The notes beneath the pieces are model-generated. The model was not told the DNA's origin. It ran no database searches and saw nothing but the letters and a program-made list of their open reading frames with translations. From Shewanella sp. SNU WT4 (lineage in GTDB: Bacteria; Pseudomonadota; Gammaproteobacteria; Enterobacterales; Shewanellaceae): a stretch of 64,000 bases of DNA. Of this stretch, positions 1 through 64,000 are shown piece after piece. How positions within the stretch are numbered: the stretch's first letter is position 1; each line of letters opens with the position of its first letter. The stretch is taken from contig NZ_CP041151.1 of the NCBI RefSeq assembly GCF_006494715.1, positions 1,612,001 through 1,676,000 on the forward strand, given 5' to 3'. Position numbers and translations under genes: made by a program.

Positions 1-558
1 GCCCTCGATTTTATCCCAGCAATTTTAGCGGCATTTCCCGATAAGCATATTATTTTCAGGCCACATCCCGATGATCTCTCGATAATCAAACAAGGCGTTC
101 AGACTCTGCGGACAAATGCTTTTAGACAACTGCTGGCATTATGTGAAACCGAACCTAGATGCCATCTCGATGCTAATCAATCTAATTATATAGAAACCTT
201 TGCTAAAGCTGCCGTATTAATCACAGATACATCAGCGATTGCTTATTCTTTTGCATTAACGACTAAGCAACCTGTGGTGTTTTATTCAGCGGATCAAGCG
301 CAAGTAAAACGCTTAATGCCAGATGTTGCTTACATAAATGACAGAGAAAAAATTGGTTACTGCGTTGATTCAGTCAGTGATTTAATTCACGCGTTAACTC
401 AGTGCTTTGAGGTAACCGATGATATTGAGCGGGTCAAGTTTTGTGAGCAAGTGGTTTATCACCGCGGAACTTCTATGCAATATCTTCTTGATAATCTTGA
501 TTACCTGTTATCTGGGAAGAAACATCCTGATTGGTGGTATTGGCTTGATAATTGCTAA
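1..558 (+). CDS. CDP-glycerophosphotransferase-like protein, C-terminal part
   Basis: This is the last 185 codons of a gene that begins before the window; the frame is open from base 1. The residues FRPHPDD near the start and the later TDTSAIAYSFAL segment resemble the donor-binding motifs of CDP-glycerol:poly(glycerophosphate) glycerophosphotransferases (GT-B fold). It is clearly a paralogue of the 532-residue protein encoded at 1358-2956: both have FRPHP, a CxxxPRCxxD segment, a (S/T)DTSxxAxSFAL segment and the shared C-terminal HPDWWY. It lies 35 bp before a methyltransferase in a same-strand operon with phosphoramidate-type genes. Its substrate is unknown; transfer of a CDP-activated phospho-group to a surface glycan is an inference from fold and neighbours. 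Confidence 0.7.
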   Translation, partial: ALDFIPAILAAFPDKHIIFRPHPDDLSIIKQGVQTLRTNAFRQLLALCETEPRCHLDANQSNYIETFAKAAVLITDTSAIAYSFALTTKQPVVFYSADQAQVKRLMPDVAYINDREKIGYCVDSVSDLIHALTQCFEVTDDIERVKFCEQVVYHRGTSMQYLLDNLDYLLSGKKHPDWWYWLDNC

Positions 559-593
559 ATAAAATATAACTGTCACAACAAAGGATAGAAATC

Positions 594-1343
594 ATGAAAA
601 CTGAATGGGATTATTCGAGTTTGGCTAATGCATATTTAGAGCGCCCTGATTATTCACCCGCCGCGATTGATGCCATGCTAGCCGTTAGCCAAGTACAAAC
701 CAATGATAGCGTTTGTGATGTGGGGGCTGGTGTCGCACATTTGACACTTATGTTGGGAGCCAAGCAGTTACAAGTGACAGCCGTCGAACCTAATGATGCC
801 ATGCGCGCGAACGGTATCAAGCGCACTGAATCATTCAGTAACATTAAGTGGCATGAAGGCACTGGCGAAAATACCGGCCAAGCTTCTGCCCAGTTTTCCT
901 TGGTGACTTTTGGTAGCTCTTTTAACGTGTGTGACAGACCTAAGGCATTAGCTGAAACCGCCCGTTTATTGACGCCTGGTGGTTGGTTTGCCTGTATGTG
1001 GAATCATAGGGATTTAAAGGAGCCTATTCAGGCTGAAATAGAATCGATTATTACAGGCATTATTCCTTCATACGGCTATGGCACGCGCCGCGAAGATCAA
1101 AGCCAAATCATTGAAGCCAGTAACCTGTTCGGCGCCGTTGTGCACTTAGATGCCAAAGTCGTGCATCAACAATCCGTAGAGAAATGCATTGAAGCTTGGC
1201 GTTCCCATGCAACCTTAGAACGTCAAGCCGCGGCAAAATTCCCTGTGGTCATTGATGCCATTTCAAAATTCTTACTCGGGCTAAAGAAAGAATCTATCTC
1301 TATTCCCTATTCAACCAATATTTGGATGGCCCAACTTAAATAA
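594..1343 (+). CDS. SAM-dependent methyltransferase, phosphoramidate-cluster type
   Basis: This 249-residue class I methyltransferase has the SAM-binding motif I at residues 40-49 (VCDVGAGVAH), an acidic residue after strand 2 (VEPN) and a post-motif LLTPGGW segment near residue 125. A ribosome site AAAGGA precedes the ATG. The size and the N-terminal WDYSSLANAYLERPDY stretch recall the small methyltransferases (Cj1419/Cj1420 class) that sit beside the O-methyl phosphoramidate genes of Campylobacter jejuni. That resemblance is from memory. In context it would O-methylate a phosphoramidate intermediate, but methylation of a sugar is also possible. It lies between the two CDP-glycerophosphotransferase-like paralogues. 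Confidence 0.75.
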   Translation: MKTEWDYSSLANAYLERPDYSPAAIDAMLAVSQVQTNDSVCDVGAGVAHLTLMLGAKQLQVTAVEPNDAMRANGIKRTESFSNIKWHEGTGENTGQASAQFSLVTFGSSFNVCDRPKALAETARLLTPGGWFACMWNHRDLKEPIQAEIESIITGIIPSYGYGTRREDQSQIIEASNLFGAVVHLDAKVVHQQSVEKCIEAWRSHATLERQAAAKFPVVIDAISKFLLGLKKESISIPYSTNIWMAQLK

Positions 1344-1357
1344 TAGGTGATAGGCAA

Positions 1358-2956
1358 ATGAGTCCACTGACAAATATTACTAGCCTCGCCAATGAGGTTA
1401 ATTATGGTCTAAATACGCCTATCTATATTGTTGGTGGCGGCTCATTTGCGATTAAGCTTGCTAATGTCTTGATTGACAATCAGCTCGAATTTGAATTTAT
1501 TGACGAGTTTGCGTCATCGCTTTTACTTGAACGCAATGTCTATAAAGCCCACTCAATCCCAAGCCCTCTAGGGATATTTTTTATTGCGATTTCGATAGAT
1601 GAATATGCACTGGCGGCTATATCAAGGCTAGCGCAGCAAGGGGTAAAAAAAGAGCAATGCCTGCCTCTTAAATATGACTCAGATAGTATTATGCTGGGGC
1701 ATATGTTTACCCATAATCGCCATAAATTACTTGAACTACTCGCTCAGCCGTTATCAAGCGTCAAGGAACTTGAATCCTCTTTTTATATAGAACGTAACCA
1801 ATTTTTTGAAAGCTCAAGCGCCCAAAAAAAACATCTAATAGGCATTTGCTGTTTAGGACGAGGGGGAGGGTACTTAGGTCACTTGGGTCATATTCCAACT
1901 TGGTTAGCGGCGCATCATAATACTGTGACGTTAAGTGACTCAGAGCTGGATCTGCAGGGCACTATGCCAAGGTTTTTAATGGGCCAGAGTGCCATGAATG
2001 CTGAGACTTCACTCGATCTCGTCATTACCGCCCATGTCTTTCCTTGCAGCCCCAGGCAGACTAAAAAACTAAGTTTTTGTCATATGATTTATGACTTCTT
2101 GCTGTTTAATCAGCAAACCTACGAGCATTTACAGCAAGCGCAAACTCATTATGTATTTTTGCCTTCCAGCGCTAGCATGAAAATGCATCAAGACATTTGT
2201 CTACAGAATAAGTTTGAAAATAATATTGTGTTAATTCCTGGGGGCTACCCAAGGCACGATAATAATATGCGTCAATACCATGACGTTTGTGCGACTCAAT
2301 TGCCAGTAGATAGCATTTTATATGCACCCACCTTATCATCATTGCCAGCTGGTAATGAAACCTATGCTTGTTATTCCATTATTTCGGCCTTGCAGTTCGT
2401 ACCTGAAATTTTGGCCAGATTTTCTGATAAAAAATTAATATTTAGACCCCATCCTGAAGATTTAGCATTAGTTAAATATTCTTTGAGTCATCCGCGAGCT
2501 CAGGCCTTTGCCGAGCTATTGGCTTGGTGCGAGCAGCACCCACGATGTGAAATTGATGTGAGTCAGCAAAGTTATCTTGAAAGCTTTGCACGCTCAGCCT
2601 TAATTATCTCAGATACTTCATCTGTGGCTTTTTCATTCGCACTGTTGACGGGTAGGCCTGTTATTTTATTTTCTAGCGATCATCACTCTTTGATTCAAGA
2701 CTATAACCAATGTCAGTTTATTCTTGATAAACCTAAATTTGCTCACTTAGTAAATAATGAGAATGATTTATATCAAACTATCTCTGAGTTGCTACTTAGC
2801 ACTGATAAGTCGCTTGCACATACAGATTTCTGCAAAAGCAGCATATTTAATTTAGGCCATTCTGAAGATTATTTATATCAGCACTTTGATTATATTCTGC
2901 AAGATAAGCGCCACCCTGATTGGTGGTATTTACGCGATCATATTGAGGCTCATTAG
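1358..2956 (+). CDS. CDP-glycerophosphotransferase-like surface glycan protein
   Basis: The 532-residue protein has two visible parts. The N-terminal part, about residues 20-130, starts with a Rossmann-like IYIVGGGSF turn, similar to nucleotide- or sugar-binding domains of glycan enzymes. The C-terminal part, about 170-520, is GT-B-like, with RPHPED near residue 362 and a SDTSSVAFSFAL segment near residue 417, both typical of CDP-glycerol glycerophosphotransferases. It has no signal peptide or obvious membrane segment. It starts 14 bp after the methyltransferase and ends 2 bp before the APS-kinase-like gene, so the genes are probably translated together. It is a good candidate for the enzyme that moves a CDP-linked phosphoramidate to a sugar, but that is inferred from fold and neighbours only. 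Confidence 0.65.
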   Translation: MSPLTNITSLANEVNYGLNTPIYIVGGGSFAIKLANVLIDNQLEFEFIDEFASSLLLERNVYKAHSIPSPLGIFFIAISIDEYALAAISRLAQQGVKKEQCLPLKYDSDSIMLGHMFTHNRHKLLELLAQPLSSVKELESSFYIERNQFFESSSAQKKHLIGICCLGRGGGYLGHLGHIPTWLAAHHNTVTLSDSELDLQGTMPRFLMGQSAMNAETSLDLVITAHVFPCSPRQTKKLSFCHMIYDFLLFNQQTYEHLQQAQTHYVFLPSSASMKMHQDICLQNKFENNIVLIPGGYPRHDNNMRQYHDVCATQLPVDSILYAPTLSSLPAGNETYACYSIISALQFVPEILARFSDKKLIFRPHPEDLALVKYSLSHPRAQAFAELLAWCEQHPRCEIDVSQQSYLESFARSALIISDTSSVAFSFALLTGRPVILFSSDHHSLIQDYNQCQFILDKPKFAHLVNNENDLYQTISELLLSTDKSLAHTDFCKSSIFNLGHSEDYLYQHFDYILQDKRHPDWWYLRDHIEAH

Positions 2957-2958
2957 AC

Positions 2959-3471
2959 ATGGATAAGCAAAGGGTATTTTGGGTGACTGGATTGCCTGGC
3001 GCAGGTAAAACGACCTTAGCTAAGGCGTTAGTTAAGCGTCTTAAGCTTGAGCAGAGCAATATTGTTCATTTAGATGGTGATGATTTACGCGCCGTATTTA
3101 GTAACTATGACTTTAAGCGTGATGCTCGCCTCGAACTTGCGATGAAATACGCAAGAATGGCTGAATTACTGGCAAAACAGGGCTTAATTGTCGTGGTATC
3201 AACTGTCTCGTTATTTCATGCAGTACAAAACTGGAATCGTGAACACTTACCTGGTTATGTCGAAATTTTTGTAAACCCAGGTGATGATATTTTGCAGCAA
3301 CGCAATCAAAAGAATCTCTATGATCACAGCCAAAATGATAGCCAGCATATTGTTGGCCGCGGCATAGATGCTGAGTTTCCGCGGTCGCCCGATCTCGTGG
3401 TCGATGATATTGATATCGCTGAGTTAGCATCTGTGGTGGATGCCATTGTGCAGCGTTTTTTAAGTTATTAA
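2959..3471 (+). CDS. APS-kinase-like cytidine diphosphoramidate kinase candidate
   Basis: This 170-residue P-loop kinase belongs to the adenylylsulfate kinase (CysC) family. It has Walker A GLPGAGKT at residues 11-18, LDGDDLR near 38-44 and a late RGIDAEFPRSPDLVVD segment matching the family's C-terminal substrate region. No ATP sulfurylase genes are nearby, so a sulfate role is unlikely. The neighbours match the Campylobacter jejuni set Cj1415-Cj1418, in which the CysC homologue Cj1415 phosphorylates the ribose 3'-hydroxyl of cytidine diphosphoramidate. That activity is the preferred reading. The alternative is a stray APS kinase for sulfated glycans. The gene is only 2 bp from the upstream transferase-like gene. 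Confidence 0.75.
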   Translation: MDKQRVFWVTGLPGAGKTTLAKALVKRLKLEQSNIVHLDGDDLRAVFSNYDFKRDARLELAMKYARMAELLAKQGLIVVVSTVSLFHAVQNWNREHLPGYVEIFVNPGDDILQQRNQKNLYDHSQNDSQHIVGRGIDAEFPRSPDLVVDDIDIAELASVVDAIVQRFLSY

Positions 3472-3498
3472 TTTCATCTTTCTGCAAGGAATCGCATT

Positions 3499-5817
3499 GT
3501 GAAATCATGGACATTTTTGAGTAAAGGACGCACGTTAGCGCAGTTGCAGGGTAATTTGAACCATGGTGCAGTATTGCCATTAATCATCATTTCCTATCAG
3601 CAATTTGCTGCCAGTTCCACTGAGTATTTTAAGCAGCTATTTAGCATATTAGGTGCTGAAAAATTAGTGGTTCGCAGTAGTTACAGTCAAGAAGATGGTT
3701 ATCATGGCTCAATGGCAGGTATGTTTAGTAGCGTATTAAACATAGATAATCCCGAGCAGTTGCAGCAAGCTATAGTCGATGTTTTTGCCAGTTACCCTCA
3801 AGGGTTTGCGGCGAGTGAAGAAGTATTGATTCAGCCTATGGCCACAGGCATAGTGCATAGTGGCGTCATTTTTACAAGGGAGCCGACTACTGGTGCATCT
3901 TATGTCGTCATTGCCGATGATGCCTCAGGTAAAACTGATACTGTCACCTCTGGCGCTAAGGCTGAGGTGGATACTTATTTTATAAAATATGCTGTGCCCC
4001 CAAGTATTCCACTGTTAAAAACCCTGATGCCTTTGGTTGAAGAACTTATAACAGTATTTACTCATGACAGATTAGATATTGAATATGGCATTAATGATGC
4101 TGGCCAAGTGTGGTTATTTCAAATCAGGCCACTGTGCATGCCTGTCACTGTTGATGCCGATAATTCACTGGCACGGGTGGATAGTATTGCGAATAAATTA
4201 ACCATGTTAATGAAACCGCATCCATTCTTATTTGGCAGCACCACGGTATTTGGGGTTATGCCTGATTGGAATCCCGCTGAAATTATAGGTCTGTACCCTA
4301 AGCCTTTAGCCTTAAGTTTATATAAAGATTTAGTTACCGACAGCACTTGGGCTTATCAGCGCAATAATTACGGCTATAAAAATTTACGCAGTTTCCCACT
4401 GATGATAGATTTTTTAGGCTTGCCTTATATAGATGTTAGGGTGAGTTTTAATTCATTTTTACCGAAGGATTTAAGTCCCAATCTTGGGCATAAATTGGTT
4501 GATTACTATCTACAATGTTTAAAAGATAACCCTAAGGCCCATGACAGTGTTGAATTCGATATAGTGCTTTCTTGTTATACGCCATCGATTCAAGCAAAAA
4601 TGCAAACCCTGATTGCTGCTGGGTTTTCAGAGGCCGAGTGCGGTGAATTATCATCGCAATTACTCAGTTTAACTAATCGCATTATCGATCCTCGCACCGG
4701 TTTGTGGATCCAAGATTTACATCGCATTGAAAAGCTAAAATCTTTACATAAAACCACCATTGAAGGCTTTACTGATCCCGTGTCTAGAATTTATTGGCTG
4801 CTGGAAAATTGTAAGCGTTATGGCACCTTACCTTTTGCTGGCTTAGCGCGTGCGGCCTTTATTGCGGTGCAATTACTACAATCTTTGCGAGATGAAGCGA
4901 TTCTGACTCATGATGAATATGATAAGTTTCTAGCATCGCTCACTACCGTCAGCGGCACTATGCAGTCAGATTTGTCGCGTTTATCTAAACATCATTTTTT
5001 ACAAGAATATGGCCATTTACGGCCTGGCACTTATGATATTACCTCGCCGCGTTATGATATGGCATTTGATAAGTATTTTGTCTCGAGTCAACAATCTCAG
5101 CCGAGTGCCACCACAGAACACGGCTTAATGCTGGATGCGCGCACTTATGAAAAAATCAATACCATATTAATTGACCATGGGATTAATCATAGTGCTGACT
5201 CCTTATTGCACTTTATTAGGTGTGCAATTGAAGGTCGAGAATATGCCAAATTCGTCTTCACCCGCAGTTTAAGTGATGCCATTGAGGGCTTAGCATTGCT
5301 CGGGCAATCTCATGGGTTTAATCGCGACGACATGGCATTTACCAATGCTAATATTATTAATCAATTGATGACAGGCAGTCACTCGCAATATGAGGTGATT
5401 AAAAACAGCATTGAGCTTGGTAAGCAGCTTTATGCCAATGCCGAATTGGTGAAATTGCCACCGTTAATAGATTCTCCCCATAATGCCTATGAATTTATGA
5501 CGTCTAAATGCGAGCCAAGTTTTATTACCCGTCAAAAAGTCATTGCTCCTCAAGTAACCTGCCAAGATGGCGTGGATTTGAGTGGTAAAATAGTATTAAT
5601 TGCCAGCGCAGACCCTGGTTACGATTGGATATTTACTCATCAACTGAAAGGATTTGTCACTGCGTTTGGGGGATGTAATTCCCACATGGCGATTCGTGCC
5701 GCTGAGTTAAATATTCCGGCAGTTATTGGTGCTGGTGAATATAAATTTAACCTGTGGAAACAAGCTAATTTCCTTGAGCTAGATTGCGCTTCTAACAGCG
5801 TGAGAATGATTCAATGA
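3499..5817 (+). CDS. PEP-synthase-like L-glutamine kinase candidate
   Basis: This 772-residue protein starts at GTG, with AAGGA 9 bp upstream. The N-terminal third is a PPDK/PEP-synthase type ATP-grasp domain, with VVRSSYSQEDG near residue 53, VIFTREPTTGA and the closing FQIRPL near residue 215. The C-terminus is the swivelling phosphohistidine domain, with GGCNSHMAIRAAEL; the likely phosphorylated His is residue 729. The central 350 residues match no standard pyruvate domain that I can recognise. In Campylobacter jejuni the homologue in the same gene set, Cj1418, phosphorylates the amide of L-glutamine. The stop codon overlaps the next start as ATGA, which suggests coupled translation with the amidotransferase-like hydrolase. 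Confidence 0.8.
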   Translation: MKSWTFLSKGRTLAQLQGNLNHGAVLPLIIISYQQFAASSTEYFKQLFSILGAEKLVVRSSYSQEDGYHGSMAGMFSSVLNIDNPEQLQQAIVDVFASYPQGFAASEEVLIQPMATGIVHSGVIFTREPTTGASYVVIADDASGKTDTVTSGAKAEVDTYFIKYAVPPSIPLLKTLMPLVEELITVFTHDRLDIEYGINDAGQVWLFQIRPLCMPVTVDADNSLARVDSIANKLTMLMKPHPFLFGSTTVFGVMPDWNPAEIIGLYPKPLALSLYKDLVTDSTWAYQRNNYGYKNLRSFPLMIDFLGLPYIDVRVSFNSFLPKDLSPNLGHKLVDYYLQCLKDNPKAHDSVEFDIVLSCYTPSIQAKMQTLIAAGFSEAECGELSSQLLSLTNRIIDPRTGLWIQDLHRIEKLKSLHKTTIEGFTDPVSRIYWLLENCKRYGTLPFAGLARAAFIAVQLLQSLRDEAILTHDEYDKFLASLTTVSGTMQSDLSRLSKHHFLQEYGHLRPGTYDITSPRYDMAFDKYFVSSQQSQPSATTEHGLMLDARTYEKINTILIDHGINHSADSLLHFIRCAIEGREYAKFVFTRSLSDAIEGLALLGQSHGFNRDDMAFTNANIINQLMTGSHSQYEVIKNSIELGKQLYANAELVKLPPLIDSPHNAYEFMTSKCEPSFITRQKVIAPQVTCQDGVDLSGKIVLIASADPGYDWIFTHQLKGFVTAFGGCNSHMAIRAAELNIPAVIGAGEYKFNLWKQANFLELDCASNSVRMIQ

Positions 5818-6422
5818 TGCCAGTATTTGTGGTCATGCAGACAAATCTTCAGGCGTATGGGGAAGTGCATGACACCTTAGATAACAGATGGGCAGGATTT
5901 TTTATTCAAGCAGGAATTTTACCTATTTATTTGCCGAATAACCTAGATGTTGCCACCGCCATGCTAAGCAGTGATATTGCCCGCGGGGCCATATTTACTG
6001 GCGGCGGGGAATATAGTCTAGATGCTAGCGATACGCGCAGTCAGCTTGAACGCTTAGTGATGGATTGGAGTGTGCAACATGGCTATCCACTTATCGGTGT
6101 GTGCCGAGGGATGCAGGCTATGCTGCTTTACAAAGGCGCGCAATTACGTCCATGTCTAGGCCAAGTCTGTGCTCAGCAACAAATATTATTCTGCCAACAA
6201 GTTATCAAGGTAAATAGTTACCATCAATTTGAGTGCATCAATATCCCTGCTGAATTTGAGGTGATAGGGACAGGTGATAATGGCATGGTAAAAGCGGTAA
6301 AAGGTAAGCAATTATCTTGGTTGGCAATTATGTGGCACCCAGAAAGATTAATGCCGCAACGCAAGCAAGATCTGCAATTATTCAATCAATTTTTGACACA
6401 AGGTGCAGTATGCAAGGATTAA
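5814..6422 (+). CDS. Class I glutamine amidotransferase-like hydrolase (gamma-glutamyl-CDP-amidate hydrolase candidate)
   Basis: This is a 202-residue stand-alone class I glutamine amidotransferase domain. The nucleophile elbow GVCRG places the catalytic Cys at residue 97; WHPER supplies His175 and Glu177. The oxyanion-region segment FTGGGEYSL lies near residue 61. No synthetase domain is attached. In the Campylobacter jejuni phosphoramidate pathway, Cj1417 uses this fold to hydrolyse CDP-L-glutamine to glutamate and cytidine diphosphoramidate. Adjacent kinase and nucleotidyltransferase genes support that role. It overlaps the upstream gene by 4 bp and the downstream gene by 13 bp. A gamma-glutamyl-GABA hydrolase (PuuD-like) role is the main alternative and fits the context less well. 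Confidence 0.8.
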   Translation: MMPVFVVMQTNLQAYGEVHDTLDNRWAGFFIQAGILPIYLPNNLDVATAMLSSDIARGAIFTGGGEYSLDASDTRSQLERLVMDWSVQHGYPLIGVCRGMQAMLLYKGAQLRPCLGQVCAQQQILFCQQVIKVNSYHQFECINIPAEFEVIGTGDNGMVKAVKGKQLSWLAIMWHPERLMPQRKQDLQLFNQFLTQGAVCKD

Positions 6423-7153
6423 TACTCGCGGCAGGACGGGGCTCGCGCCTGGGGGAGCTTACATCATCACAACCTAAAGGATTAACCCCAGTATTAGGCG
6501 TTAGTATGCTTGAGCGCCAACTGCAGGCCATGAAAGCTGCGGGCTTACATGAGATTGCCGCCGCCTCTGGTTATAAGAGCGACATGATAGCGCGCTATAT
6601 TCCGCAGTTATTTCATAACCCGCACTGGCAAACATCGAATATGGTGACGTCCTTATTAGGTTGCCGTGAATTTTTACAAGCCGATACCAGCATAGTGAGT
6701 TATTCAGATATCATTTATCCTTCGCGGGTTATTGGTCAGTTAGCGCAAGCGGACGGGGATATAGTGGTGGCCTACGATCCTAATTGGTTGCAGCAATGGC
6801 AATTACGCTTTGATAATCCTCTTGATGATGCAGAAAGTTTTTCGCTCAACCCAGATGGCTTGTTACAGGATATTGGCCAAAAGGCGAGTACGATTGAGCA
6901 AGTCCAAGGGCAATTTATGGGCTTATTTAAGCTAACAGTGGCAGGTTTTGCATTAATTAGCGCTAGCCTTGCCAAGCTGACTACAACTGAAATTAATAAA
7001 CTCGATATGACGGCATTATTAAGTTTATTACTGAGCCAAGGCGTTAACATTCATGTGATGGCCATTGCTGATTTTTGGTTTGAAATCGACTCAGCCTATG
7101 ATTTAGCCCAATGTGAAGCTTTCATGCTAACTCATCAGGTGGAGTTAGCTTAG
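6410..7153 (+). CDS. Nucleotidyltransferase, CTP:phosphoglutamine cytidylyltransferase candidate
   Basis: This 247-residue NTP-transferase begins with the signature MQGLILAAGRGSRL followed by the lysine of QPKGL, the nucleotide-binding loop of sugar-phosphate and choline-phosphate nucleotidyltransferases. An in-frame start 93 bp upstream exists, but the ATG at 6410 is chosen because the family signature begins there and an AAGGTG ribosome site precedes it. SYSDIIYP near residue 100 is the metal-binding acidic strand. In the Campylobacter jejuni set, Cj1416 joins L-glutamine phosphate to CTP. It is the last gene of the operon; hairpins follow at once and the next gene converges from the other strand. 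Confidence 0.8.
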   Translation: MQGLILAAGRGSRLGELTSSQPKGLTPVLGVSMLERQLQAMKAAGLHEIAAASGYKSDMIARYIPQLFHNPHWQTSNMVTSLLGCREFLQADTSIVSYSDIIYPSRVIGQLAQADGDIVVAYDPNWLQQWQLRFDNPLDDAESFSLNPDGLLQDIGQKASTIEQVQGQFMGLFKLTVAGFALISASLAKLTTTEINKLDMTALLSLLLSQGVNIHVMAIADFWFEIDSAYDLAQCEAFMLTHQVELA

Positions 7154-7224
7154 GGCATAATCAATGCCCTTAAACAAATCACCATAGCCCTATGTCTTAA
7201 GGTCTTAATACATAGGGTTGTGGT
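7153..7224. terminator. Two hairpins at the convergent operon junction
   Basis: The first hairpin is GGGCAT (7153-7158), loop AATCA, ATGCCC (7164-7169). The second is a longer imperfect inverted repeat, 7181-7201 against 7204-7224, with CCCTATGT pairing to ACATAGGG. Neither is followed by a strong T run, so termination is inferred from the position between two convergent operons. Confidence 0.45.
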
Positions 7225-7244
7225 ATTAGCTCTACGCTGTTTGC

Positions 7245-8447
7245 CTAAATCAGATGAATATTACTGAGTTGCCACTGCGCCGCCAGATTGTGCATTTTCT
7301 CTCGGGTGGGGGCGTAAATGGGCGCTATGTATACCGGGTGTTTGAAATGCTGTAATTCAGCGCTGGATGAAATGACTTGATCATGAAAGGTGTGGCCTGC
7401 TAATTCATAATCAAATAGACAAATCTGTTGCTGCTTAATCGCCGCAATCATTTCTGGATAGCGCTTAAGCCATAAGTAAAAATCTCCCCCTATGCCCCAT
7501 ATACCTACTATCTGCTGTTGCGCTAACTGGTCTTTAACTTGGTTAATGAGCGCTTGTTGGCATGCTTGATATCCCATAAAGCGCTGCTCTACGGCAAGTC
7601 TGGCATTGTGATTCACGCGGTTAATTTGGTTTGTCTGCCCATGGTCACATTTTTTAAGCAGCAGCATTATTCGTGGAATATTACCTGTGGTGACTTGTTG
7701 CTGTTTAATTATCGTTAAACCTGCGCTAGCAGCCATTATTTGCAGCGAATCTTTGGTGTAGTAATGAATATGCTGGGCGTGCACTAAATTGGTATAAGCG
7801 AGCGCAGCAATATAAGCATCCGGGCTACAATCTGGCACTTCAATAAATATATGGCCCTCGGGAGCTAAGCAGTCTCTAAGGTGCCGTAAATAAGCCACTG
7901 GATTGATTATGTGTTCTAACACATGGGTACTAATGGCAAGGCTTATTGGCTGGTGGTCAAAATGAGGTTTAATTTCTTCTAGCTGATTTAAGTCGGCACG
8001 GATATGAGCAATGCTGCTTGACTTAATATGATGGTGGAAATCAACACTGGCTAGTTGCAGCTGCTTATCTGCAAAGTGCTTTTCTAAATAAAGTAAGGTA
8101 GCGCCAGCCCCCGCACCAAAATCGACAATGTGGGCGCACTTGCTAAGATATGGCGTAAAGAATTCCGCCATATCTTCATAGGGGGATTTAGCGCCTTGGG
8201 GCGTATCACACCACATATCAGGCTCTAGCGTGCTGGAAAAATAGAGCATCTTGAAAATGCCATCGCTATAAGCAATGACTATTTGCACATGGCTGCAATG
8301 CTGGCATTCGCCAATAGGGAACTCCATGGCTTGGCGCGTGAGTTCGGTGGCACTTTTGTCCCACACTCCGGAGAATAAAGTATCGATTATTTGCCAGTCG
8401 TGATGGCCACATAATTGGCACGGCGTGGTCGCCAGCAAACTATTCAT
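7245..8447 (-). CDS. Three-domain sugar-type methyltransferase (Zn-binding, SAM, C-terminal)
   Basis: This 400-residue protein has the layout of sugar C-methyltransferases of the NovU/TylC3 kind. The N-terminal zinc-binding segment has CxxC pairs at residues 10/13 and near 48/51. The central SAM domain has VDFGAGAG near residue 109 and AISTHVLEHIINP. The C-terminal Rossmann-like domain begins with GIWGIGGDFY near residue 320. It is a tandem paralogue of the next gene upstream, sharing the HVLEHxxNPVxxLR, VPDxS, NLVxxQHIHYxxxDSLQ and GIG(G/A)DFYL segments. It is the last gene of the long nonulosonic acid operon and lies 3 bp from its paralogue. The acceptor is unknown; C- or O-methylation of the glycan or its acyl group is inferred. 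Confidence 0.75.
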   Translation of the reverse strand: MNSLLATTPCQLCGHHDWQIIDTLFSGVWDKSATELTRQAMEFPIGECQHCSHVQIVIAYSDGIFKMLYFSSTLEPDMWCDTPQGAKSPYEDMAEFFTPYLSKCAHIVDFGAGAGATLLYLEKHFADKQLQLASVDFHHHIKSSSIAHIRADLNQLEEIKPHFDHQPISLAISTHVLEHIINPVAYLRHLRDCLAPEGHIFIEVPDCSPDAYIAALAYTNLVHAQHIHYYTKDSLQIMAASAGLTIIKQQQVTTGNIPRIMLLLKKCDHGQTNQINRVNHNARLAVEQRFMGYQACQQALINQVKDQLAQQQIVGIWGIGGDFYLWLKRYPEMIAAIKQQQICLFDYELAGHTFHDQVISSSAELQHFKHPVYIAPIYAPTREKMHNLAAQWQLSNIHLI

Positions 8448-8450
8448 TGA

Positions 8451-9689
8451 TTAGATTCCTTTGAAAAATGGGTCGACGACTTGTTGCCACTCTTGGCTGA
8501 TGGCTCGCATTTTTATTCGGGTTTCAGCAAGTAGCGGGCACAGAAATGTTGGGTGAATGGCGTTAGCTAACTTACTGCTGCAAGCTATGGTTTGCCCATG
8601 ATAGTGCTTACCTGCTAATGAGTAATCAAACAAGGCAAGTTGGCGGCTAGCAATGAGTTCAAGCAAATCCGTATGTTCACTGATTAATAGATAAAAATCC
8701 GCGCCTATGCCCCATAATCCTGCCTTGCCATGACGGGTTATGGCCGCGCGCACTTTGGCAGCCAATTGTGCCCGCAATTGCTGGCATTGGTGCTGATAAT
8801 GACTAACAGCATTCACTGTGCTAACTGTATGGCTTTCAGGTTGAGTAGAGTCATGATTCAAGGCGATGTCGTTGGCTGCTTGCAGTAATACTTGCAGCCT
8901 TGGAATATAACCTGTGATCACTCTTGCCTGTTTAATGAGGCGCAGGCCAGCTTGCTTGGCGGCAAATTGCAGGGAGTCCAAACTAAAGTAATGAATATGC
9001 TGCAAGTTAACTAAATTACTCATGCCTATGGATGGCAGCGGATGCGGCGCTGAAAAATCCGGCACTTCTATAAAAATTGCGCCTTTGGGGCTAAGTTGCT
9101 GCTTGATACCGCGCAAAAACTCCACAGGATTAATCACATGCTCTAACACGTGCGACGCCATGGCTAAATCTATGCCTTGTGGCCAGGCATCAGAAGTTAG
9201 CTGCTCAAGGTTATTTAAATCAAAGGCAAGGTAGCGAATATTGGTTTGCGAAAATCTATCGTTAAAATCTATGCCCACTAACTCACTGTCTGGCAGTGCA
9301 GCTTGCGTCGCCGCTAACAATTTGCCTTCACCGCAGCCAAAATCAACCACGGTTTTAGGCGATTGCTGAGTTAAACCTAGTAGGTTATTTATGTCATCTA
9401 AGCCTGATAAGGCAAAGTTAATCATCTCTTGATAGGGGGCATGGCTTGCTATCAGGGATTCATGCCACATCACAGCTTCTTGGGCGGAATGAAAATAGAG
9501 CTTGGCAAACAAGTCGTTAGTATATTGAACGCTCACTTGCACATGACCACAATGCTGGCATTGAGATAAAGGGTATAGCGAGTGTTGGCGCTTGAGCTCA
9601 AGCTCAGTGGTATCCCATAACCCAAAGGCTATGTGGGAAAATGTCTGCCAGCGCTCTTTACTACACAGTTGACATGAAGCTGTGGCCAT
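8451..9689 (-). CDS. Three-domain sugar-type methyltransferase, paralogue
   Basis: This 412-residue protein has the same three parts as its neighbour at 7245-8447. N-terminal CxxC pairs (CQLC near residue 6 and CQHC near 43) suggest a zinc site. The SAM domain shows VVDFGCGEGKLL near residue 114 and MASHVLEHVINPVEFLR. The C-terminal GLWGIGADFYLL segment matches the C-terminal domain of sugar C-methyltransferases. The two proteins look like a local duplication followed by divergence, so two different positions may be methylated. It begins 8 bp after the SDR gene in the same operon. No acceptor can be read from the sequence. Confidence 0.75.
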   Translation of the reverse strand: MATASCQLCSKERWQTFSHIAFGLWDTTELELKRQHSLYPLSQCQHCGHVQVSVQYTNDLFAKLYFHSAQEAVMWHESLIASHAPYQEMINFALSGLDDINNLLGLTQQSPKTVVDFGCGEGKLLAATQAALPDSELVGIDFNDRFSQTNIRYLAFDLNNLEQLTSDAWPQGIDLAMASHVLEHVINPVEFLRGIKQQLSPKGAIFIEVPDFSAPHPLPSIGMSNLVNLQHIHYFSLDSLQFAAKQAGLRLIKQARVITGYIPRLQVLLQAANDIALNHDSTQPESHTVSTVNAVSHYQHQCQQLRAQLAAKVRAAITRHGKAGLWGIGADFYLLISEHTDLLELIASRQLALFDYSLAGKHYHGQTIACSSKLANAIHPTFLCPLLAETRIKMRAISQEWQQVVDPFFKGI

Positions 9690-9697
9690 ATATTCCC

Positions 9698-10426
9698 TTA
9701 ATTAGTAATGCCGCCATCTATGGTCAAGGTTTGGCCGGTAATAAAGGCCGCGCCATCAGACAATAAAAAGCTTATGGCAGGCGTAATATCTTGCACTGTG
9801 CCAAGGCGTTGCAGCGGCGTGCGCCGCACTATTTGCTCGCGCTTGCTATCCGATAAGAGGGATGACATTTCAGTATCTAAATAGCCAGGGGCAATGGAAT
9901 TAACCGTGATCTTGCGCCGCCCATTTTCTCGTGCCAGCGCCCGCGTTAGGCCATCAAGGCCAGCTTTTGAGGCTGAATAAGCCGCAAGGCCGGTGTAACC
10001 TCGGCTACCGATAATCGAGCTGATATTAATTATCCTGCCGCCACTGTTTTGCCGCAAAAATACCCGCAGCGCTTCTCTGGCAAAATAGATGGCGCCATTT
10101 AAGTTAACTTGCAGTAAGGCGTCGGTGTCGATATTGGGAAAAGTAGCCAGTACGCCTTCTTTGGCAATTCCGGCATTATTAATTAAGGCCCACAAGGGCG
10201 CATCGCTTGCCCACTGACAAGCATTATTCACAAAAGCTGTGGTTTGCTCGGCATTGCCAACGTTACATTCAAACCATTTAAAATCTGGGTGTTCTAGCTC
10301 TAAACTGCTTATGGCTGCGGTTTTGGTGCGGCTGCAACAAGAGACTTTATAACCTTGGTAGAGCAAATGGGTGACTATGCCAAGCCCTAGGCCGCGGCTG
10401 CCACCAGTGACAATAATATGTTTCAT
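9698..10426 (-). CDS. Short-chain dehydrogenase/reductase, FabG-like
   Basis: This 242-residue classical SDR has the NADP(H)-binding TGGSRGLGLG at residues 7-16, NNAG near 86, the catalytic Ser in NISSIIG and YSASK with Tyr and Lys intact. The C-terminus ends in the usual FITGQTLTIDGG. It is closest in pattern to 3-oxoacyl-ACP reductases. Its ATG overlaps the upstream ligase stop by 4 bp. The operon also has two acyl carrier proteins and a KAS III, so reduction of a short 3-oxoacyl-ACP is the likely job. Reduction of a sugar intermediate cannot be excluded. Confidence 0.8.
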   Translation of the reverse strand: MKHIIVTGGSRGLGLGIVTHLLYQGYKVSCCSRTKTAAISSLELEHPDFKWFECNVGNAEQTTAFVNNACQWASDAPLWALINNAGIAKEGVLATFPNIDTDALLQVNLNGAIYFAREALRVFLRQNSGGRIINISSIIGSRGYTGLAAYSASKAGLDGLTRALARENGRRKITVNSIAPGYLDTEMSSLLSDSKREQIVRRTPLQRLGTVQDITPAISFLLSDGAAFITGQTLTIDGGITN

Positions 10427-11838
10427 TGCAAAAACCTCTGTTTTTTGCCTGCGCTAGATAAGCTGATGTTATCGCTAAAGGTGATGATTCTCGGTCTTGC
10501 GGCAGGTTCAAGTTGTAAGCAGAGCTCGTTAAGCGCCTTAGCGGCAAGGGTTTGGTTAAATGCACATAATTCAACACACACTAATGCGCCTGTGATGGGG
10601 TTTGCTTTGGCGTAGACTCTGGCATCGCTAATCTCAGGCAGCTGCATGATTTGGCGCTCGAGCGCTTCAAGATTGACTTTGACGCCGCCGACATTCACAA
10701 GATTATCTATGCGGCCAGTAAACAAAACTCTGTCTTGGCTGATGTCGATACAGTCACCTGTATCTATCTCAACTTGGCCCTTAGTTAATCTTAAGGTTGA
10801 GCCTGCGATTAATTGCCAGCCATGAGTGGCGCCATTGCTGTTATCACAAGTAGCACTGGCATTAGCCGCGTTTTCCAGCCAAGCGCGCGGAAAACCTGCG
10901 CGCCTATCCTTTACGGTAAAAACCACTCCGGCTTCAGTCGTGGCGTAAATATGGCGAATTTGTGCGTTGGGATAGACGTTATTGATAGTATCTAAGGTGC
11001 GCTGATCGGCAATTTCGCCGCCTAAGGTAATGATAGTTAATGGCGGCAGGTATGTTTGCCAGCTTAATAGTAGGGCGCGCAGCATAGATGGGGTGGCGCT
11101 AATCGCATTGATGTTATGTACATGCGCGAGGTGCGCTTTCGCTTGCAGGCTAGCATCAAGGGCGGCAACTAAGGTGTCTTCACTCACTATGGCTTGCAAA
11201 ATTACTTGTAAGCCCGCGTAACTCATAGGGTGATAACACAGTAGCCAAGTATTTGCTGGCTTTGGTGCTATTGGCTTAGCTTGTATTAACTTAGCGTGTA
11301 TTAAGTTAGCCGCGCTGTGGCTTTGACTGTCATTTTGGGGATGAGGGCGCTCGCTAGGTAGCAATTTTGCTAAGGCGTGAAACACTAACTTGGGCTGGCC
11401 TGTGGTGCCGGACGTCAGCAGACCAATAGCAAAATGCTTAGGCACAGAATGAATATCGAGTGCTTGCTGAGTTCGATTTAAAATCAGCGGAATATTGTTT
11501 GATTCAGCGTAGTGCATCGCTTGGATCATCAGCGCCACTATTGGTGTTGTGCTTGCAGTTGAGCTTACTGGTGTTGAACATCTTGGTTTTGCTAATGAGC
11601 CAACGCCAACGGCAATGCCACTAGGCGCCAGCGCTATATAGGTTGTGGTTATATCCACATGGCATAGACAGTGCTCGTCAGCACCAAGATCATCAGCACT
11701 AACGCTATGCAGTTGCAAATTATCAGGATTGAAATCATGGGCATAAAAACGCTGGCCATTTTCAATCAAGGCAAATTGACTGTCGCTACTAAGCAGGCTT
11801 GCCATGCTTCTTTGTATGCTGGTCGTGATAGCGAACAT
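10423..11838 (-). CDS. AMP-forming acyl-CoA/acyl-ACP ligase
   Basis: This 471-residue member of the ANL adenylating superfamily is a little short for the family. It has the P-loop LLTSGTTGQPK near residues 138-148, TLGGEIADQ near 275, YATTEAG near 295, and DTGDCI with GRIDNLVNVGGVKV near 385-400. The C-terminal SAGKKQ supplies the catalytic lysine. With two carrier proteins next to it, it probably loads an acid onto an acyl carrier protein or CoA. A low-complexity 5-residue repeat (NLIHA KLIQA KPIAP, DNA 11264-11308) sits near residue 180-190. The start codon shares a base with the upstream ACP stop. Confidence 0.75.
   Translation of the reverse strand: MFAITTSIQRSMASLLSSDSQFALIENGQRFYAHDFNPDNLQLHSVSADDLGADEHCLCHVDITTTYIALAPSGIAVGVGSLAKPRCSTPVSSTASTTPIVALMIQAMHYAESNNIPLILNRTQQALDIHSVPKHFAIGLLTSGTTGQPKLVFHALAKLLPSERPHPQNDSQSHSAANLIHAKLIQAKPIAPKPANTWLLCYHPMSYAGLQVILQAIVSEDTLVAALDASLQAKAHLAHVHNINAISATPSMLRALLLSWQTYLPPLTIITLGGEIADQRTLDTINNVYPNAQIRHIYATTEAGVVFTVKDRRAGFPRAWLENAANASATCDNSNGATHGWQLIAGSTLRLTKGQVEIDTGDCIDISQDRVLFTGRIDNLVNVGGVKVNLEALERQIMQLPEISDARVYAKANPITGALVCVELCAFNQTLAAKALNELCLQLEPAARPRIITFSDNISLSSAGKKQRFLQ
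11264..11308. repeat. Three 15-bp tandem repeats inside the ligase gene
   Basis: Three adjacent 15-mers (11264, 11279, 11294) of the pattern G(C/G)(T/G)(T/G)(G/C)TATT(A/G)(A/G)(C/G)TTA are in frame and encode three similar 5-residue units. The last two copies differ at two bases. Confidence 0.7.
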
Positions 11839-12083
11839 TAGGCAGCAGCGCCTTGATAGAGCGCAATTAAGTCAGATAGGCTATGAAACGACTTAAAACC
11901 GTCTCTAAATGGGTCAACGCCGGTGGCGAGTTCGACACTCACAATTAAGGTGGCAAGATCCAGTGAATCCATAGGTAAATCGGCTAAGAATGCCAAATGG
12001 AGTTGCAGTTCCGGGCAGGTTTCGCCTTTGCTTTCAATTATCTGCTTAGTTTCATTCAAGATGATGGCTTCAAAGTTACTCAT
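11838..12083 (-). CDS. Acyl carrier protein
   Basis: This 81-residue acidic protein has the phosphopantetheine attachment motif in LPMDSLDLATL; the modified Ser is residue 40. Predicted helices on both sides match the four-helix ACP fold. It lies in the operon between a GNAT acetyltransferase (4-bp ATGA overlap) and an AMP-forming ligase (1-bp overlap), which suggests the ligase loads it or the GNAT unloads it. It is one of two ACPs in the operon. It is not housekeeping AcpP, which has a DSLDTVEL motif and sits with the fab genes. Confidence 0.85.
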   Translation of the reverse strand: MSNFEAIILNETKQIIESKGETCPELQLHLAFLADLPMDSLDLATLIVSVELATGVDPFRDGFKSFHSLSDLIALYQGAAA

Positions 12084-12646
12084 GCATTATCCCAATCATT
12101 AAATGCGGCGGCTATTTTATCTAGATTAAAGTGCTGTTTTTGCGTCAGCCAATCTTGTTTTAGTTGCTCAAACACATGGACATCCAAAAACTGACCATTT
12201 TTAACTATGTGCTGCTTAAGATGCCCCACTAATCGCGTTTTATGTAAAGTTTGGAGCTTTACCACTTTGTCGTTAGCATCAAGCACATAGTTGACAATTT
12301 TATTCAGCTTTAGCTGATGAAAAACATAGTTACAGATATAAGTGTGCATAGTCGCGCCGTATTTGAGCCTAGGCTCGCGCTCATAAATGTAAGAGCCAGT
12401 ACTACAGCGCTGATGAGTAACATCAATATCGCTAAAGCATAAGAAACCAATAGGAATATCATCATCTTGGATCATATAACCGCGATAATCCTTGCGCCCG
12501 GCTAGCGATGCAATCCAAGCTTGCTGCTTAGCTAACGATGGCTGCTCAAGGTCGGTAAACATGTGCTTACTGATCTCAGGTGACGTGCGCCATTTAAGCA
12601 GTAGCGCGGCATCGTCAATATCCACTCGTTTAAAATGTAAGGGCAT
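12080..12646 (-). CDS. pseH: GNAT N-acetyltransferase, PseH-like
   Basis: This 188-residue GNAT protein begins with the PseH/RimJ-like pattern LLLKWRTSPEISKHMF at residues 15-30 and later shows GFLCFSDID and the acetyl-CoA-loop region around YIYEREPRLKYGATMHTYI. PseH acetylates the 4-amino group of the UDP-amino-sugar precursor of pseudaminic acid. PseG and PseI genes in the same operon support that role. Because two ACP genes and a ligase are directly adjacent, the donor may be a special acyl-ACP or acyl-CoA rather than acetyl-CoA; that is inference. The gene overlaps the downstream ACP by 4 bp and follows an SDR by 10 bp. Confidence 0.65.
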   Translation of the reverse strand: MPLHFKRVDIDDAALLLKWRTSPEISKHMFTDLEQPSLAKQQAWIASLAGRKDYRGYMIQDDDIPIGFLCFSDIDVTHQRCSTGSYIYEREPRLKYGATMHTYICNYVFHQLKLNKIVNYVLDANDKVVKLQTLHKTRLVGHLKQHIVKNGQFLDVHVFEQLKQDWLTQKQHFNLDKIAAAFNDWDNA

Positions 12647-12656
12647 GTTTGGCCTC

Positions 12657-13418
12657 TTAGTTGGCTAAATAGCCACCTTCAACGGGTAACGTCACGGCAT
12701 TGATCCATTTGGCGGCGTCACTCAGTAAAAACGCCACGGCATTGGCCACGTCTTCGGGTTGACCTAATCCCATCGGGTGCTGATTGACCATATGTTGAAA
12801 CTGCGCCTCGGTCATACTGGCCTTAGTGCGCTCGGCCATGTCGGTGGCCACCAGTGCGGGGGCAACGCAATTAACGCGAATATTGTCTCGCAGTAATTCC
12901 ATCGATAGGCCGCGAGTTAATGACATTAATCCTGCTTTACTCGCGCCATACACTGTATTGCCGGTTTGACCTATGAGGCCAGCAATGGAGGCCACAAAGA
13001 CGATGGCGCCTTGTTTAGTGCGATCGCGTTTGAGCCTAAAGCCTTGAGTGATGGCCATGGCACTGGCTAAATTGACGTGCATAGTGTCATCAAAAAACGC
13101 TTGATCAAACAGACGTATGGGCTTAGTGACTTGCACGCCAGCACAATGCACAAAGCCATCGAGATAACCATGTTCAGCGGTTAAGGTCTTAATCCAGTCA
13201 CATAATTTATCGGTATCTGTCATATCAAAGGGGGCGCACACATGGCCGCCGCCCACTAAGCTTTCGGCAGTATGTTGCAAAGTTTGGATGTTGCGCCCAT
13301 TGAGTATGACCTTAGCGCCAAGCTCGGCTAATAACACGGCGCACGCCCGGCCTATGCCAGAGGATGCGCCAGTAACCAGCACGCGCTTACCGCTAAAGTC
13401 CATCGGCTGAATGCTCAT
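12657..13418 (-). CDS. Short-chain dehydrogenase/reductase, FabG-like
   Basis: This 253-residue classical SDR has the cofactor motif TGASSGIGRA at residues 16-25, the catalytic Ser in VASIAG near 143, and YGASK with intact Tyr and Lys near 156-160. It ends in LPVEGGYLAN, the usual C-terminal end. It sits between an ACP gene (21 bp upstream) and the PseH-like acyltransferase (10 bp downstream), so a 3-oxoacyl-ACP substrate is the most economical guess. It is one of three SDRs in this operon. Specific substrate is not readable from sequence. Confidence 0.8.
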   Translation of the reverse strand: MSIQPMDFSGKRVLVTGASSGIGRACAVLLAELGAKVILNGRNIQTLQHTAESLVGGGHVCAPFDMTDTDKLCDWIKTLTAEHGYLDGFVHCAGVQVTKPIRLFDQAFFDDTMHVNLASAMAITQGFRLKRDRTKQGAIVFVASIAGLIGQTGNTVYGASKAGLMSLTRGLSMELLRDNIRVNCVAPALVATDMAERTKASMTEAQFQHMVNQHPMGLGQPEDVANAVAFLLSDAAKWINAVTLPVEGGYLAN

Positions 13419-13439
13419 AGTATTGCTACCTGCGCTCCA

Positions 13440-13682
13440 TTAAGCGGCCAAATGTTCATCCACTAGCGCCAGTAAATCTGCCACTGTGGTAATACTCTCT
13501 AATTTATCGCCTTGAATAATGATGTCAAAATGCTCATCGGCCATGGCAATCACGCTTAAAAAGGCCAAGGAATCCCATTGTTCGATATCCATTAACACTT
13601 CATTGCCTTTAAGCTCGCCTGGATTAAGCTCGAGGATTTCTTCTAGATTGTTTAAGAATTCTTGTTTGTTCATAGGGTTCAC
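13440..13682 (-). CDS. Acyl carrier protein
   Basis: This 80-residue acidic protein has the phosphopantetheine motif IEQWDSLAFLSVI, with the modified Ser at residue 38. The WDSL form is common in stand-alone carrier proteins of secondary or glycan pathways, whereas fatty acid synthesis uses DSLD. It differs strongly from the second ACP at 11838-12083, so each may serve a different partner. A 97-bp gap separates it from the cytidylyltransferase gene upstream, the second largest gap in the operon, so a secondary promoter may lie there. Confidence 0.85.
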   Translation of the reverse strand: MNPMNKQEFLNNLEEILELNPGELKGNEVLMDIEQWDSLAFLSVIAMADEHFDIIIQGDKLESITTVADLLALVDEHLAA

Positions 13683-13779
13683 CTTTCGTTAGTGTGGGTC
13701 AGGGGTTTAGCGTCTAAGTTGTTCGTGTTTACCTAGCTGCCGATAAGACTCTATCGACCAAGGCGCGTTATTGTTTAAC

Positions 13780-14580
13780 CTAATGCGCCGCGCGCTGCAC
13801 CACTTGGGCATTGAGTTTGGCAAGCTCAGGCTTATCTATCAGCACTTGGCAAATTTCAGCTGGGGTGGCGCTGAGCCAATTTGGTCCTAACGCCTTAATC
13901 ACTTGCTCTACCAAATGAAAATCGGCAATCTCATCCACGCACAGCCTAAATTCTTGCCATTGGCGGTTACCTGTTTCAATGCTGGCGATAAGCGCATTGG
14001 GCTCAGAGTATAAAAATAAGGTCACATGCTCGCGCTCGGCGCAGCTTGTAGCCTCTTTATAAGCGCGGGTTAAACTCGCCATGCTAAACACTTCGACATC
14101 AAAGCCGCGGGGAAAGTAATTGAGGCTGACATGAGTGTATTGATGAGGCGAGCCTTGCTGATGCTTGATAACCGCTTCATCAATTAAACTTGGGCAAATC
14201 AGCGGGCAGTCAGCGGTTAAGCGAATAATAATGTCGCTTGGCTGGGCGTTGGCTTGTAATGCTGCCTCATAAAACCGACTTAATACATTGTGCTCATCAC
14301 CGCAAAAATAGGCCTGCTGCTGGGCTTGGCAATAGTTCACAATCGCCTTGTCAATGTCTGCCGTGCTGGTGGCAATAATATGGCAATCAACCGTGCGCGC
14401 CTCTTTAACCCTGCGAATATGGTATTCAAGCATAGGTAGCGCCTGTGTTAGCTCAGACACTGGCGCTTGCTTTGATTCAGTGAGCATTTGTTCAGCGAGC
14501 ATATGTTCAATGGGCATAAGCACCTTGCCCGGCAAACGACTTGAACCCATGCGCGCTTGTGTGATGCAGATAACTCGCAT
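13780..14580 (-). CDS. pseF: SpsF-type CMP-nonulosonate cytidylyltransferase
   Basis: This 266-residue protein begins with ITQARMGSSRLPGKVLMPI, the nucleotide-binding loop of the SpsF/acylneuraminate cytidylyltransferase family, and has IIRLTADCPLI near residue 122 with the metal-binding aspartate. It should activate the nonulosonic acid with CTP, and it starts directly after the PseI stop with no gap. Residues 25-48 are an extra, repeat-like stretch where family members usually have only about three residues between the MPI and PMLEYH segments. A housekeeping KdsB role is unlikely because that family has a different loop. The pseF name is by role and position. Confidence 0.7.
   Translation of the reverse strand: MRVICITQARMGSSRLPGKVLMPIEHMLAEQMLTESKQAPVSELTQALPMLEYHIRRVKEARTVDCHIIATSTADIDKAIVNYCQAQQQAYFCGDEHNVLSRFYEAALQANAQPSDIIIRLTADCPLICPSLIDEAVIKHQQGSPHQYTHVSLNYFPRGFDVEVFSMASLTRAYKEATSCAEREHVTLFLYSEPNALIASIETGNRQWQEFRLCVDEIADFHLVEQVIKALGPNWLSATPAEICQVLIDKPELAKLNAQVVQRAAH
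14482..14511. repeat. Two 15-bp tandem repeats inside the cytidylyltransferase gene
   Basis: Two adjacent 15-mers beginning GAGCAT(T/A)TGTTCA lie in frame in the region coding for the extra residues 25-48 of the cytidylyltransferase. A shorter partial copy, GGGCATAAG, follows. Confidence 0.6.
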
Positions 14581-15654
14581 TTATGCCTTCCTTATGAGAG
14601 CTATGGATAAATGCTCTTCACGCAGCGGCTCACCAAAGGCGATATCTTGGCTGGCTATTTGCCCAAGAACTTGCGGCAAATAGCGGGTGTGCAGGCCGTG
14701 GGCGGGTCTTACTGAACGGACATTATCTGGGGTAAACACTTGGCCTTTGCTAATCGTTTGGCTGATGTACAGTGAGCGCCTAAAATCGCGGCCGCCGATT
14801 TCACTCGGCTTAATGTCATAGCCTGCTTGGCCCAACGCCTTAAAGGCTTTATTGGTGTCACGGGTTAATTCAATGAAAGCTGTCGGCTCTAATGAAAAGG
14901 CGGCATCCACTGAACCATCACTCTTATCTAAGGTGAAATGCTTTTCAATGAGGCTGGCGCCAAGGGCAACCGCAGTAATAGCCACAGTGCTTTCAATGGT
15001 GTGATCGCTTAAACCTATAGGAAAGTCAAAACGTTGGCACAAATCAGTGATGGTGCGTAAATTACAATCTGCAATTGGGGTCGGGTAACCGCTAATGCAA
15101 TGCAATAAGGCTAATTGGGTGCCGCCAGCGTCTGCCACGGCATTCACTGCCTCCTCAATTTCGGCCAAGGTCGCAAGGCCGGTTGACATTATGATGGGCT
15201 TACCGGTTTTGGCCGCCGCAGTAATTAAACCAATATCATTGATTTCAAAAGAGGCAATTTTATAGGCTGGGCAATCAAGAGATTCAAGCAAGGCAATGGC
15301 ACTGGCATCAAATGGCGATGAAAACAGGGTGATATTATGCATTTTGGCGCGCTGAAATAAGGGCTCGTGCCACTCCCAGGGGGTGTGCGCCTCTTGATAT
15401 AAATCATACAGGGTGCGCCCCGCCCAGAGCCCGCCAGTTAACTGAAAATCCGCGCTATCGTGATTGAGGGTAATAGTATCAGCGCTATAGGTTTGAATCT
15501 TGATGGCATCAACCCCCGTTGCGGCGGCGGCATCTATCATGGCCAATGCTTGGGATAAGCTACCTTTGTGATTACCAGAAAGCTCAGCAATTACATAAGG
15601 AGGGCATTGGCGGCCGATAGTGCGGCCATTGATAGTGATAGTTTGGCTAAACAT
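14581..15654 (-). CDS. pseI: Pseudaminic acid synthase-like NeuB family enzyme
   Basis: This 357-residue protein has a NeuB TIM barrel followed by a C-terminal antifreeze-like SAF domain (about residues 285-350, GQVFTPDNVRSVRP). The N-terminal VIAELSGNHKGSL is the form seen in pseudaminate synthases; sialate synthases more often have AEAGxNHNG. IKIQTY, MSTGLA, LHCISGYP and GLSDHT mark the PEP and metal site. It condenses a 6-deoxy amino sugar with phosphoenolpyruvate to form the nine-carbon acid. It overlaps the Rieske gene by 8 bp and abuts the cytidylyltransferase gene. Legionaminate synthase is the main alternative. Confidence 0.85.
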   Translation of the reverse strand: MFSQTITINGRTIGRQCPPYVIAELSGNHKGSLSQALAMIDAAAATGVDAIKIQTYSADTITLNHDSADFQLTGGLWAGRTLYDLYQEAHTPWEWHEPLFQRAKMHNITLFSSPFDASAIALLESLDCPAYKIASFEINDIGLITAAAKTGKPIIMSTGLATLAEIEEAVNAVADAGGTQLALLHCISGYPTPIADCNLRTITDLCQRFDFPIGLSDHTIESTVAITAVALGASLIEKHFTLDKSDGSVDAAFSLEPTAFIELTRDTNKAFKALGQAGYDIKPSEIGGRDFRRSLYISQTISKGQVFTPDNVRSVRPAHGLHTRYLPQVLGQIASQDIAFGEPLREEHLSIALIRKA

Positions 15655-16855
15655 GGGTCATTTCTCCCTTGGTGTCATCCTTAATCGACTCCTTAGCGCT
15701 TGCTGTCATATCAAGGTGCCACGCATTGTGAAAGTGGCGAATTCTGTCTTCGCATTGACCCAATAACCCTGGGGGGGTGATGCTTGGCATATTGGCTTGG
15801 CATGATTCAGCCACCAATCTGTCTTCTTCTAAAATGGTGTGATTGAAGCTGGTAAAGTTGGCGTTTATCGCCACTTTTACGGCTTGACTGGTCTCACTGC
15901 CATCGAGTCGTTTCATCATGCGCAGCTCAAAATTAAGCTGTGACTCGATGGGGGATAAGGGATCGTAAGTTTGCACTGACATTAACGAGCCATTGGTGAG
16001 TCCTATGGCTAAATTGGGGTAAATAAAGAAGTGGTTGTATTCAGTAAATTCTTCACTTTGCGCCAGTTTTAAATGTTTGCGTGCGCCAGCCCACCATTTT
16101 TTAGGTGTGTCTTGCAGCGGCGTATTGCCTGTGGTGTGGCCATTAAAATACTCAATGTCACATTCTGCTTTAGCAAATTTGGCAAAAGTGTCGGGATGAG
16201 TGCCTGCGACGTGATACACCTCTAATACCGTTTCGCAGGCAATCTTCCAGTTGGTGCGCCAGTGATAATTGCCGGTATGGACAGGGTCACTAAAATCCGC
16301 TGAAATGCGGCTAAGAATGTAGTAATAAGGGCCTAAATAGTCTGACAAGCTCGGGCCAGTTTTGGCCACGCGCACAAACACCATGGCGCCGCAATACTCG
16401 ACATTAAACTGTCTTAAGGCTAACTGTTTTTTGGCGGCGTCATCTAAGCCAAAATCAGTGCGGTTTTGCGGCACGCCAGCTAACGCGCCATCACTTTTAT
16501 AGCTCCAGCAATGATAGGGGCAAACTAATGGGCGGTTGCCGCGACCAGTTTGCAAGCTCGCGCGGCGGTGGCTGCAGACATTGAGTAATGCGCTGATTTG
16601 GCCGTTAAAGTTTTGCACTACCACTGGGGTATTGCCGATTTTTACGGTGATAAAGTCATTATGCTTGGCTAACTCATCGCTAAAACCAACAAATATCCAG
16701 TTATTCTCAAACACTTGAGTCAATTCAAGACGATAGTATGTGTCGTCATAGTAGTGTGTTGGATGAAGGCCTTGGATTGCTATCATGTCGGTTCCGTCTC
16801 TGCTGTAAGTCGACACATAATTGATTGATGACCCGCTGACAACCTTGGCTGTCAA
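15647..16855 (-). CDS. Rieske non-heme iron oxygenase alpha-subunit-like protein
   Basis: This 402-residue protein has the Rieske 2Fe-2S ligands Cys94-x-His96 and Cys112-x2-His115. The mononuclear iron site motif TNWKIACETVLEVYHVAGTH follows, with His215 and His220; a late EEDRLVAESCQ matches the family. Such enzymes hydroxylate rings, N-methyl groups or fatty chains using NADH-derived electrons; no reductase or ferredoxin gene is nearby. It lies inside the nonulosonic acid operon, so hydroxylation of the sugar or its acyl group is inferred. The ATG used overlaps pseG by 110 bp; an internal ATG at 16786 would cut this to 41 bp and still keep all motifs. A run of seven C on the coding strand lies at 15771-15777. 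Confidence 0.8.
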   Translation of the reverse strand: MTAKVVSGSSINYVSTYSRDGTDMIAIQGLHPTHYYDDTYYRLELTQVFENNWIFVGFSDELAKHNDFITVKIGNTPVVVQNFNGQISALLNVCSHRRASLQTGRGNRPLVCPYHCWSYKSDGALAGVPQNRTDFGLDDAAKKQLALRQFNVEYCGAMVFVRVAKTGPSLSDYLGPYYYILSRISADFSDPVHTGNYHWRTNWKIACETVLEVYHVAGTHPDTFAKFAKAECDIEYFNGHTTGNTPLQDTPKKWWAGARKHLKLAQSEEFTEYNHFFIYPNLAIGLTNGSLMSVQTYDPLSPIESQLNFELRMMKRLDGSETSQAVKVAINANFTSFNHTILEEDRLVAESCQANMPSITPPGLLGQCEDRIRHFHNAWHLDMTASAKESIKDDTKGEMTHV

Positions 16856-17924
16856 TCAATTGACGTGCAATATCACTCATAGTTTGTCTCAAGCATTTTT
16901 TATGCCAAAGACTAAGTGCTTCGGCGTTGATAACATTCAATAAATCGTGATTAATGGCCGATTGGCTGATTGAGCCAGGGGGGGGGACTTGAGTGACTGG
17001 GGAATGGAAGCCACTCGTATTAAAGCCATTGGCATCAAAGCCACTAGACACAAAAGTACGGACATCAATGGCGCGATACCAAGTGTTATTAAGCGGGGAG
17101 GTCATGGCGGCCACTTGATTATCCACAGTGACTAACGCCAAGGTGGGCACACCTTGGCTGGCTAATTCACCTAAGGTGCCGCCTGCGGCTGAAATCGCTA
17201 AACCAGATTGCATCATGATGGCAGCGACTGATGGCGGGTCGCATATTAGGCTTAGGTTAGGCTTATGTTTGGCCAGTGTCGTGAGCGCTGCTTGGTCTTG
17301 ATGGGTCTTACCTAATAAAAGCTGCATCTGCACGTCAGGTAAGGCCGCCATTAAGGCAGTCACTAAAGGCAGTGCCAGAGATTTAGTGTCGGTGCCGCCT
17401 AAGCTAATCAATATATTCGGGCGCTGTGCAATCATCTGATAGTGAGTTTGTGCAAACTCTTGCCTGAGATAAGTGAATGTTGGCCCAAGGCAAAGCTGCG
17501 CCTTGGGCGCTAACGCTTGATAATAGGCGGCGCTGCAGTTAGGCGCGGGGTTAATGATTAAATCGGCCAGGATCGGCGCGTTATCAAGGGCATCATCAAG
17601 TTTAACTAAGTAAGTGTCTAATAAGCGCAATTGCTGCCATTCAGCCAAGGTTAAAGCGTAATCATCGATAAAGAGAGCACTAAAACCTAAGCGCTGGAGT
17701 TGCTGATGATTAATGGGGGCATCAATTTGCACTGTGGTGAAATTGGCTTGCTTGAGTTTGTTAAGCAGGGCTTCTGAGCAAGTTTTATAAAGGAAGGTTA
17801 CATCAAAATAAATGGCTGCCACTTCAGCAAGGGCATATAAACGCATGATATGGCCTGCGCCAATAAGATGAGAATTATTGGCGTAAAATGCAATGTGCGC
17901 TTTAGCCGGCAAGAAAGCCCCCAT
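16746..17924 (-). CDS. pseG: PseG-like UDP-sugar hydrolase
   Basis: This 392-residue GT-B-fold protein has the N-terminal IAFYANNSHLIGAGHIMR, matching the PseG glycine-rich loop with its catalytic-type His at residue 25. The central NILISLGGTD and later SAAGGTLGELASQGVPTL are the UDP-binding segments of the PseG/MurG group. PseG removes UDP from the diacetamido-trideoxy-altrose intermediate before PseI acts. Two oddities lie between the core and the C-terminal tail: a 15-bp triplicate (SSGFD ANGFN TSGFH) and nine C in a row on the coding strand. The start overlaps the upstream SDR by 23 bp. PseB and PseC genes are not in the window. Confidence 0.75.
   Translation of the reverse strand: MGAFLPAKAHIAFYANNSHLIGAGHIMRLYALAEVAAIYFDVTFLYKTCSEALLNKLKQANFTTVQIDAPINHQQLQRLGFSALFIDDYALTLAEWQQLRLLDTYLVKLDDALDNAPILADLIINPAPNCSAAYYQALAPKAQLCLGPTFTYLRQEFAQTHYQMIAQRPNILISLGGTDTKSLALPLVTALMAALPDVQMQLLLGKTHQDQAALTTLAKHKPNLSLICDPPSVAAIMMQSGLAISAAGGTLGELASQGVPTLALVTVDNQVAAMTSPLNNTWYRAIDVRTFVSSGFDANGFNTSGFHSPVTQVPPPGSISQSAINHDLLNVINAEALSLWHKKCLRQTMSDIARQLIDSQGCQRVINQLCVDLQQRRNRHDSNPRPSSNTLL
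16978..16986. repeat. Nine-base G/C homopolymer inside pseG
   Basis: Nine consecutive G on the + strand (C on the pseG coding strand) encode the proline run of VPPPGS. This is the longest G/C homopolymer seen in the window. Gain or loss of one base would shift the frame of the last quarter of PseG. Confidence 0.85.
17007..17051. repeat. Three 15-bp tandem repeats inside pseG
   Basis: Copies start at 17007, 17022 and 17037 with the shared core (A/G)AAGCCA(C/T)T. They encode three 5-residue units each holding a Gly-Phe pair, 20 bp from the homopolymer. Confidence 0.75.
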
Positions 17925-18651
17925 CCACGGCCAAGGTAATACCTGTGGTATTGCGACTTAAATCACTGAGTAAAAAGTACACGCTATTGGCCACATCTAA
18001 CGGTGTGCTAAGCCCTAAGGGATGCGCGTTTTTAAGTAGCTGACTTTGCTGCTCACCTAAGGTTGCAAATTGCAGTTCAGCCTTGGCGCCACTGACGATG
18101 GCGGGCGCCACGCAGTTGACTCTTATATGTTTACTGGCAAGCTCCAATGCGGCGGATTGCACCATAGAGGCTAACGCCGCTTTTGAGGCTGCATATAAGG
18201 TGCGCGCCTTTAAGCCGCGCTGACCTGCCGCTGAGCCGATAAATACAAAGCTGGCATCCGCATTAAAATGTTTAGCTTTAGAAAAGGCGGCGGTAAGTAG
18301 GACTGCCGCTGAGAAATTGACATCAAAGTATTGATGGATTTGTGTCGCGCAAATCCCTCTAAGCGGGCTATAACCTTGAAAGCTTGCGCTATGAACTAGA
18401 CCATCGATGGCGCCATATTCAGAGACTAAGTTTTTGGCCCAAGGCGCAATATCATCAAGCTTAGTTAAATCAAACGGGGCGATAACATGTTGGCCGTTAA
18501 GCGTTGCGGCGGTATCAATCAAGGTTTGCTCACGCCGCCCCACTAAAATTAAGCGGGCGCCGCAAGCATCGAGCTTTTGACAGATGGCGAGCCCAATATC
18601 TGAATCTATGGCTGCGCCTGTCACTAGATAGCATTTATTACTCAAATCCAT
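17902..18651 (-). CDS. Short-chain dehydrogenase/reductase
   Basis: This SDR is 249 residues from the ATG at 18651, chosen because the protein then begins MDLSNKCYLVTGA like its relatives; a GTG at 18675 would add 8 residues and overlaps an AGGAG. The cofactor loop is unusual: TGAAIDSDIG has two extra residues relative to TGxxxGIG, recalling enoyl-reductase-type loops. The catalytic Ser in FIGSAAG and YAASK are intact. It ends in LAVDGGFLAG. It lies between a KAS III gene and pseG. Reduction of a 3-oxoacyl or enoyl thioester is inferred from context. Confidence 0.75.
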   Translation of the reverse strand: MDLSNKCYLVTGAAIDSDIGLAICQKLDACGARLILVGRREQTLIDTAATLNGQHVIAPFDLTKLDDIAPWAKNLVSEYGAIDGLVHSASFQGYSPLRGICATQIHQYFDVNFSAAVLLTAAFSKAKHFNADASFVFIGSAAGQRGLKARTLYAASKAALASMVQSAALELASKHIRVNCVAPAIVSGAKAELQFATLGEQQSQLLKNAHPLGLSTPLDVANSVYFLLSDLSRNTTGITLAVDGGFLAG

Positions 18652-18722
18652 GATGATGGCGGAACTCCTGTTCACCGCTGCATTAATGTTTACTGCACAT
18701 CCATATTGGCAGCGGAACCCTT

Positions 18723-18785
18723 ACTTACTGCAGTTCTAATACTTACTGCAGTTCTAATGCTTACTGCAGTTCTAATGCTTACTGT
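18723..18785. repeat. 18-bp tandem repeat, three copies plus a partial copy
   Basis: Units (A/G)CTTACTGCAGTTCTAAT start at 18723, 18741 and 18759, and a fourth decays after nine bases. The repeat fills most of the 119-bp gap between the KAS III gene and the SDR gene of the nonulosonic acid operon. Confidence 0.9.
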
Positions 18786-18794
18786 TGCGTTAGG

Positions 18795-19886
18795 TTACTG
18801 CTGTATTAGGGCTAACGGTTCAAAATCATCCTGAATTTCAATGATTTCAGGCGCAACTATGGGGCCGATATCTGTGATGATAGCGCCCCATGACCAACCG
18901 ACCCCAAAACCGCCGAGCATGACTTTATGAGTACCATGGCTAAAAAAGTCAGTTAACTTATGACAAATAGCCAGCGGCACAGATGCACTCGAAGTGTTAC
19001 CAAAATCCTTCATATCTATTAGATATTTGTCTGCTGGCACTTGAGCTTTTTTACGTAAGTGCTCAAGAATAAATTGATTCGCTTGATGCATGACCACCAT
19101 ATCTAAGCTATCGGCTTCAATCTTGGCCAAGGCTAAAGTGTCTTTAATTAACTTAGGTACTACCTTGAGGGTGAAAGAGAACACCGCCGCGCCATTTAAA
19201 GATAATCTTGAGTCTTGATAGAGTTGCAGCTCTTCTTCTTTCGAGCGCGGCTCGAGCTCAGGCATATTGGGTACTCGGCGTCCGCCTGCTTTCACTGCGA
19301 TATGCTGTCCACCTGTGCCATCTGTGCCAAATACGGCATAGGAATTTGGCCAGTTTTCATCATATTGCAAGGCGGTGGCGACACCTGCATCGCCAAACAA
19401 TGGCAAGGTGCCTCTGTCATCGGGCAATAAGTGACGACTAGAAGTATCACCACATAACACTAAGGCGCGCTGACCGCTGGAGCTATTTAATAATTGGCTG
19501 GCTATCCAAGTGGCATAGACAAAGCCAGAGCAGCCTAAACTCACGTCTAAACACGCTGCGCTTTGGGGTAAGCCTAATCTGTGTTGCATTAAACAAGCGG
19601 TGGCGGGCAGGGCGTAGTCAGCATCTTGGGAGACATAAATTAACACGTCAACTGAGCTTGGATCCCAGTCTAAGCGTTTCAGTAAGGTTTGGGCTGCGGC
19701 TATGCACATATCTGACGCGCATAAATGTTTGGGGAGAATGCGTCGACTATGTATGCCGGTGCTGGCATAAATCTTATCCGCTTCTTCTTGGGTAAATAGC
19801 CCTGGCGTCTCCACAAATGAGTGTCTATGAGGAGGAACCGCACCTTGCATCCCTGCAATTTTGACTGAACGAATGACAGCTTCCAT
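18795..19886 (-). CDS. 3-oxoacyl-ACP synthase III-like (KAS III) enzyme
   Basis: This 363-residue KAS III family thiolase-fold protein keeps the full catalytic triad: Cys119 in SLGCSGF, His267 in MHQAN and Asn297 in GNTSSAS. It ends in the GGFGVGWSWG loop. KAS III enzymes join a short acyl-CoA to malonyl-ACP. It is the first gene of the nonulosonic acid operon, which includes two ACPs and three SDRs, so a dedicated short-chain acyl product is likely. A second KAS III is transcribed away from it 131 bp upstream. It is not the housekeeping FabH, which sits in the plsX-fabHDG cluster. Confidence 0.85.
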   Translation of the reverse strand: MEAVIRSVKIAGMQGAVPPHRHSFVETPGLFTQEEADKIYASTGIHSRRILPKHLCASDMCIAAAQTLLKRLDWDPSSVDVLIYVSQDADYALPATACLMQHRLGLPQSAACLDVSLGCSGFVYATWIASQLLNSSSGQRALVLCGDTSSRHLLPDDRGTLPLFGDAGVATALQYDENWPNSYAVFGTDGTGGQHIAVKAGGRRVPNMPELEPRSKEEELQLYQDSRLSLNGAAVFSFTLKVVPKLIKDTLALAKIEADSLDMVVMHQANQFILEHLRKKAQVPADKYLIDMKDFGNTSSASVPLAICHKLTDFFSHGTHKVMLGGFGVGWSWGAIITDIGPIVAPEIIEIQDDFEPLALIQQ

Positions 19887-20017
19887 AAATAACCCTACTG
19901 AATAATCGAATAAAGTTGGTTTTAACTATAACAGTGAATAATATAGCTTGAAAGTCTCATGCTTTCGGCAAAAGTGCACTAACCTTTTGCTATATAGTGA
20001 AAAATTCAGGGATAGAA

Positions 20018-21058
20018 ATGGCCACTACTAGAATTAATAACATAGCTATCTCAGGGATTGTCTCAGTCTTACCCCCACTTTCGTGCATAAATATTGACTC
20101 ATCCTCTGAGAGTGCAGCGCAAGAAATGGCGCGCATAGTCGCGTCCACTGGCATACATGCGCGCCGTGTTGCCGCGCCTCAGCAAACGGCATTAGATCTT
20201 GGCATTAAGGCATGCCAATCATTAATGGATGAGTTGCAATGGCATGTGGATGACATCGCCTTGTTAGTGTTTGTCACTCAAACCCCTGATTTCCCGCTGC
20301 CAGGCAATGCCATTCAGTTGCAACACAAATTAGGTTTATCAAAGGCGACTATCGCCTTTGATGTGAATTTGGGCTGTTCTGGCTTTGTCCATGGCTTGTG
20401 GCAAGTGTCGCAGTTACTGAACGGATTAACTAAAGGCAAGGCCTTGCTGGTGGTTGGCGATACTACTAGTCATCAATATAGCGAGACTAATCGCGCCGTG
20501 GCCACCTTATTTGGCGATGCCGTTAGCGCCATTGCCATTGAAAAGTCTGACGATTGTGATGGCATGGTGTTTTCTTTTGGCAGTGATGGCGCGGGCGCGC
20601 CGTATTTAATTCAGCCCCATGGCGGCGCGCGCAGCCCGGGCAACGCGCCTGAATTATTTATGGATGGCATGCAGGTTTTTGTATTTACCTTGCGCGAAGT
20701 GCCAGCCTCTATCCATGCATGCTTGGCGGCAAAGGACTGGCAAATTAAGGATGTAGATTACTGCGTGATGCACCAAGCCAATGAAATGATGCTAAAGCGC
20801 TTAGGGGATAAGTTAGGCTTACAGCCACAGCAGTTAATTATCTCCATGGGGGAGGTGGGTAACACCAGCTCCGCCTCCATCCCATTGGCCTTATGCTTAA
20901 GCCTAAGTCAGCAGCTTACCTCGGGGGCGACTAAGTTATTACTCTCAGGTTTTGGAGTAGGTTGGTCATGGGGCGCAGTGGCTTTGACTGCGCCGCCAAT
21001 GAAAGTGTGTAAGGTCATAGATTTACGCGATGAGATAAGTCACTTAACCATAGAGTGA
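20018..21058 (+). CDS. 3-oxoacyl-ACP synthase III-like (KAS III) enzyme
   Basis: This is 346 residues from the ATG at 20018, chosen over a GTG 21 bp upstream because an AGGGA lies at the right distance. The triad is intact: Cys120 in NLGCSGF, His252 in MHQAN and Asn282 in GNTSSAS. It resembles the divergent KAS III at 18795-19886 throughout (for example STGIHxRR, VNLGCSGFVxxxW, SGFGVGWSWGA), so the pair looks like an old inverted duplication. The shared 131-bp gap must contain both promoters. It probably feeds the same acyl-ACP route. It is alone on its strand before rluF. Confidence 0.85.
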   Translation: MATTRINNIAISGIVSVLPPLSCINIDSSSESAAQEMARIVASTGIHARRVAAPQQTALDLGIKACQSLMDELQWHVDDIALLVFVTQTPDFPLPGNAIQLQHKLGLSKATIAFDVNLGCSGFVHGLWQVSQLLNGLTKGKALLVVGDTTSHQYSETNRAVATLFGDAVSAIAIEKSDDCDGMVFSFGSDGAGAPYLIQPHGGARSPGNAPELFMDGMQVFVFTLREVPASIHACLAAKDWQIKDVDYCVMHQANEMMLKRLGDKLGLQPQQLIISMGEVGNTSSASIPLALCLSLSQQLTSGATKLLLSGFGVGWSWGAVALTAPPMKVCKVIDLRDEISHLTIE

Positions 21059-21173
21059 GGCCACTTATAAAGCATAAGGCTAAAACTGCTGAGATTTGCC
21101 GTGTCAGCAGTTCCGATTTTCACCAAAAACAGTTAATCTGTCGCATCTTCTTTAGTTAGTTAGAATCCTGAGT

Positions 21174-22085
21174 ATGTTAAGCAATCAATCCACCCGATTA
21201 AATAAATACATAAGTGAAAGTGGCATTTGTTCACGCCGTGATGCAGATAGATATATCGAGCAGGGCAATGTGTTTATTAATGGCAAGCGCGCGACTGTGG
21301 GCGATCAGGTCGAGTTTGGCGATGTGGTCAAAGTCAATGGTCAGTTAATTGAGCCGCGTGATGCTGATGACTTTGTATTTATTGCGCTCAATAAGCCGGT
21401 CGGCATTGTGAGTACCACTGAAGGCAGTGAAAAGAATAATATCGTTGATTTTGTGAATCACAGTGAGCGTATTTTCCCTATCGGCCGCTTAGATAAAGAT
21501 TCACAAGGTTTGATTTTCTTGACCAGTAACGGTGATTTGGTCAATAAAATTTTGCGTGCTGGTAACAAGCACGAAAAAGAATACCTAGTTACCGTGAATA
21601 AGCCGCTGACCGATGAAGCGATTACCGGCATGAGTGCTGGCGTGCCTATGCTTGGGGTGATCACTAAAAAATGTAAGATTGAAAAACTCTCGGCCCAAAG
21701 TTTTAAAATCACCTTAGTGCAAGGCTTAAACCGCCAAATTCGCCGCATGTGTGAATACTTTAATTATGAAGTGACTAAGCTTGAGCGCGTGCGCATTATG
21801 CACGTAGATATGAAAGGGTTGCCTGTGGGCGAATGGCGCGATTTAAGTGAAGATGAGCTGCGCATTATGCTAGATGCGGCTAAAGGCTCGTCATCAGAAG
21901 CCGCGCCCAATAAGAAGAACATTCAGGCTCAGCAAAAGGCCAAAGCTAAGGCTAAATCGCCAGAACGCTCAAAAGAAGCCATTCAAGCCTTAATTCCGCA
22001 AACGCCTGGGTCGCACCGCGCTAAGCCAAAATCGAATAGCAATCCTAAGCATAGAAATCAGCGCTTAGGTAAAAAGAAATCATAA
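21174..22085 (+). CDS. rluF: 23S rRNA pseudouridine synthase RluF
   Basis: This 303-residue protein nearly repeats the N-terminus known from E. coli RluF ([15 protein letters not shown] at residues 8-22). An S4 RNA-binding domain covers about residues 8-60, followed by the RsuA-family catalytic domain with Asp107 in GRLDKDSQG, the same position as the catalytic Asp of RluF. RluF makes pseudouridine at position 2604 of 23S rRNA. The C-terminal 65 residues are lysine- and glutamine-rich, probably a flexible RNA-contacting tail. It is a single gene with its own terminator and marks the end of the glycan region. Confidence 0.95.
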
Positions 22086-22103
22086 GTCTAATGCTGTAGT
22101 TTT

Positions 22104-22173
22104 TTAGTGTGCATTCACAAAATGCACACTAATAAAAAACCACCTTGATAGTGATTATCGCGGTGGTTTTTTT
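22104..22173. terminator. Hairpin pair with bidirectional terminator
   Basis: A perfect 12-bp stem with a 5-base loop (22104-22115 with 22121-22132) is followed by AAAACCACC...GGTGGTTTT (22134-22173), whose flanking A and T runs serve both strands. It separates rluF from the convergent chemotaxis gene. Confidence 0.85.
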
Positions 22174-22223
22174 ATGCGCCTAAAACGCGGGCGTTCTAGA
22201 CATTAAATAATAACTGCAGCGGT

Positions 22224-24176
22224 TTACCCCACCTTAAACTTAGCCACGATATAATTTAAATCGCTGGAGATTTTAGCCAAGTCAGAGGCTTGGGTCGACA
22301 CTGAATTAGCGCCCTCTGAGGTACTTTTCGCTAAAGTATTCACTTGGTCAACGCTCTTGTTAATGGTTATTACCACGGTATTTTGCTGCTCTGCCGCCAC
22401 CGCGATTTGATGGTTCATATCACGAATATTACTGACGGATTGAGTAATGGCAATTAAGGCTTCATGGGTTTCATTGGCTTTTTCTGAGGTGCGAATAGCC
22501 TCGGTTGCACTTAGCTTCATTGAATCGACCGAGCGTTTAGATTCAGATTGTAAGCGACTGATTAAAGTTTGAATTTCTTCAGTGCTTTGTTGGGTGCGAC
22601 TGGCAAGTGAACGTACTTCATCGGCCACCACAGCAAAGCCGCGGCCTTGCTCGCCGGCTCTCGCCGCTTCAATGGCCGCGTTTAATGCCAGCAGGTTCGT
22701 TTGCTCGGCAATGCCGCGAATCACATCCAAAATACTGCCAACGTTTTCAGTTTCTTTCTCTAAGTTTTCAATGATATTGCTCACATCACTGATGTTAGTC
22801 ACTAAGGTATTAATACTGGTTCGGGTTTCTTCTAATGCTGATTGGCCTTTGTGCGAACAAGCATCGGCTTCAGTGGCAGCGTCAGAAGCATTTTGTGCAT
22901 TTCTAGCAATATTAAGAACCGTGTGTGTCATTTCCTGCATTGCCGCCGCGGTTTGCTCTAATTGACGCGCTTGGGATTCTGAGTTACTAACGGTTTCATC
23001 AGTCACTTTAACTAAATTACTGGAGGTTGCCCCTAAGGTCGATGATGAGCTACTGAGCTGCTGCACTATTTGGCGTAAATTGGTGCTGACCGCTGTCATA
23101 GCTCCATAAATCCCTGTTGCCTCACCGCTTCTATCAAAAGCTTGAGTTAAGTCACCATCAGCTATGTTACGGGCAATACGCTCAATATCCGCAGGCTCGC
23201 CGCCTATGGGTTTACGGATAGCCTTAGTGACTAAGACGCTGAGTAAACTGCCGACTAAAACGGCAATGACTGAGACTACTAATACAATATTGATAATGGA
23301 TTCAATATCGGCTTGCACTTTAGGGCCTAAAGTATCGCGTGAGTCTTTAATCGACTTATTAAAATCTGTGATATTGGTAGTAATTTTAGGGCCAATAGTA
23401 TCCAGTCCTTCAACAATGGCTTTGTTTTGTGAGCGAGTAATTTCAGCCAGTTGATTTAAGCTCTCTACATAAAATTTGAGCGCCTGTTCAAATTCAGTGG
23501 CTTGATTATTAACTATGCTAGGGCCAAGGGAGCGTTTTAGGCTAGTAAATAACTCTAACGTGGCGGCCAGTTCAGTTTTGGCGCGCTCTAAATCTTTATC
23601 GCTATTACTAAGAATAAATTTGGTTGCGTATAAACGGCCTAATAATAGTTTTTCTTGCACCTGCGCCGCGAGAATGGGATTCGCATATTCTGAGCCTTGG
23701 CTGTCGGTCATAATTTTGGATATTATGGTCCGCATACTAAAACCATACACGTCGAGCTTTTCAGACATCAGAGTTTGGCGTTTGTTGGTGTCAGTGACAG
23801 TGTGATCGAATTCGAGTTGGTACTCATCAATTAATTTCAGTGATTCCTGCAATTCTTTAAGGCGAATGGCATCATCTTCATTGGACAGTAATTTGTCTAA
23901 GTTGGCTTTAATGGAGGTAGTGTTATTTTTAACATCATCAATTAAGGCAGCGTCATTATTTTTTAAGTAATTTAATACTGTGAGGCGAGTATTTAATACT
24001 TCATATTGCACCACACTGGCATCGTTTGAATCTTTGGCTAGCGCGCGATAAGTCATAAAATTCTCATAGGTATTGGATAAGCCAATATACCCAGCAGTAG
24101 ATATAACTAGCATGAGCGCTATGATGGTGAGGTAGGACATCGACAATTGTTGACCCAGTTTCAACCCTGAAAGCAT
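22224..24176 (-). CDS. Methyl-accepting chemotaxis protein
   Basis: This is 650 residues from the ATG at 24176, chosen because GGAG lies 8 bp upstream; an upstream ATG would add four residues. Membrane segment 1 is about residues 13-33 and segment 2 about 290-315. They enclose a roughly 255-residue helical periplasmic sensor, long enough for a helical-bimodular type domain. A HAMP-like stretch ([12 protein letters not shown]) follows, then the cytoplasmic signalling hairpin tip [18 protein letters not shown] near residue 490. No CheR-binding pentapeptide is seen at the C-terminus (ends AKFKVG). The ligand is unknown. Confidence 0.9.
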
Positions 24177-24306
24177 ACGTAACTCCATTTAGTCCAAGTT
24201 TTTAACGTGCAGTATTGGAGTTTTAGTGCATGCATGGCTATTTTTCCAATATTACAGCGGCTAAAGACGGTGTTTTTCAAGATAGTTGTCACTCTTTGCT
24301 TAAATA

Positions 24307-25356
24307 TTAAGCTGCATTTATTACGCCTTCTATTGGTGCTTTATCTGGGTTTAGGGTCACGGCTCCAACCGCCTCACAATTTCTCACGTCTTTAGACCAG
24401 CGCGTCGGTCTTCTTGCCTTTGCCGCTTCAAGCACTTCCTTACGCTTGGCTAAAATCGCGTTATCTAGCTGAGCATGACGTTGTCCTGGTGAGACAAAAT
24501 TGAGCTGGCTGTGTTTATGCTCATCGTTGTACCACTTCACAAACTTCTCAACCCATTCTCTTGCGCCAGCTAAACTGCTAAAACCCGATTTTGGCCACTG
24601 TGGTCGGTATTTTAAGGTTTTAAATAACGACTCTGAAAAGGGGTTGTCGTTACTCACCCGCGGCCGACTTAATGATGCCGTAATACCGAGTTCTTCTAGC
24701 TTGGCTTTCATGGTCAGTGACTTCATCGGCGCCCCATTATCAGAGTGCAGCACTAATGGCGTATTAAAACATTGCTCGCGTAACATGCAGCGTTGGATTA
24801 GCGCGGCTGCGTACTCACCGCATTCTTGTTCGTGAACTTCGTAACCCACTATTTTTCTACTGTAAATATCTTCAAACATGTACAGATAATAAAACTGGCC
24901 TTTGACGGTTGAAGCCAAATAAGTGATGTCCCACGACCACACTTGATTGGGCCCATCAGCCCGATAACTTAACGGTTTACTTCGATTAACAGCAATCTGG
25001 GTGCGACCACGATGATTAAGTTGATTATTGGCATGTAACACTCTGTAAAAGCTTGATTCTGAGGCGATATAAATCCCGCTATCTAATAATGTCGGCACAA
25101 TTTGCGACGGTGGTAAGCTGGCATACTCCTCTTGATTACACACACTTAATATCTGTTGTCGCTCATGTGCTTCGAGTTTATTTGCCGGTTCTGGTCGAGC
25201 CGCTATTGGTCTTAAATCGGCTTGCACTTGGCCTGCTCGATACCAACGTCGATAAGTGCGTTTACTGAGTCCAGTTTCAGCACAAGCCTTGTAAAGGCGA
25301 GCACCATTGATATACGCCTCTTGAATTAAGGCAATCAATTCTATGCGCTCAGGCAA
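24307..25356 (-). CDS. IS3-family transposase OrfB (DDE integrase domain)
   Basis: This 349-residue protein has an N-terminal helix-turn-helix part (GLSKRTYRRWYRAG) and an rve-type catalytic core. The DDE residues are visible: Asp in VWSWDITYL, Asp in LHSDNGAPM and Glu in NPFSESLFKTLKY. The C-terminal YNDEHKHSQLNFVSPGQRH is typical of IS3 OrfB. It starts at a TTG 5 bp after the orfA stop, with GAGGAGAG upstream. The frame is open further upstream in the -1 phase relative to orfA, so an OrfAB fusion made by frameshifting is also possible. It looks intact. Confidence 0.9.
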   Translation of the reverse strand: MPERIELIALIQEAYINGARLYKACAETGLSKRTYRRWYRAGQVQADLRPIAARPEPANKLEAHERQQILSVCNQEEYASLPPSQIVPTLLDSGIYIASESSFYRVLHANNQLNHRGRTQIAVNRSKPLSYRADGPNQVWSWDITYLASTVKGQFYYLYMFEDIYSRKIVGYEVHEQECGEYAAALIQRCMLREQCFNTPLVLHSDNGAPMKSLTMKAKLEELGITASLSRPRVSNDNPFSESLFKTLKYRPQWPKSGFSSLAGAREWVEKFVKWYNDEHKHSQLNFVSPGQRHAQLDNAILAKRKEVLEAAKARRPTRWSKDVRNCEAVGAVTLNPDKAPIEGVINAA

Positions 25357-25361
25357 GGGAG

Positions 25362-25862
25362 TTAGCTCTCCTCGCTGTCGTCCCCCCAGAGCGCATTGAG
25401 CTTTTTTCTGAGCACCAGTAACGCAGCAGCTTCAGCCAGCGCTTTCTCCTTGTAGCGCAATTCTCGTTGCAATGATTTGATTTCGGCTTTGTCAGCCTTG
25501 GCCTGCTGTTTAATGGTTTTGGTTTGTACTTCTGAGGTTTGAAAACCAGCTAAACAATCCTGTTTCCACTGCTGTACTTGTTCGCGAAACAAGCCTTTTT
25601 CACGGCAATACTGACTTAACTCGGCTTCCGATAGCGGGGCTGTTTCAATGAGTACCGCAAACTTAGCTTCAGCTGACCAGTCATCAGTTGTTAATGTTTT
25701 ACCTGGCACGGGGCGACCTTCTTTTCTGACAATATCTCGCCAATGATACAAGGTTTGCACCGCAATGCCTTCTTCCCGAGCAACCTCTGCGACCGTTAAA
25801 TTGTGAGGCGGTAATAATTTTTTAAGGATCGCCTCTTTACGTTCTGGTGAATACCGAGCCAT
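25362..25862 (-). CDS. IS3-family transposase OrfA
   Basis: This 166-residue protein has two helix-turn-helix segments. The first, LTVAEVAREEGIAVQTLYHWRDIV near residues 22-45, is the usual IS3 OrfA DNA-binding unit. The second, LSEAELSQYCREKGLFREQVQQWK near 77-100, repeats it. A lysine/glutamate-rich coiled coil follows (about 112-150), which may allow dimerisation. At 166 residues it is longer than the usual 90-120. A run of six G on the coding strand (25382-25387) lies 8 codons before the stop, where a -1 slip would join it to OrfB. Confidence 0.85.
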   Translation of the reverse strand: MARYSPERKEAILKKLLPPHNLTVAEVAREEGIAVQTLYHWRDIVRKEGRPVPGKTLTTDDWSAEAKFAVLIETAPLSEAELSQYCREKGLFREQVQQWKQDCLAGFQTSEVQTKTIKQQAKADKAEIKSLQRELRYKEKALAEAAALLVLRKKLNALWGDDSEES

Positions 25863-25918
25863 ATCGTTCTCTTTTGCCGCACCCTGTCTTTAAAAATAAT
25901 GATTATTTAAGGGTGACA

Positions 25919-26026
25919 ACAATCCTGACACAGGGGGAAGATTTAAAACCTTATGCCAAAGTAAGTAGTCAGCAGGTGCTAAATCAATATGAACATTGGA
26001 ATAAAAAGCGGAATAAGTGGGTATGA
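25919..26026 (+). pseudogene. C-terminal remnant of an unknown gene cut by the IS
   Basis: Immediately outside the IS end, frame 2 is open for 35 codons and ends at TGA 26024-26026. The peptide includes LKPYAKVSSQQVLN and YEHWNKKRNKWV, and has the look of a genuine protein C-terminus. No matching N-terminal part is seen on the other side of the IS, so the rest was probably deleted. I do not recognise the family. This could be chance coding. Confidence 0.4.
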
Positions 26027-26096
26027 TTGCCACAAGGCTGGCCTTTACTGTGGTAGGGGAATATCGATAGTGCTGATTCTCGCCGCCAGCGGATAA

Positions 26097-26136
26097 AAAA
26101 GAGTTAGCGCAAGTATTGAGTCACACTAACTCTTTT
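26097..26136. terminator. Bidirectional terminator
   Basis: Stem AAAAGAGTTAG (26097-26107) pairs with CTAACTCTTTT (26126-26136), with A and T runs on opposite sides. It can end both the remnant on the + strand and the liu/sco operon on the - strand. Confidence 0.8.
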
Positions 26137-26213
26137 GATAATGAATGGGGCTAATTTATCCGAATGTCATTAATGGCTGAATCTATTCAGTGATGCACTA
26201 ATCGCGCGTTGGC

Positions 26214-26873
26214 TTAATTAAACTGCATTTCTGGTACATGGTCTGGCACTATCAATTTACCGGCGGTTTTACTGATAATTTCATCAACGCTGACACCCGG
26301 GGCGCGCTCTAGTAAATGAAAAGCCCCATCTTTAATTTCAATAAAGGCTAAGTCAGTCACCACTCGTTTAATGCAGCCAAACCCTGTCAGCGGTAACTCG
26401 CATACTGGCAAGAGTTTAGAGTTACCGTACTTATCGGCGTGCATCATGGTGACTATGATATTGTCGGCGCCAGCCACTAAATCCATAGCGCCGCCCATGC
26501 CTTTAATCAGCTTGCCTGGGATCATCCAGGATGCAATTGAGCCATTAACGTCCACTTCAAAGGCGCCCAAAACGGTTAAATCCACATGCCCGCCGCGGAT
26601 CATGGCAAAGCTTTCGGCGGATGAAAAAAATGAGGCACCTTTCACCGCCGTCACAGTTTGTTTGCCAGCATTGATTAAGTCGGCATCTAGGGTTTCTTCG
26701 GTCGGGAATTCGCCCATGCCAAGTAAGCCATTTTCAGATTGCAGCATTACTTGCATATCTGCTGGAATATAGTTGGCCACTAAGGTGGGAATACCTATGC
26801 CGAGATTCACATAAAAACCATCGTGTAATTCTTGGGCAACCCTTTGTGCCAGTTGCTCTCTGGATAATGCCAT
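26214..26873 (-). CDS. scoB: 3-oxoacid CoA-transferase subunit B
   Basis: This 219-residue protein is the beta subunit of a class I CoA-transferase. The LQSENGLLGMG segment near residues 44-54 holds the catalytic glutamate that forms the enzyme-CoA thioester. GIGIPTLVANY and GAMDLVAGADN are further family marks. With subunit A it transfers CoA from succinyl-CoA to acetoacetate, so acetoacetate from HMG-CoA lyase can re-enter as acetoacetyl-CoA. It is the last gene of the liu operon, 10 bp after scoA, and is followed by a terminator. Confidence 0.9.
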   Translation of the reverse strand: MALSREQLAQRVAQELHDGFYVNLGIGIPTLVANYIPADMQVMLQSENGLLGMGEFPTEETLDADLINAGKQTVTAVKGASFFSSAESFAMIRGGHVDLTVLGAFEVDVNGSIASWMIPGKLIKGMGGAMDLVAGADNIIVTMMHADKYGNSKLLPVCELPLTGFGCIKRVVTDLAFIEIKDGAFHLLERAPGVSVDEIISKTAGKLIVPDHVPEMQFN

Positions 26874-26883
26874 GCTGCCTCCT

Positions 26884-27591
26884 TTACTCTGTGATTGCTT
26901 TGATGGTGCGCTGTTCTATGCGTTTTTCAAAACTGGCTTGAATAACCCTATCAACATAAATGCCTGGGGTGTGAATATGATTAGGGTCAAGCTCGCCAGG
27001 CGCGACAATATGCTCGGCTTCAACCACGGTAATTTTGCCTGCGGTTGCCATCATAGGGTTAAAATTAGCGGCGGTATTGCGGAAGATTAAATTGCCCATA
27101 GTATCGGCCTTCCACGCACGGATTAAGGCAAAATCCGCGGTTAAAGAATGCTCTAATACATAATGGCGGCCATTGATTTCACGGGTTTCTTTACCATCAG
27201 CTATGGGCGTGCCAAACCCTGTGGCGGTGAAAAACGCCGGAATACCCGCGCCGCCCGCGCGAATTTTCTCAGCAAGAGTGCCTTGGGGCGTTAATATCAC
27301 TGTTAATTCCCCGGAGAGCATTTGGCGCTCAAAGGTGGCATTTTCGCCGACATAAGAGGCTATCATGGTCGAGATTTGTTGATGTTTAAGTAATAAACCT
27401 AAACCAAAATCATCCACCCCCGCATTGTTAGAAATGGCGGTTAAACCGGTAATGCCAATCTTAACCATGTGATTAATTAGCCCCTCAGGGATACCGCATA
27501 AGCCAAAACCACCCACCATAATGGTCATGTTATCGCTTAAGCCATCAAGCGCTTGCTCATAGCTGTGCACTACTTTATTAAGACCTGCCAT
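26884..27591 (-). CDS. scoA: 3-oxoacid CoA-transferase subunit A
   Basis: This 235-residue alpha subunit of a class I CoA-transferase has the glycine-rich [13 protein letters not shown] near residues 28-40 and the [20 protein letters not shown] segment near 116-135, both strong marks of the ScoA/AtoD group. It pairs with scoB downstream. Its place after liuE fits use of acetoacetate released by HMG-CoA lyase. A 54-bp gap separates it from liuE, larger than the other gaps in this part of the operon, and it may have some separate control. Confidence 0.9.
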
Positions 27592-27645
27592 AAGAGTTCC
27601 TTTTCTGGCGGCACATGCCGCGTATCATAGGTGTATTTCATTTAC

Positions 27646-28542
27646 TTATCCAAGCAGCGCATTAGCGACTTTTGAGCCACTTTTTTTACTAAGGTGGCGG
27701 CTAATGGCGTGGCCTGCTTGAGCTAATTGTTCAAGGTCAATGCCAGTCTTTAGGCCTAAGCCATGGAGCATATACACTAAATCTTCCGTGGCGAGATTAC
27801 CCGAGGCGCCTTTGGCATAAGGGCAACCACCAAGGCCTGCCACCGATGAATCAAACACCCGCACGCCAGTGTCTAAACAGGCCAAAATGTTGGCAAGGGC
27901 TTGACCATAAGTATCATGAAAATGCAGGGCCAATTGCGCTATGGGTACTTGCTCACTAACAGCTTGCACCATGTTACGGGCATCATGGGCTGTGCCAATA
28001 CCTATGGTGTCGCCTAACGAGATTTCATAGCAGCCTAAGTTGTAAAGAATGGCAGACACTCGCGCTACTTCACTTAGCGCTATCTTGCCTTCATAGGGGC
28101 AGCCTAAGGTGCAAGACACATAACCGCGCACTTTCACCCCTTGAGATTTAGCTAATTCAATTAACGGAATAAAGCGCTCGATGGAGGCTTCAATCGAACA
28201 GTTAATATTGCGCTGACTAAAGCTTTGTGAAGCCGAGCCAAAAATTGCCACTTCATCGGCGTGAGCGCTTAGTGCCAATTGATAACCGGTAATATTGGGG
28301 GTAAGCGCGCTATAACGCACCCCTGCTAAACGCTCGATATCCCGTAGCACTTGGGCTGAGTCGGCCATTTGCGGCACCCATTTGGGCGAGACAAAGCTTG
28401 CAGCCTCAATGCGCTTCACCCCCGCATGGGCTAAGGCATTAATGAGCTGCACTTTAGCCGCAGTAGGAACGGCGACTTCATTTTGCAGGCCATCGCGGGC
28501 GCCGACTTCAAATAGGCTGACATGATTATCATTGCTTACCAT
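27646..28542 (-). CDS. liuE: Hydroxymethylglutaryl-CoA lyase
   Basis: This 298-residue TIM-barrel enzyme splits HMG-CoA into acetoacetate and acetyl-CoA, the last step of leucine breakdown. N-terminal EVGARDGLQNE (residues 12-22) holds the metal- and substrate-binding Arg-Asp pair. The signature SVAGLGGCPYAKGASGN near 232-248 holds the catalytic Cys. LHFHDTYGQALAN supplies two metal-binding His. Length is normal for the bacterial enzyme. It follows liuD with a 1-bp gap, so translation is probably coupled. Confidence 0.95.
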   Translation of the reverse strand: MVSNDNHVSLFEVGARDGLQNEVAVPTAAKVQLINALAHAGVKRIEAASFVSPKWVPQMADSAQVLRDIERLAGVRYSALTPNITGYQLALSAHADEVAIFGSASQSFSQRNINCSIEASIERFIPLIELAKSQGVKVRGYVSCTLGCPYEGKIALSEVARVSAILYNLGCYEISLGDTIGIGTAHDARNMVQAVSEQVPIAQLALHFHDTYGQALANILACLDTGVRVFDSSVAGLGGCPYAKGASGNLATEDLVYMLHGLGLKTGIDLEQLAQAGHAISRHLSKKSGSKVANALLG

Positions 28543-28543
28543 A

Positions 28544-30604
28544 TTAAGCCTCTTGCGCCTTGGCTGATGCAGGCTCTGTTAGTGTTAGCTCTGCTGATTG
28601 AACTAAGTCCGCTGGGCGCAGTTCTACCAATAAGCTGCCATCTTTCACTAACTCGCCTTTGGCATAAAAAAAAGCGCTAACAGTGCCATCAAAGGGCGCC
28701 GTGATTGTGTATTCCATCTTCATGGCTTCCATCACTAACAACCCTTGGCCAGCCACGACTGTGTCACCTGCGGCCACTAAATGCGCCGCTATGGTGCCAT
28801 TCATCGGCGCTTTGAGCTTATCTTCGGCATTGATTTTTTGTTCATGCACTTGGCGCTGTACGGCTTTGAAATGATGACTGCCGGTGGCTAAAAACAAGGT
28901 GAAATCATCGCCCACCTGACTAAACGCCAGCTGCATTTTATGACCATTAATCTCAGCTAATAAGTGCTGCCCACTTAATGTGCCCGTGAGCTCATAAACC
29001 TTGTCTTGGATGACTAACTGATAACCATCTTGCTGCTCATTTACGCGTAATTGCTGTAAATGATTGGCATCATCAAGCAACACAATAGTATGCACGCCGT
29101 GGCTATTAATTCTAAAACCGTTGCCAATATTCCAAGGTGAATGCGGGTCGGTGGCGGTTTTATTTAAAGTCTGAGCCTGCTTGCGCGCTAATACTTGATA
29201 GAGGGCGGCGCAGGCTAACGCTTGGGCGTGATGGTTGTCATCCTCAACTTGAGTCAGTAAATCATCACCAAAACGTTCAATAAAATCGGTACTAAAGTTG
29301 GCCGCGGCAAACTCAGGGTGGGTGGCAATCTTAGTGAGAAACTCCACATTATGCTTAAGGCCGGCAATATGATACGACTCAAGGGCGTGGGCTAAGCGCT
29401 GCAAGGCGCGTGGGCGCGATTCATCCCAGACTATGAGCTTGGCAATCATAGGGTCGTAAAAGTTACTGATGACATCGTGCTCGCGCACCCCAGAATCAAT
29501 GCGCACATTGGGGCTTAATTTAGGCTCGCGCAGAAATTCAAGTTTGCCGCTCGCAGGTAAAAAGTGGTTGTGCGGATCTTCAGCATAAATACGCGCTTCA
29601 AAGGCGTGGCCACGAATCTGCACTTGCTCTTGGGTCAATGGCAGGGGTTGCCCGCTTGCCACTAACAATTGCCAGTGCACCAGATCTTGGCCGGTGATCA
29701 TCTCAGTCACGGGATGCTCAACCTGTAAGCGGGTATTCATTTCCATAAAATAGAAACGGTTATCGCTGCCGAGTAAAAATTCCACCGTCCCGGCGCCCAC
29801 ATAGTTAATGGCTTTGGCCGCGGCAACGGCGGCTTGCCCCATCTGCGCTTTAAGCTCGGCTGATAATCCCGGCGCAGGGGCTTCTTCGACGACTTTTTGA
29901 TGGCGGCGCTGAATCGAGCAGTCTCTATCGCCCAAATAAATGGTATTGCCAAAGGTGTCGGCAAAGACTTGCACTTCAACGTGGCGCGGCTCACGTAAAT
30001 AGCGCTCAATCAGCAGTTTATCATTACCAAATGACGAGCTTGCCTCGCGGCGCGCAGAATCGATAGCGCTGTTAAGCTGCGCTGCGTGCTCCACAATCCG
30101 CATGCCTTTACCGCCGCCGCCAAAAGCAGCTTTAATGAGTAGCGGAAATCCTATGTCATTGGCATTGCTAATCAGTACGGCATCACTTTGATCGTCGCCA
30201 TGATAACCCGGCACTAAGGGCACTTGGGCGTTACTCATAATGATTTTGGCGGCGCTTTTACTGCCCATAGCTTCAATGGCGGCGCTACTGGGGCCAATAA
30301 AGCGAATGCCAGCAACTTCACATTGGCGGGCAAATGGCGCATTTTCTGATAAAAAACCGTAGCCTGGATGAATAGCCTCTGCGCCTGCTTTTTGGGCTAT
30401 GGCTAAAATCAGCTCGCCTTTAAGATAAGACTCACTGGGGGCGCTGGCACCTATATAAAAGGCTTCATCGGCCATGGCAACATGGCGCGCGGCTTTATCT
30501 GCATCTGAATACAGCGCCACTGTGCGTATGCCTAATTTTTTGGCCGTGGTTATGATGCGACAAGCAATTTCGCCGCGATTAGCAATCAAAATCTTAGTGA
30601 ACAT
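28544..30604 (-). CDS. liuD: Methylcrotonyl-CoA carboxylase, biotin-containing alpha subunit
   Basis: This is 686 residues from the ATG at 30602-30604, where the family start MFTKILIANRGEIA lies. A longer frame to 30703 overlaps liuC and is not used. Biotin carboxylase occupies about residues 1-450, with the ATP-grasp GGGGKGMR loop, RDCSIQRRHQK and FMEMNTRLQVEHPVTE. The C-terminal biotinyl domain carries the biotinylated Lys in EAMKME near residue 628. It carboxylates 3-methylcrotonyl-CoA with LiuB. The start is 1 bp after the liuC stop. Confidence 0.95.
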   Translation of the reverse strand: MFTKILIANRGEIACRIITTAKKLGIRTVALYSDADKAARHVAMADEAFYIGASAPSESYLKGELILAIAQKAGAEAIHPGYGFLSENAPFARQCEVAGIRFIGPSSAAIEAMGSKSAAKIIMSNAQVPLVPGYHGDDQSDAVLISNANDIGFPLLIKAAFGGGGKGMRIVEHAAQLNSAIDSARREASSSFGNDKLLIERYLREPRHVEVQVFADTFGNTIYLGDRDCSIQRRHQKVVEEAPAPGLSAELKAQMGQAAVAAAKAINYVGAGTVEFLLGSDNRFYFMEMNTRLQVEHPVTEMITGQDLVHWQLLVASGQPLPLTQEQVQIRGHAFEARIYAEDPHNHFLPASGKLEFLREPKLSPNVRIDSGVREHDVISNFYDPMIAKLIVWDESRPRALQRLAHALESYHIAGLKHNVEFLTKIATHPEFAAANFSTDFIERFGDDLLTQVEDDNHHAQALACAALYQVLARKQAQTLNKTATDPHSPWNIGNGFRINSHGVHTIVLLDDANHLQQLRVNEQQDGYQLVIQDKVYELTGTLSGQHLLAEINGHKMQLAFSQVGDDFTLFLATGSHHFKAVQRQVHEQKINAEDKLKAPMNGTIAAHLVAAGDTVVAGQGLLVMEAMKMEYTITAPFDGTVSAFFYAKGELVKDGSLLVELRPADLVQSAELTLTEPASAKAQEA

Positions 30605-30605
30605 A

Positions 30606-31499
30606 TTACTGGGCTCCACTGTCTGTGGCGGGCGAAGGTATGGCGCCCTCTTGGCTGCTATCCAAAGGTCGCCAGTTGGGCGCGCGTTTATCAAAAAAGG
30701 CATTTAAGCCTTCTTGGCCTTCCGCGGACACGCGAATTCGAGCGATACGTTCACTGGTGTAATCTAAGGTGTCCTGATTGATGGCACCGTCTTCAATATG
30801 GCGCAATAAACGCTTCACCCACGCCATGGCTTGCGGACTATTGGCCAGCAAGTGTTGCAGGTGGGTGAGTGCCGCTTGCTCTAAGTTATCGCTAAGCTGG
30901 TGGACAATATTAAGAGATAGAGCAATATCAGCATCAAAGCGCTCGGCCGTTAGCATATAGCGCCGCGCTTGGCGTTGCCCCATAGCGCGCATCACATAAG
31001 GGCTAATAACCGCAGGGATGATCCCAAGCTTAACTTCGCTTAGGCAAAAGCTGGCATTTGGAGTAGAAATAGCGATATCGCAGCAACAAATCAGCCCTAA
31101 GGCGCCGCCATAGGCTGCGCCTTGCACTAGCACTAAGGTGGGTTTAGGAAACTGATCTAACATATGCATTAAGGTCGCTAATGAGCGCGCATCGTTAAGA
31201 TTATGCTCAAAATCCAGGTGCGCTTGTTTGCGCATCCAGTCTAAATCGGCGCCAGCGCTAAAATGCTTGCCGCTTGCGCGCAGCACTAATACTTGGCACT
31301 GAGTCTCACGGCTAAATAAGGCTAAGGCGCTAATCATTTCCGCTATCATCTTGTCATCAAAAGCGTTATGCAGCGCAGTGCGATTGAGGGTTAAGATGCC
31401 AACGCCATCATTTAAGTGGCATTCAATGGCGCTAAATTTATGATCGCTAAAGGCTTGTTGGCTAGCGTCTAAATTAAAGGGATTGCTAAGTGTGTTCAT
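30606..31499 (-). CDS. liuC: Methylglutaconyl-CoA hydratase, enoyl-CoA hydratase family
   Basis: This 297-residue crotonase-family enzyme is read from the second ATG at 31499, which has AGAGG at better distance than the ATG two codons upstream. The oxyanion-hole segments are HFSAGADLDWM near residue 68 and QGAAYGGALGLICCCDIAI near 125. VKLGIIPAVISPY follows. In the operon between the two carboxylase subunits it should hydrate 3-methylglutaconyl-CoA to HMG-CoA. The C-terminal 25 residues after PNWRPL are an extension beyond the usual family end. Confidence 0.9.
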   Translation of the reverse strand: MNTLSNPFNLDASQQAFSDHKFSAIECHLNDGVGILTLNRTALHNAFDDKMIAEMISALALFSRETQCQVLVLRASGKHFSAGADLDWMRKQAHLDFEHNLNDARSLATLMHMLDQFPKPTLVLVQGAAYGGALGLICCCDIAISTPNASFCLSEVKLGIIPAVISPYVMRAMGQRQARRYMLTAERFDADIALSLNIVHQLSDNLEQAALTHLQHLLANSPQAMAWVKRLLRHIEDGAINQDTLDYTSERIARIRVSAEGQEGLNAFFDKRAPNWRPLDSSQEGAIPSPATDSGAQ

Positions 31500-31521
31500 T
31501 GTCATTGCCTCTTTGGCTTAA

Positions 31522-33129
31522 TTACATCCGAAACACACCAAAATGGGTGTCGGCAATTGGCGCATTTAAGGCCGCAGAAAGGGCTAGACCGACCACGTCT
31601 CTGGTTTGCACTGGGTCAATAATGCCATCGTCCCATAAGCGCGCGCTGGCATGATAGGGATGACCTTCCTTGTCATATTGGGCGATAATTGGCGCCTTAA
31701 ACACTTGCTCATCGGCCTTGCTCCACTCTTGCCCTTGGCGGGCTAAACTATCGCGGCGCACTGTGGCTAAAACCCCAGCGGCTTGTTCGCCGCCCATGAC
31801 TGAAATTCTGGCGTTAGGCCACATCCACATCATAGTGGGCTCAAAGGCGCGGCCGCACATGCCATAATTGCCCGCGCCATAGCTGCCACCTATGATCACA
31901 GTAAATTTAGGGACGTTAGCGCATGACACGGCCATCACCATCTTGGCGCCATGCTTGGCTATGCCTTCATGCTCGTATTTTTTGCCTACCATAAAGCCTG
32001 TGATGTTTTGCAGGAATAACAGCGGAATTTTGCGCTGACAGCAAAGCTCGATAAAGTGCGCGCCTTTTTGGGCCGACTCAGAAAATAAAATGCCGTTATT
32101 GGCCACTATGCCGACTAAATAGCCATGAATTCTGGCAAAGCCGCACACTAAGGTTGCGCCATAATTGGCTTTAAATTCATCAAAGTCTGAATTATCCACT
32201 AAGCGCGCTATCACTTCTTTGACGTCAAACGGCTTTTTAAGGTCGGTACCCACTATGCCGTATAGCTCGTTAATATCGTATTTAGGCGGCAACGTCGGGG
32301 TTAATGGGCTCAGGATGGTTTTGCTATGGTTAAGGCGCAGCACGGCGCGTCTTGCCAGCTCCAAGGCATGTTCATCATTGTGGGCTAAGTGATCGGCAAC
32401 CCCTGAAATTTTAGTGTGCACTGCCGCGCCGCCAAGCTCTTCGGCACTGACTTCTTCCCCTGTGGCGGCTTTTACCAGTGGCGGACCTGCGAGGAAAATA
32501 GTGCCTTGCTCGTTCACTATTATCGACTCATCGGCCATGGCTGGAACATAGGCGCCGCCTGCGGTGCATAACCCCATCACCACAGCAATTTGCGGTATGC
32601 CTTTGGCTGACATTTGTGCTTGGTTGTAAAAAATGCGGCCAAAGTGATCGCGATCGGGAAACACTTCATCTTGGCGCGGCAAGTTAGCGCCGCCAGAGTC
32701 CACTAAATAGATGCAAGGCAAGTGACAGCGACTGGCTATCTCTTGGGCGCGCAGATGTTTTTTTACCGTAAGTGGATAATAAGTGCCGCCTTTTACTGTG
32801 GCGTCATTGGCAATAATCATGCACTCAATACCACTTACGCGGCCAATCCCAGCCACTACGCCAGCCGCTGGCACTTCTTCATCGTACACTTCAAAGGCAG
32901 CAAACTGGGCTATCTCTAAAAACGGGGAGCCAGCATCCAGCAGTTTATCTATGCGCTCGCGCGCTAATAATTTGCCTTTGGCGACATGGCGCTCAATGGC
33001 AATCGGGCCACCGCCTTGAGCAATAATGGCCAGTTTGGCTTTTAAATCGGTAACTAAGGTAGCCATGGCAGTATGCTTGGCGATAAATTCTTCGCTGCGG
33101 GCATTGATGCGGCTTAGCAATTGACTCAC
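31522..33129 (-). CDS. liuB: Methylcrotonyl-CoA carboxylase, carboxyltransferase beta subunit
   Basis: This 535-residue carboxyltransferase contains both crotonase-like halves. The acyl-CoA half has [15 protein letters not shown] and [13 protein letters not shown] near residues 140-155. The biotin half has [17 protein letters not shown] and [18 protein letters not shown] near 365-420. This is the MccB form rather than propionyl-CoA carboxylase, as judged by SGGANLPRQ and the pairing with liuD and liuE. It moves the carboxyl group from biotin to 3-methylcrotonyl-CoA. It precedes liuC by 22 bp. Confidence 0.95.
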
Positions 33130-33238
33130 GGTAAGTTCCTTCTTTTGCTGTGGCTAATCGGCGGTTGTTTAGGGCGCCAGTTTCATCGAGTTAAGTTGAT
33201 TGCATATAACTGGCGCAGTAGTCACTCGCCAGCATTGA

Positions 33239-34408
33239 CTACTTAGACTCGTTAAACAGCTCGCGGCCTATGAGCATGCGCCGGATTTCTGAAGTGCCTG
33301 CGCCAATTTCGTAAAGCTTGGCATCGCGCAGTAAGCGCCCAGTGGCGTAGTCATTAACATAGCCATTGCCGCCTAAGAGTTGAATGGCATCTAAGGCTAA
33401 TTTGGTGGCAAGTTCCGCGCTATAAAGAATGGCGCCAGCGGCGTCTTTTCGACTGGCTTCGCCGCGATCGCAGGCTTTGGCAACGGCGTACACATAAGAT
33501 TTTGCGGCGTTCATGGCGGTATACATGTCGGCAAGCTTGCCTTGCACTAATTGGAACTCGCCTATGCTCTTGCCAAACTGTTCGCGCTCGTGAATGTAAG
33601 GTATCACTATGTCCATACAGGCCGTCATGATGCCTAATGGCCCGCCGCTTAATACCACGCGCTCATAATCTAGGCCGCTCATCAAGACTTTTACCCCTTG
33701 ATTAAGGCCGCCTAAGATATTGTCTTCTGGCACTAAGCAATCTTGAAAGACGAGCTCGCAGGTATTGGAGCCGCGCATGCCCAATTTATCGAGCTTTTGC
33801 GCTTGGCTAAATCCGGGAGAATCCCGCTCAACTATAAAGGCGGTAATGCCGTGGGGGCCTTTATCGGCATCGGTTTTGGCGTAAATCACATAAGTGTGAG
33901 CATCAGGGCCATTAGTGATCCACATCTTGCTGCCATTAAGCACATAGTGTGCGCCTTGCTTGCGGGCGCTTAGTTTCATGGAAACCACATCAGAGCCGGC
34001 ATTAGGCTCACTCATGGCGAGCGCGCCGATATGCTCGCCGCTAATCAGCTTAGGTAAGTAGCGCTGTTTTTGTTCCTCATTGCCATTACGGGCAATTTGG
34101 TTGACGCATAAATTAGAATGCGCGCCATAACTTAAGCCGATAGAGGCCGATGCCCGCGAGATTTCTTCCATCGCCACTACATGAGCTAAATAGCCCATGC
34201 CAGCGCCGCCATATTGCTCAGCTACCGTGAGACCAAGCAATCCCATATCACCCAAAACTGGCCATAATTCATTGGGAAACGCATTGTTTTTATCGACCAT
34301 GGCGGCTTGAGGCGCAATTTCAATGGCGGCAAATTGATTGACGGCTTCACGTAATAAATCAATGTCTTCGCCTAGGCCGAAATTAAAGGGACGGTAGTGA
34401 GTATTCAT
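33239..34408 (-). CDS. liuA: Isovaleryl-CoA dehydrogenase
   Basis: This 389-residue acyl-CoA dehydrogenase oxidises isovaleryl-CoA to 3-methylcrotonyl-CoA. The catalytic base is at the isovaleryl-type position: Glu249 in [18 protein letters not shown]. General family marks are [16 protein letters not shown] near 131-147 and [32 protein letters not shown] near the C-terminus. Electrons would go to ETF. It is the second gene of the operon after liuR and lies 109 bp before liuB. Confidence 0.95.
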
Positions 34409-34524
34409 GGCGGGTCCTTGAGGTCTTGTTGATGCTTATTCGGTTGTTATATTTATTATTATTGGTTTAGTTATGGTTTGGTTGTTGCGAGCACGGCAAC
34501 TAAAGCTTGCTCGGTGTTTATGGC

Positions 34525-34914
34525 TTAGTCGCCATTGGCAAGCGCTGCGCGGCACTGCTGCTCGGCGCTACTTAATTCCATTAACACCACCTTGATATCG
34601 TCCATCTGTTGCTGCAAGGCCGTTTTCTTGTCGCTAATTAAGGACAGCATGGTATTAAGCTGGGACACACTGTTTTTATCGGCGTCATACAATTCAAATA
34701 AAATACGGGTTTCCGATAATGAAAAACCTAAGCGCTTGCCGCGTAAAATCAGCTTGAGTCTGACCTTATCTTTGAGGTTATAAATTCGGGTTTGGCCACG
34801 ACGCTTGGGTTTGAGCAGCCCTTGATCTTCGTAGAAACGAATACTGCGGGTGGTGATATCAAACTCCTTTGATAACTCACTAATTGAATACGTAATTTTC
34901 TGACTTTGCGGCAT
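34525..34914 (-). CDS. liuR: MerR-family regulator of branched-chain amino acid catabolism
   Basis: This is 129 residues from the ATG at 34914; a GTG at 34947 would add 11 residues with no better ribosome site. The MerR winged helix-turn-helix is at residues 7-45 (YSISELSKEFDITTRSIRFYEDQGLL), with the second DNA-contact GQTRIYNLKDKVRL after it. A dimer coiled coil follows. The tail lacks cysteine pairs, so it should sense a metabolite, not a metal. As first gene before liuA it fits LiuR, known to control leucine and related acyl-CoA genes in proteobacteria. A dyad operator lies 45 bp upstream. Confidence 0.9.
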   Translation of the reverse strand: MPQSQKITYSISELSKEFDITTRSIRFYEDQGLLKPKRRGQTRIYNLKDKVRLKLILRGKRLGFSLSETRILFELYDADKNSVSQLNTMLSLISDKKTALQQQMDDIKVVLMELSSAEQQCRAALANGD

Positions 34915-34958
34915 TGTGTATCGCACATGTAAATGAATTGCTAACACCTTATATGAAG

Positions 34959-34974
34959 TTTACGTCAAGGTAAA
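34959..34974. promoter_or_regulatory. LiuR-like operator upstream of liuR-liuA
   Basis: The dyad TTTAC-N6-GTAAA (centre GTCAAG) lies upstream of liuR. Its TTTACGT and ACGT-type core is the kind of site described for LiuR/MerR acyl-CoA regulators. The identification is by pattern and position. Confidence 0.6.
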
Positions 34975-35249
34975 GATTTTGGGTGAAATCTTGCTGCTAT
35001 TTCGCCCATATTCATGCTTGTTGCCATGGCTTATCAATGGTTTAACAATGGCTTAAATCATGACTTAAATAGAGTGTTAGTCAGATATTAACGCGAGCAC
35101 ATAAGGGCGCGGCACCAGTAGGGATATAAGCCTTAGACAGGCAGTTGAGATGCTAGCCTAGGCTAACGTCTAATAGTGATACCCAGTCACCTAAGTCAAT
35201 AATGGCGTTAGATAAGCGGCTGTGGGCTAACAGACTAAGGGAGTTGGGT

Positions 35250-37223
35250 ATGGCAAGTTCTGATAATGGCTATCAAGATGAGCATTTAGTGGCGAGCGCA
35301 CTTTTTGCCAATCAAGGCGTGCACCATAAAATCCATCAAGCGTCATTAGATCATCGCGAGCTATTTTGGGCTGAGGCCGCTAAGACCATTGATTGGATTA
35401 CGCCGCCAACTCGTATTTTAGATTCAGGCCGCGCGCCGCTGTATCAATGGTTTAGCGATGGCGAGTTAAATACTTGCTATAACGCGCTCGATCGCCACGT
35501 CTTAGCAGGCCGCAGTGAGACAATAGCCTTACAGTATGTGAGCCCAGTGACTAACACCCATCAAGCCATCAGTTATGGCCAATTACTCGATAAGGTGAGT
35601 CGCTTGGCAGGGGTATTAACCTCACTTGGCATTACTCATGGCGATCGCGTGGTGATCTATATGCCCATGGTGCCAGAAACGGCTATGGCCATGCTCGCCT
35701 GCGCCCGTATTGGCGCTATCCATTCTGTGGTGTTTGGCGGTTTTGCGGCCCATGAATTGGCGGCGCGTATTAACGATGCCAAACCCAAACTGGTTATTAG
35801 CGCGTCATGTGGGATGGAACCATCAGGCCCAGTGCACTATAAGCCGCTCCTTGATCGCGCGCTGGAACTCGCTAGTCATAACGTCAGTCACACTATTATT
35901 TTGCAGCGCCCGCAGACGCAAGCGGCATTAGAGTCACCTAGAGATTTGGATTGGCTCGTTGCGCTTAATGCGGCTACCCCAGTGGGCTGCACGCCAGTCA
36001 AAGCCACAGATCCTCTGTATATTTTATATACCTCAGGCACGACCGGCCAACCTAAAGGGGTGGTGCGTGACAATGGTGGTCATGCCGTGGCGCTTATGTG
36101 GTCGATGGCCAATATTTTTGATATCCACCAAGGGGATACTTTCTGGGCGGCGTCAGATGTCGGCTGGGTGGTGGGCCACTCTTATATTGTCTATGGCCCG
36201 TTACTTATGGGCGCGACGAGTTTGTTATTTGAAGGCAAACCTGTGGGCACGCCAGATGCGGGTATTTATTGGCGCACTATTGCTAAGTATGGGGTGCGCA
36301 GCTTCTTTACGGCGCCAACGGCCATACGGGCGATTAAGCGCGAAGATAGCCAAGGATTATTGTGCCAGCACTGTGATTTATCCTCACTGCGGCAAATGTT
36401 TTTAGGCGGTGAGCGCTGCGATCCTAATACCTTGTTATGGAGCCAAAATTTCCTTAAAAAACCAGTGATCGATCATTGGTGGCAAACGGAAACTGGCTGG
36501 CCTGTAGCCGCGAATATGATGGGCGTTGCCCCTGTGACTATTAAGCCTGGGTCTCCTGCTTTACCTGTACCTGGCTATGAGGTGCAAGTGGTAGATGAAA
36601 ATGGTGATGAGGTTGCCGCAGATACTTCCGGCAATATAGTGATTAAGTTGCCGCTACCGCCAGGGACCTTAACTAGCTTATGGCAAAACGATAAGCGTTA
36701 TATCGACAGTTATTTGAGCATGTATCCTGGCTATTACTTAACAGGGGATGCGGGTTACAAAGATACTGATGGCTATCTTTATATCATGAGCCGCATTGAT
36801 GACATTATTAACGTGGCGGGTCACAGATTATCGACCGGCCGCTTTGAAGAAGTCTTATGTCAGCACCCTTATGTTGCCGAAGTTGCTGTTATAGGTGTTG
36901 AAGATAAGCTTAAAGGGCAAGTGCCTTTAGGGTTAGTGGTGCTGAAACTTGGCGTCGATATTGATGAAAGCACACTTTATGATGAGTTAATTCAGCTAGT
37001 TAGACAGCAGATTGGCCCTGTAGCCTCATTTAAGTTGGTGAGCGTTATTCAAAAATTACCTAAGACACGCTCAGGTAAAGTATTGCGCGGCACTATGCGA
37101 AAAATGGCAGACAATCAGGAGTTTACCATTCCTGCGACCATAGAAGATCCGCAGGCACTTGAATTAGTGCGCCACATATTAACTCGCCTAGGTTATGCCG
37201 ATGCGTTAGTGGCTGAGGCTTAA
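35250..37223 (+). CDS. prpE: Propionyl-CoA synthetase-like acyl-CoA ligase
   Basis: This is 657 residues from the ATG at 35250, which has a strong AAGGGAG 7 bp upstream; an ATG at 35202 has none. It belongs to the acetyl-CoA synthetase group in the PrpE/ACSS3 branch, shown by GGFAAHELAARINDAKPK, YTSGTTGQPKGVVRDNGGHAVAL and SDVGWVVGHSYIVYGPLL. WWQTETGWP is the acyl-binding segment, DDIINVAGHRL the hinge, and KTRSGKVLR carries the catalytic, acetylation-prone Lys. It activates propionate or a similar short acid. It is divergent from liuR, and propionyl-CoA is also a product of valine and isoleucine breakdown. Confidence 0.85.
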   Translation: MASSDNGYQDEHLVASALFANQGVHHKIHQASLDHRELFWAEAAKTIDWITPPTRILDSGRAPLYQWFSDGELNTCYNALDRHVLAGRSETIALQYVSPVTNTHQAISYGQLLDKVSRLAGVLTSLGITHGDRVVIYMPMVPETAMAMLACARIGAIHSVVFGGFAAHELAARINDAKPKLVISASCGMEPSGPVHYKPLLDRALELASHNVSHTIILQRPQTQAALESPRDLDWLVALNAATPVGCTPVKATDPLYILYTSGTTGQPKGVVRDNGGHAVALMWSMANIFDIHQGDTFWAASDVGWVVGHSYIVYGPLLMGATSLLFEGKPVGTPDAGIYWRTIAKYGVRSFFTAPTAIRAIKREDSQGLLCQHCDLSSLRQMFLGGERCDPNTLLWSQNFLKKPVIDHWWQTETGWPVAANMMGVAPVTIKPGSPALPVPGYEVQVVDENGDEVAADTSGNIVIKLPLPPGTLTSLWQNDKRYIDSYLSMYPGYYLTGDAGYKDTDGYLYIMSRIDDIINVAGHRLSTGRFEEVLCQHPYVAEVAVIGVEDKLKGQVPLGLVVLKLGVDIDESTLYDELIQLVRQQIGPVASFKLVSVIQKLPKTRSGKVLRGTMRKMADNQEFTIPATIEDPQALELVRHILTRLGYADALVAEA

Positions 37224-37264
37224 ATCTAAGCAATAGTTAAAGGCGAGAGCAAGTATTAGTTAAA

Positions 37265-37285
37265 GCTTATCCCATAGGGGTAAGC
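37265..37285 (+). terminator. Weak hairpin after the propionyl-CoA synthetase gene
   Basis: GCTTATCCC pairs with GGGGTAAGC (one G-T pair) around a 3-base loop, 42 bp past the stop. No T run follows, so it may be only a stabilising hairpin. Confidence 0.35.
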
Positions 37286-37443
37286 CTTAACCTATTGCAA
37301 GTGAGCGGTTTTTGCTTAAATTGTGTGCAAATCGATGCTGGGTATCAAGGCTATCGGATTAAGTCACTATGAATTAAGTGGCACATGGTTATAATCCCCG
37401 TCAAATTTGGTGTTACCACCTCAGTACCCGTGGGAAAAATAAT

Positions 37444-38976
37444 ATGAAAAACCACAGCAAGTTAAATGATATCGCGGTAATCGGTCTTGGCGTGATGGGT
37501 AAAAACCTCGCGCTTAACATTTCAGATAATGGTTATAAAGTCAGCGCCTTTGATGTTGATAACCAAAAAATCCATTCCCTCGTTAGCCAAGCTCAAAGTG
37601 AAAGCCCGCAGTTAGACCCTCATAGAATTCAGCCATGCCTCGATGTTAAATCACTGCTTAATAGTCTTGAAAAGCCCAGAGTCATAGTCTTGTCTGTTCC
37701 CGCTGGCGCGCCTGTTGATGGCGTGTGCGCGGCGTTAATTGAAGCTGGCATAGCAAGCGATGACATAGTGATCGACACAGGCAATAGCCTTTGGACTGAT
37801 ACTGTGGCGCGCGAACAAAGCTATCAAGGCCAGTTTATTTTCTTTAGCTCAGCGGTTTCTGGCGGAGAAGTTGGCGCCCGCTTTGGGCCGTCATTAATGC
37901 CTAGTGGCAATCTTGATGCTTGGGCGCGAGTGGCCCCAATTTGGCGCGCCATCGCCGCTAAAGTAGATGGCGCCACGGGTTTACCCATTGAGCGCTTTGA
38001 GCCCGGCAATCCAGTGACAGAAGGCGAGCCTTGCACGACTTATATTGGCCCGAGCGGCGCTGGTCATTATGTCAAAATGGTGCATAACGGCATTGAGTAC
38101 GCCGATATGCAGCTCATTTGTGAAGCTTATCATTTACTCAGTGCTGGCCTTGGCATGGCAGCTGTTGATATTGCGGCGGTATTTGCCCGCTGGAATCAAG
38201 GCAGTTTAAATAGCTACTTAATGGGAATTAGCGCTGAGATTTTAAGGCAAGCTGACCCACTAAGTGATAAGCCGCTGGTGGAAATGATCTTAGATTCCGC
38301 CGGGCAAAAGGGCACAGGTTTGTGGACTGCGGTTAGCAGCTTACAGATTGGCTGCCCAGCACCTACCATAGCTGAAGCCGTGTATGCTCGCGCCGTCAGT
38401 ACTCAAAAGGCATTACGCACTGAGCTTAGCACTCGCTTGCAAGGAGTTAATGCCAATACCAGTACTTTGACAGATGACGAGCGCAGCGCATTTATTGATG
38501 CCCTTGAAGATGCGCTTTATTGCGCCAAGGTGTGTTGTTACGCCCAAGGATTTCAATTAATGGCGATGACAGCGGCGGAGCAAGGTTGGCAGCTCGATTT
38601 TGCTGAAATTGCTAAGATTTGGCGGGCAGGTTGTATTATTCGCGCGACGTTCTTGCAATCTATTACTGAGGCTTATCAAGCAGATAGTAAGCTCAGTCAC
38701 TTATTGATGGCCGATATTTTTGCAACTAGCTTGTCAGATAAGCAATATCAATGGCGTAAAGCCGTAGCGAGCGCTGTGATGCAAGGCATTCCCGTCCCCT
38801 GCATTAGCTCAGCGCTGGCCTATTATGACAGCTACCGCGCTCCGACCTTACCCGCCAACTTGTTGCAAGCGCAGCGCGATTATTTCGGCGCCCATAGCTT
38901 TGCCAGAATCGATGGTCCAGTCCAAGACAAATTCCATTTCGATTGGAGTGGCTCGCGCACCTTAAATAAGCTGTAA
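37444..38976 (+). CDS. gnd: 6-phosphogluconate dehydrogenase, decarboxylating
   Basis: This 510-residue enzyme makes ribulose 5-phosphate, CO2 and NADPH from 6-phosphogluconate. The frame is open from 37378, but the ATG at 37444 is chosen because the NADP fold AVIGLGVMGKNLALNI starts about 10 residues later. SSAVSGGEVGARFGPSLMPSG and the signature GPSGAGHYVKMVHNGIEYADMQLICE, with its catalytic Lys, are both clear. DSAGQKGTGLWT is the substrate loop. The C-terminal tail ends with RTLNKL. It is longer than the 468-residue E. coli protein. It appears to be a single-gene unit with its own terminator. Confidence 0.95.
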   Translation: MKNHSKLNDIAVIGLGVMGKNLALNISDNGYKVSAFDVDNQKIHSLVSQAQSESPQLDPHRIQPCLDVKSLLNSLEKPRVIVLSVPAGAPVDGVCAALIEAGIASDDIVIDTGNSLWTDTVAREQSYQGQFIFFSSAVSGGEVGARFGPSLMPSGNLDAWARVAPIWRAIAAKVDGATGLPIERFEPGNPVTEGEPCTTYIGPSGAGHYVKMVHNGIEYADMQLICEAYHLLSAGLGMAAVDIAAVFARWNQGSLNSYLMGISAEILRQADPLSDKPLVEMILDSAGQKGTGLWTAVSSLQIGCPAPTIAEAVYARAVSTQKALRTELSTRLQGVNANTSTLTDDERSAFIDALEDALYCAKVCCYAQGFQLMAMTAAEQGWQLDFAEIAKIWRAGCIIRATFLQSITEAYQADSKLSHLLMADIFATSLSDKQYQWRKAVASAVMQGIPVPCISSALAYYDSYRAPTLPANLLQAQRDYFGAHSFARIDGPVQDKFHFDWSGSRTLNKL

Positions 38977-38995
38977 GTCGTCAATCAGATGACTC

Positions 38996-39029
38996 AAGCG
39001 CCTTGGCTTATGCCACAGGCGCTTTTTTT
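38996..39029 (+). terminator. Rho-independent terminator of gnd
   Basis: AAGCGCC (38996-39002) pairs with GGCGCTT (39018-39024), followed by seven T. The rest of the 326-bp gene-free stretch up to 39302 holds only AT-rich promoter-like sequence; I see no further gene or repeat. Confidence 0.9.
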
Positions 39030-39302
39030 ATTTAGGGTTTTATTATTGGTGCATGACCTAGCTGTGCATCAGTTATTGCTGCGCAAATTCAAACCCAAAC
39101 CCACAATCCACCCAATACGGCTGTTAACTTTTTGTTTACAACTGCTGGGTGCGGTGCAATATTAACTAAACTTGGCGATTATTAAGGGTAAGTACACAGA
39201 TTGAGTCATTCGCCAGCTAAGTTAATAAGACCCTGAGCCATCGAACCCTAATCATCCAGTTCAGGCTTTCAAATCCAAAATAATAAGAATAAAGGATTTA
39301 AC

Positions 39303-39821
39303 ATGAAACTAGTGGTCGCACTTTTGAGTCTCGTTTTAACTGCTTGCTCCAGTATTCCTTCGTTATCTAGCCTGCAATTTTCACTCATGAATGATGACTA
39401 TATTACCAAGCTCAATGCCGATGATATTCGCGCTAAAGTTATTTCGACCGGCGATGACATTAAGCTTGCCGCCCCAGTGCTAACTTTCACGGCTAAAACT
39501 AATCAAAAATTCCATTTCGAACTCGTAAGCGACAGCGTGCAACGCTTTGAACCGAGTAAGGGATTTTTCTTCGCTTCTTTGCCAAAAACTGAATATCTCT
39601 ATCGTCTATCTGCGCAAGGGCGAGCTGAATTTATCAAGATGCAGCAGTTAGTTAATTCTGGTCAAGTGTCTAATTTGGAATACCATTTAGACCTGCCGCA
39701 AGCAGAGACTCATGTGGCAGCTAATGATTTAACCTTGGCGCTTAAGCTTGAATCGCAACAAAATTTTATTACTTTGCTCGATGAGTGGGAATTTGCTAAA
39801 TCGAGTGAAGTGGCGCGTTAA
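39303..39821 (+). CDS. Predicted lipoprotein of unknown function
   Basis: This 172-residue protein has a lipoprotein signal: MKLVVALLSLVL then the lipobox LTAC with the acylated Cys at residue 15. The residue after Cys is Ser, so outer membrane sorting by Lol is expected. The mature part has no motif I recognise; it contains several short beta-prone stretches (LAAPVLTFTAKTNQKFHFELV). It stands alone between gnd and yggL, preceded by AAAGGA about 7 bp upstream. Function is unknown. Confidence 0.75.
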   Translation: MKLVVALLSLVLTACSSIPSLSSLQFSLMNDDYITKLNADDIRAKVISTGDDIKLAAPVLTFTAKTNQKFHFELVSDSVQRFEPSKGFFFASLPKTEYLYRLSAQGRAEFIKMQQLVNSGQVSNLEYHLDLPQAETHVAANDLTLALKLESQQNFITLLDEWEFAKSSEVAR

Positions 39822-40047
39822 CTGCCTTAAGGCAATCGCGGTATCTGCTTAGGCTCACTTGGGTTAGAGCAGTGCGAACATAGTCAGAGTGCAATCAAAA
39901 GAGACTGCCACTGTGCCTGAATGAGATTAATACTGGCCTTAGCCAAGTAAAAACCGTCTTAAGGGGCAATTGTTACTGGTTTCTGGGGCGATGGCGCAGT
40001 ACTATGCCTGCAAGAAGTCGTTGATAGTAACCTTTAGGCGGAAAGTA

Positions 40048-40404
40048 ATGAAATTAGATAAGATTGACAACAAATCTAAGCGTTTACGTAAGAAACTGTA
40101 CCTCGGTGAGTTTGCCGTATTCGGCTTTCAATTGCAGTGTCAGCTGTCATGCACCACAGATTCGCAGTACGATGCCTTCACTGACGAATTATTTGTATTT
40201 TTAGAAGCGCAACAGTTATGCACTGTATGCGGCGCCTCTAAAGGTCGTTGTGATGCCATCGTATTACCAGAAGCCCGTTATGGCGCTCCTGAAGCTTCTG
40301 CCATTGCTGCACTGAAAACTTGGTTAGAGAACCATTCTATGGTGTCTGAGCCTATGTTAGGTGAGTTGCAAGACTTAACCTACGATGAGTTTGAAGTGGT
40401 TTAA
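40048..40404 (+). CDS. yggL: YggL-family 50S ribosome-binding protein
   Basis: This is 118 residues from the ATG at 40048, with GGCGGA upstream; a frame open from 39970 adds a leader with no family match. The N-terminal KSKRLRKKLYLGEFAVFGF closely follows the SRRLRKKMHIDEF pattern of E. coli YggL (DUF469), a small protein reported to bind the large ribosomal subunit. Two Cys, in the CTVCG segment near residue 63, are not part of the E. coli protein as I recall it. It is followed by a strong terminator and converges with pepT. Confidence 0.85.
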   Translation: MKLDKIDNKSKRLRKKLYLGEFAVFGFQLQCQLSCTTDSQYDAFTDELFVFLEAQQLCTVCGASKGRCDAIVLPEARYGAPEASAIAALKTWLENHSMVSEPMLGELQDLTYDEFEVV

Positions 40405-40447
40405 TTAGCTTATGGCTAAATGGCTGCTTGGCAGCCCATAGCGTTAA

Positions 40448-40478
40448 AAATAGCACGTCTTGGACGTGCTATTTTTTT
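40448..40478. terminator. Terminator after yggL
   Basis: AAATAGCACGTC pairs perfectly with GACGTGCTATTT around a TTG loop and runs into seven T. A preceding A run allows partial use for pepT on the other strand. Confidence 0.9.
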
Positions 40479-40519
40479 GTCATTTTTTTAGGCTTTTAAA
40501 GCCTAATCAAGTGGTTACG

Positions 40520-41761
40520 CTATGGCATCTGGACAGCTTGCGCCACCAATGACAAGGTAACTTGATAAGATTTCACAAAGGATGACATAGGTAAAAACTC
40601 AAACTTTGAGTGGAAGTTATGGGCGCCAGTGAAGTAATTAGGCGTCACTATGCCCATGGCCGATAACGCTGAGCCATCGGTGCCGCCGCGCATAGCGATA
40701 GTTTTTGGGGTGACATCTAATTGCTTAAATGCCGTATAAATCGATTTTACCGCGGGATGATTGGCATCGGCTGTGTTGGCGATATTGGCATAAGTGTCTG
40801 TGATTTCAAGTGTAATGCTTGCGCTCGGATAGCTTGCTTGGGTGCGCGCCACCGCTTGAGTTAACACTTGTTTTTTATCGGTAAACTTAACCACATCATG
40901 ATCGCGAATGGCGGCATCCATGTGGGCGCGGGCGGCATTAGCCTGCATATCGGTAAACCAAATATAACCTTCGCGCCCTTCGGTGTGCTCAGGTCTTTGC
41001 AGCGGATCGCATTGATCAATAATATGTTTTGCCACCAAAATTGGATTAACTAACACATTTTTGGCCGACATAGGGTGCGCCGTGACCCCTTTAATATCTA
41101 TGCGGGCATGCGCCGCGTTAAAGGTTTCATAGACGATTTCACCGCACTCGCAGCAATCTATGGTGTAGGCGTATTCTGGGAAAAAGCGTTGTAAATCTAT
41201 GAGCTTAACCCCTTTAAGTCCCACTTCTTCATCAGGCACAAACGCGAGATAAATATCGCCATGGGGAATATCATGGCTCAATAAATGCTGCGCCATTTCC
41301 ATGACTACGCTAATGGCGGCTTTATCATCGGCGCCAAGCACACTAGTGCCGTCACTAAAAAAAATATCATCATTAAGATATTGATTGATTTCAGGATGCG
41401 CGGTTTTATCAAATTCAATATTCAGCTCGGAGTTCAAGCATAAGCTTTGGCCTGTGTAATGAATTTTTTGCGGTTTAATGCTGGATGATAAGCCGACATC
41501 CACAGTATCTAAGTGAGCCACAAAGCCGATGGCGGTGGCTTTGGTATCAGCATTCAGATTGGCTGGGATTTTAGCGGTTAAAATCCCATGACTATCAACC
41601 TCACAATCGCTAATGCCCATGGCGATTAATTCATCGTGAAGCAAGTGCGCCAACTGTAATTGGCCTGGGGTCGATGGTACTTGCTCTTGATTAAAGGCAC
41701 TTTGGCTGTCGATGGCGACATAGCGTAAGAAGCGAGCTTCTAAACGGCTTTCAATACTCAT
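40520..41761 (-). CDS. pepT: Peptidase T (tripeptide aminopeptidase)
   Basis: This is 413 residues from the ATG at 41761, chosen for the GGAG 5 bp upstream; another ATG lies 15 bp earlier. It is an M20 zinc peptidase. Metal ligands and catalytic residues are visible in VAHLDTVDVG (His and Asp), VLGADDKAA (bridging Asp), PDEEVGLKG (catalytic Glu pair), YTIDCCECGE and the late GAHNFHSKFEF (His). QVPSTPGQ near residue 25 is the usual PepT N-terminal segment. It removes the N-terminal residue from tripeptides in the cytoplasm. It is 61 bp after a gene for an AbgT-type transporter on the same strand. Confidence 0.93.
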   Translation of the reverse strand: MSIESRLEARFLRYVAIDSQSAFNQEQVPSTPGQLQLAHLLHDELIAMGISDCEVDSHGILTAKIPANLNADTKATAIGFVAHLDTVDVGLSSSIKPQKIHYTGQSLCLNSELNIEFDKTAHPEINQYLNDDIFFSDGTSVLGADDKAAISVVMEMAQHLLSHDIPHGDIYLAFVPDEEVGLKGVKLIDLQRFFPEYAYTIDCCECGEIVYETFNAAHARIDIKGVTAHPMSAKNVLVNPILVAKHIIDQCDPLQRPEHTEGREGYIWFTDMQANAARAHMDAAIRDHDVVKFTDKKQVLTQAVARTQASYPSASITLEITDTYANIANTADANHPAVKSIYTAFKQLDVTPKTIAMRGGTDGSALSAMGIVTPNYFTGAHNFHSKFEFLPMSSFVKSYQVTLSLVAQAVQMP

Positions 41762-41821
41762 GGGTACTCCAAACATTGAAAAAACAATCAGTTTCTATGG
41801 TTTTTAGGGATGTTATTGCAT

Positions 41822-43375
41822 TTAGTTACTCGCTGGATAGGTGTAACCTGAGTTAAATCCCAGCGGTATATCTAATCCCCAAAATAAAAATAAGGTGGCG
41901 GTTAATACGATTAATAGGCCAACGCTGTAAGGTAACATCATACCTACAATAGTACCCACACCAGTGTCTTTTACATAGCGCTGACAATACATGATGATGA
42001 GCGGATAAAAGGCAAACATAGGGGTTGAGACGTTAATGGCCGAATCAGAAATCCGAAACGCTGCTTGGGTGAGTTCAGGTGAAATGCCGACCGCCATCAA
42101 CATGGGCACAAAAATCGGCGCTAAAATTGCCCATTTAGATGAGGCTGAGGTGATCACAAAATTCAACACCGCAGTTAATAAGATAATACCGACCACAGTA
42201 AAGCCTGCGGGCATATCAAGCATCTTTAAAAAGTCGGCGCCAGAGACAGCAATTAAGGTACCTATGTTTGACACTTTAAAGGCGTATAAGAATTGCGCCG
42301 AGAAAAAGGCAAACACAATAAAGCCAATCAAGGTCTTAACGACACGCTCCATGGCCTGGGTCACATCATTAGCGTTGTTAAATTTCCCGACGGCGTAGCC
42401 ATAAACCAGTCCTGGCAAAGAAAACACTACTAAGATAATCGGCACAATCGCTTGCATTAAGGCGGCTTGGGGTGAGGTTAAACTGCCATCGGGCGCTCTT
42501 AATAAAGAGTCAGCCGGATAGGCGAGGGCGAAAATGAGCGCGCCAAAGCCTAATAGCCACAAACTTGCCTTCACAAAGGCTTGATGTTCTTTCGCTGATA
42601 ATTTGGCATCAACATCTGAGGTATCGATTTCGCAATTAACTGGCCACATTTGTTTAAGGCGCGGCTCGACGATTTTATCGGTAATGTACCAACACACCCC
42701 AATGACACCGACTGTGCCGCCGAGGCTGACAAAGTAATTACATAAGACATTGACGTGGTAATTAACATCAATAATGCGCGCCGCATCTTGGGTAAAAGAT
42801 TGCATCACAGGGTCTATGATGGATGGGGTAAAGCTCGCGGTAAAGCCGCCCGCAAGACCGGCAAAAGCCGCGGCAATGCCGGCCAATGGATGGCGGCCTG
42901 AAACATAAAACATCATGGCGGCCACTGGCATTAAAATGACATAGGCACTGTCAGACACTACATGTGAAATCACCCCAATTAACACTAATGATGGCGTTAA
43001 TAACGACATAGGCGTGAGTTTCAGCATCTTTTTAATCAGCACATTCACATAACCTGAGCCTTCAGCTATGCCTATGCCTAAGGTGGCCACTATGGTCATG
43101 CCAAGCGGCGGATAATTAACAAAGTTATTGACTAAGGCTAAGGTGAAATCAATAAGTCGCTGCGGCGTAAACATGTTATTGACGATAACGGCTTCGCCTG
43201 ACAATGGATGCACATAATCAAACTGCAGATAGGACAAGCCAAGGCTTAACAGCATGCACAGGATTAAGGCATACACAAATAACATAGTGATATTGGGGAG
43301 GGCATTACCAGCACGCTCGACAATATCAATAAACCCCCGCGATGATGGGGAGGTGTTTGGGATAATGACAGACAT
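41822..43375 (-). CDS. AbgT-family transporter
   Basis: This 517-residue integral membrane protein has about eleven or more hydrophobic segments. The N-terminal VERAGNALPNITMLFVYALILCM, then GIGIAEGSGYVNVLIKKML, SHVVSDSAYVILMPVAAMMFY and the late VLNFVITSASSKWAILAPIFVPMLM are characteristic of the AbgT (p-aminobenzoyl-glutamate transporter) family, some of which export antimetabolites. Ligand is not readable. The pair with pepT suggests peptide or aminobenzoyl-glutamate uptake, but this is inference. The promoter should lie in the 564-bp stretch upstream. Confidence 0.9.
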   Translation of the reverse strand: MSVIIPNTSPSSRGFIDIVERAGNALPNITMLFVYALILCMLLSLGLSYLQFDYVHPLSGEAVIVNNMFTPQRLIDFTLALVNNFVNYPPLGMTIVATLGIGIAEGSGYVNVLIKKMLKLTPMSLLTPSLVLIGVISHVVSDSAYVILMPVAAMMFYVSGRHPLAGIAAAFAGLAGGFTASFTPSIIDPVMQSFTQDAARIIDVNYHVNVLCNYFVSLGGTVGVIGVCWYITDKIVEPRLKQMWPVNCEIDTSDVDAKLSAKEHQAFVKASLWLLGFGALIFALAYPADSLLRAPDGSLTSPQAALMQAIVPIILVVFSLPGLVYGYAVGKFNNANDVTQAMERVVKTLIGFIVFAFFSAQFLYAFKVSNIGTLIAVSGADFLKMLDMPAGFTVVGIILLTAVLNFVITSASSKWAILAPIFVPMLMAVGISPELTQAAFRISDSAINVSTPMFAFYPLIIMYCQRYVKDTGVGTIVGMMLPYSVGLLIVLTATLFLFWGLDIPLGFNSGYTYPASN

Positions 43376-43939
43376 AAATCACTCACTCTTATTCTATTTT
43401 TTGTGAGCACCCGATAGACGAGATCAAAGTTCAGCGTGTGGAAATAAGGCGATGGCTTAAGCGCTTGGTGTTAACCCTTGAGATAAGCACTTAGATGCAG
43501 ATACTTAGATGTCGCTGTCTTAATAGTGGTGCCTTGTTATAGGTTCCGTTGTTCGGAACTTGTCATAGCTATTTGTCATAGCGACTTGTTATCAGTAGTT
43601 AGCGCTACGCCCTAAAACATACAGCAAAGCCTAAGATGAAAGTGGATTTTTATCTGAAAATGCGAGCTTTATCTTGCATCTAAAGCTAATTTCGAGAATA
43701 AATGCTTAAGTATGTCGTACTTAATAAGGCGCTTAATTAAGTGCTTAATAATCAATGGCTAAAGTGATTTTATATTGTAGCGGCGTGGACATGTGTTTGA
43801 ACTGGGGAAATCACTGACTTGCCACTTGCTATGGTTAATCTCGCTTTTAACCTAGAAAGTGGCAATGTCTGTATTTGTCTGTATTGAACTTGAATTGAGC
43901 CTAAATCTAGCGGCCTGCAGCTAGCAAGCCATCAGCTGA
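43376..43939. other. Gene-free stretch with several dyads
   Basis: No gene is supported here. The stretch has a perfect dyad GTTCCG-N5-CGGAAC (43543-43559) and another, TTAAGTA-N5-TACTTAA (43706-43724). Several short direct repeats of the type ACTTAGATG and TTGTCATAGC are also present. It must contain the promoter of the AbgT-type gene. I recognise no known regulator site. Confidence 0.5.
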
Positions 43940-44824
43940 TTAAGCGCCATAGGCTTGGATTATTAAACCAAGACTAAAGAGTCCTGAGAATATCATGGTC
44001 AATTTTGCGGTTTGACCCAGTAATGGATTGAGCGCTTGGCCATCGGTCACTAAAAAGTCTCGGGCTAAGCCGCGGGCCATAATTAACGATAACCCTGCCA
44101 GTAATACCGGAATGCCGCCTAGCAAGCCTAATAAAAACCCACCAATAATCAAAGCAAAGGGTAAATACACTAAGGCTTGATAAAGATTTTTTGCCGCTTT
44201 ATTGCCAATTCTTACCGCTAAGGTGCGCTTACCTGCCTTAGTATCTGTGGTGATATCGCGGGTATTGTTAACCAGCATAATCGCTGCATTAAATAAGCCA
44301 ATGGCCGAGCCTAACAGCCAAGCATCAACAGTTGTACTTCCCGCTTGAATAAAATAGCTGCCAACCACGGCCACTAATCCAAAGAAGACAAAGGCGGCGA
44401 CTTCACCTAATCCGTGGCTCGCTAATGGGTAAGGGCCGCCGCTATAGCTAAGGGCGCCTAATACCGCAAAAATGGCAAGCGCGGCGACCACTGGGCCGCC
44501 ATGCCATATCAAGATAAAGCCAATTAAAATGGCGGTGATTAATGCCGCTATCATGCCATTGCGAACTGTGGTGGCTGGCAGTAACCCAGATTGAGTCACG
44601 CGCACAGGCCCTAAGCGCTCGTCAGTATCGACACCACTTTTAAAATCAAAGTAATCGTTGGCGAGGTTGACTGCAATCTGCAGTAATACCGCGCATAAGG
44701 TTGAAATCAAGGCGATGGCAAGACTAAAGCTTGGCAGGCTAAGGGCTAACATATTACCGACCAGCAAAGGACCAATCGCTGCGGGTAAGGTGCGTGGTCT
44801 GATGGCTAACAACCAAGGATTCAT
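43940..44824 (-). CDS. menA: 1,4-dihydroxy-2-naphthoate polyprenyltransferase
   Basis: This 294-residue UbiA-family membrane prenyltransferase has nine or so hydrophobic segments. The first aspartate motif is NLANDYFDFKSGVDTDE near residues 53-69, and the second is NNTRDITTDTKAGKRTLAVRIG near 187-208; both bind the prenyl diphosphate through magnesium. The N-terminal IRPRTLPAAIGPLLVG is typical of MenA. It makes demethylmenaquinone from DHNA, needed for anaerobic respiration. It is a single gene with its own short leader and no rraA neighbour. Confidence 0.93.
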   Translation of the reverse strand: MNPWLLAIRPRTLPAAIGPLLVGNMLALSLPSFSLAIALISTLCAVLLQIAVNLANDYFDFKSGVDTDERLGPVRVTQSGLLPATTVRNGMIAALITAILIGFILIWHGGPVVAALAIFAVLGALSYSGGPYPLASHGLGEVAAFVFFGLVAVVGSYFIQAGSTTVDAWLLGSAIGLFNAAIMLVNNTRDITTDTKAGKRTLAVRIGNKAAKNLYQALVYLPFALIIGGFLLGLLGGIPVLLAGLSLIMARGLARDFLVTDGQALNPLLGQTAKLTMIFSGLFSLGLIIQAYGA

Positions 44825-45037
44825 AATGTGGGATATTCTTCTTCGTTAATTAAGGATAAAGCGTTACATGTGTTAGTTGGCTTGGGCCAAGATGGCTGAT
44901 GATAACATATTTCAGCCTCATTTTATGTGAATGTGATGTGAGTCGTAACACTTTGATGTAATGATAAATAAATGCTGCTGAGTTCAAAGTTTACTGGCTC
45001 TGTTTATGTTCTAGTAAGGCAGGAGTCAGGGTTAACT

Positions 45038-45949
45038 ATGGATGGTAGACAGATGCGATTTGATAACCAGCAGATAGTCATTTCTGGTGCGGCCAAGGGA
45101 CTGGGACGCCATTATGCGCTCGCGCTTGCTCAACGTGGCGCCACACTTATTCTTATCGACGAACTTAGTGTTAACGCCCCAGAAGTGATTGAGCTTGTGC
45201 TTAAAATTAAAGCATTGGGTAGCCAAGCTCATTATTTTGAGCAAAGCTTTTTAGCCTTAACCCAAGCCGATGAATTAGTCAGTAAAATTGTAGCCATAAG
45301 CCCGCATATTGACGTGCTCATTAATGGCGCCAGCCTTGATTATTATAGTGATTTTAATCAACTCGATCCCGCTAAGTGGCAGCAGCAATGGCAAACCACC
45401 GTCAATTTTAGCCTGCTGTTAACCCACGGCTTATGGCCTGTGATGAAGGCGCAAGACTATGGGCGGGTATTAATGCTCACCAATATTAGTGGCTTGTATG
45501 GCTCCGACCATTCAGTGGCATTAAGTTCGGCCAATATGGCGTTACTGGGTATGGTCAATAGCCTCGCCATTGAAGGTGAACAGAGCAATATTCATGTCAA
45601 TAGTTTGTGTGCCCTTGCCGTTACTGAAGTGCCAGAAAAACACTTAGCGGCGCGGGTTAGGCCTATTTTTGGCACAGAAACCCCCATTGCCGCCATGCTA
45701 TTTTTGGTTAGTACCCGCGCGCCGTCAGGGCAGCATTTACTGGCTGCTGCAGGCAGCATTAGTCGCGGCACGTTTGCTGAATATGCGAGCGAATATTTTT
45801 TTGCGGAGGAATGCACGCCTGAAATCATTGCCAGTCGCTGGCGCCATCCAAAGACTTGCCGGCTGCTTGAGGTTCATACCTCGGCTGAGAGTAAAATTTC
45901 CGCTTGGTCATTTCGCGGCGCGAAAGAGCACAATATTAAACTGGTTTAA
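45038..45949 (+). CDS. SDR-family protein lacking catalytic residues
   Basis: This is 303 residues from the ATG at 45038; the frame is open from 44972. The cofactor motif ISGAAKGLGRHYA is intact and resembles the MFE-2 type 3-hydroxyacyl-CoA dehydrogenase SDR, as do SGLYG and NSLAIEGEQSNIHVNSL. However, the catalytic Ser, Tyr and Lys are replaced by Asn149, Leu162 and Asn166; in an active relative the segment would read SSxSGxYG...YSAAK. A C-terminal part after TFAEYASEYFFAEE resembles the MFE-2 tail. It probably binds a nucleotide without normal reductase activity. It precedes tesB by 96 bp. Confidence 0.75.
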   Translation: MDGRQMRFDNQQIVISGAAKGLGRHYALALAQRGATLILIDELSVNAPEVIELVLKIKALGSQAHYFEQSFLALTQADELVSKIVAISPHIDVLINGASLDYYSDFNQLDPAKWQQQWQTTVNFSLLLTHGLWPVMKAQDYGRVLMLTNISGLYGSDHSVALSSANMALLGMVNSLAIEGEQSNIHVNSLCALAVTEVPEKHLAARVRPIFGTETPIAAMLFLVSTRAPSGQHLLAAAGSISRGTFAEYASEYFFAEECTPEIIASRWRHPKTCRLLEVHTSAESKISAWSFRGAKEHNIKLV

Positions 45950-46045
45950 CTTTGCTAGATCTTTAAGCGGCTTAAGCACCTCAGGCTTGCCTTTGCTGGC
46001 GCTGACCTTTATCTTGAGGGCAGCATTAGTGTAATAGGTATTGAT

Positions 46046-46909
46046 ATGAGTCAGGTGTTGGACGATTTACTCGCCTTATTGGCGTTGGAACCGATAGAAC
46101 AAGGGTTATACCGCGGCCAAAGCCAAGATTTAGGCTTTGGGCATGTGTTTGGCGGCCAAGTCATGGGGCAAGCCATCAGTGCTGCTCGGCAAACTGTCGC
46201 TGGCGATCGTAAAATTCATTCGTTTCATTCTTATTTTCTGCGCGCTGGCGATGAGAAGTTACCCATAGTTTATGATGTCGAAAATATGCGTGATGGGGGC
46301 AGCTTTAGTGCGCGCCGCGTTCAGGCTATTCAAAAAGGTCGACCAATTTTTTATATGACTTGCTCATTTCAAACAGCAGAGCAAGGCTTTGAACATCAAG
46401 ACCCTATGCCTGCAGTGGCAGGGCCTGAAGGTTTACTTAATCAGCAAGAGTTAGCGTTAACCTTACGTAATAAGGTGCCGCCTGCAATCTTAGAAAAATT
46501 CATGGCCGACGCGCCGATCGAAATGCGCTTAGTGGACGCGTTAGACCCTGTGGCGCCCACTGCCACTGATACTAAGCGCCATGTGTGGTTTCGGGTCAAT
46601 GGTGCGCTGCCAAGTGATGACAGCGTCCATAATTTGCTGCTGGCTTATGCCTCAGATTTCAATTTCTTAGTCACGGCGCTGCAGCCCCACGGCGTATCGT
46701 TTTTAACCCCAGGCATGCGTTTAGCTACGATTGATCATGCCATGTGGTTTCACCGCCCATGCGATTTACAAGATTGGATCCTCTATAGTGTGGATAGCCC
46801 AAGTGCCAGCAATGACCGCGGCTTTGTGCGTGGCCAATTCTTTAACCGCCAAGGTCAGTTAATTGCATCTTGCACCCAAGAAGGCTTGATTCGTCAGCTA
46901 AAAGGATAA
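46046..46909 (+). CDS. tesB: Acyl-CoA thioesterase II
   Basis: This 287-residue double hot-dog thioesterase resembles E. coli TesB in length and layout. The first hot-dog has FGGQVMGQAISAA near residues 34-46 and SFHSYFLRAGD near 59-69. The second has the catalytic Asp in LLAYASDFNFL near residue 204, and ATIDHAMWFHRP near 229-240. It hydrolyses medium- and long-chain acyl-CoA. The ribosome site is weak. A YbaY-type lipoprotein gene follows by 7 bp; tesB and ybaY are also neighbours in E. coli. Confidence 0.95.
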   Translation: MSQVLDDLLALLALEPIEQGLYRGQSQDLGFGHVFGGQVMGQAISAARQTVAGDRKIHSFHSYFLRAGDEKLPIVYDVENMRDGGSFSARRVQAIQKGRPIFYMTCSFQTAEQGFEHQDPMPAVAGPEGLLNQQELALTLRNKVPPAILEKFMADAPIEMRLVDALDPVAPTATDTKRHVWFRVNGALPSDDSVHNLLLAYASDFNFLVTALQPHGVSFLTPGMRLATIDHAMWFHRPCDLQDWILYSVDSPSASNDRGFVRGQFFNRQGQLIASCTQEGLIRQLKG

Positions 46910-46916
46910 GGCTCAA

Positions 46917-47321
46917 ATGAAAAAATATTTCGCCAGTGTGTTATTGCTCGTCTCGAGCTTAGTATTAAGCGGCTGCGTGACAGTTGAACCGCCTCAGCCT
47001 GTAGTGATTAATGGCGCGGCCGGTTATTTAGAAAAAATCAGTTTGCCGCCAGGCAGTGTGATTAATATTGCGATTATTGATTTTAATACTCCAGGATCGA
47101 TCATTGCGCAAAAGAACTTTAATGTAGCGCGCGTTCCTGTACCGTTTAAGTTTTTATTGCCGGCCGATTCCATTAAATCCAACATAAATTATGGCGTGGT
47201 GGCTATGATCCAATATCAAGGGCAAGTGTTATTTCAGACCTATGATAAATATCCGGTGATCAATAATGATAAATTCACCACCGAAGTTATCATGAAGCCG
47301 GTATATCCAAACCAGCCTTAA
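46917..47321 (+). CDS. YbaY/YscW-type lipoprotein
   Basis: This 134-residue protein has a lipoprotein signal ending in the lipobox LSGC, acylated Cys at residue 20, followed by Val. The mature part has YLEKISLPPGSVINIAIIDF, the LPPxAxLxVxLxD pattern of the YbaY/type III secretion lipoprotein group, and a later VPVPFKFLLPAD strand. Ends QTYDKYPVI. It probably has an outer membrane-anchored beta-sandwich. The 7-bp spacing to tesB suggests one transcript. A second member of the family is encoded at 49238-49639. Confidence 0.8.
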   Translation: MKKYFASVLLLVSSLVLSGCVTVEPPQPVVINGAAGYLEKISLPPGSVINIAIIDFNTPGSIIAQKNFNVARVPVPFKFLLPADSIKSNINYGVVAMIQYQGQVLFQTYDKYPVINNDKFTTEVIMKPVYPNQP

Positions 47322-47483
47322 CGATGTAGCGTTTGCCATAAAAGCTAATTAAGTCAGCAATAATGACCGTGCGTTTTGTTCGATATATTACTCGAGCAAG
47401 ATGCGCGGTTTTTTTATGCAAGTTGTTTGTTTTGCGATCAGTATCTCGTTGTTAGCGTTTGGTTTTTGTACTCCATAGGTTTA

Positions 47484-47497
47484 TTGATCTGCGTCAA
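47484..47497. promoter_or_regulatory. FNR/EtrA-like box upstream of ompW
   Basis: TTGATCTGCGTCAA matches the FNR consensus TTGAT-N4-ATCAA at nine of ten fixed positions. It lies 90 bp before the ompW start. OmpW genes are known to respond to oxygen through FNR-type regulators in other gammaproteobacteria. Confidence 0.5.
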
Positions 47498-47586
47498 GTT
47501 TGTTAACGACTTTTTCTGGCAGTGTAGCGCTAGATGTTAATTAAGTTGCAAATTTAGCAATCACATTGTGATGATGGAGTATAACA

Positions 47587-48213
47587 ATGAAGAAAGTATT
47601 GATGGGATTGATTGGCGCCAGTTTATTGTCAGCACCTGTACTTGCGCACCAAGCGGGAGACATCATAGTGCGCGCTGGTTTTGCCGTGGTAACGCCTAAT
47701 GAGTCGAGCCCAGATGTATTGGGTTTAGGGGAATTTAGTGTCGATGGCAATACCCAGCTAGGGTTAAACTTTGGCTACATGATTACTGATAATTGGGCAG
47801 TGGAATTATTAGCGGCCACACCATTTAGTCATGATGTGTCTTTGCCTGATGTTGGTGTGATTGCAGAAACTAAACATTTACCACCTACCTTAGTGGCACA
47901 ATATTATTTTGGCGAGGCGGGTAGTCAGTTCCGCCCCTATATTGGCGTTGGGGTTAACTTCACCAATTTCTTTGATAATGAATTTACCGCTACGGGTAAA
48001 AGTTTAGGCTTAGCGGATTTAAGCATGAGCAACTCCTGGGGCGTTGCGGCGCAAATTGGCGCCGATTATAAAATCAATAAAAACTGGTTATTCAACGCTT
48101 CTGTGTGGTACGCACAAATAAGCACAGACGTGAGCTTTAATGCCACGCCAACCCCGATTAAAACCGATATTGACCCATGGGTTTATATGCTGAGCCTAGG
48201 TTACGTATTTTAA
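47587..48213 (+). CDS. ompW: OmpW-family outer membrane protein
   Basis: This 208-residue protein has a signal peptide MKKVLMGLIGASLLSAPVLA, cut near residue 20. The mature part follows OmpW: GDIIVRAGFAVVTP near the start, GLNFGYMITDNWAVELLAATPFSHD, LPPTLVAQYYFGE, RPYIGVGVNFTNFF, and a last strand ending in Phe (SLGYVF), the outer membrane insertion signal. It forms an eight-stranded beta barrel for small hydrophobic molecules. A strong terminator follows. Confidence 0.95.
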   Translation: MKKVLMGLIGASLLSAPVLAHQAGDIIVRAGFAVVTPNESSPDVLGLGEFSVDGNTQLGLNFGYMITDNWAVELLAATPFSHDVSLPDVGVIAETKHLPPTLVAQYYFGEAGSQFRPYIGVGVNFTNFFDNEFTATGKSLGLADLSMSNSWGVAAQIGADYKINKNWLFNASVWYAQISTDVSFNATPTPIKTDIDPWVYMLSLGYVF

Positions 48214-48237
48214 GATGTGATATTTAGCTGCTTAACT

Positions 48238-48263
48238 AAAATGGCGCCTAGGCGCCATTTTTT
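48238..48263. terminator. Bidirectional terminator between ompW and the SDR gene
   Basis: AAAATGGCGCC pairs perfectly with GGCGCCATTTT around a TA loop, with T to 48263. The genes converge here. Confidence 0.9.
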
Positions 48264-48289
48264 ATGAGTCCATAAGTATCAGTAATGAA

Positions 48290-49033
48290 CTATTTACTCT
48301 CGCCTTTCTTTTTCCAGCGGCGAGTATTGTAAATATACTCAGGTAATATGTTGCTAAGCCAAGCCATTAGCATCCAACGTTTAGTCACATAGGCGCGGCG
48401 TTTGCCTTTATTTAATGCCTTGATGATTTGCCCCGCCACTGTTGGCAGGGGAGCAGACCAGAGGCGACTTTGATGCATAGCCGCTTTATCTAATAAGCCT
48501 AATTGAATATCTGTGATGGTGAGCGGCAACTTTAGGCGCTGGGCATGCATAGATAAGCCTTGCAAGTAATTGGCAGCAAAAGCTTTTGAGGCATGATAAG
48601 CCACAGATGAGCCGCCGCGCTGGCCTGCGATTGAATTAATCGCGCCTAAATGGCCATAGCCTTGCTGTTTAAATAGCGCAAAGGCCGTGTTACAGATAGC
48701 GGCAAAGCCTTGCACATTGATAGTGATCATTTGCTGCTCTGCCGCCCATGGCAAGCTTGGGTGATAAAGATTGACGCCGGTATTCACCAGAATTAAATCA
48801 ACACCATCCATCTGTTGCCATGCTTGCTTAAGGGTGGCAATCGCAGCGTCGGCATTGTCTAACGCTAATTTTTCAAGGGTGACTGGTGTTGGTAATTGTT
48901 GCACCCATTCAGTCAAATTTTCAGGATCTGCCACTAATAAGTGCAAAAGCACCCCTTGCTGCGACAGTTGACGAACGATTTCTTGGCTTAATTGCGAACT
49001 AGCGCCAACAATGATGGCTTTGGCTTGAGTCAT
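48290..49033 (-). CDS. Short-chain dehydrogenase/reductase
   Basis: This 247-residue SDR has a degenerate N-terminal cofactor loop (GASSQLSQEIVRQL in place of TGxxxGIG), but the later NTGVN, catalytic Ser in NSIAGQRG and YHASK are intact near residues 130-153. The basic C-terminus (RRWKKKGESK) is preceded by a hydrophobic MLMAWLSNILPEYIY stretch, so it may sit on the membrane, as in the YqjQ/DltE-like SDR group. The substrate is unknown. It is alone on its strand and converges with ompW. Confidence 0.75.
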   Translation of the reverse strand: MTQAKAIIVGASSQLSQEIVRQLSQQGVLLHLLVADPENLTEWVQQLPTPVTLEKLALDNADAAIATLKQAWQQMDGVDLILVNTGVNLYHPSLPWAAEQQMITINVQGFAAICNTAFALFKQQGYGHLGAINSIAGQRGGSSVAYHASKAFAANYLQGLSMHAQRLKLPLTITDIQLGLLDKAAMHQSRLWSAPLPTVAGQIIKALNKGKRRAYVTKRWMLMAWLSNILPEYIYNTRRWKKKGESK

Positions 49034-49190
49034 AAGGATATCTGGCTGAAAGTGTATCGCTTATGATAGAAACATCTGCCAGCATGAACAAGAATATTAT
49101 CTCTGCTTTATGGCTAGCGCTTAGTCAGTTAGAATCGACGCTGAAAATCTTTCATCTTAGATTGTCAAAGATACTGCTAAATTGAAGCTT

Positions 49191-49214
49191 AGAGGTATGG
49201 ACATCTAGAAGTCT
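49191..49214. promoter_or_regulatory. Candidate MetJ operator: three tandem met boxes
   Basis: Three adjacent 8-mers, AGAGGTAT, GGACATCT and AGAAGTCT, match the MetJ box AGACGTCT at 6, 6 and 7 of 8 positions with exact 8-bp phasing, as MetJ requires. They lie 24 bp before the YbaY-type lipoprotein start and 467 bp before metA. Confidence 0.5.
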
Positions 49215-49237
49215 TATTATATGATTAAGGAGCTAAC

Positions 49238-49639
49238 ATGAAATCCTATCTGAAAATGTGCATTATTCCTTTGCTGGCGACATTAGGTTTAGGCGGATGC
49301 GCAACCCCAGATGCCATGGTAGAAGTGCAAGGTGAAGTTTGGTATCGCGAGCGCATGGCACTGCCACCAGAAGCTGTGTTAACTGTGCAAGTGCAAGATG
49401 TGTCTAGAGCCGATGCGCCAGCACAAATCTTGGCCGAGTTAGAACGCAATGACGTAACAACTCCTGCACCGTTTTCCTTCGTGATAGGAAAAGATCAATT
49501 TGAAGCGGGCCATACTTATACTATCGCCGCCAAAATTACGGTTAATGGTCAATTGATGTTTATCAATACTCAGTCATATCGTATTGATTTAAATGCCAAT
49601 GAACCTATGTCGGTTATGCTTAATCGAGTTGGCCAGTAA
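49238..49639 (+). CDS. YbaY/YscW-type lipoprotein
   Basis: This 133-residue protein has a lipoprotein signal with lipobox GGC, Cys at residue 21. The mature part is a good match to the YbaY pattern: VWYRERMALPPEAVLTVQVQDVSRADAPAQILAE near residues 35-68, then PAPFSFVIGKDQFEAGHTYTIAAKI. It probably has an outer membrane-anchored beta sandwich of unknown role. AAGGAG lies 6 bp upstream. It is followed by metA after 41 bp with no terminator, so both may be one transcript under the candidate met boxes. Confidence 0.85.
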   Translation: MKSYLKMCIIPLLATLGLGGCATPDAMVEVQGEVWYRERMALPPEAVLTVQVQDVSRADAPAQILAELERNDVTTPAPFSFVIGKDQFEAGHTYTIAAKITVNGQLMFINTQSYRIDLNANEPMSVMLNRVGQ

Positions 49640-49680
49640 ATTAAATACTGCGCCGACTCCTCAACAGGAAGAGGCGCACT

Positions 49681-50622
49681 ATGCCGGTAAAAATTCCGGA
49701 TAATCTCCCCGCAGCCGAGATCTTAACCTCGGAAAACATTTTCGTGATGTCTGAATCACGAGCGGCATTGCAAGATATCAGGCCGATGAAGGTGCTGATC
49801 TTGAATTTAATGCCGAACAAAATCGAGACGGAAACGCAATTATTACGTTTACTCGGTAACACCCCCTTGCAAGTGGATGTTGATTTACTGCGCATTCATG
49901 ATAAAGAATCAAAACACACCCCAAGCGATCACATGAATAACTTCTATCGCAGTTTCGAGGAAGTCAGTCATAACAATTACGATGGCTTAATCATTACTGG
50001 CGCGCCGCTTGGGCAAGTGGATTTCACCGATGTGACTTATTGGCCGCATATCACTGAGATTATTGATTGGTCGCAAACTCATGTTACGTCTGTATTATTT
50101 TTATGCTGGGCAGCGCACGCAGGTCTCTATCACTTATATGGCTTAGAGCGCAAATTGCTCACTAAAAAACGTTCAGGGGTATTTTTGCATCAAAGGGTCA
50201 ATGAGGCTGTGCCTTTACTGCGCGGCTTTGATGATGAGTTTTTTGTGCCGCATTCGCGCTACGCTGAAATTGAAATAGCAGAGCTTAATCAACATCAACA
50301 ATTAAAGGTGTTAGCGCAATCAGCGCAAGCGGGCGCGTATTTAATCATTAGTGAAAATAACCGCAATCTGTTTGTGACCGGTCACCCTGAATATCAAAAA
50401 CTCACCTTGAGAGATGAATATCAGCGCGATGTGTTGCAAGGATTAAATCCTGACATTCCCTGCCACTATTTCCCTGACGATAACCCTGAGTGTGAACCGC
50501 TGGCGCGCTGGCATTCTCATGGCAGTTTATTAGTGAGTAATTGGCTTAATTATTATGTGTATCAGATGACGCCTTATGATTTAAGCGATATGTCAGCGCT
50601 CACCCCATGGGAAGTGAATTAG
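49681..50622 (+). CDS. metA: Homoserine O-acyltransferase (homoserine O-succinyltransferase)
   Basis: This 313-residue MetA has catalytic Cys142 in FLCWAAHAG, His235 and Glu237 in TGHPEY, the same numbers as the E. coli enzyme. The substrate segment [18 protein letters not shown] is intact. The succinyl- versus acetyl-specificity residue sits at position 111, just after the GAPL segment, and is Gly, which in this family may favour succinyl-CoA, but annotation by sequence alone is known to be unsafe. It catalyses the first committed step of methionine synthesis. AGGAAGAGG precedes the ATG. Confidence 0.93.
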
Positions 50623-50873
50623 GCTTTTAAATGAATTAGCCTTCTAACTAAGCAGCACTTGCTCAAATGCTGCTTAGTTGAATTTGAGGTTAAGCGGCGC
50701 TTACTCTCGTATTCAGCCTTAGCTTTGCAGCACTGAGCAGAGCACTACAACAAACATGTCCAGCCAGCACTGGCATAGTTCTCCCTGCCTTCTTAATTGC
50801 TCCTAAATAATCTTTCCATGTTGCAATAACGCAGTACTAAATTTTGCGCTTAAATTTTCGCTTAAATGCTGAA

Positions 50874-50912
50874 CTTAAGTACTGAGCTTAAGTACTGAGC
50901 TTAAGTACTGGC
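50874..50912. repeat. 13-bp tandem repeat, three copies
   Basis: Copies of CTTAAGTACTGAG start at 50874 and 50887; the third at 50900 ends in GC. Shorter related CTTAA motifs precede it. Confidence 0.9.
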
Positions 50913-51049
50913 CTAAGTTTCCCGCATCAGTACCTAAAAGCCTTAGCGTAGATCAAAGTTTAACCACAGTGGTTGGGTTAAATTCATACAGTGATGTTAC
51001 ATCTTCAGGTGCAATCTATATGCGGACGTTAGACTAATTAACACTTGCC

Positions 51050-51071
51050 TTACGTTCGCGTAAACGTCAAA
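51050..51071. promoter_or_regulatory. LiuR-like operator upstream of the valine/isoleucine operon
   Basis: TTAC-GTTCGC-GTAA is a perfect dyad with the same 6-bp centre as the site before liuR, and it is followed by ACGTCAA. It lies in the promoter region of the thiolase-led operon. Confidence 0.5.
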
Positions 51072-51218
51072 GTATTATCAGTTGATTTAATGTACAGCTG
51101 TCTTGTGATTACTACAGTGTAAGGTCTGACTAACAGGCTTGATGTTGGCCGTGAGTCTAGCGCCTTTGCGCTTAGTGACTTGAGATAACTCAATAATATA
51201 AATGGATGTGGAGTACTT

Positions 51219-52403
51219 ATGAGTGCGCAGACGGATATTGTGATTGTTGCGGCTAAGCGAACCCCTATGGGCGGTTTTATGGGCGCCTTGGCAGATAAAA
51301 CCAGCCCAGAGCTTGGAGCCTTAACGATTGAGGCTATGTTGCACCAGACTCAAGTCTCCAAAGACTTGATTGATGAAGTATTTTTTGGCTGCGTGTTACC
51401 TGCCGGGTTAGGCCAAGCGCCTGCGCGGCAAGTGGCGTTAAAGGCAGGTTTACCTGCGAGCGCGGCGGCGACCACAGTCAATAAGGTTTGTGGTAGCGGC
51501 ATGAAAACCGTGATGATGGCGGCCGATGCGATTAAAGCCGGTTCCGCCAAGATAGTCATAGCTGGCGGCATGGAGAGCATGAGCCGCGCGCCATATTTAC
51601 TTGATAAGGCTCGCGCTGGCATGCGCATGGGCCATGGCAAGACTTATGATCACATGTTCCTCGATGGCTTAGAAGATGCTTATACTGGCGCTGCCATGGG
51701 CACTTTTGCGCAAAAGTCCGCGGATGAATTTGGTTTAACCCGTGAGTCCATGGACGCTTATGCCTTAACCTCATTAAAGCGAGCCTTGAGCGCCATAGAG
51801 TCCGGCGCCTTTGATGCTGAAATAGTGCCTGTAACAATAAGCTCTCGCACCGGGGATATCGTCATTAGTTGTGATGAGCAGCCTGCCAATGCCAAGCCTG
51901 AAAAAATCCCAAGCCTGCGTCCTGCTTTCAGCAAAGATGGCACTATTACTGCTGCTAATTCCTCGTCCATTTCTGATGGCGCCGCCAGCGTTATGCTGAT
52001 GACGCGCGCTAATGCTAATGCCCTCAATTTACCGATTTTAGCCAGTATTTTAGGTTACAGCACCCATGCGCAAGCGCCTGAATTATTCACCACAGCGCCT
52101 GTGTATGCCATGCAAAAACTCGCCACTCAGCTTGGCATGCCACTTAATGATTTTGATTTATTTGAAATCAACGAAGCCTTTGCCATGGTCACTATGCTGG
52201 CCATACAAACACTTGAATTGGATGCCGATAAAGTCAATGTCAACGGCGGCGCCTGCGCTTTGGGCCATCCCATAGGTTGCTCGGGCACACGCATTATCGT
52301 GAGCCTAATTCATGCACTGCGTCAGCGCGGCTTAAGTATCGGCATGGCCAGTTTATGTATCGGTGGCGGTGAAGCCACAGCGCTCGCCGTTAAGGTGGAA
52401 TAA
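51219..52403 (+). CDS. Acetyl-CoA acetyltransferase-type thiolase
   Basis: This 394-residue degradative thiolase has nucleophile Cys in VNKVCGSGMK near residue 89, His in NGGACALGHPIGCSGTR near 351, and the second Cys in LCIGGGEA near 381. It would cleave 2-methylacetoacetyl-CoA to acetyl-CoA and propionyl-CoA in isoleucine breakdown, and can also act on acetoacetyl-CoA from the CoA-transferase. It is the first gene of the valine/isoleucine operon. A 203-bp gap then separates it from mmsA, unlike the tight packing downstream. Confidence 0.93.
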   Translation: MSAQTDIVIVAAKRTPMGGFMGALADKTSPELGALTIEAMLHQTQVSKDLIDEVFFGCVLPAGLGQAPARQVALKAGLPASAAATTVNKVCGSGMKTVMMAADAIKAGSAKIVIAGGMESMSRAPYLLDKARAGMRMGHGKTYDHMFLDGLEDAYTGAAMGTFAQKSADEFGLTRESMDAYALTSLKRALSAIESGAFDAEIVPVTISSRTGDIVISCDEQPANAKPEKIPSLRPAFSKDGTITAANSSSISDGAASVMLMTRANANALNLPILASILGYSTHAQAPELFTTAPVYAMQKLATQLGMPLNDFDLFEINEAFAMVTMLAIQTLELDADKVNVNGGACALGHPIGCSGTRIIVSLIHALRQRGLSIGMASLCIGGGEATALAVKVE

Positions 52404-52481
52404 CGTAATCTAGTTGCAGCCTCGCTAATCCATTGCTTGTAGAGCATGGGGATAGCGAGTCTGGAGTAACGGTTTTATCAG

Positions 52482-52525
52482 TGCCTTATAACCCGTGCCC
52501 TATAGCAAGAGCCCTATAACAAGAC
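52482..52525. repeat. Degenerate tandem repeat between thiolase gene and mmsA
   Basis: Three imperfect units of 14-16 bp with the core GCC(C/T)TATA(A/G)C are present in the 203-bp gap. Confidence 0.55.
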
Positions 52526-52606
52526 TCAGTCACGTCAGCCCACTATAGGCGCGGAGCAATCGCGCCAACACAATAATCATCATGGGCTGCTTAAAAGGAA
52601 AACATC

Positions 52607-54145
52607 ATGTCTCAGCAAGTATTACATTTTATCGATGGTCAGTATGTGTCTGGCGCGAGTCCGCGGGTCATTACTGTCACTAACCCTGCCAATAACCAAG
52701 CCATAGCCAGCCTCAATTGCGCCAGTGATGAACAGGTGTTAGCTGCCATTGCCAGCGCTAAATTAGCCTTTAGCACTTGGCGCGACACCCCAGTCTCTGA
52801 GCGGGCGCGGGTCATGCTGAGATACCAGCATTTATTGAAAGAGCACCATGATGAATTGGCCTCGATTTTAGCCCAAGAAACCGGTAAGACCTTTGAAGAT
52901 GCCAAAGGCGATGTGTGGCGCGGCATAGAAGTGGCCGAGCATGCCTGCAATATTGCCTCGTTATCTATGGGGGAAACCGTAGAAAACGTTGCTCGGCAGA
53001 TAGATACTTATTCTTATACTCAGCCATTAGGCGTGTGCGCTGGTATTACCCCGTTTAACTTTCCTGCCATGATCCCGTTATGGATGTTCCCGTTAGCTAT
53101 CGCTTGCGGCAATACCTTTGTGCTTAAACCATCTGAGCAAGACCCATTAACGCCGCTGCGATTAGTGCAGTTGTTTGAAGAGGCGGGCGCTCCTAAAGGG
53201 GTATTGCAGCTCTTGCATGGTGATAAAGCTGTGGTCGATATTTTATTGTCGCACCCAGATATTAAAGCCATTTCTTTTGTGGGCTCAGTGGCGGTTGGTC
53301 AATACATTTATAAAACCGCCACCGATAATCTTAAGCGCGTGCAAGCCTTTGCGGGCGCTAAAAATCACTGCGTGATTATGCCTGATGCTAATAAAGAGCA
53401 AGTGATTAATAACTTAGTGGGCGCTTCGGTCGGCGCGGGTGGTCAGCGCTGTATGGCGCTATCGGTAGCCGTGTTTGTGGGCTCAGCCAATAGCATAATA
53501 CCGCAGCTGCGTGACGCGCTCGCCAAGGTTAAACCTGGGGTGTGGAATGATAAAAATGCCGCTTATGGTCCATTAATTAGTCCTGCCGCTAAGGCGCGCG
53601 TGCTTAATCTCATTCGCGAAGGCAAAGAGCAAGGCGCGCGCTGTTTACTTGATGGCAGTGAAGCAACAGTTGCTGGCTTTGAAGCGGGTAACTGGGTAGG
53701 GCCTACCTTATTTGATCAAGTAACCACAGACATGAGCATTTACACTGAGGAAATTTTTGGCCCAGTTTTATGCTGCATGTGTGTTGATACCCTTGAGGAA
53801 GCCATAGCGCTCGTCAATGCCAGCCCTTACGGCAATGGCACCTCAATATTTACCGCCAGCGGCGGCGCCGCGCGTAAGTATCAACATGAAATCGAAGTCG
53901 GGCAGGTGGGGATTAACGTGCCTATTCCTGTGCCATTACCGTTTTTCTCATTCACAGGCTGGAAGGGCAGTTTTTATGGCGATCAGCATGCTTATGGTAA
54001 ACAAGCGGTGCGCTTTTTTACTGAAACCAAAACTATTACCGCCCGCTGGTTTGATGACGATATTAGCCGCTTAGCCAATGTCGCTGATTCAGCAACGCCA
54101 TCTGACTCATCGAGCGCGCCGAATATGACGATTGCTCTTAAGTAA
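52607..54145 (+). CDS. mmsA: CoA-acylating methylmalonate-semialdehyde dehydrogenase
   Basis: This 512-residue aldehyde dehydrogenase superfamily protein is of the MmsA kind. The start [14 protein letters not shown] and the later [20 protein letters not shown] and SEQDPLTP are close to MmsA. The nucleophile Cys is in [15 protein letters not shown] near residue 284. The glutamate normally used for hydrolysis in other aldehyde dehydrogenases is absent from FAGAKNH, as expected for a CoA-acylating enzyme. It converts methylmalonate semialdehyde to propionyl-CoA and CO2. A C-terminal serine-rich tail of about 20 residues is an extension. Confidence 0.95.
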
Positions 54146-54177
54146 TTGGGTATCAACAAATCGATTGGAGAATGTTT

Positions 54178-55335
54178 ATGGATTTTAATCTTAATGACGA
54201 CCAACGTCAGTTTGTTGAGCTTGCGAGTCAATTTAGTCAGCAAGAATTAGCGCCTTTTGCGGCCAAGTGGGATGAGGAGCATATCTTCCCCAAAGCGACC
54301 TTACATAAGGCGGGCGAGTTGGGATTTTGTGGTCTCTATTCACCAGAATCTGAGGGCGGTTTGGGCTTGTCGCGCTTAGACTCCTCGTTAATTTTTGAGG
54401 CATTAGCCGAAGGCTGCACTGCCACGACTGCCATGCTGACTATTCATAATATGGCCACTTGGATGATCACTACTTGGGGCACGAAAGAGCTGCGCCAAGC
54501 GTGGAGCGAAGCTCTCACCTCAGGGCAAAAGTTAGCCTCTTACTGTTTAACTGAGCCTGGCGCTGGCAGTGATGCTGCCGCCTTAACCACCAAAGCTAGC
54601 CGAGACGGTAATGATTATGTGATTAATGGCGTCAAGATGTTTATTTCAGGGGCCGGCGCCACTGAAATGCTAGTGGTTATGTGCCGCACTGGAGAGATTG
54701 GCCCCAAAGGCATTTCTGCCATTGCTGTGCCAGCAGATACCGCTGGGATTATTTATGGCAAGGCAGAGAAAAAAATGGGTTGGAACGCCCAGCCCACACG
54801 CTTAGTGACTTTTGATAATGTGCGCGTGCCGGTTTCTCACCTGTTAGGCGCTGAAGGCCAAGGCTTTACCTTAGCCATGAAAGGACTTGATGGCGGGCGC
54901 ATTAATATCGCGACTTGCTCGGTGGGCACAGCGCAAGCAGCGCTTAATAGAGCGACTCAATATCTTAATGAACGTCGGCAATTTGGTAAGCCGTTAGCGG
55001 CGTTTCAGGCGTTGCAATTTACCTTAGCCGATATGGCAACCGAGTTGGTGGCGGCGCGGCAAATGGTGCGTTTAGCGGCCAGTAAATTGGATGAACAAGA
55101 CCCCGAAGCCACCGCCTATTGCGCTATGGCCAAACGCTTTGCCACAGATGTTGGCTTTAAAGTCTGTGACAGCGCCCTGCAATTGCATGGCGGTTACGGT
55201 TACATTCGTGAATACCCATTAGAGCGTTTTTTCCGCGATGTGCGCGTGCATCAAATTTTGGAAGGCACCAATGAAATCATGCGATTAATTATCGCTAGAC
55301 GTTTATTAGATGAGCAAGCTAACCCAATTCGTTAA
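54178..55335 (+). CDS. Acyl-CoA dehydrogenase (isobutyryl/2-methylbutyryl-CoA type)
   Basis: This is 385 residues from the ATG at 54178, with GGAG 7 bp upstream; the ATG two codons earlier is too close to that site. Family marks are CLTEPGAGSDAAALTT near residue 124, MGWNAQPTRLVTFDNVRVP near 195 and LHGGYGYIREYPLERFFRDVRVHQILEGTNEIMR near the C-terminus, where the catalytic Glu lies in EGTNE. The catalytic Glu position differs from the isovaleryl enzyme (LiuA), fitting an isobutyryl- or 2-methylbutyryl-CoA substrate. It is followed by a hydratase gene after 9 bp. Confidence 0.9.
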   Translation: MDFNLNDDQRQFVELASQFSQQELAPFAAKWDEEHIFPKATLHKAGELGFCGLYSPESEGGLGLSRLDSSLIFEALAEGCTATTAMLTIHNMATWMITTWGTKELRQAWSEALTSGQKLASYCLTEPGAGSDAAALTTKASRDGNDYVINGVKMFISGAGATEMLVVMCRTGEIGPKGISAIAVPADTAGIIYGKAEKKMGWNAQPTRLVTFDNVRVPVSHLLGAEGQGFTLAMKGLDGGRINIATCSVGTAQAALNRATQYLNERRQFGKPLAAFQALQFTLADMATELVAARQMVRLAASKLDEQDPEATAYCAMAKRFATDVGFKVCDSALQLHGGYGYIREYPLERFFRDVRVHQILEGTNEIMRLIIARRLLDEQANPIR

Positions 55336-55344
55336 GGAAGCATA

Positions 55345-56118
55345 ATGACGCAAATAAAAATGACAGTGCAAGAGCACATCGCCATTCTCACCATCAGTCA
55401 GCCGCCGGCCAATACTTGGACGACTGATGGCCTTATTCGTCTGCGTAATCTGGTACTTGAGCTTAATAGTGATCCCGATATCTATGCCTTAGTGTTAACC
55501 GGTGAAGGGGATAAGTTCTTTTCAGCCGGCGCCGATTTAAGCGTGTTTGCCGATGGCGATAAAGGTACGGCTGCCATTATGGCCATGGCCTTTGGTGATG
55601 CCTTTGAAACCTTAAGTGAATTTCGCGGGGTGTCGATTGCGGCCATTAATGGTTATGCCATGGGCGGGGGCTTAGAAGTGGCGTTAGCTTGCGATATCCG
55701 CATTGCTGAGGCGCAGGCCATTTTGGCCTTACCAGAAGCTGCGGTAGGTTTATTGCCATGCGCTGGTGGCACCCAAAATTTAACGGCGTTAGTGGGCGAA
55801 GGCTGGGCTAAACGCATGATTTTATGTGGTGAACGCCTTGATGCTAAGCGCGCCGAAGCCATAGGCTTAGTTGAGCAAGTGGTGGAAAAGGGCGAATCTT
55901 TCAATGCCGCTATCGCCATGGCTATGTCGGTGGCGAAACAAAGCCCAAGCAGTGTCGCCGTCTGTAAACAGTTAATTCAAGCGGGTCGCGCCATGCCGCG
56001 TAACCAAGCGCTGCCCATAGAGCGAGAACTCTTTATCGGTTTATTTGATACTGAAGATCAAAGCGAAGGCGTTACTGCCTTTTTAGAAAAGCGCCCAGCG
56101 CAATGGAAGAACTGCTAA
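55345..56118 (+). CDS. Enoyl-CoA hydratase
   Basis: This 257-residue crotonase-family enzyme has FFSAGADLSVFADGD near residue 59 and NGYAMGGGLEVALACDIRIAE near 104 as the oxyanion hole. The usual second catalytic Glu position in LPEAAVGLLPCAGGTQNL is intact (PE). It would hydrate methacrylyl-CoA or tiglyl-CoA in valine and isoleucine breakdown. Its stop shares one base with the next ATG (TAATG), which suggests coupled translation. Length is normal for the family. Confidence 0.9.
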   Translation: MTQIKMTVQEHIAILTISQPPANTWTTDGLIRLRNLVLELNSDPDIYALVLTGEGDKFFSAGADLSVFADGDKGTAAIMAMAFGDAFETLSEFRGVSIAAINGYAMGGGLEVALACDIRIAEAQAILALPEAAVGLLPCAGGTQNLTALVGEGWAKRMILCGERLDAKRAEAIGLVEQVVEKGESFNAAIAMAMSVAKQSPSSVAVCKQLIQAGRAMPRNQALPIERELFIGLFDTEDQSEGVTAFLEKRPAQWKNC

Positions 56119-57233
56119 TGGCCACTAATGATGTAGTTTTTCAAAGCCTAGGCACAGCTTGTGGTAAACACATAGGGATAGCGACACTCAATGTGGAAGC
56201 GGCGCTTAATGCGTTAAATCTCGACATGGTGAAAGCATTAATGCGCCAATTGCGGGCATGGCAGCAAGATGACACCACAGTGGCGGTTATTTTAGATGGC
56301 AGTAGCGATAAGGCCTTCTGTGCGGGCGGCGATATTCGCGCCCTTTATCAAGCGGCAAAAGATAGCGACGGCAACATAGCTGATGCCGTCACTGAATTTT
56401 TTAGTGAAGAATATCAGCTCGATTATTTAATCCATACCTTTGGAAAACCTTTGCTGGTGTGGGGCGATGGCATAGTGATGGGCGGCGGTTTAGGCCTGAT
56501 GGTGGGTGCCAGTCACCGAGTTGTGACTGAGTTTTCGCGTATCGCCATGCCAGAAGTCAGCATAGGTTTATACCCTGATGTTGGCGGCAGTTATTTCTTA
56601 AATCGCATGCCGGGTAAGCTTGGGTTATTTGTGGCGCTAACTGCTTACCCGCTCAAAGCTGCCGATTGTTTATATACCGGCCTTGCCACGCATTATTTAT
56701 TGCGCGATGACAAACAGTTACTACTGGATAAATTAGCTGAAGTTAATTGGGGCATGAATACTAGCCTCAATAAGCAAAAGTTCAGTGATGTCTTAGTGGC
56801 GCTGCGTAATCAATTAGGCAGAACCTTAACCATTAGTCCGCTTAAAAAGCATCAAGCGCTGCTTGATGAGCTCATGAGCGGCAGTTTGTTAGAGATAGAT
56901 AGCAAACTCAACGCGCTTAGCGCCGACTTTGATTGGTTAGCTAAGGCGCGGGCTAACTATTTGGCCGGCAGTCCACTCAGTATTCATTTAGGTTTTAAGC
57001 AATCGCAATTGGGCACAGATAAGTCACTGGCGGCTTGCTTTCGTCAAGAGCTGGATTGGAGCGCCAATTGCACACTTCATGGTGATTTTATTGAAGGCGT
57101 GCGAGCGTTACTGATAGATAAGGACAAGATGCCAGTATGGCAAGTGAGTCAAGTGTCAGAGGTTACGGATGCCATGCTAAGCAAGCTACTGACCTCCCCA
57201 TGGCTAGAGAGTCACCCACTTAAACATTTGTAA
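56118..57233 (+). CDS. 3-hydroxyisobutyryl-CoA hydrolase
   Basis: This is 371 residues from the ATG at 56118, which overlaps the upstream stop by one base; an in-frame ATG at 56103 would add five residues. It belongs to the crotonase superfamily with the HIBYL-CoA hydrolase layout: AFCAGGDIRALYQAA near residue 63, VWGDGIVMGGGLGLMVGASHRVVTE near 113 and MPEVSIGLYPDVGGSYFL near 145, the Glu and Asp being catalytic. It releases free 3-hydroxyisobutyrate for MmsB. It precedes mmsB by 18 bp. Confidence 0.93.
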   Translation: MATNDVVFQSLGTACGKHIGIATLNVEAALNALNLDMVKALMRQLRAWQQDDTTVAVILDGSSDKAFCAGGDIRALYQAAKDSDGNIADAVTEFFSEEYQLDYLIHTFGKPLLVWGDGIVMGGGLGLMVGASHRVVTEFSRIAMPEVSIGLYPDVGGSYFLNRMPGKLGLFVALTAYPLKAADCLYTGLATHYLLRDDKQLLLDKLAEVNWGMNTSLNKQKFSDVLVALRNQLGRTLTISPLKKHQALLDELMSGSLLEIDSKLNALSADFDWLAKARANYLAGSPLSIHLGFKQSQLGTDKSLAACFRQELDWSANCTLHGDFIEGVRALLIDKDKMPVWQVSQVSEVTDAMLSKLLTSPWLESHPLKHL

Positions 57234-57251
57234 GCAATGATAAGGACAGTT

Positions 57252-58154
57252 ATGGCAAGCATTGGATTTATTGGATTAGGTAACATGGGTGGGCCTATGG
57301 CCGTTAACTTGCTGAAAGCGGGGCACACGGTTACAGGCTTTGATTTAAGCCAAGAGGCGTTAACTCATTTTGCTGAGCAAGGCGGCTTACTGGCAAAATC
57401 GGCCTGCGGCGCTGCTGCCGGCGCAGATGTAGTTATTACCATGTTGCCAGCAGGTAAACATGTGCTGAGCTTGTACCTAGGCGATGACACCCACAAGGGC
57501 TTACTTGACATAGTGGGCCCTCACTGTTTACTCATAGATAGCTCCACCATAGAAGCCGATGCCGCGCGCACTGTGGCCGCGGCAGCAAATAAGCTTGGTC
57601 TAGATTTTATTGATGCCCCGGTGTCTGGCGGCACAGCAGGGGCTGCGGCTGCGACTCTCACCTTTATATGTGGCGGCAGTGATAACGCCTTTGAGCGCGC
57701 TAAACCTGTACTTAGCAATATGGGCATGAATATATTTCATGCAGGAGGGGCGGGCGCGGGGCAAGTCGCAAAAATCTGTAACAACATGCTGTTATCAGTA
57801 TTAATGATAGCGACCAGCGAATCTTTAGCCTTAGGTATAGACAATGGACTTGATCCTAAGGTGTTGTCTGACATAATGAAAGTAAGCAGTGGTGGTAATT
57901 GGACGTTAGATAAATATAATCCCTGTCCTGGAGTCATGCCGCAAGTTCCGTCGTCAAAAGGTTACCAAGGTGGCTTTATGGTGAACTTGATGGTGAAAGA
58001 TTTAGGTTTAGCGATGGCTACTTCATTAGCCAGCGGTTCGAGTACACCTATGGGCGCTTTAGCCCGCAATATATATGTCAGCCATGCTCGTGAGGGCAAT
58101 GGTATGTTAGATTTTTCTAGTATTTTTGAGCACTTTGCTAATCAGGTAAAGTGA
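57252..58154 (+). CDS. mmsB: 3-hydroxyisobutyrate dehydrogenase
   Basis: This is 300 residues from the ATG at 57252, where AAGGA lies upstream and the NAD fold IGFIGLGNMGGPMA starts; an upstream ATG at 57237 is rejected. Family marks are DAPVSGGTAGAAAATL near 116-131, and GAGQVAKICNNMLL near 163-176 with the catalytic Lys. It oxidises 3-hydroxyisobutyrate to methylmalonate semialdehyde, the substrate of MmsA. It sits after the hydrolase that makes its substrate. It is not a tartronate semialdehyde reductase, judged by operon context. Confidence 0.95.
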   Translation: MASIGFIGLGNMGGPMAVNLLKAGHTVTGFDLSQEALTHFAEQGGLLAKSACGAAAGADVVITMLPAGKHVLSLYLGDDTHKGLLDIVGPHCLLIDSSTIEADAARTVAAAANKLGLDFIDAPVSGGTAGAAAATLTFICGGSDNAFERAKPVLSNMGMNIFHAGGAGAGQVAKICNNMLLSVLMIATSESLALGIDNGLDPKVLSDIMKVSSGGNWTLDKYNPCPGVMPQVPSSKGYQGGFMVNLMVKDLGLAMATSLASGSSTPMGALARNIYVSHAREGNGMLDFSSIFEHFANQVK

Positions 58155-58170
58155 CTTATGAGGGATGCAT

Positions 58171-58938
58171 ATGGAGTTAACCAATAAAGTCGTAGTGATC
58201 ACTGGTGGTGCTGGTGGTTTGGGGCTGGCGATGGCGAATGAATTTGCCGCCGCGGGCGCCAAATTAGCGATTATTGATAGCGATCAAAACAAGCTTGAAA
58301 ACTCTTGTGCCGACTTAGCTGCTGCTAACCCTGGGGTTGAAGTACAAGGTTATGCACTTGATATTACCGATGAAGAAGATGTGGTATCGGTATTTCAGTA
58401 TATTTTGGAAGATTTTGGCCAAATTAACGTCTTGATTAATAACGCTGGAATTTTGCGCGATGGCATGCTGCTAAAAGCCAAAGACGGAGTGATCACCGAC
58501 AGAATGTCATTGCAACAGTTCCAATCTGTTATCGATGTCAACTTGATTGGTAGCTTCCTGTGTGGCCGTGAAGCGGCTGCCGCCATGATTACCTCTAAGC
58601 AAGCTGGGGTGATTATTAATATCTCCAGCATTGCGCGTATGGGCAATATTGGTCAAAGCAATTACTCAGCCTCAAAGGCAGGTGTTGCGTCCATGGCCAT
58701 GGGCTGGGCAAAAGAGTTAAGTCGTCACAATATTCGCGCCGCTGCCATTGCGCCAGGCGTGATAGCGACCAACATGACGGCAGGCATGAAGCCAGAAGCT
58801 TTAGGTCGATTAACTCAATCTGTGCCAGTTGGGCGTTTAGGTGAACCGTCAGAAATCGCCAAAACCGCACGCTTTATCATAGAAAATGATTACATCAATG
58901 GCTGCGTGATTGATATTGACGGCGGCTTGACCATGTAA
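58171..58938 (+). CDS. SDR, 3-hydroxyacyl-CoA dehydrogenase type
   Basis: This is 255 residues from the ATG at 58171, 5 bp after AGGGA. It is a classical SDR with TGGAGGLGLAMA near residues 12-23, NNAG near 92, a catalytic Ser in NISSIARMG and YSASK with intact Tyr and Lys. The last residues are the usual CVIDIDGGLTM. At the end of the valine/isoleucine operon it should oxidise 2-methyl-3-hydroxybutyryl-CoA to 2-methylacetoacetyl-CoA, the substrate of the thiolase encoded first in the operon. A terminator follows. Confidence 0.9.
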   Translation: MELTNKVVVITGGAGGLGLAMANEFAAAGAKLAIIDSDQNKLENSCADLAAANPGVEVQGYALDITDEEDVVSVFQYILEDFGQINVLINNAGILRDGMLLKAKDGVITDRMSLQQFQSVIDVNLIGSFLCGREAAAAMITSKQAGVIINISSIARMGNIGQSNYSASKAGVASMAMGWAKELSRHNIRAAAIAPGVIATNMTAGMKPEALGRLTQSVPVGRLGEPSEIAKTARFIIENDYINGCVIDIDGGLTM

Positions 58939-58954
58939 TCTTGGTTTTTGGTAA

Positions 58955-58987
58955 TAAATAAGGCTCGCATTGGCGGGCCTTATTTAT
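58955..58987 (+). terminator. Terminator of the valine/isoleucine operon
   Basis: TAAATAAGGCTCGC pairs with GCGGGCCTTATTTA with one bulge around ATTG. It lies 17 bp after the last stop. Confidence 0.8.
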
Positions 58988-59132
58988 ATGTGTCAATGGC
59001 TTGCATATTTTATGTTGACAAGTTTTTTGTTCAATTTAACAATGACCCAGTTTACAGTTGGCCTATATAGTTCAATTAAGAGTGCTATTGGCAGAGGTTT
59101 ACCGCGGTAATTGACACACACTTGGAGTACAG

Positions 59133-59381
59133 ATGGGAGCACTAGCACAACTCATTGAGCGCTGGACTAAGCGAATGCTGCTCGTGGTGGGTATTGCTGG
59201 CGTGCTGGTGATTTATTTAGGCTTTTTGTATCTTTTAATTAGCGGTCGCTCGACTGAATCTATTTCTTGGCTATTTTTACTATCGCCTTGGGCGTGTATT
59301 TTCTTTGGCTTATCAACGCAAGATCAACTGGCGACCTTGCACTGGTTCAAAGCTAAATTCAGCCGCAAATCAAAGGGCTGA
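59133..59381 (+). CDS. Small two-helix membrane protein of unknown function
   Basis: This 82-residue protein has an amphipathic N-terminus (LAQLIERWTKRM), a membrane helix at about residues 16-35, a short polar loop (SGRSTES) and a second helix at about 42-60, then a basic tail ending in KFSRKSKG. A TTGGAG site lies 8 bp before the ATG. The positive tail suggests both ends are in the cytoplasm. I do not recognise the family. It is a single gene between the valine/isoleucine operon and cueR. Confidence 0.7.
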   Translation: MGALAQLIERWTKRMLLVVGIAGVLVIYLGFLYLLISGRSTESISWLFLLSPWACIFFGLSTQDQLATLHWFKAKFSRKSKG

Positions 59382-59451
59382 TGTAGCGCAGGTTTAACTC
59401 GCATTGTATTTTTGGCACTGCATCATACCGCATTGATTCATACCGCTTGTT

Positions 59452-59880
59452 TCATCGCGTTAGTTGCTCGCATTTTGCTTCGCAGGTGTCTTCCAAACTT
59501 TTACCTAAACCATTGATGATGGCGCAATCATGACCATCATCACCGCGGCATTGCTGAATTAATTGACCTAACTCGCCAGCTAAGCTTTGCAGTTGCACTA
59601 TGCGCTGATTGACTTCATCTAAATGAGCTTTAGCCAAACGTTGCACTTCTTTGGCGGTGCGCTGCTGGTTTTGTTTAAGTGATAATAATTCGCGGCACTC
59701 ATCTAAACCAAAGCCTAGTTGACGGCAATGGTTAACAAAGGCCAGTGCGGCAACATCAGAGTCTAAGTAATCGCGATAGCCATTGTCAGTACGCCGAGCT
59801 TGGATTAAGCCTATGTCATGGTAATAACGTATGCTCTTGATAGACATGCCAGTTTTGCTTGCTACTTCACCAATTTTCAT
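59452..59880 (-). CDS. cueR: Copper-responsive MerR-family regulator CueR
   Basis: This is 142 residues from the ATG at 59880. The MerR DNA-binding part is KIGEVASKTGMSIKSIRYYHDIGLI at residues 2-26. The metal-binding loop is CRGDDGHDC with Cys111 and Cys119, nearly the CueR spacing (Cys112/Cys120 in E. coli). The following IINGL matches CueR too. An extra CEAKC near the C-terminus is a possible second site. It is divergent from copA, whose promoter has the expected MerR-type dyad. CueR activates copper export genes when Cu(I) binds. Confidence 0.93.
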   Translation of the reverse strand: MKIGEVASKTGMSIKSIRYYHDIGLIQARRTDNGYRDYLDSDVAALAFVNHCRQLGFGLDECRELLSLKQNQQRTAKEVQRLAKAHLDEVNQRIVQLQSLAGELGQLIQQCRGDDGHDCAIINGLGKSLEDTCEAKCEQLTR

Positions 59881-59898
59881 CAATTAATGCCTCTAGGC

Positions 59899-59929
59899 TT
59901 GACTCTCCACTTGGGGGAGACTTTACTCT
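59899..59929 (+). promoter_or_regulatory. CueR-controlled copA promoter with 19-bp spacer
   Basis: The -35 TTGACT (59899-59904) and -10 TACTCT (59924-59929) are 19 bp apart, the long spacing that MerR proteins need. The spacer holds the dyad ACTCTCC-N7-GGAGACT (59902-59922). Confidence 0.8.
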
Positions 59930-59969
59930 GTCGCCATTAGTTATTCAACGGCCCTTAGCTGGAGTCAGT

Positions 59970-62831
59970 ATGTCGAGTATTCATTTTCACATTGCCAATA
60001 TGAAGTGTGGCAACTGCGCCAAACGGATCCAAGCGTTATTTAACGATAATCCGGCATTTGCCGAGGTTGTGGTTACCACTGAGGTAGCAACTAAATCCGT
60101 GAGTCTGAATGGTGATATTAGTTTGGGCGCTGCCAAAGCGGCGCTGTCTATCGGCGGTTATCAATGGACTGTCCTGCCTGATGCGCAAGCACCAAGGTTA
60201 GAAGCAGATGCAGCAGCTACACAAGTTCAAACTGAGACAACTGCGCCGGCGCTAGCTGAAGCATCAAACTTACTGCAATTTCATGTGCCTAAGATGAATT
60301 GCAATAATTGTCTTAACAAGATCCGCGCCGCCTTAAATGAGGCGCGTGACATAAGCGCAGATTTCGAGCAAAAAATCTTAAGCGTTAAGAGTGACTTGAG
60401 CGCGAGCGCCTTAATGGCAAGCTTAGCCACCGCGGGATATCCTGCTGAGCTGATTAATGATGCAACTACTGCGACTAATGCAAATGCGCGCGAGTTAACT
60501 CCAGCTATTCCCGCTAAGCAAGTGTCTGAGCAAGCGCCAGAGCAAGCACCTGAGCCAAAACCAGAGCACGCAACTCATTCATCCTCTGTGATGACCTTAT
60601 TTGTCGCCGAGATGAGCTGCGCTAGCTGCGTAGCTAAAATCGAGCAAGCCTTTGCTAAGCAATCTGGGCTTGATGCCAAAGTAAATTTGGCGGACAAACA
60701 AGTGCGCATCAGCGGCGCCACTGATGATGCGCAAGTGTTAGCTATCTTAGCGTCGGTCGGTTTTCAAGGGCAGTTGATTGTTGATGCGAGTCAAGCGGCG
60801 GCTGATAAAGCGCGCCACGATAAGGCGCAGTATCGCACTCGTATTTGGCAAGCGGGCTTTGGTTTAGCGGCGGGAGTGCCGTTAATGCTGTGGGGGCTGC
60901 TCGGTGGCAGCATGACCATAGATTCAAGTGCATCGCAATTAGGCTGGGGGATAGTGGGACTGTTAACCTTGGCGTTAATGGTGCTAACGGGTAGCCATTT
61001 TTACCGCGGATTTTGGCGTTCATTAAAGGCTAAGTCTGCCAATATGGACACCTTAATTGCCTTAGGTACCGCCAGTGCTTGGCTGTTTTCTATGTTAGTG
61101 GTGCTAGTGCCTGAGGTATTTCCCGCAGGCACTGGCCATGTGTATTTTGAAGCCAGCGTCATGATTTTAGGCCTGATTAATTTAGGCCACGCGCTTGAGC
61201 TTAGAGCTCGCGGTAAAACTAGTGAAGCCGTGCAAAAACTCTTAGGGCTGCAAGCCAATACTGCTGTGCGTGTTGGCCCGCAAGGCGATGAAGTGGTCGC
61301 CATTAGTGATTTAGCCTTAGGTGACGTGCTTAGATTAAAACCAGGGGATAGAGTCGCCCTTGATGGCGTAGTTGTCAGTGGCGAAAGTTTACTGGATGAG
61401 TCCATGTTAACGGGAGAGCCTTTAGCTGTGAGCAAAGCCTTAGGCGATGGCGTGAGCGCTGGCACAGTTAATGGCAATGGCGCCTTGACCTATCAAGTCT
61501 CTGCCATAGCGAGCGACACCAAACTTGCTAAAATCATCAGCTTAGTGCAAGAAGCGCAAACCTCGAAAATGCCCATTGGCCGCTTAACCGATAAAATAGC
61601 CGCCTATTTTGTGCCTGTAGTGGTAGTGATTGCGCTGCTGGCAAGCGCCATCTGGCTCGGTTTTGGCCCAACGCCAGCCTTGAGCCACGCCTTAGTGGTA
61701 TTAGTGAGCGTGTTAATCATTGCTTGCCCGTGTGCATTAGGGTTAGCAACGCCTATGTCTATCATGGTGGCGGTGGGGCGCGCGGCGCAAATGGGAGTGC
61801 TGATTAAAAATGGTGAAGCGCTACAAACTGCCAGTAAAGTCACCACTGTGGTATTAGACAAGACGGGCACTATTACCTTAGGTAAGCCGCAAGTCACTGA
61901 CATAATGCTGTTTAATCAAGCATCATCTGTTAATGCAGCCTTGACTCAAGAGCAAGTGCTAAGCAAGGTGGCAAGTCTTGAGATGGCCTCATCCCACCCA
62001 CTTGCGGCCGCGATTATTGATAGCGCGAGTGTTCTTGCAAGTCATGCTAGCAATCAGGCTGATGTGACTGATTTTATTAACCATCAAGGTCAAGGGCTGA
62101 GCGCCAACATTGGGGCTGCTACTTGGCTGGTGGGTAATCAAAGTTTGATGTTAAACCATGATATAGCTATTAGCGCTGAGGTTGACGCGCAGCAATTGGC
62201 ATTTACTGCTGAAGGTAAAACCCCGGTGTGGGTTGGCGCCAGTGGCGAGTTAGTCGCGTTAATCATGATTAGCGATCCGCTCAAAGCCGATGCGAAAGAG
62301 GCAGTTACTAAGCTTAAGCAGCAAGGGCTGCGGGTAGTGATGTTATCTGGGGATAATCAAGTCACAGCGCAAGCCGTGGCCAAAAAGGTGGGTATTGATG
62401 AAGTGATCGCCCAAGTCTTACCCCATGAAAAACAAGCCGTCGTTTTAGATTTACAGCGCCAGGGCGAAGTGGTTGCTATGGTGGGGGATGGCATTAATGA
62501 TGCGCCAGCCTTGATGAGTAGCGATGTCGGTATTGCTATGGGCTCAGGCACTGAAGTCGCCATTGAAAGTGCGGATATTACCTTGCTATCACATCAGTTA
62601 ATGACCTTAGTGGACGCGCTGGCATTGTCTCGTGCCAGTATGCGTAATATCAAACAAAACCTATTTGGCGCCTTTATTTACAATACCTTAGGTATTCCTA
62701 TTGCCGCTGGGGTGTTATTTCCAGTGTTTGGGATTTTATTAAGCCCAGTCGTCGCGGGCGGGGCAATGGCGTTATCATCCTTAACTGTGGTGATGAATGC
62801 CAATCGTTTAAAATCAACGCGTTTGCATTAA
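59970..62831 (+). CDS. copA: Copper-exporting P1B-type ATPase
   Basis: This is 953 residues from the ATG at 59970, with GGAG 5 bp upstream; the longer frame would run through the promoter. Three heavy-metal domains each have a CxxC: Cys13/Cys16, Cys111/Cys114 and Cys217/Cys220. The linker before the third has a 12-bp repeat coding QAPE-type units. The core has the transmembrane CPC near residue 585 (IIACPCALG), the phosphorylated Asp in DKTGT near 630 and GDGINDAPAL near 838. It exports Cu(I) from the cytoplasm. E. coli CopA has two metal domains and 834 residues, so this form is longer. Confidence 0.95.
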   Translation: MSSIHFHIANMKCGNCAKRIQALFNDNPAFAEVVVTTEVATKSVSLNGDISLGAAKAALSIGGYQWTVLPDAQAPRLEADAAATQVQTETTAPALAEASNLLQFHVPKMNCNNCLNKIRAALNEARDISADFEQKILSVKSDLSASALMASLATAGYPAELINDATTATNANARELTPAIPAKQVSEQAPEQAPEPKPEHATHSSSVMTLFVAEMSCASCVAKIEQAFAKQSGLDAKVNLADKQVRISGATDDAQVLAILASVGFQGQLIVDASQAAADKARHDKAQYRTRIWQAGFGLAAGVPLMLWGLLGGSMTIDSSASQLGWGIVGLLTLALMVLTGSHFYRGFWRSLKAKSANMDTLIALGTASAWLFSMLVVLVPEVFPAGTGHVYFEASVMILGLINLGHALELRARGKTSEAVQKLLGLQANTAVRVGPQGDEVVAISDLALGDVLRLKPGDRVALDGVVVSGESLLDESMLTGEPLAVSKALGDGVSAGTVNGNGALTYQVSAIASDTKLAKIISLVQEAQTSKMPIGRLTDKIAAYFVPVVVVIALLASAIWLGFGPTPALSHALVVLVSVLIIACPCALGLATPMSIMVAVGRAAQMGVLIKNGEALQTASKVTTVVLDKTGTITLGKPQVTDIMLFNQASSVNAALTQEQVLSKVASLEMASSHPLAAAIIDSASVLASHASNQADVTDFINHQGQGLSANIGAATWLVGNQSLMLNHDIAISAEVDAQQLAFTAEGKTPVWVGASGELVALIMISDPLKADAKEAVTKLKQQGLRVVMLSGDNQVTAQAVAKKVGIDEVIAQVLPHEKQAVVLDLQRQGEVVAMVGDGINDAPALMSSDVGIAMGSGTEVAIESADITLLSHQLMTLVDALALSRASMRNIKQNLFGAFIYNTLGIPIAAGVLFPVFGILLSPVVAGGAMALSSLTVVMNANRLKSTRLH

Positions 62832-62905
62832 GGCTGGGTTTCACTGGCATAGCGTAAGCGTGTGCTGCGTAAGTCGTGAGCTGAAGCGGTAATCCTTTAA
62901 TAAAT

Positions 62906-62933
62906 AATAACGGCGCCATTAGGCGCCGTTATT
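62906..62933. terminator. Terminator-like hairpin between copA and pyrI
   Basis: AATAACGGCGCC pairs perfectly with GGCGCCGTTATT around ATTA. The two genes converge, so it may end both transcripts. Confidence 0.75.
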
Positions 62934-62949
62934 GTTTATCGCGGGCGGA

Positions 62950-63417
62950 TTAATCGCGCTCAGTCACTACATCGCGGCTAAATACTTTCTCGCAATATTT
63001 GCAGCTTAACTGAATATCACCTTGCTTAAGTGTAACGCCAAAGCGGGTTTCAACCGCCGGCTCAACATGGGTAATACAGTTAGTATTAGGGCAGCTAAAC
63101 ACCCCAGTAATATGGCTAGGTAAGTTTAGCGGCAACTTAGCAACGACTTGATAGTTCTCGATTTTGTTAACCGTCGCATCGGGTGCGTACAAGGCTAAGC
63201 GCTGCGCTTGGGCTTCACTAAACCAAATGTTTTCAATCTTGATTAAATCTTTACGCCCCAAGGCTGATGAGGGTAAATTTAAACCAATAGTGACGCGCTC
63301 TTCAGAGTTTTGCAGCTTAAACAGCTTAATCACTTTAAAACCGACATTGGCAGGGATGTGGTCAATGACAGTGCCATCTTTAATGGCTTCAACCTGCAGA
63401 TGATTATCGTTACTCAT
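62950..63417 (-). CDS. pyrI: Aspartate carbamoyltransferase regulatory subunit
   Basis: This 155-residue PyrI has the allosteric N-terminal domain ([14 protein letters not shown] near residues 9-22, GLNLPS and KDLIKIEN) and a C-terminal zinc domain with Cys109, Cys114, Cys139 and Cys142 in the CPN-x2-C and CKYC pattern. It holds the catalytic trimers together and binds CTP and ATP. It follows pyrB by 11 bp, in the usual pyrBI order. Confidence 0.97.
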
Positions 63418-63428
63418 GACGACTCCTA

Positions 63429-64000
63429 TTAAATGTGTTCGTTTAAGACTAATGCTAACAAGGCTTGGCGGGCATACACCCCGTTTTCAGCTTGCTCGAA
63501 ATAATAGGCATGAGGGGTCTTATCCACATCAACGCTAATTTCATCCACTCGCGGTAAAGGGTGCAACACTTTAAGATTGCTTTTAGCATGAGTGAGATTG
63601 TCAGTGGATAGAATAAAGGCTGACTTAATATGGGCATATTCCGACTCATCAAAACGCTCTTTTTGTACGCGCGTCATATACAGAATATCAAGTTGTGGCA
63701 CCACCTCATCAATCGTGGCGTGAATGCTATATTCCATGCCAGCATCTTCTACGGTTTTTAATATATAGTCAGGCATAGCTAAAACATCAGGCGCAATAAA
63801 ATAAAAGCGGTTATTGCTAAATTTGGATAGGGCTTGGGCGAGAGAGTGCACCGTACGGCCATATTTTAAATCCCCGACCATAGCAATATGTAAATTATCT
63901 AAGCGGCCTTGGGTCTCATAAATACTGAATAAATCCAGTAAGGTCTGAGTTGGGTGCTGATTGGCGCCATCGCCACCGTTAATAATGGGCACGCCTGCTG
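63429..64000 (-). CDS. pyrB: Aspartate carbamoyltransferase catalytic subunit, partial
   Basis: This is the C-terminal part of PyrB; the 5' end lies beyond the window, and the frame is open to base 64000. [49 protein letters not shown] and [12 protein letters not shown] are the aspartate-binding and active-site segments. It joins aspartate and carbamoyl phosphate in pyrimidine synthesis. A GTG near 63992 inside this frame is not the true start, since the family sequence continues upstream. Confidence 0.95.

Follow-up and report, generated by a model that had tools for sequence, protein, structure and literature searches.

We identified a run of genes (positions 594-7153) in the window, the whole 64-kb stretch of Shewanella DNA analyzed here, that on balance appears to form one operon-like unit making a phosphoramidate and attaching it to a pseudaminic-acid-based flagellin glycan. 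O-methyl phosphoramidate is, with similar confidence, the product that we would expect this cassette to make for that glycan. Synthesis of the donor by the cassette is well supported as a prediction from sequence. The genes are as follows:

1-558, forward strand: TagF-like transferase remnant, C-terminal part (front part at L096:17262-18227, beyond an IS element)
594-1343, forward strand: SAM methyltransferase (MT), 249 aa; core cassette member, candidate phosphoramidate O-methyltransferase
1358-2956, forward strand: TagF-like transferase, 532 aa (PF04464); predicted phosphoramidate transferase
2959-3471, forward strand: CysC-like kinase, 170 aa; predicted cytidine diphosphoramidate kinase, Cj1415-type
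3499-5817, forward strand: L-glutamine kinase (GK), Cj1418-type, 772 aa, GTG start (NF004508)
5814-6422, forward strand: class-I amidotransferase-like hydrolase, Cj1417-type, 202 aa, triad C97/H175/E177
6410-7153, forward strand: nucleotidyltransferase (NTase), 247 aa, ATG at 6410 (PF12804); predicted Cj1416-type CTP:phosphoglutamine cytidylyltransferase

Re-derivation of the ORF positions found the 5 gene families named in the earlier note (MT, CysC-like kinase, GK, hydrolase, and NTase) where it had placed them, including the overlaps of 4 bp between GK and hydrolase and 13 bp between hydrolase and NTase. Contrary to the earlier claim, the 5 genes are not all adjacent, with the 532-aa ORF at 1358-2956 separating MT from the CysC-like kinase. 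The proposed agreement with the C. jejuni gene order holds for GK-hydrolase-NTase, collinear with Cj1418-1417-1416 (which we take to be the C. jejuni order), and not for the kinase and MT, which are placed elsewhere. Promoter and terminator scans gave no matches above chance, and no tRNA was found within the 64-kb window.

Cj1415-Cj1418 are described as making CDP-phosphoramidate 3'-phosphate from glutamine, ATP, and CTP (PMC11800397). We infer the same reactions here, along with the methyl step by MT, the role of the transferase, and the flagellin target. GK would phosphorylate the amide nitrogen of glutamine using ATP, NTase would add CMP from CTP, the amidotransferase-like hydrolase would remove glutamate to give CDP-phosphoramidate, and the CysC-like kinase would phosphorylate the ribose 3'-OH of this product. 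MT would methylate a P-oxygen of an intermediate, and the TagF-like transferase would move the (methyl) phosphoramidate from its CDP carrier to a sugar hydroxyl, most likely on a pseudaminic-acid-based flagellin glycan from the Maf-PseB-PseC ... PseH-PseF-PseI-PseG island.

Spread and conservation of the cassette

At least 7,036 proteins, among 7,998 scored, were relatives of GK, and they occupied at least 543 genome places; cassette counts were taken from the best 80 of these, covering many phyla. Of the 80 GK loci, NTase was identified in 78, the hydrolase in 77, and MT in 64; CysC stood as a separate gene in 61, was fused to GK in 12 others, and was not found in 7. Clustering of the cassette genes exceeds chance. 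The pathway had been described in the earlier note as known mainly from Campylobacter, a view that the wide spread of GK relatives corrects. None of the best 80 GK loci was from Campylobacter, nor was any of the 15 records returned by a plasmid tblastn search. GK relatives are present in many phyla, against the C. jejuni-specific label given to glutamine kinase in a passage of a 2022 review (PMC9561416).

Genomic context and the acceptor glycan

The cassette is flanked by Maf-PseB-PseC on one side and by PseH-like, PseF-like, PseI, and PseG genes on the other. PseB, PseC, PseI, PseG, and Maf scored over their cut-offs, and PseI was the sole NeuB-family match in the genome. The following island genes were annotated beyond the cassette:

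7245-9689, reverse strand: two methyltransferases, 400 and 412 aa (Methyltransf_23 domain)
9698-11838, reverse strand: SDR and AMP-binding acyl ligase; relatives in equal order in genome G050
12080-12646, reverse strand: PseH-like N-acetyltransferase (TIGR03585, 91.4 bits, just under the cut-off of 93.1)
13780-14580, reverse strand: cytidylyltransferase, PseF-like by place (PF02348; no NCBIfam model over cut-off)
14581-15654, reverse strand: PseI pseudaminic acid synthase (TIGR03586, 492.9 bits, cut-off 340.25)
15647-16855, reverse strand: Rieske oxygenase (PF00355, PF00848)
16746-17924, reverse strand: PseG hydrolase (TIGR03590, 168.8 bits, cut-off 153.55)
18795-21058, divergent: two KAS III-like enzymes (PF08541/PF08545); same pair in G050

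The island gene order was repeated in G050, and Pse/Maf linkage of the cassette was also identified in genome G094. The surface glycan proposed earlier, whose type had been left unspecified, can be narrowed, as the neighbors point to a pseudaminic-acid/Maf (flagellin-type) glycan. A plain capsule locus was rejected on the pseudaminic acid genes of the island.

In 22 of 64 genomes, against 1.85 expected, a flagellin-domain gene lay no more than 25 kb from GK; G094 and G140 are among them. The P-value of this linkage overstates independence, because the Flagellin_N domain also matches FlgL, 5 flagellin-linked genomes are titled Pseudomonas and a sixth is a comparable MAG from the Gammaproteobacteria, and 16 of the first 20 genomes had been chosen by hand, several for Pse-like neighbors. 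In locus L024, the cassette directly follows FlgI-FlgJ-FlgK-FlgL. Other bacteria also have this gene set close to flagellin genes, an indication that certain flagella bear the decoration, and flagellin is the probable target.

The same phosphoramidate pathway could serve LPS core or capsule in this strain instead, a reading that we regard as unlikely but worth weighing. Phosphoramide is mentioned as a minor variant in Shewanella MR-4 LPS (PMC3210612, PMC3907429), and C. jejuni decorates its capsule. The flagellin genes of this genome are not adjacent to the cassette, lying about 1.57 Mb away, with a second Maf nearer to them than the island Maf; moreover, 42 of the 64 GK genomes have no flagellin-domain gene in the 25 kb around GK, which means that glycans of other kinds must also serve as acceptors. 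Against LPS or capsule as the acceptor here stand the position of the cassette, with Maf/PseB/PseC to one side and the sole NeuB-family locus to the other (an arrangement shared with G050), the flagellin-domain genes near GK in G094, G140, and 20 other genomes, and the reported association of Shewanella PseB/C and Maf orthologues with flagellins (PMC3765264).

The methyltransferase and the methyl step

MT, not found in 16 of the 80 GK loci, lay most often between CysC and GK, and the order CysC-MT-GK-hydrolase-NTase occurred in 33 of the 80. Its median identity was 56% (63 loci), against 45% for GK (80), 41% for CysC (73), 41% for NTase (77), and 31% for the hydrolase (78). MT was 40-70% identical in 41 of its 64 loci, where GK was about 44-47%, and about 30-39% identical, below GK, in the other 23. 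Among 145 relatives, MT was identified in 4 of the 5 genomes with GK and, weakly, in 1 of the 140 others (Fisher 1.4e-6). MT follows the cassette across phyla, and its identity of 40-70% in 41 of its 64 loci is what would be expected if it acted on one constant substrate that the cassette produces; methylation of the phosphoramidate by MT is likely.

The product might alternatively be an unmethylated phosphoramidate, with MT acting on a sugar; we give this reading a minor share of our belief. Unmethylated phosphoramide is noted in Xanthomonas and Shewanella LPS (PMC3907429), O-methyl groups are reported on the S. oneidensis flagellin glycan (PMC3765264), and the loci in which MT was not found would fit as well. 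Knockouts of Cj1419 and Cj1420 are described as giving no visible change, with no function assigned to either gene in that account (PMC11800397). The tracking of the cassette by MT, its shared gene order, and its identity in the 41 loci argue instead for the methylated product.

HvrF methyltransferase (9e72) shared 19% identity with MT, and a profile search with MT ranked YcgJ (1xxl) first and HvrF second. We dropped HvrF as proof of P-O methylation because YcgJ outranks it by profile and it is likened to trans-aconitate methyltransferase in a passage of PMC7858074.

Transferases and the insertion element

The TagF-like transferase at 1358-2956 passed PF04464 (Glyphos_transf; 39.5 bits, cut-off 22.1). 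A sequence search of solved structures gave no match to it, and the best fold match of its model was TagF, a CDP-glycerol enzyme; the TagF structures matched by fold were 12-15% identical to the transferase. It is likely to perform the attaching step. At least 37 relatives were identified among 7,993 proteins scored, and 9 of the 37 listed homologues apparently share a genome with one of 120 listed GK relatives. Both this gene and the broken one at 1-558 had been omitted from the earlier note.

The first TagF-like transferase gene, which has an intact copy at the equivalent place in G050, is interrupted here by an IS element that lies upstream of the window and bears inverted repeats of 12 bp at its termini. 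With one of 2 transferases broken, the island may be decaying and the decoration lost or reduced in this strain. We consider this improbable, since the remaining cassette genes are open, the second transferase included, and conserved residues are intact in GK, the hydrolase, NTase, the CysC-like kinase, and the transferase.

Identity of the biosynthetic enzymes

GK passed NF004508 (PRK05849, L-glutamine kinase) with 892.3 bits against a curated cut-off of 501, a model of which Cj1418 is presumably a member, and scored far below the cut-off of the listed PEP-synthase models. Pfam identified only PPDK_N and PEP-utilizers domains in GK and no C-terminal PEP-binding barrel. Histidine H729 of its swivel domain was kept in 80 of 80 aligned loci and, by analogy with the PEP-utilizer domain, would be the phosphohistidine. 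The CysC-like kinase passed NF004041 (PRK05541; 171.5 bits, cut-off 127), a model that itself carries the name adenylyl-sulfate kinase and that we link by assumption to Cj1415, and failed apsK (TIGR00455, APS kinase; 91.5 bits, cut-off 138.7). A true CysC is encoded separately in the same genome (251.7 bits), and the CysC-like kinase has T-[IV]-S-[LM]-F where this true CysC has its FISP segment. The best NCBIfam model for the hydrolase was NF045546 (gamma-glutamyl-CDP-amidate hydrolase), yet its 79.7 bits fell below the cut-off of 250; its triad was kept in 78 of 78 aligned loci. For NTase, whose search query began at 6407, one codon early, the nearest solved structure was 6pd1, a nucleotidyl transferase/aminotransferase.

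The comparison with APS kinase and PEP synthase thus places the enzymes with the phosphoramidate pathway, as the earlier note had read them. Roles in sulfate assimilation or PEP metabolism were rejected on the GK and CysC-like model scores and the separate true CysC. That these are ordinary APS kinase, PEP synthase, and sugar nucleotidyltransferase enzymes with an unrelated role, as automatic names of relatives such as PEP-utilizing enzyme might suggest, is very improbable given the family scores, the separate CysC, the conserved cassette, and the altered kinase motif.

Significance and comparison with known systems

A rare P-N sugar decoration, best known from the Campylobacter capsule, would thus have its gene set in a Shewanella pseudaminic acid island. 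Phosphoramide in Shewanella LPS is already published; no report of phosphoramidate on flagella was found among the matches listed from open-licence literature, and a C. botulinum flagellar-island paper has the word in a reference title only. We tentatively propose, at somewhat less than even confidence, that O-methyl phosphoramidate is widespread on flagella (Alteromonadales, Pseudomonas, Chitinibacter and kin, and Clostridia) through a portable five-gene cassette, that the small MT is the missing phosphoramidate O-methyltransferase, and that in Shewanella and kin a TagF-like family of their own transfers the group to the pseudaminic-acid glycan. In C. jejuni, this modification is described as a phage receptor and as affecting serum resistance (PMC3907429, PMC9561416). 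If Shewanella, Pseudomonas, and gut Clostridia carry it on their flagella, it would be a general surface tag that flagellum-binding phages and receptors could meet. For the methyl step, the conserved MT offers a specific candidate enzyme.

Flagellin modification in S. oneidensis MR-1 (sfmABCDE, PseB/C, and Maf SO_3259) likewise involves Maf, a nonulosonic-acid glycan, and a set of modifications particular to the species, but its outer 264-Da moiety is said to be without nitrogen, and the cited passages describe no GK cassette (PMC3765264). The MR-4 phosphoramide (Vinogradov 2008, as cited in PMC3907429 and PMC3210612) is a P-N decoration of a surface glycan in the same genus, whereas it resides in LPS and no genes are named in those citing passages. 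TagF, a CDP-glycerol glycerophosphotransferase, is of the same PF04464 family and uses a CDP donor, moving glycerol phosphate where the transferase here is predicted to move phosphoramidate. The C. jejuni MeOPN pathway (Cj1415-Cj1418; transferases Cj1421/Cj1422) shares the 4 enzyme kinds, a methyltransferase, and 2 transferase genes, a likeness drawn by family models. It differs in host, in the positions of kinase and MT, and apparently in its transferases, those here being TagF-like. Its genes belong to a capsule locus, whereas here all 4 biosynthetic kinds and a transferase lie in one locus within a pseudaminic-acid/Maf island.

Organization and enzymes of the predicted phosphoramidate operon

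The predicted phosphoramidate operon is a single-strand run of genes with intergenic gaps of at most 27 bp. The 5 ORFs called in an earlier note were positioned correctly, as were their overlaps of 4 and 13 bp, but they are not all adjacent: ORF 1358-2956, spaced 14 bp and 2 bp from the methyltransferase and CysC-like kinase genes, was overlooked between them. Also overlooked was a related broken gene (1-558), within which the window starts.

594-7153, +, predicted operon, in order:
594-1343, +, small SAM methyltransferase
1358-2956, +, TagF-like transferase (532 aa)
CysC-like kinase, +
3499-5817, +, predicted L-glutamine kinase (GK)
hydrolase, +
6410-7153, +, nucleotidyltransferase

The proposed GK falls on the glutamine kinase side and not with PEP synthase. 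Its NF004508 score is 892 bits (cut-off 501), and a Pfam search detected only PPDK_N and the PEP-utilizer swivel domain, without the PEP-binding barrel of PEP synthase. By family scores, the CysC-like kinase is likewise distinct from true APS kinase, as had been proposed: it passed NF004041 (171.5 vs. 127) and failed apsK (91.5 vs. 138.7), and a true CysC (251.7 bits) is located elsewhere in the genome. We aligned the kinase in the window with the genome's true CysC and with 13 of 73 kinases taken from the loci of our genome scan for GK. The true CysC had FISPTRSERD, whereas 13 of 14 cassette rows had T-[IV]-S-[LM]-F and then [WY]NR, the exception being L020 with TISPF and WLR. Among the best 80 loci of at least 543 places, 12 encoded the CysC-like kinase fused to the GK N-terminus as one ORF (L032, L045, L047, L051, L055, L056, L057, L061, L062, L074, L082, and L093), hosted, by their titles, by 9 Acidobacteria-type, 2 Gammaproteobacteria, and 1 Verrucomicrobia MAGs.

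Membership of the hydrolase in the pathway was borne out in part. Its top NCBIfam match was gamma-glutamyl-CDP-amidate hydrolase, and the Cys-His-Glu triad was retained in 78 of 78 loci; however, at 79.7 bits it fell short of the curated threshold (250) and is therefore not placed under that name. Across 76 loci, the G-G-R...P-K residues of the nucleotidyltransferase were conserved with few or no exceptions. Among solved structures, the nearest to this enzyme is 6pd1 (annotated as nucleotidyl transferase/aminotransferase), which we take to be the phosphonate cytidylyltransferase PntC.

A TagF-like candidate transferase

The 532-aa protein exceeded the PF04464 cut-off (39.5 vs. 22.1), and its structure model (pLDDT 89.7) had TagF as top fold match. 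TagF uses CDP-glycerol, and a CDP-linked phosphoramidate donor would suit an enzyme of this kind. R-P-H-P-x-D (363-368) and D419/S421 were invariant in 31 aligned rows. At least 37 relatives were listed among 7993 scored, with named hosts Shewanella, Agarivorans, Pseudoalteromonas, and one distant Aliidiomarina; for 9 of the 37, the longest contig has the same length as that of one of 120 listed GK relatives, which suggests that transferase and GK are located together. The first TagF-like gene is interrupted just upstream of the window (locus L096), and an intact homologue occupies the same place in the related genome G050.

L096:18214-19927, IS element
L096:18229-19842, IS transposase (DUF4277 and DDE domains)
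L096:18214 and 19916, 12-bp terminal inverted repeats

Pseudaminic acid and Maf genes around the operon

Maf and pseudaminic acid (Pse) genes lie upstream of the operon and further Pse genes downstream, and the sole NeuB-family match of the genome sits in this island.

Pse and Maf genes (bits, cut-off)
Upstream: Maf (PF01973, 126)
Upstream: PseB (544.6, 407.75)
Upstream: PseC (527.1, 423.5)
Downstream: PseH-like (91.4, just under 93.1)
Downstream: PseF-like cytidylyltransferase
Downstream: PseI (492.9, 340.25)
Downstream: PseG (168.8, 153.55)

Nearly all of the gene order is conserved in G050. G094 also has Maf, NeuB, and PseG linked to the cassette, in a different arrangement. In the related genome G140, the GK locus (C2:116865-119225) is flanked on each side by Maf genes, with flagellin-domain genes no more than ~17 kb away; no recognizable methyltransferase was found there. 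Within the Pse island, 7245-21058 encodes two enzymes resembling KAS III, two of the Methyltransf_23 type, SDRs, an acyl ligase, and a Rieske oxygenase, suggesting that the nonulosonic acid bears an acyl or alkyl group of an unusual kind. Farther along, by look, lie a transposase-like two-ORF pair (24307-25862; 349 and 166 aa) and an amino-acid/acyl-CoA degradation operon unrelated to the cassette (26214-34408; acyl-CoA dehydrogenase, carboxylase, CoA transferase).

Linkage of GK to flagellin genes

GK and Flagellin_N positions on the same contig were compared in 64 genomes, 61 representing loci of the best 80 (19 left out) and 3 (G088, G094, and G140) added from the relatives search. GK lay within 25, 15, and 5 kb of listed Flagellin_N matches in 22, 15, and 6 genomes against 1.85, 1.24, and 0.55 expected, counts that also take in FlgL, which Flagellin_N matches, in a sample whose first 20 genomes included 16 hand-picked ones, several chosen for Pse-like neighbours, and where the linked set is partly related (five genomes named Pseudomonas and one similar Gammaproteobacteria MAG). 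Among the 61 locus-representing genomes, 20 were linked within 25 kb by the matches listed. Linked genomes include Pseudomonas, Catenovulum, Rheinheimera, Chitinibacter, Chitiniphilus, Andreprevotia, Zoogloea, and Ensifer, along with five named Eubacterium, Acetatifactor, Lachnospiraceae, or Anaerotruncus. At locus L024, FlgI, FlgJ, FlgK, and FlgL immediately precede the cassette, a position where flagellin glycosylation islands of Pseudomonas usually sit.

In strain SNU WT4 itself, the flagellins lie 1.57 Mb from the cassette and a second Maf is closer to them, so the flagellin reading here depends on the Maf and Pse genes. By the matches listed, GK was away from flagellin in 42 of 64 genomes, so the cassette would serve other glycans as well.

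Comparison with known systems

Phosphoramidate has been described in Campylobacter capsule and, unmethylated, in Xanthomonas and Shewanella LPS (PMC3907429, PMC3210612). PMC11800397 describes CDP-phosphoramidate 3'-phosphate as the product of four C. jejuni enzymes and assigns no function to Cj1419/Cj1420, for which relevant knockout observations did not exist according to PMC3546167. Among the open-licence papers listed, none was found that connects flagellin glycosylation with genes for glutamine kinase or phosphoramidate. Our predictions, made from sequence, newly place a phosphoramidate cassette in a flagellin island, propose a TagF-like transferase family for phosphoramidate, and count the methyltransferase as a conserved cassette member. 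The operon here could be a species-specific part in the sense of Bubendorfer et al. As with Cj1421/Cj1422 of C. jejuni, there are two predicted transferase genes here, but the first Shewanella copy is split by the IS element.
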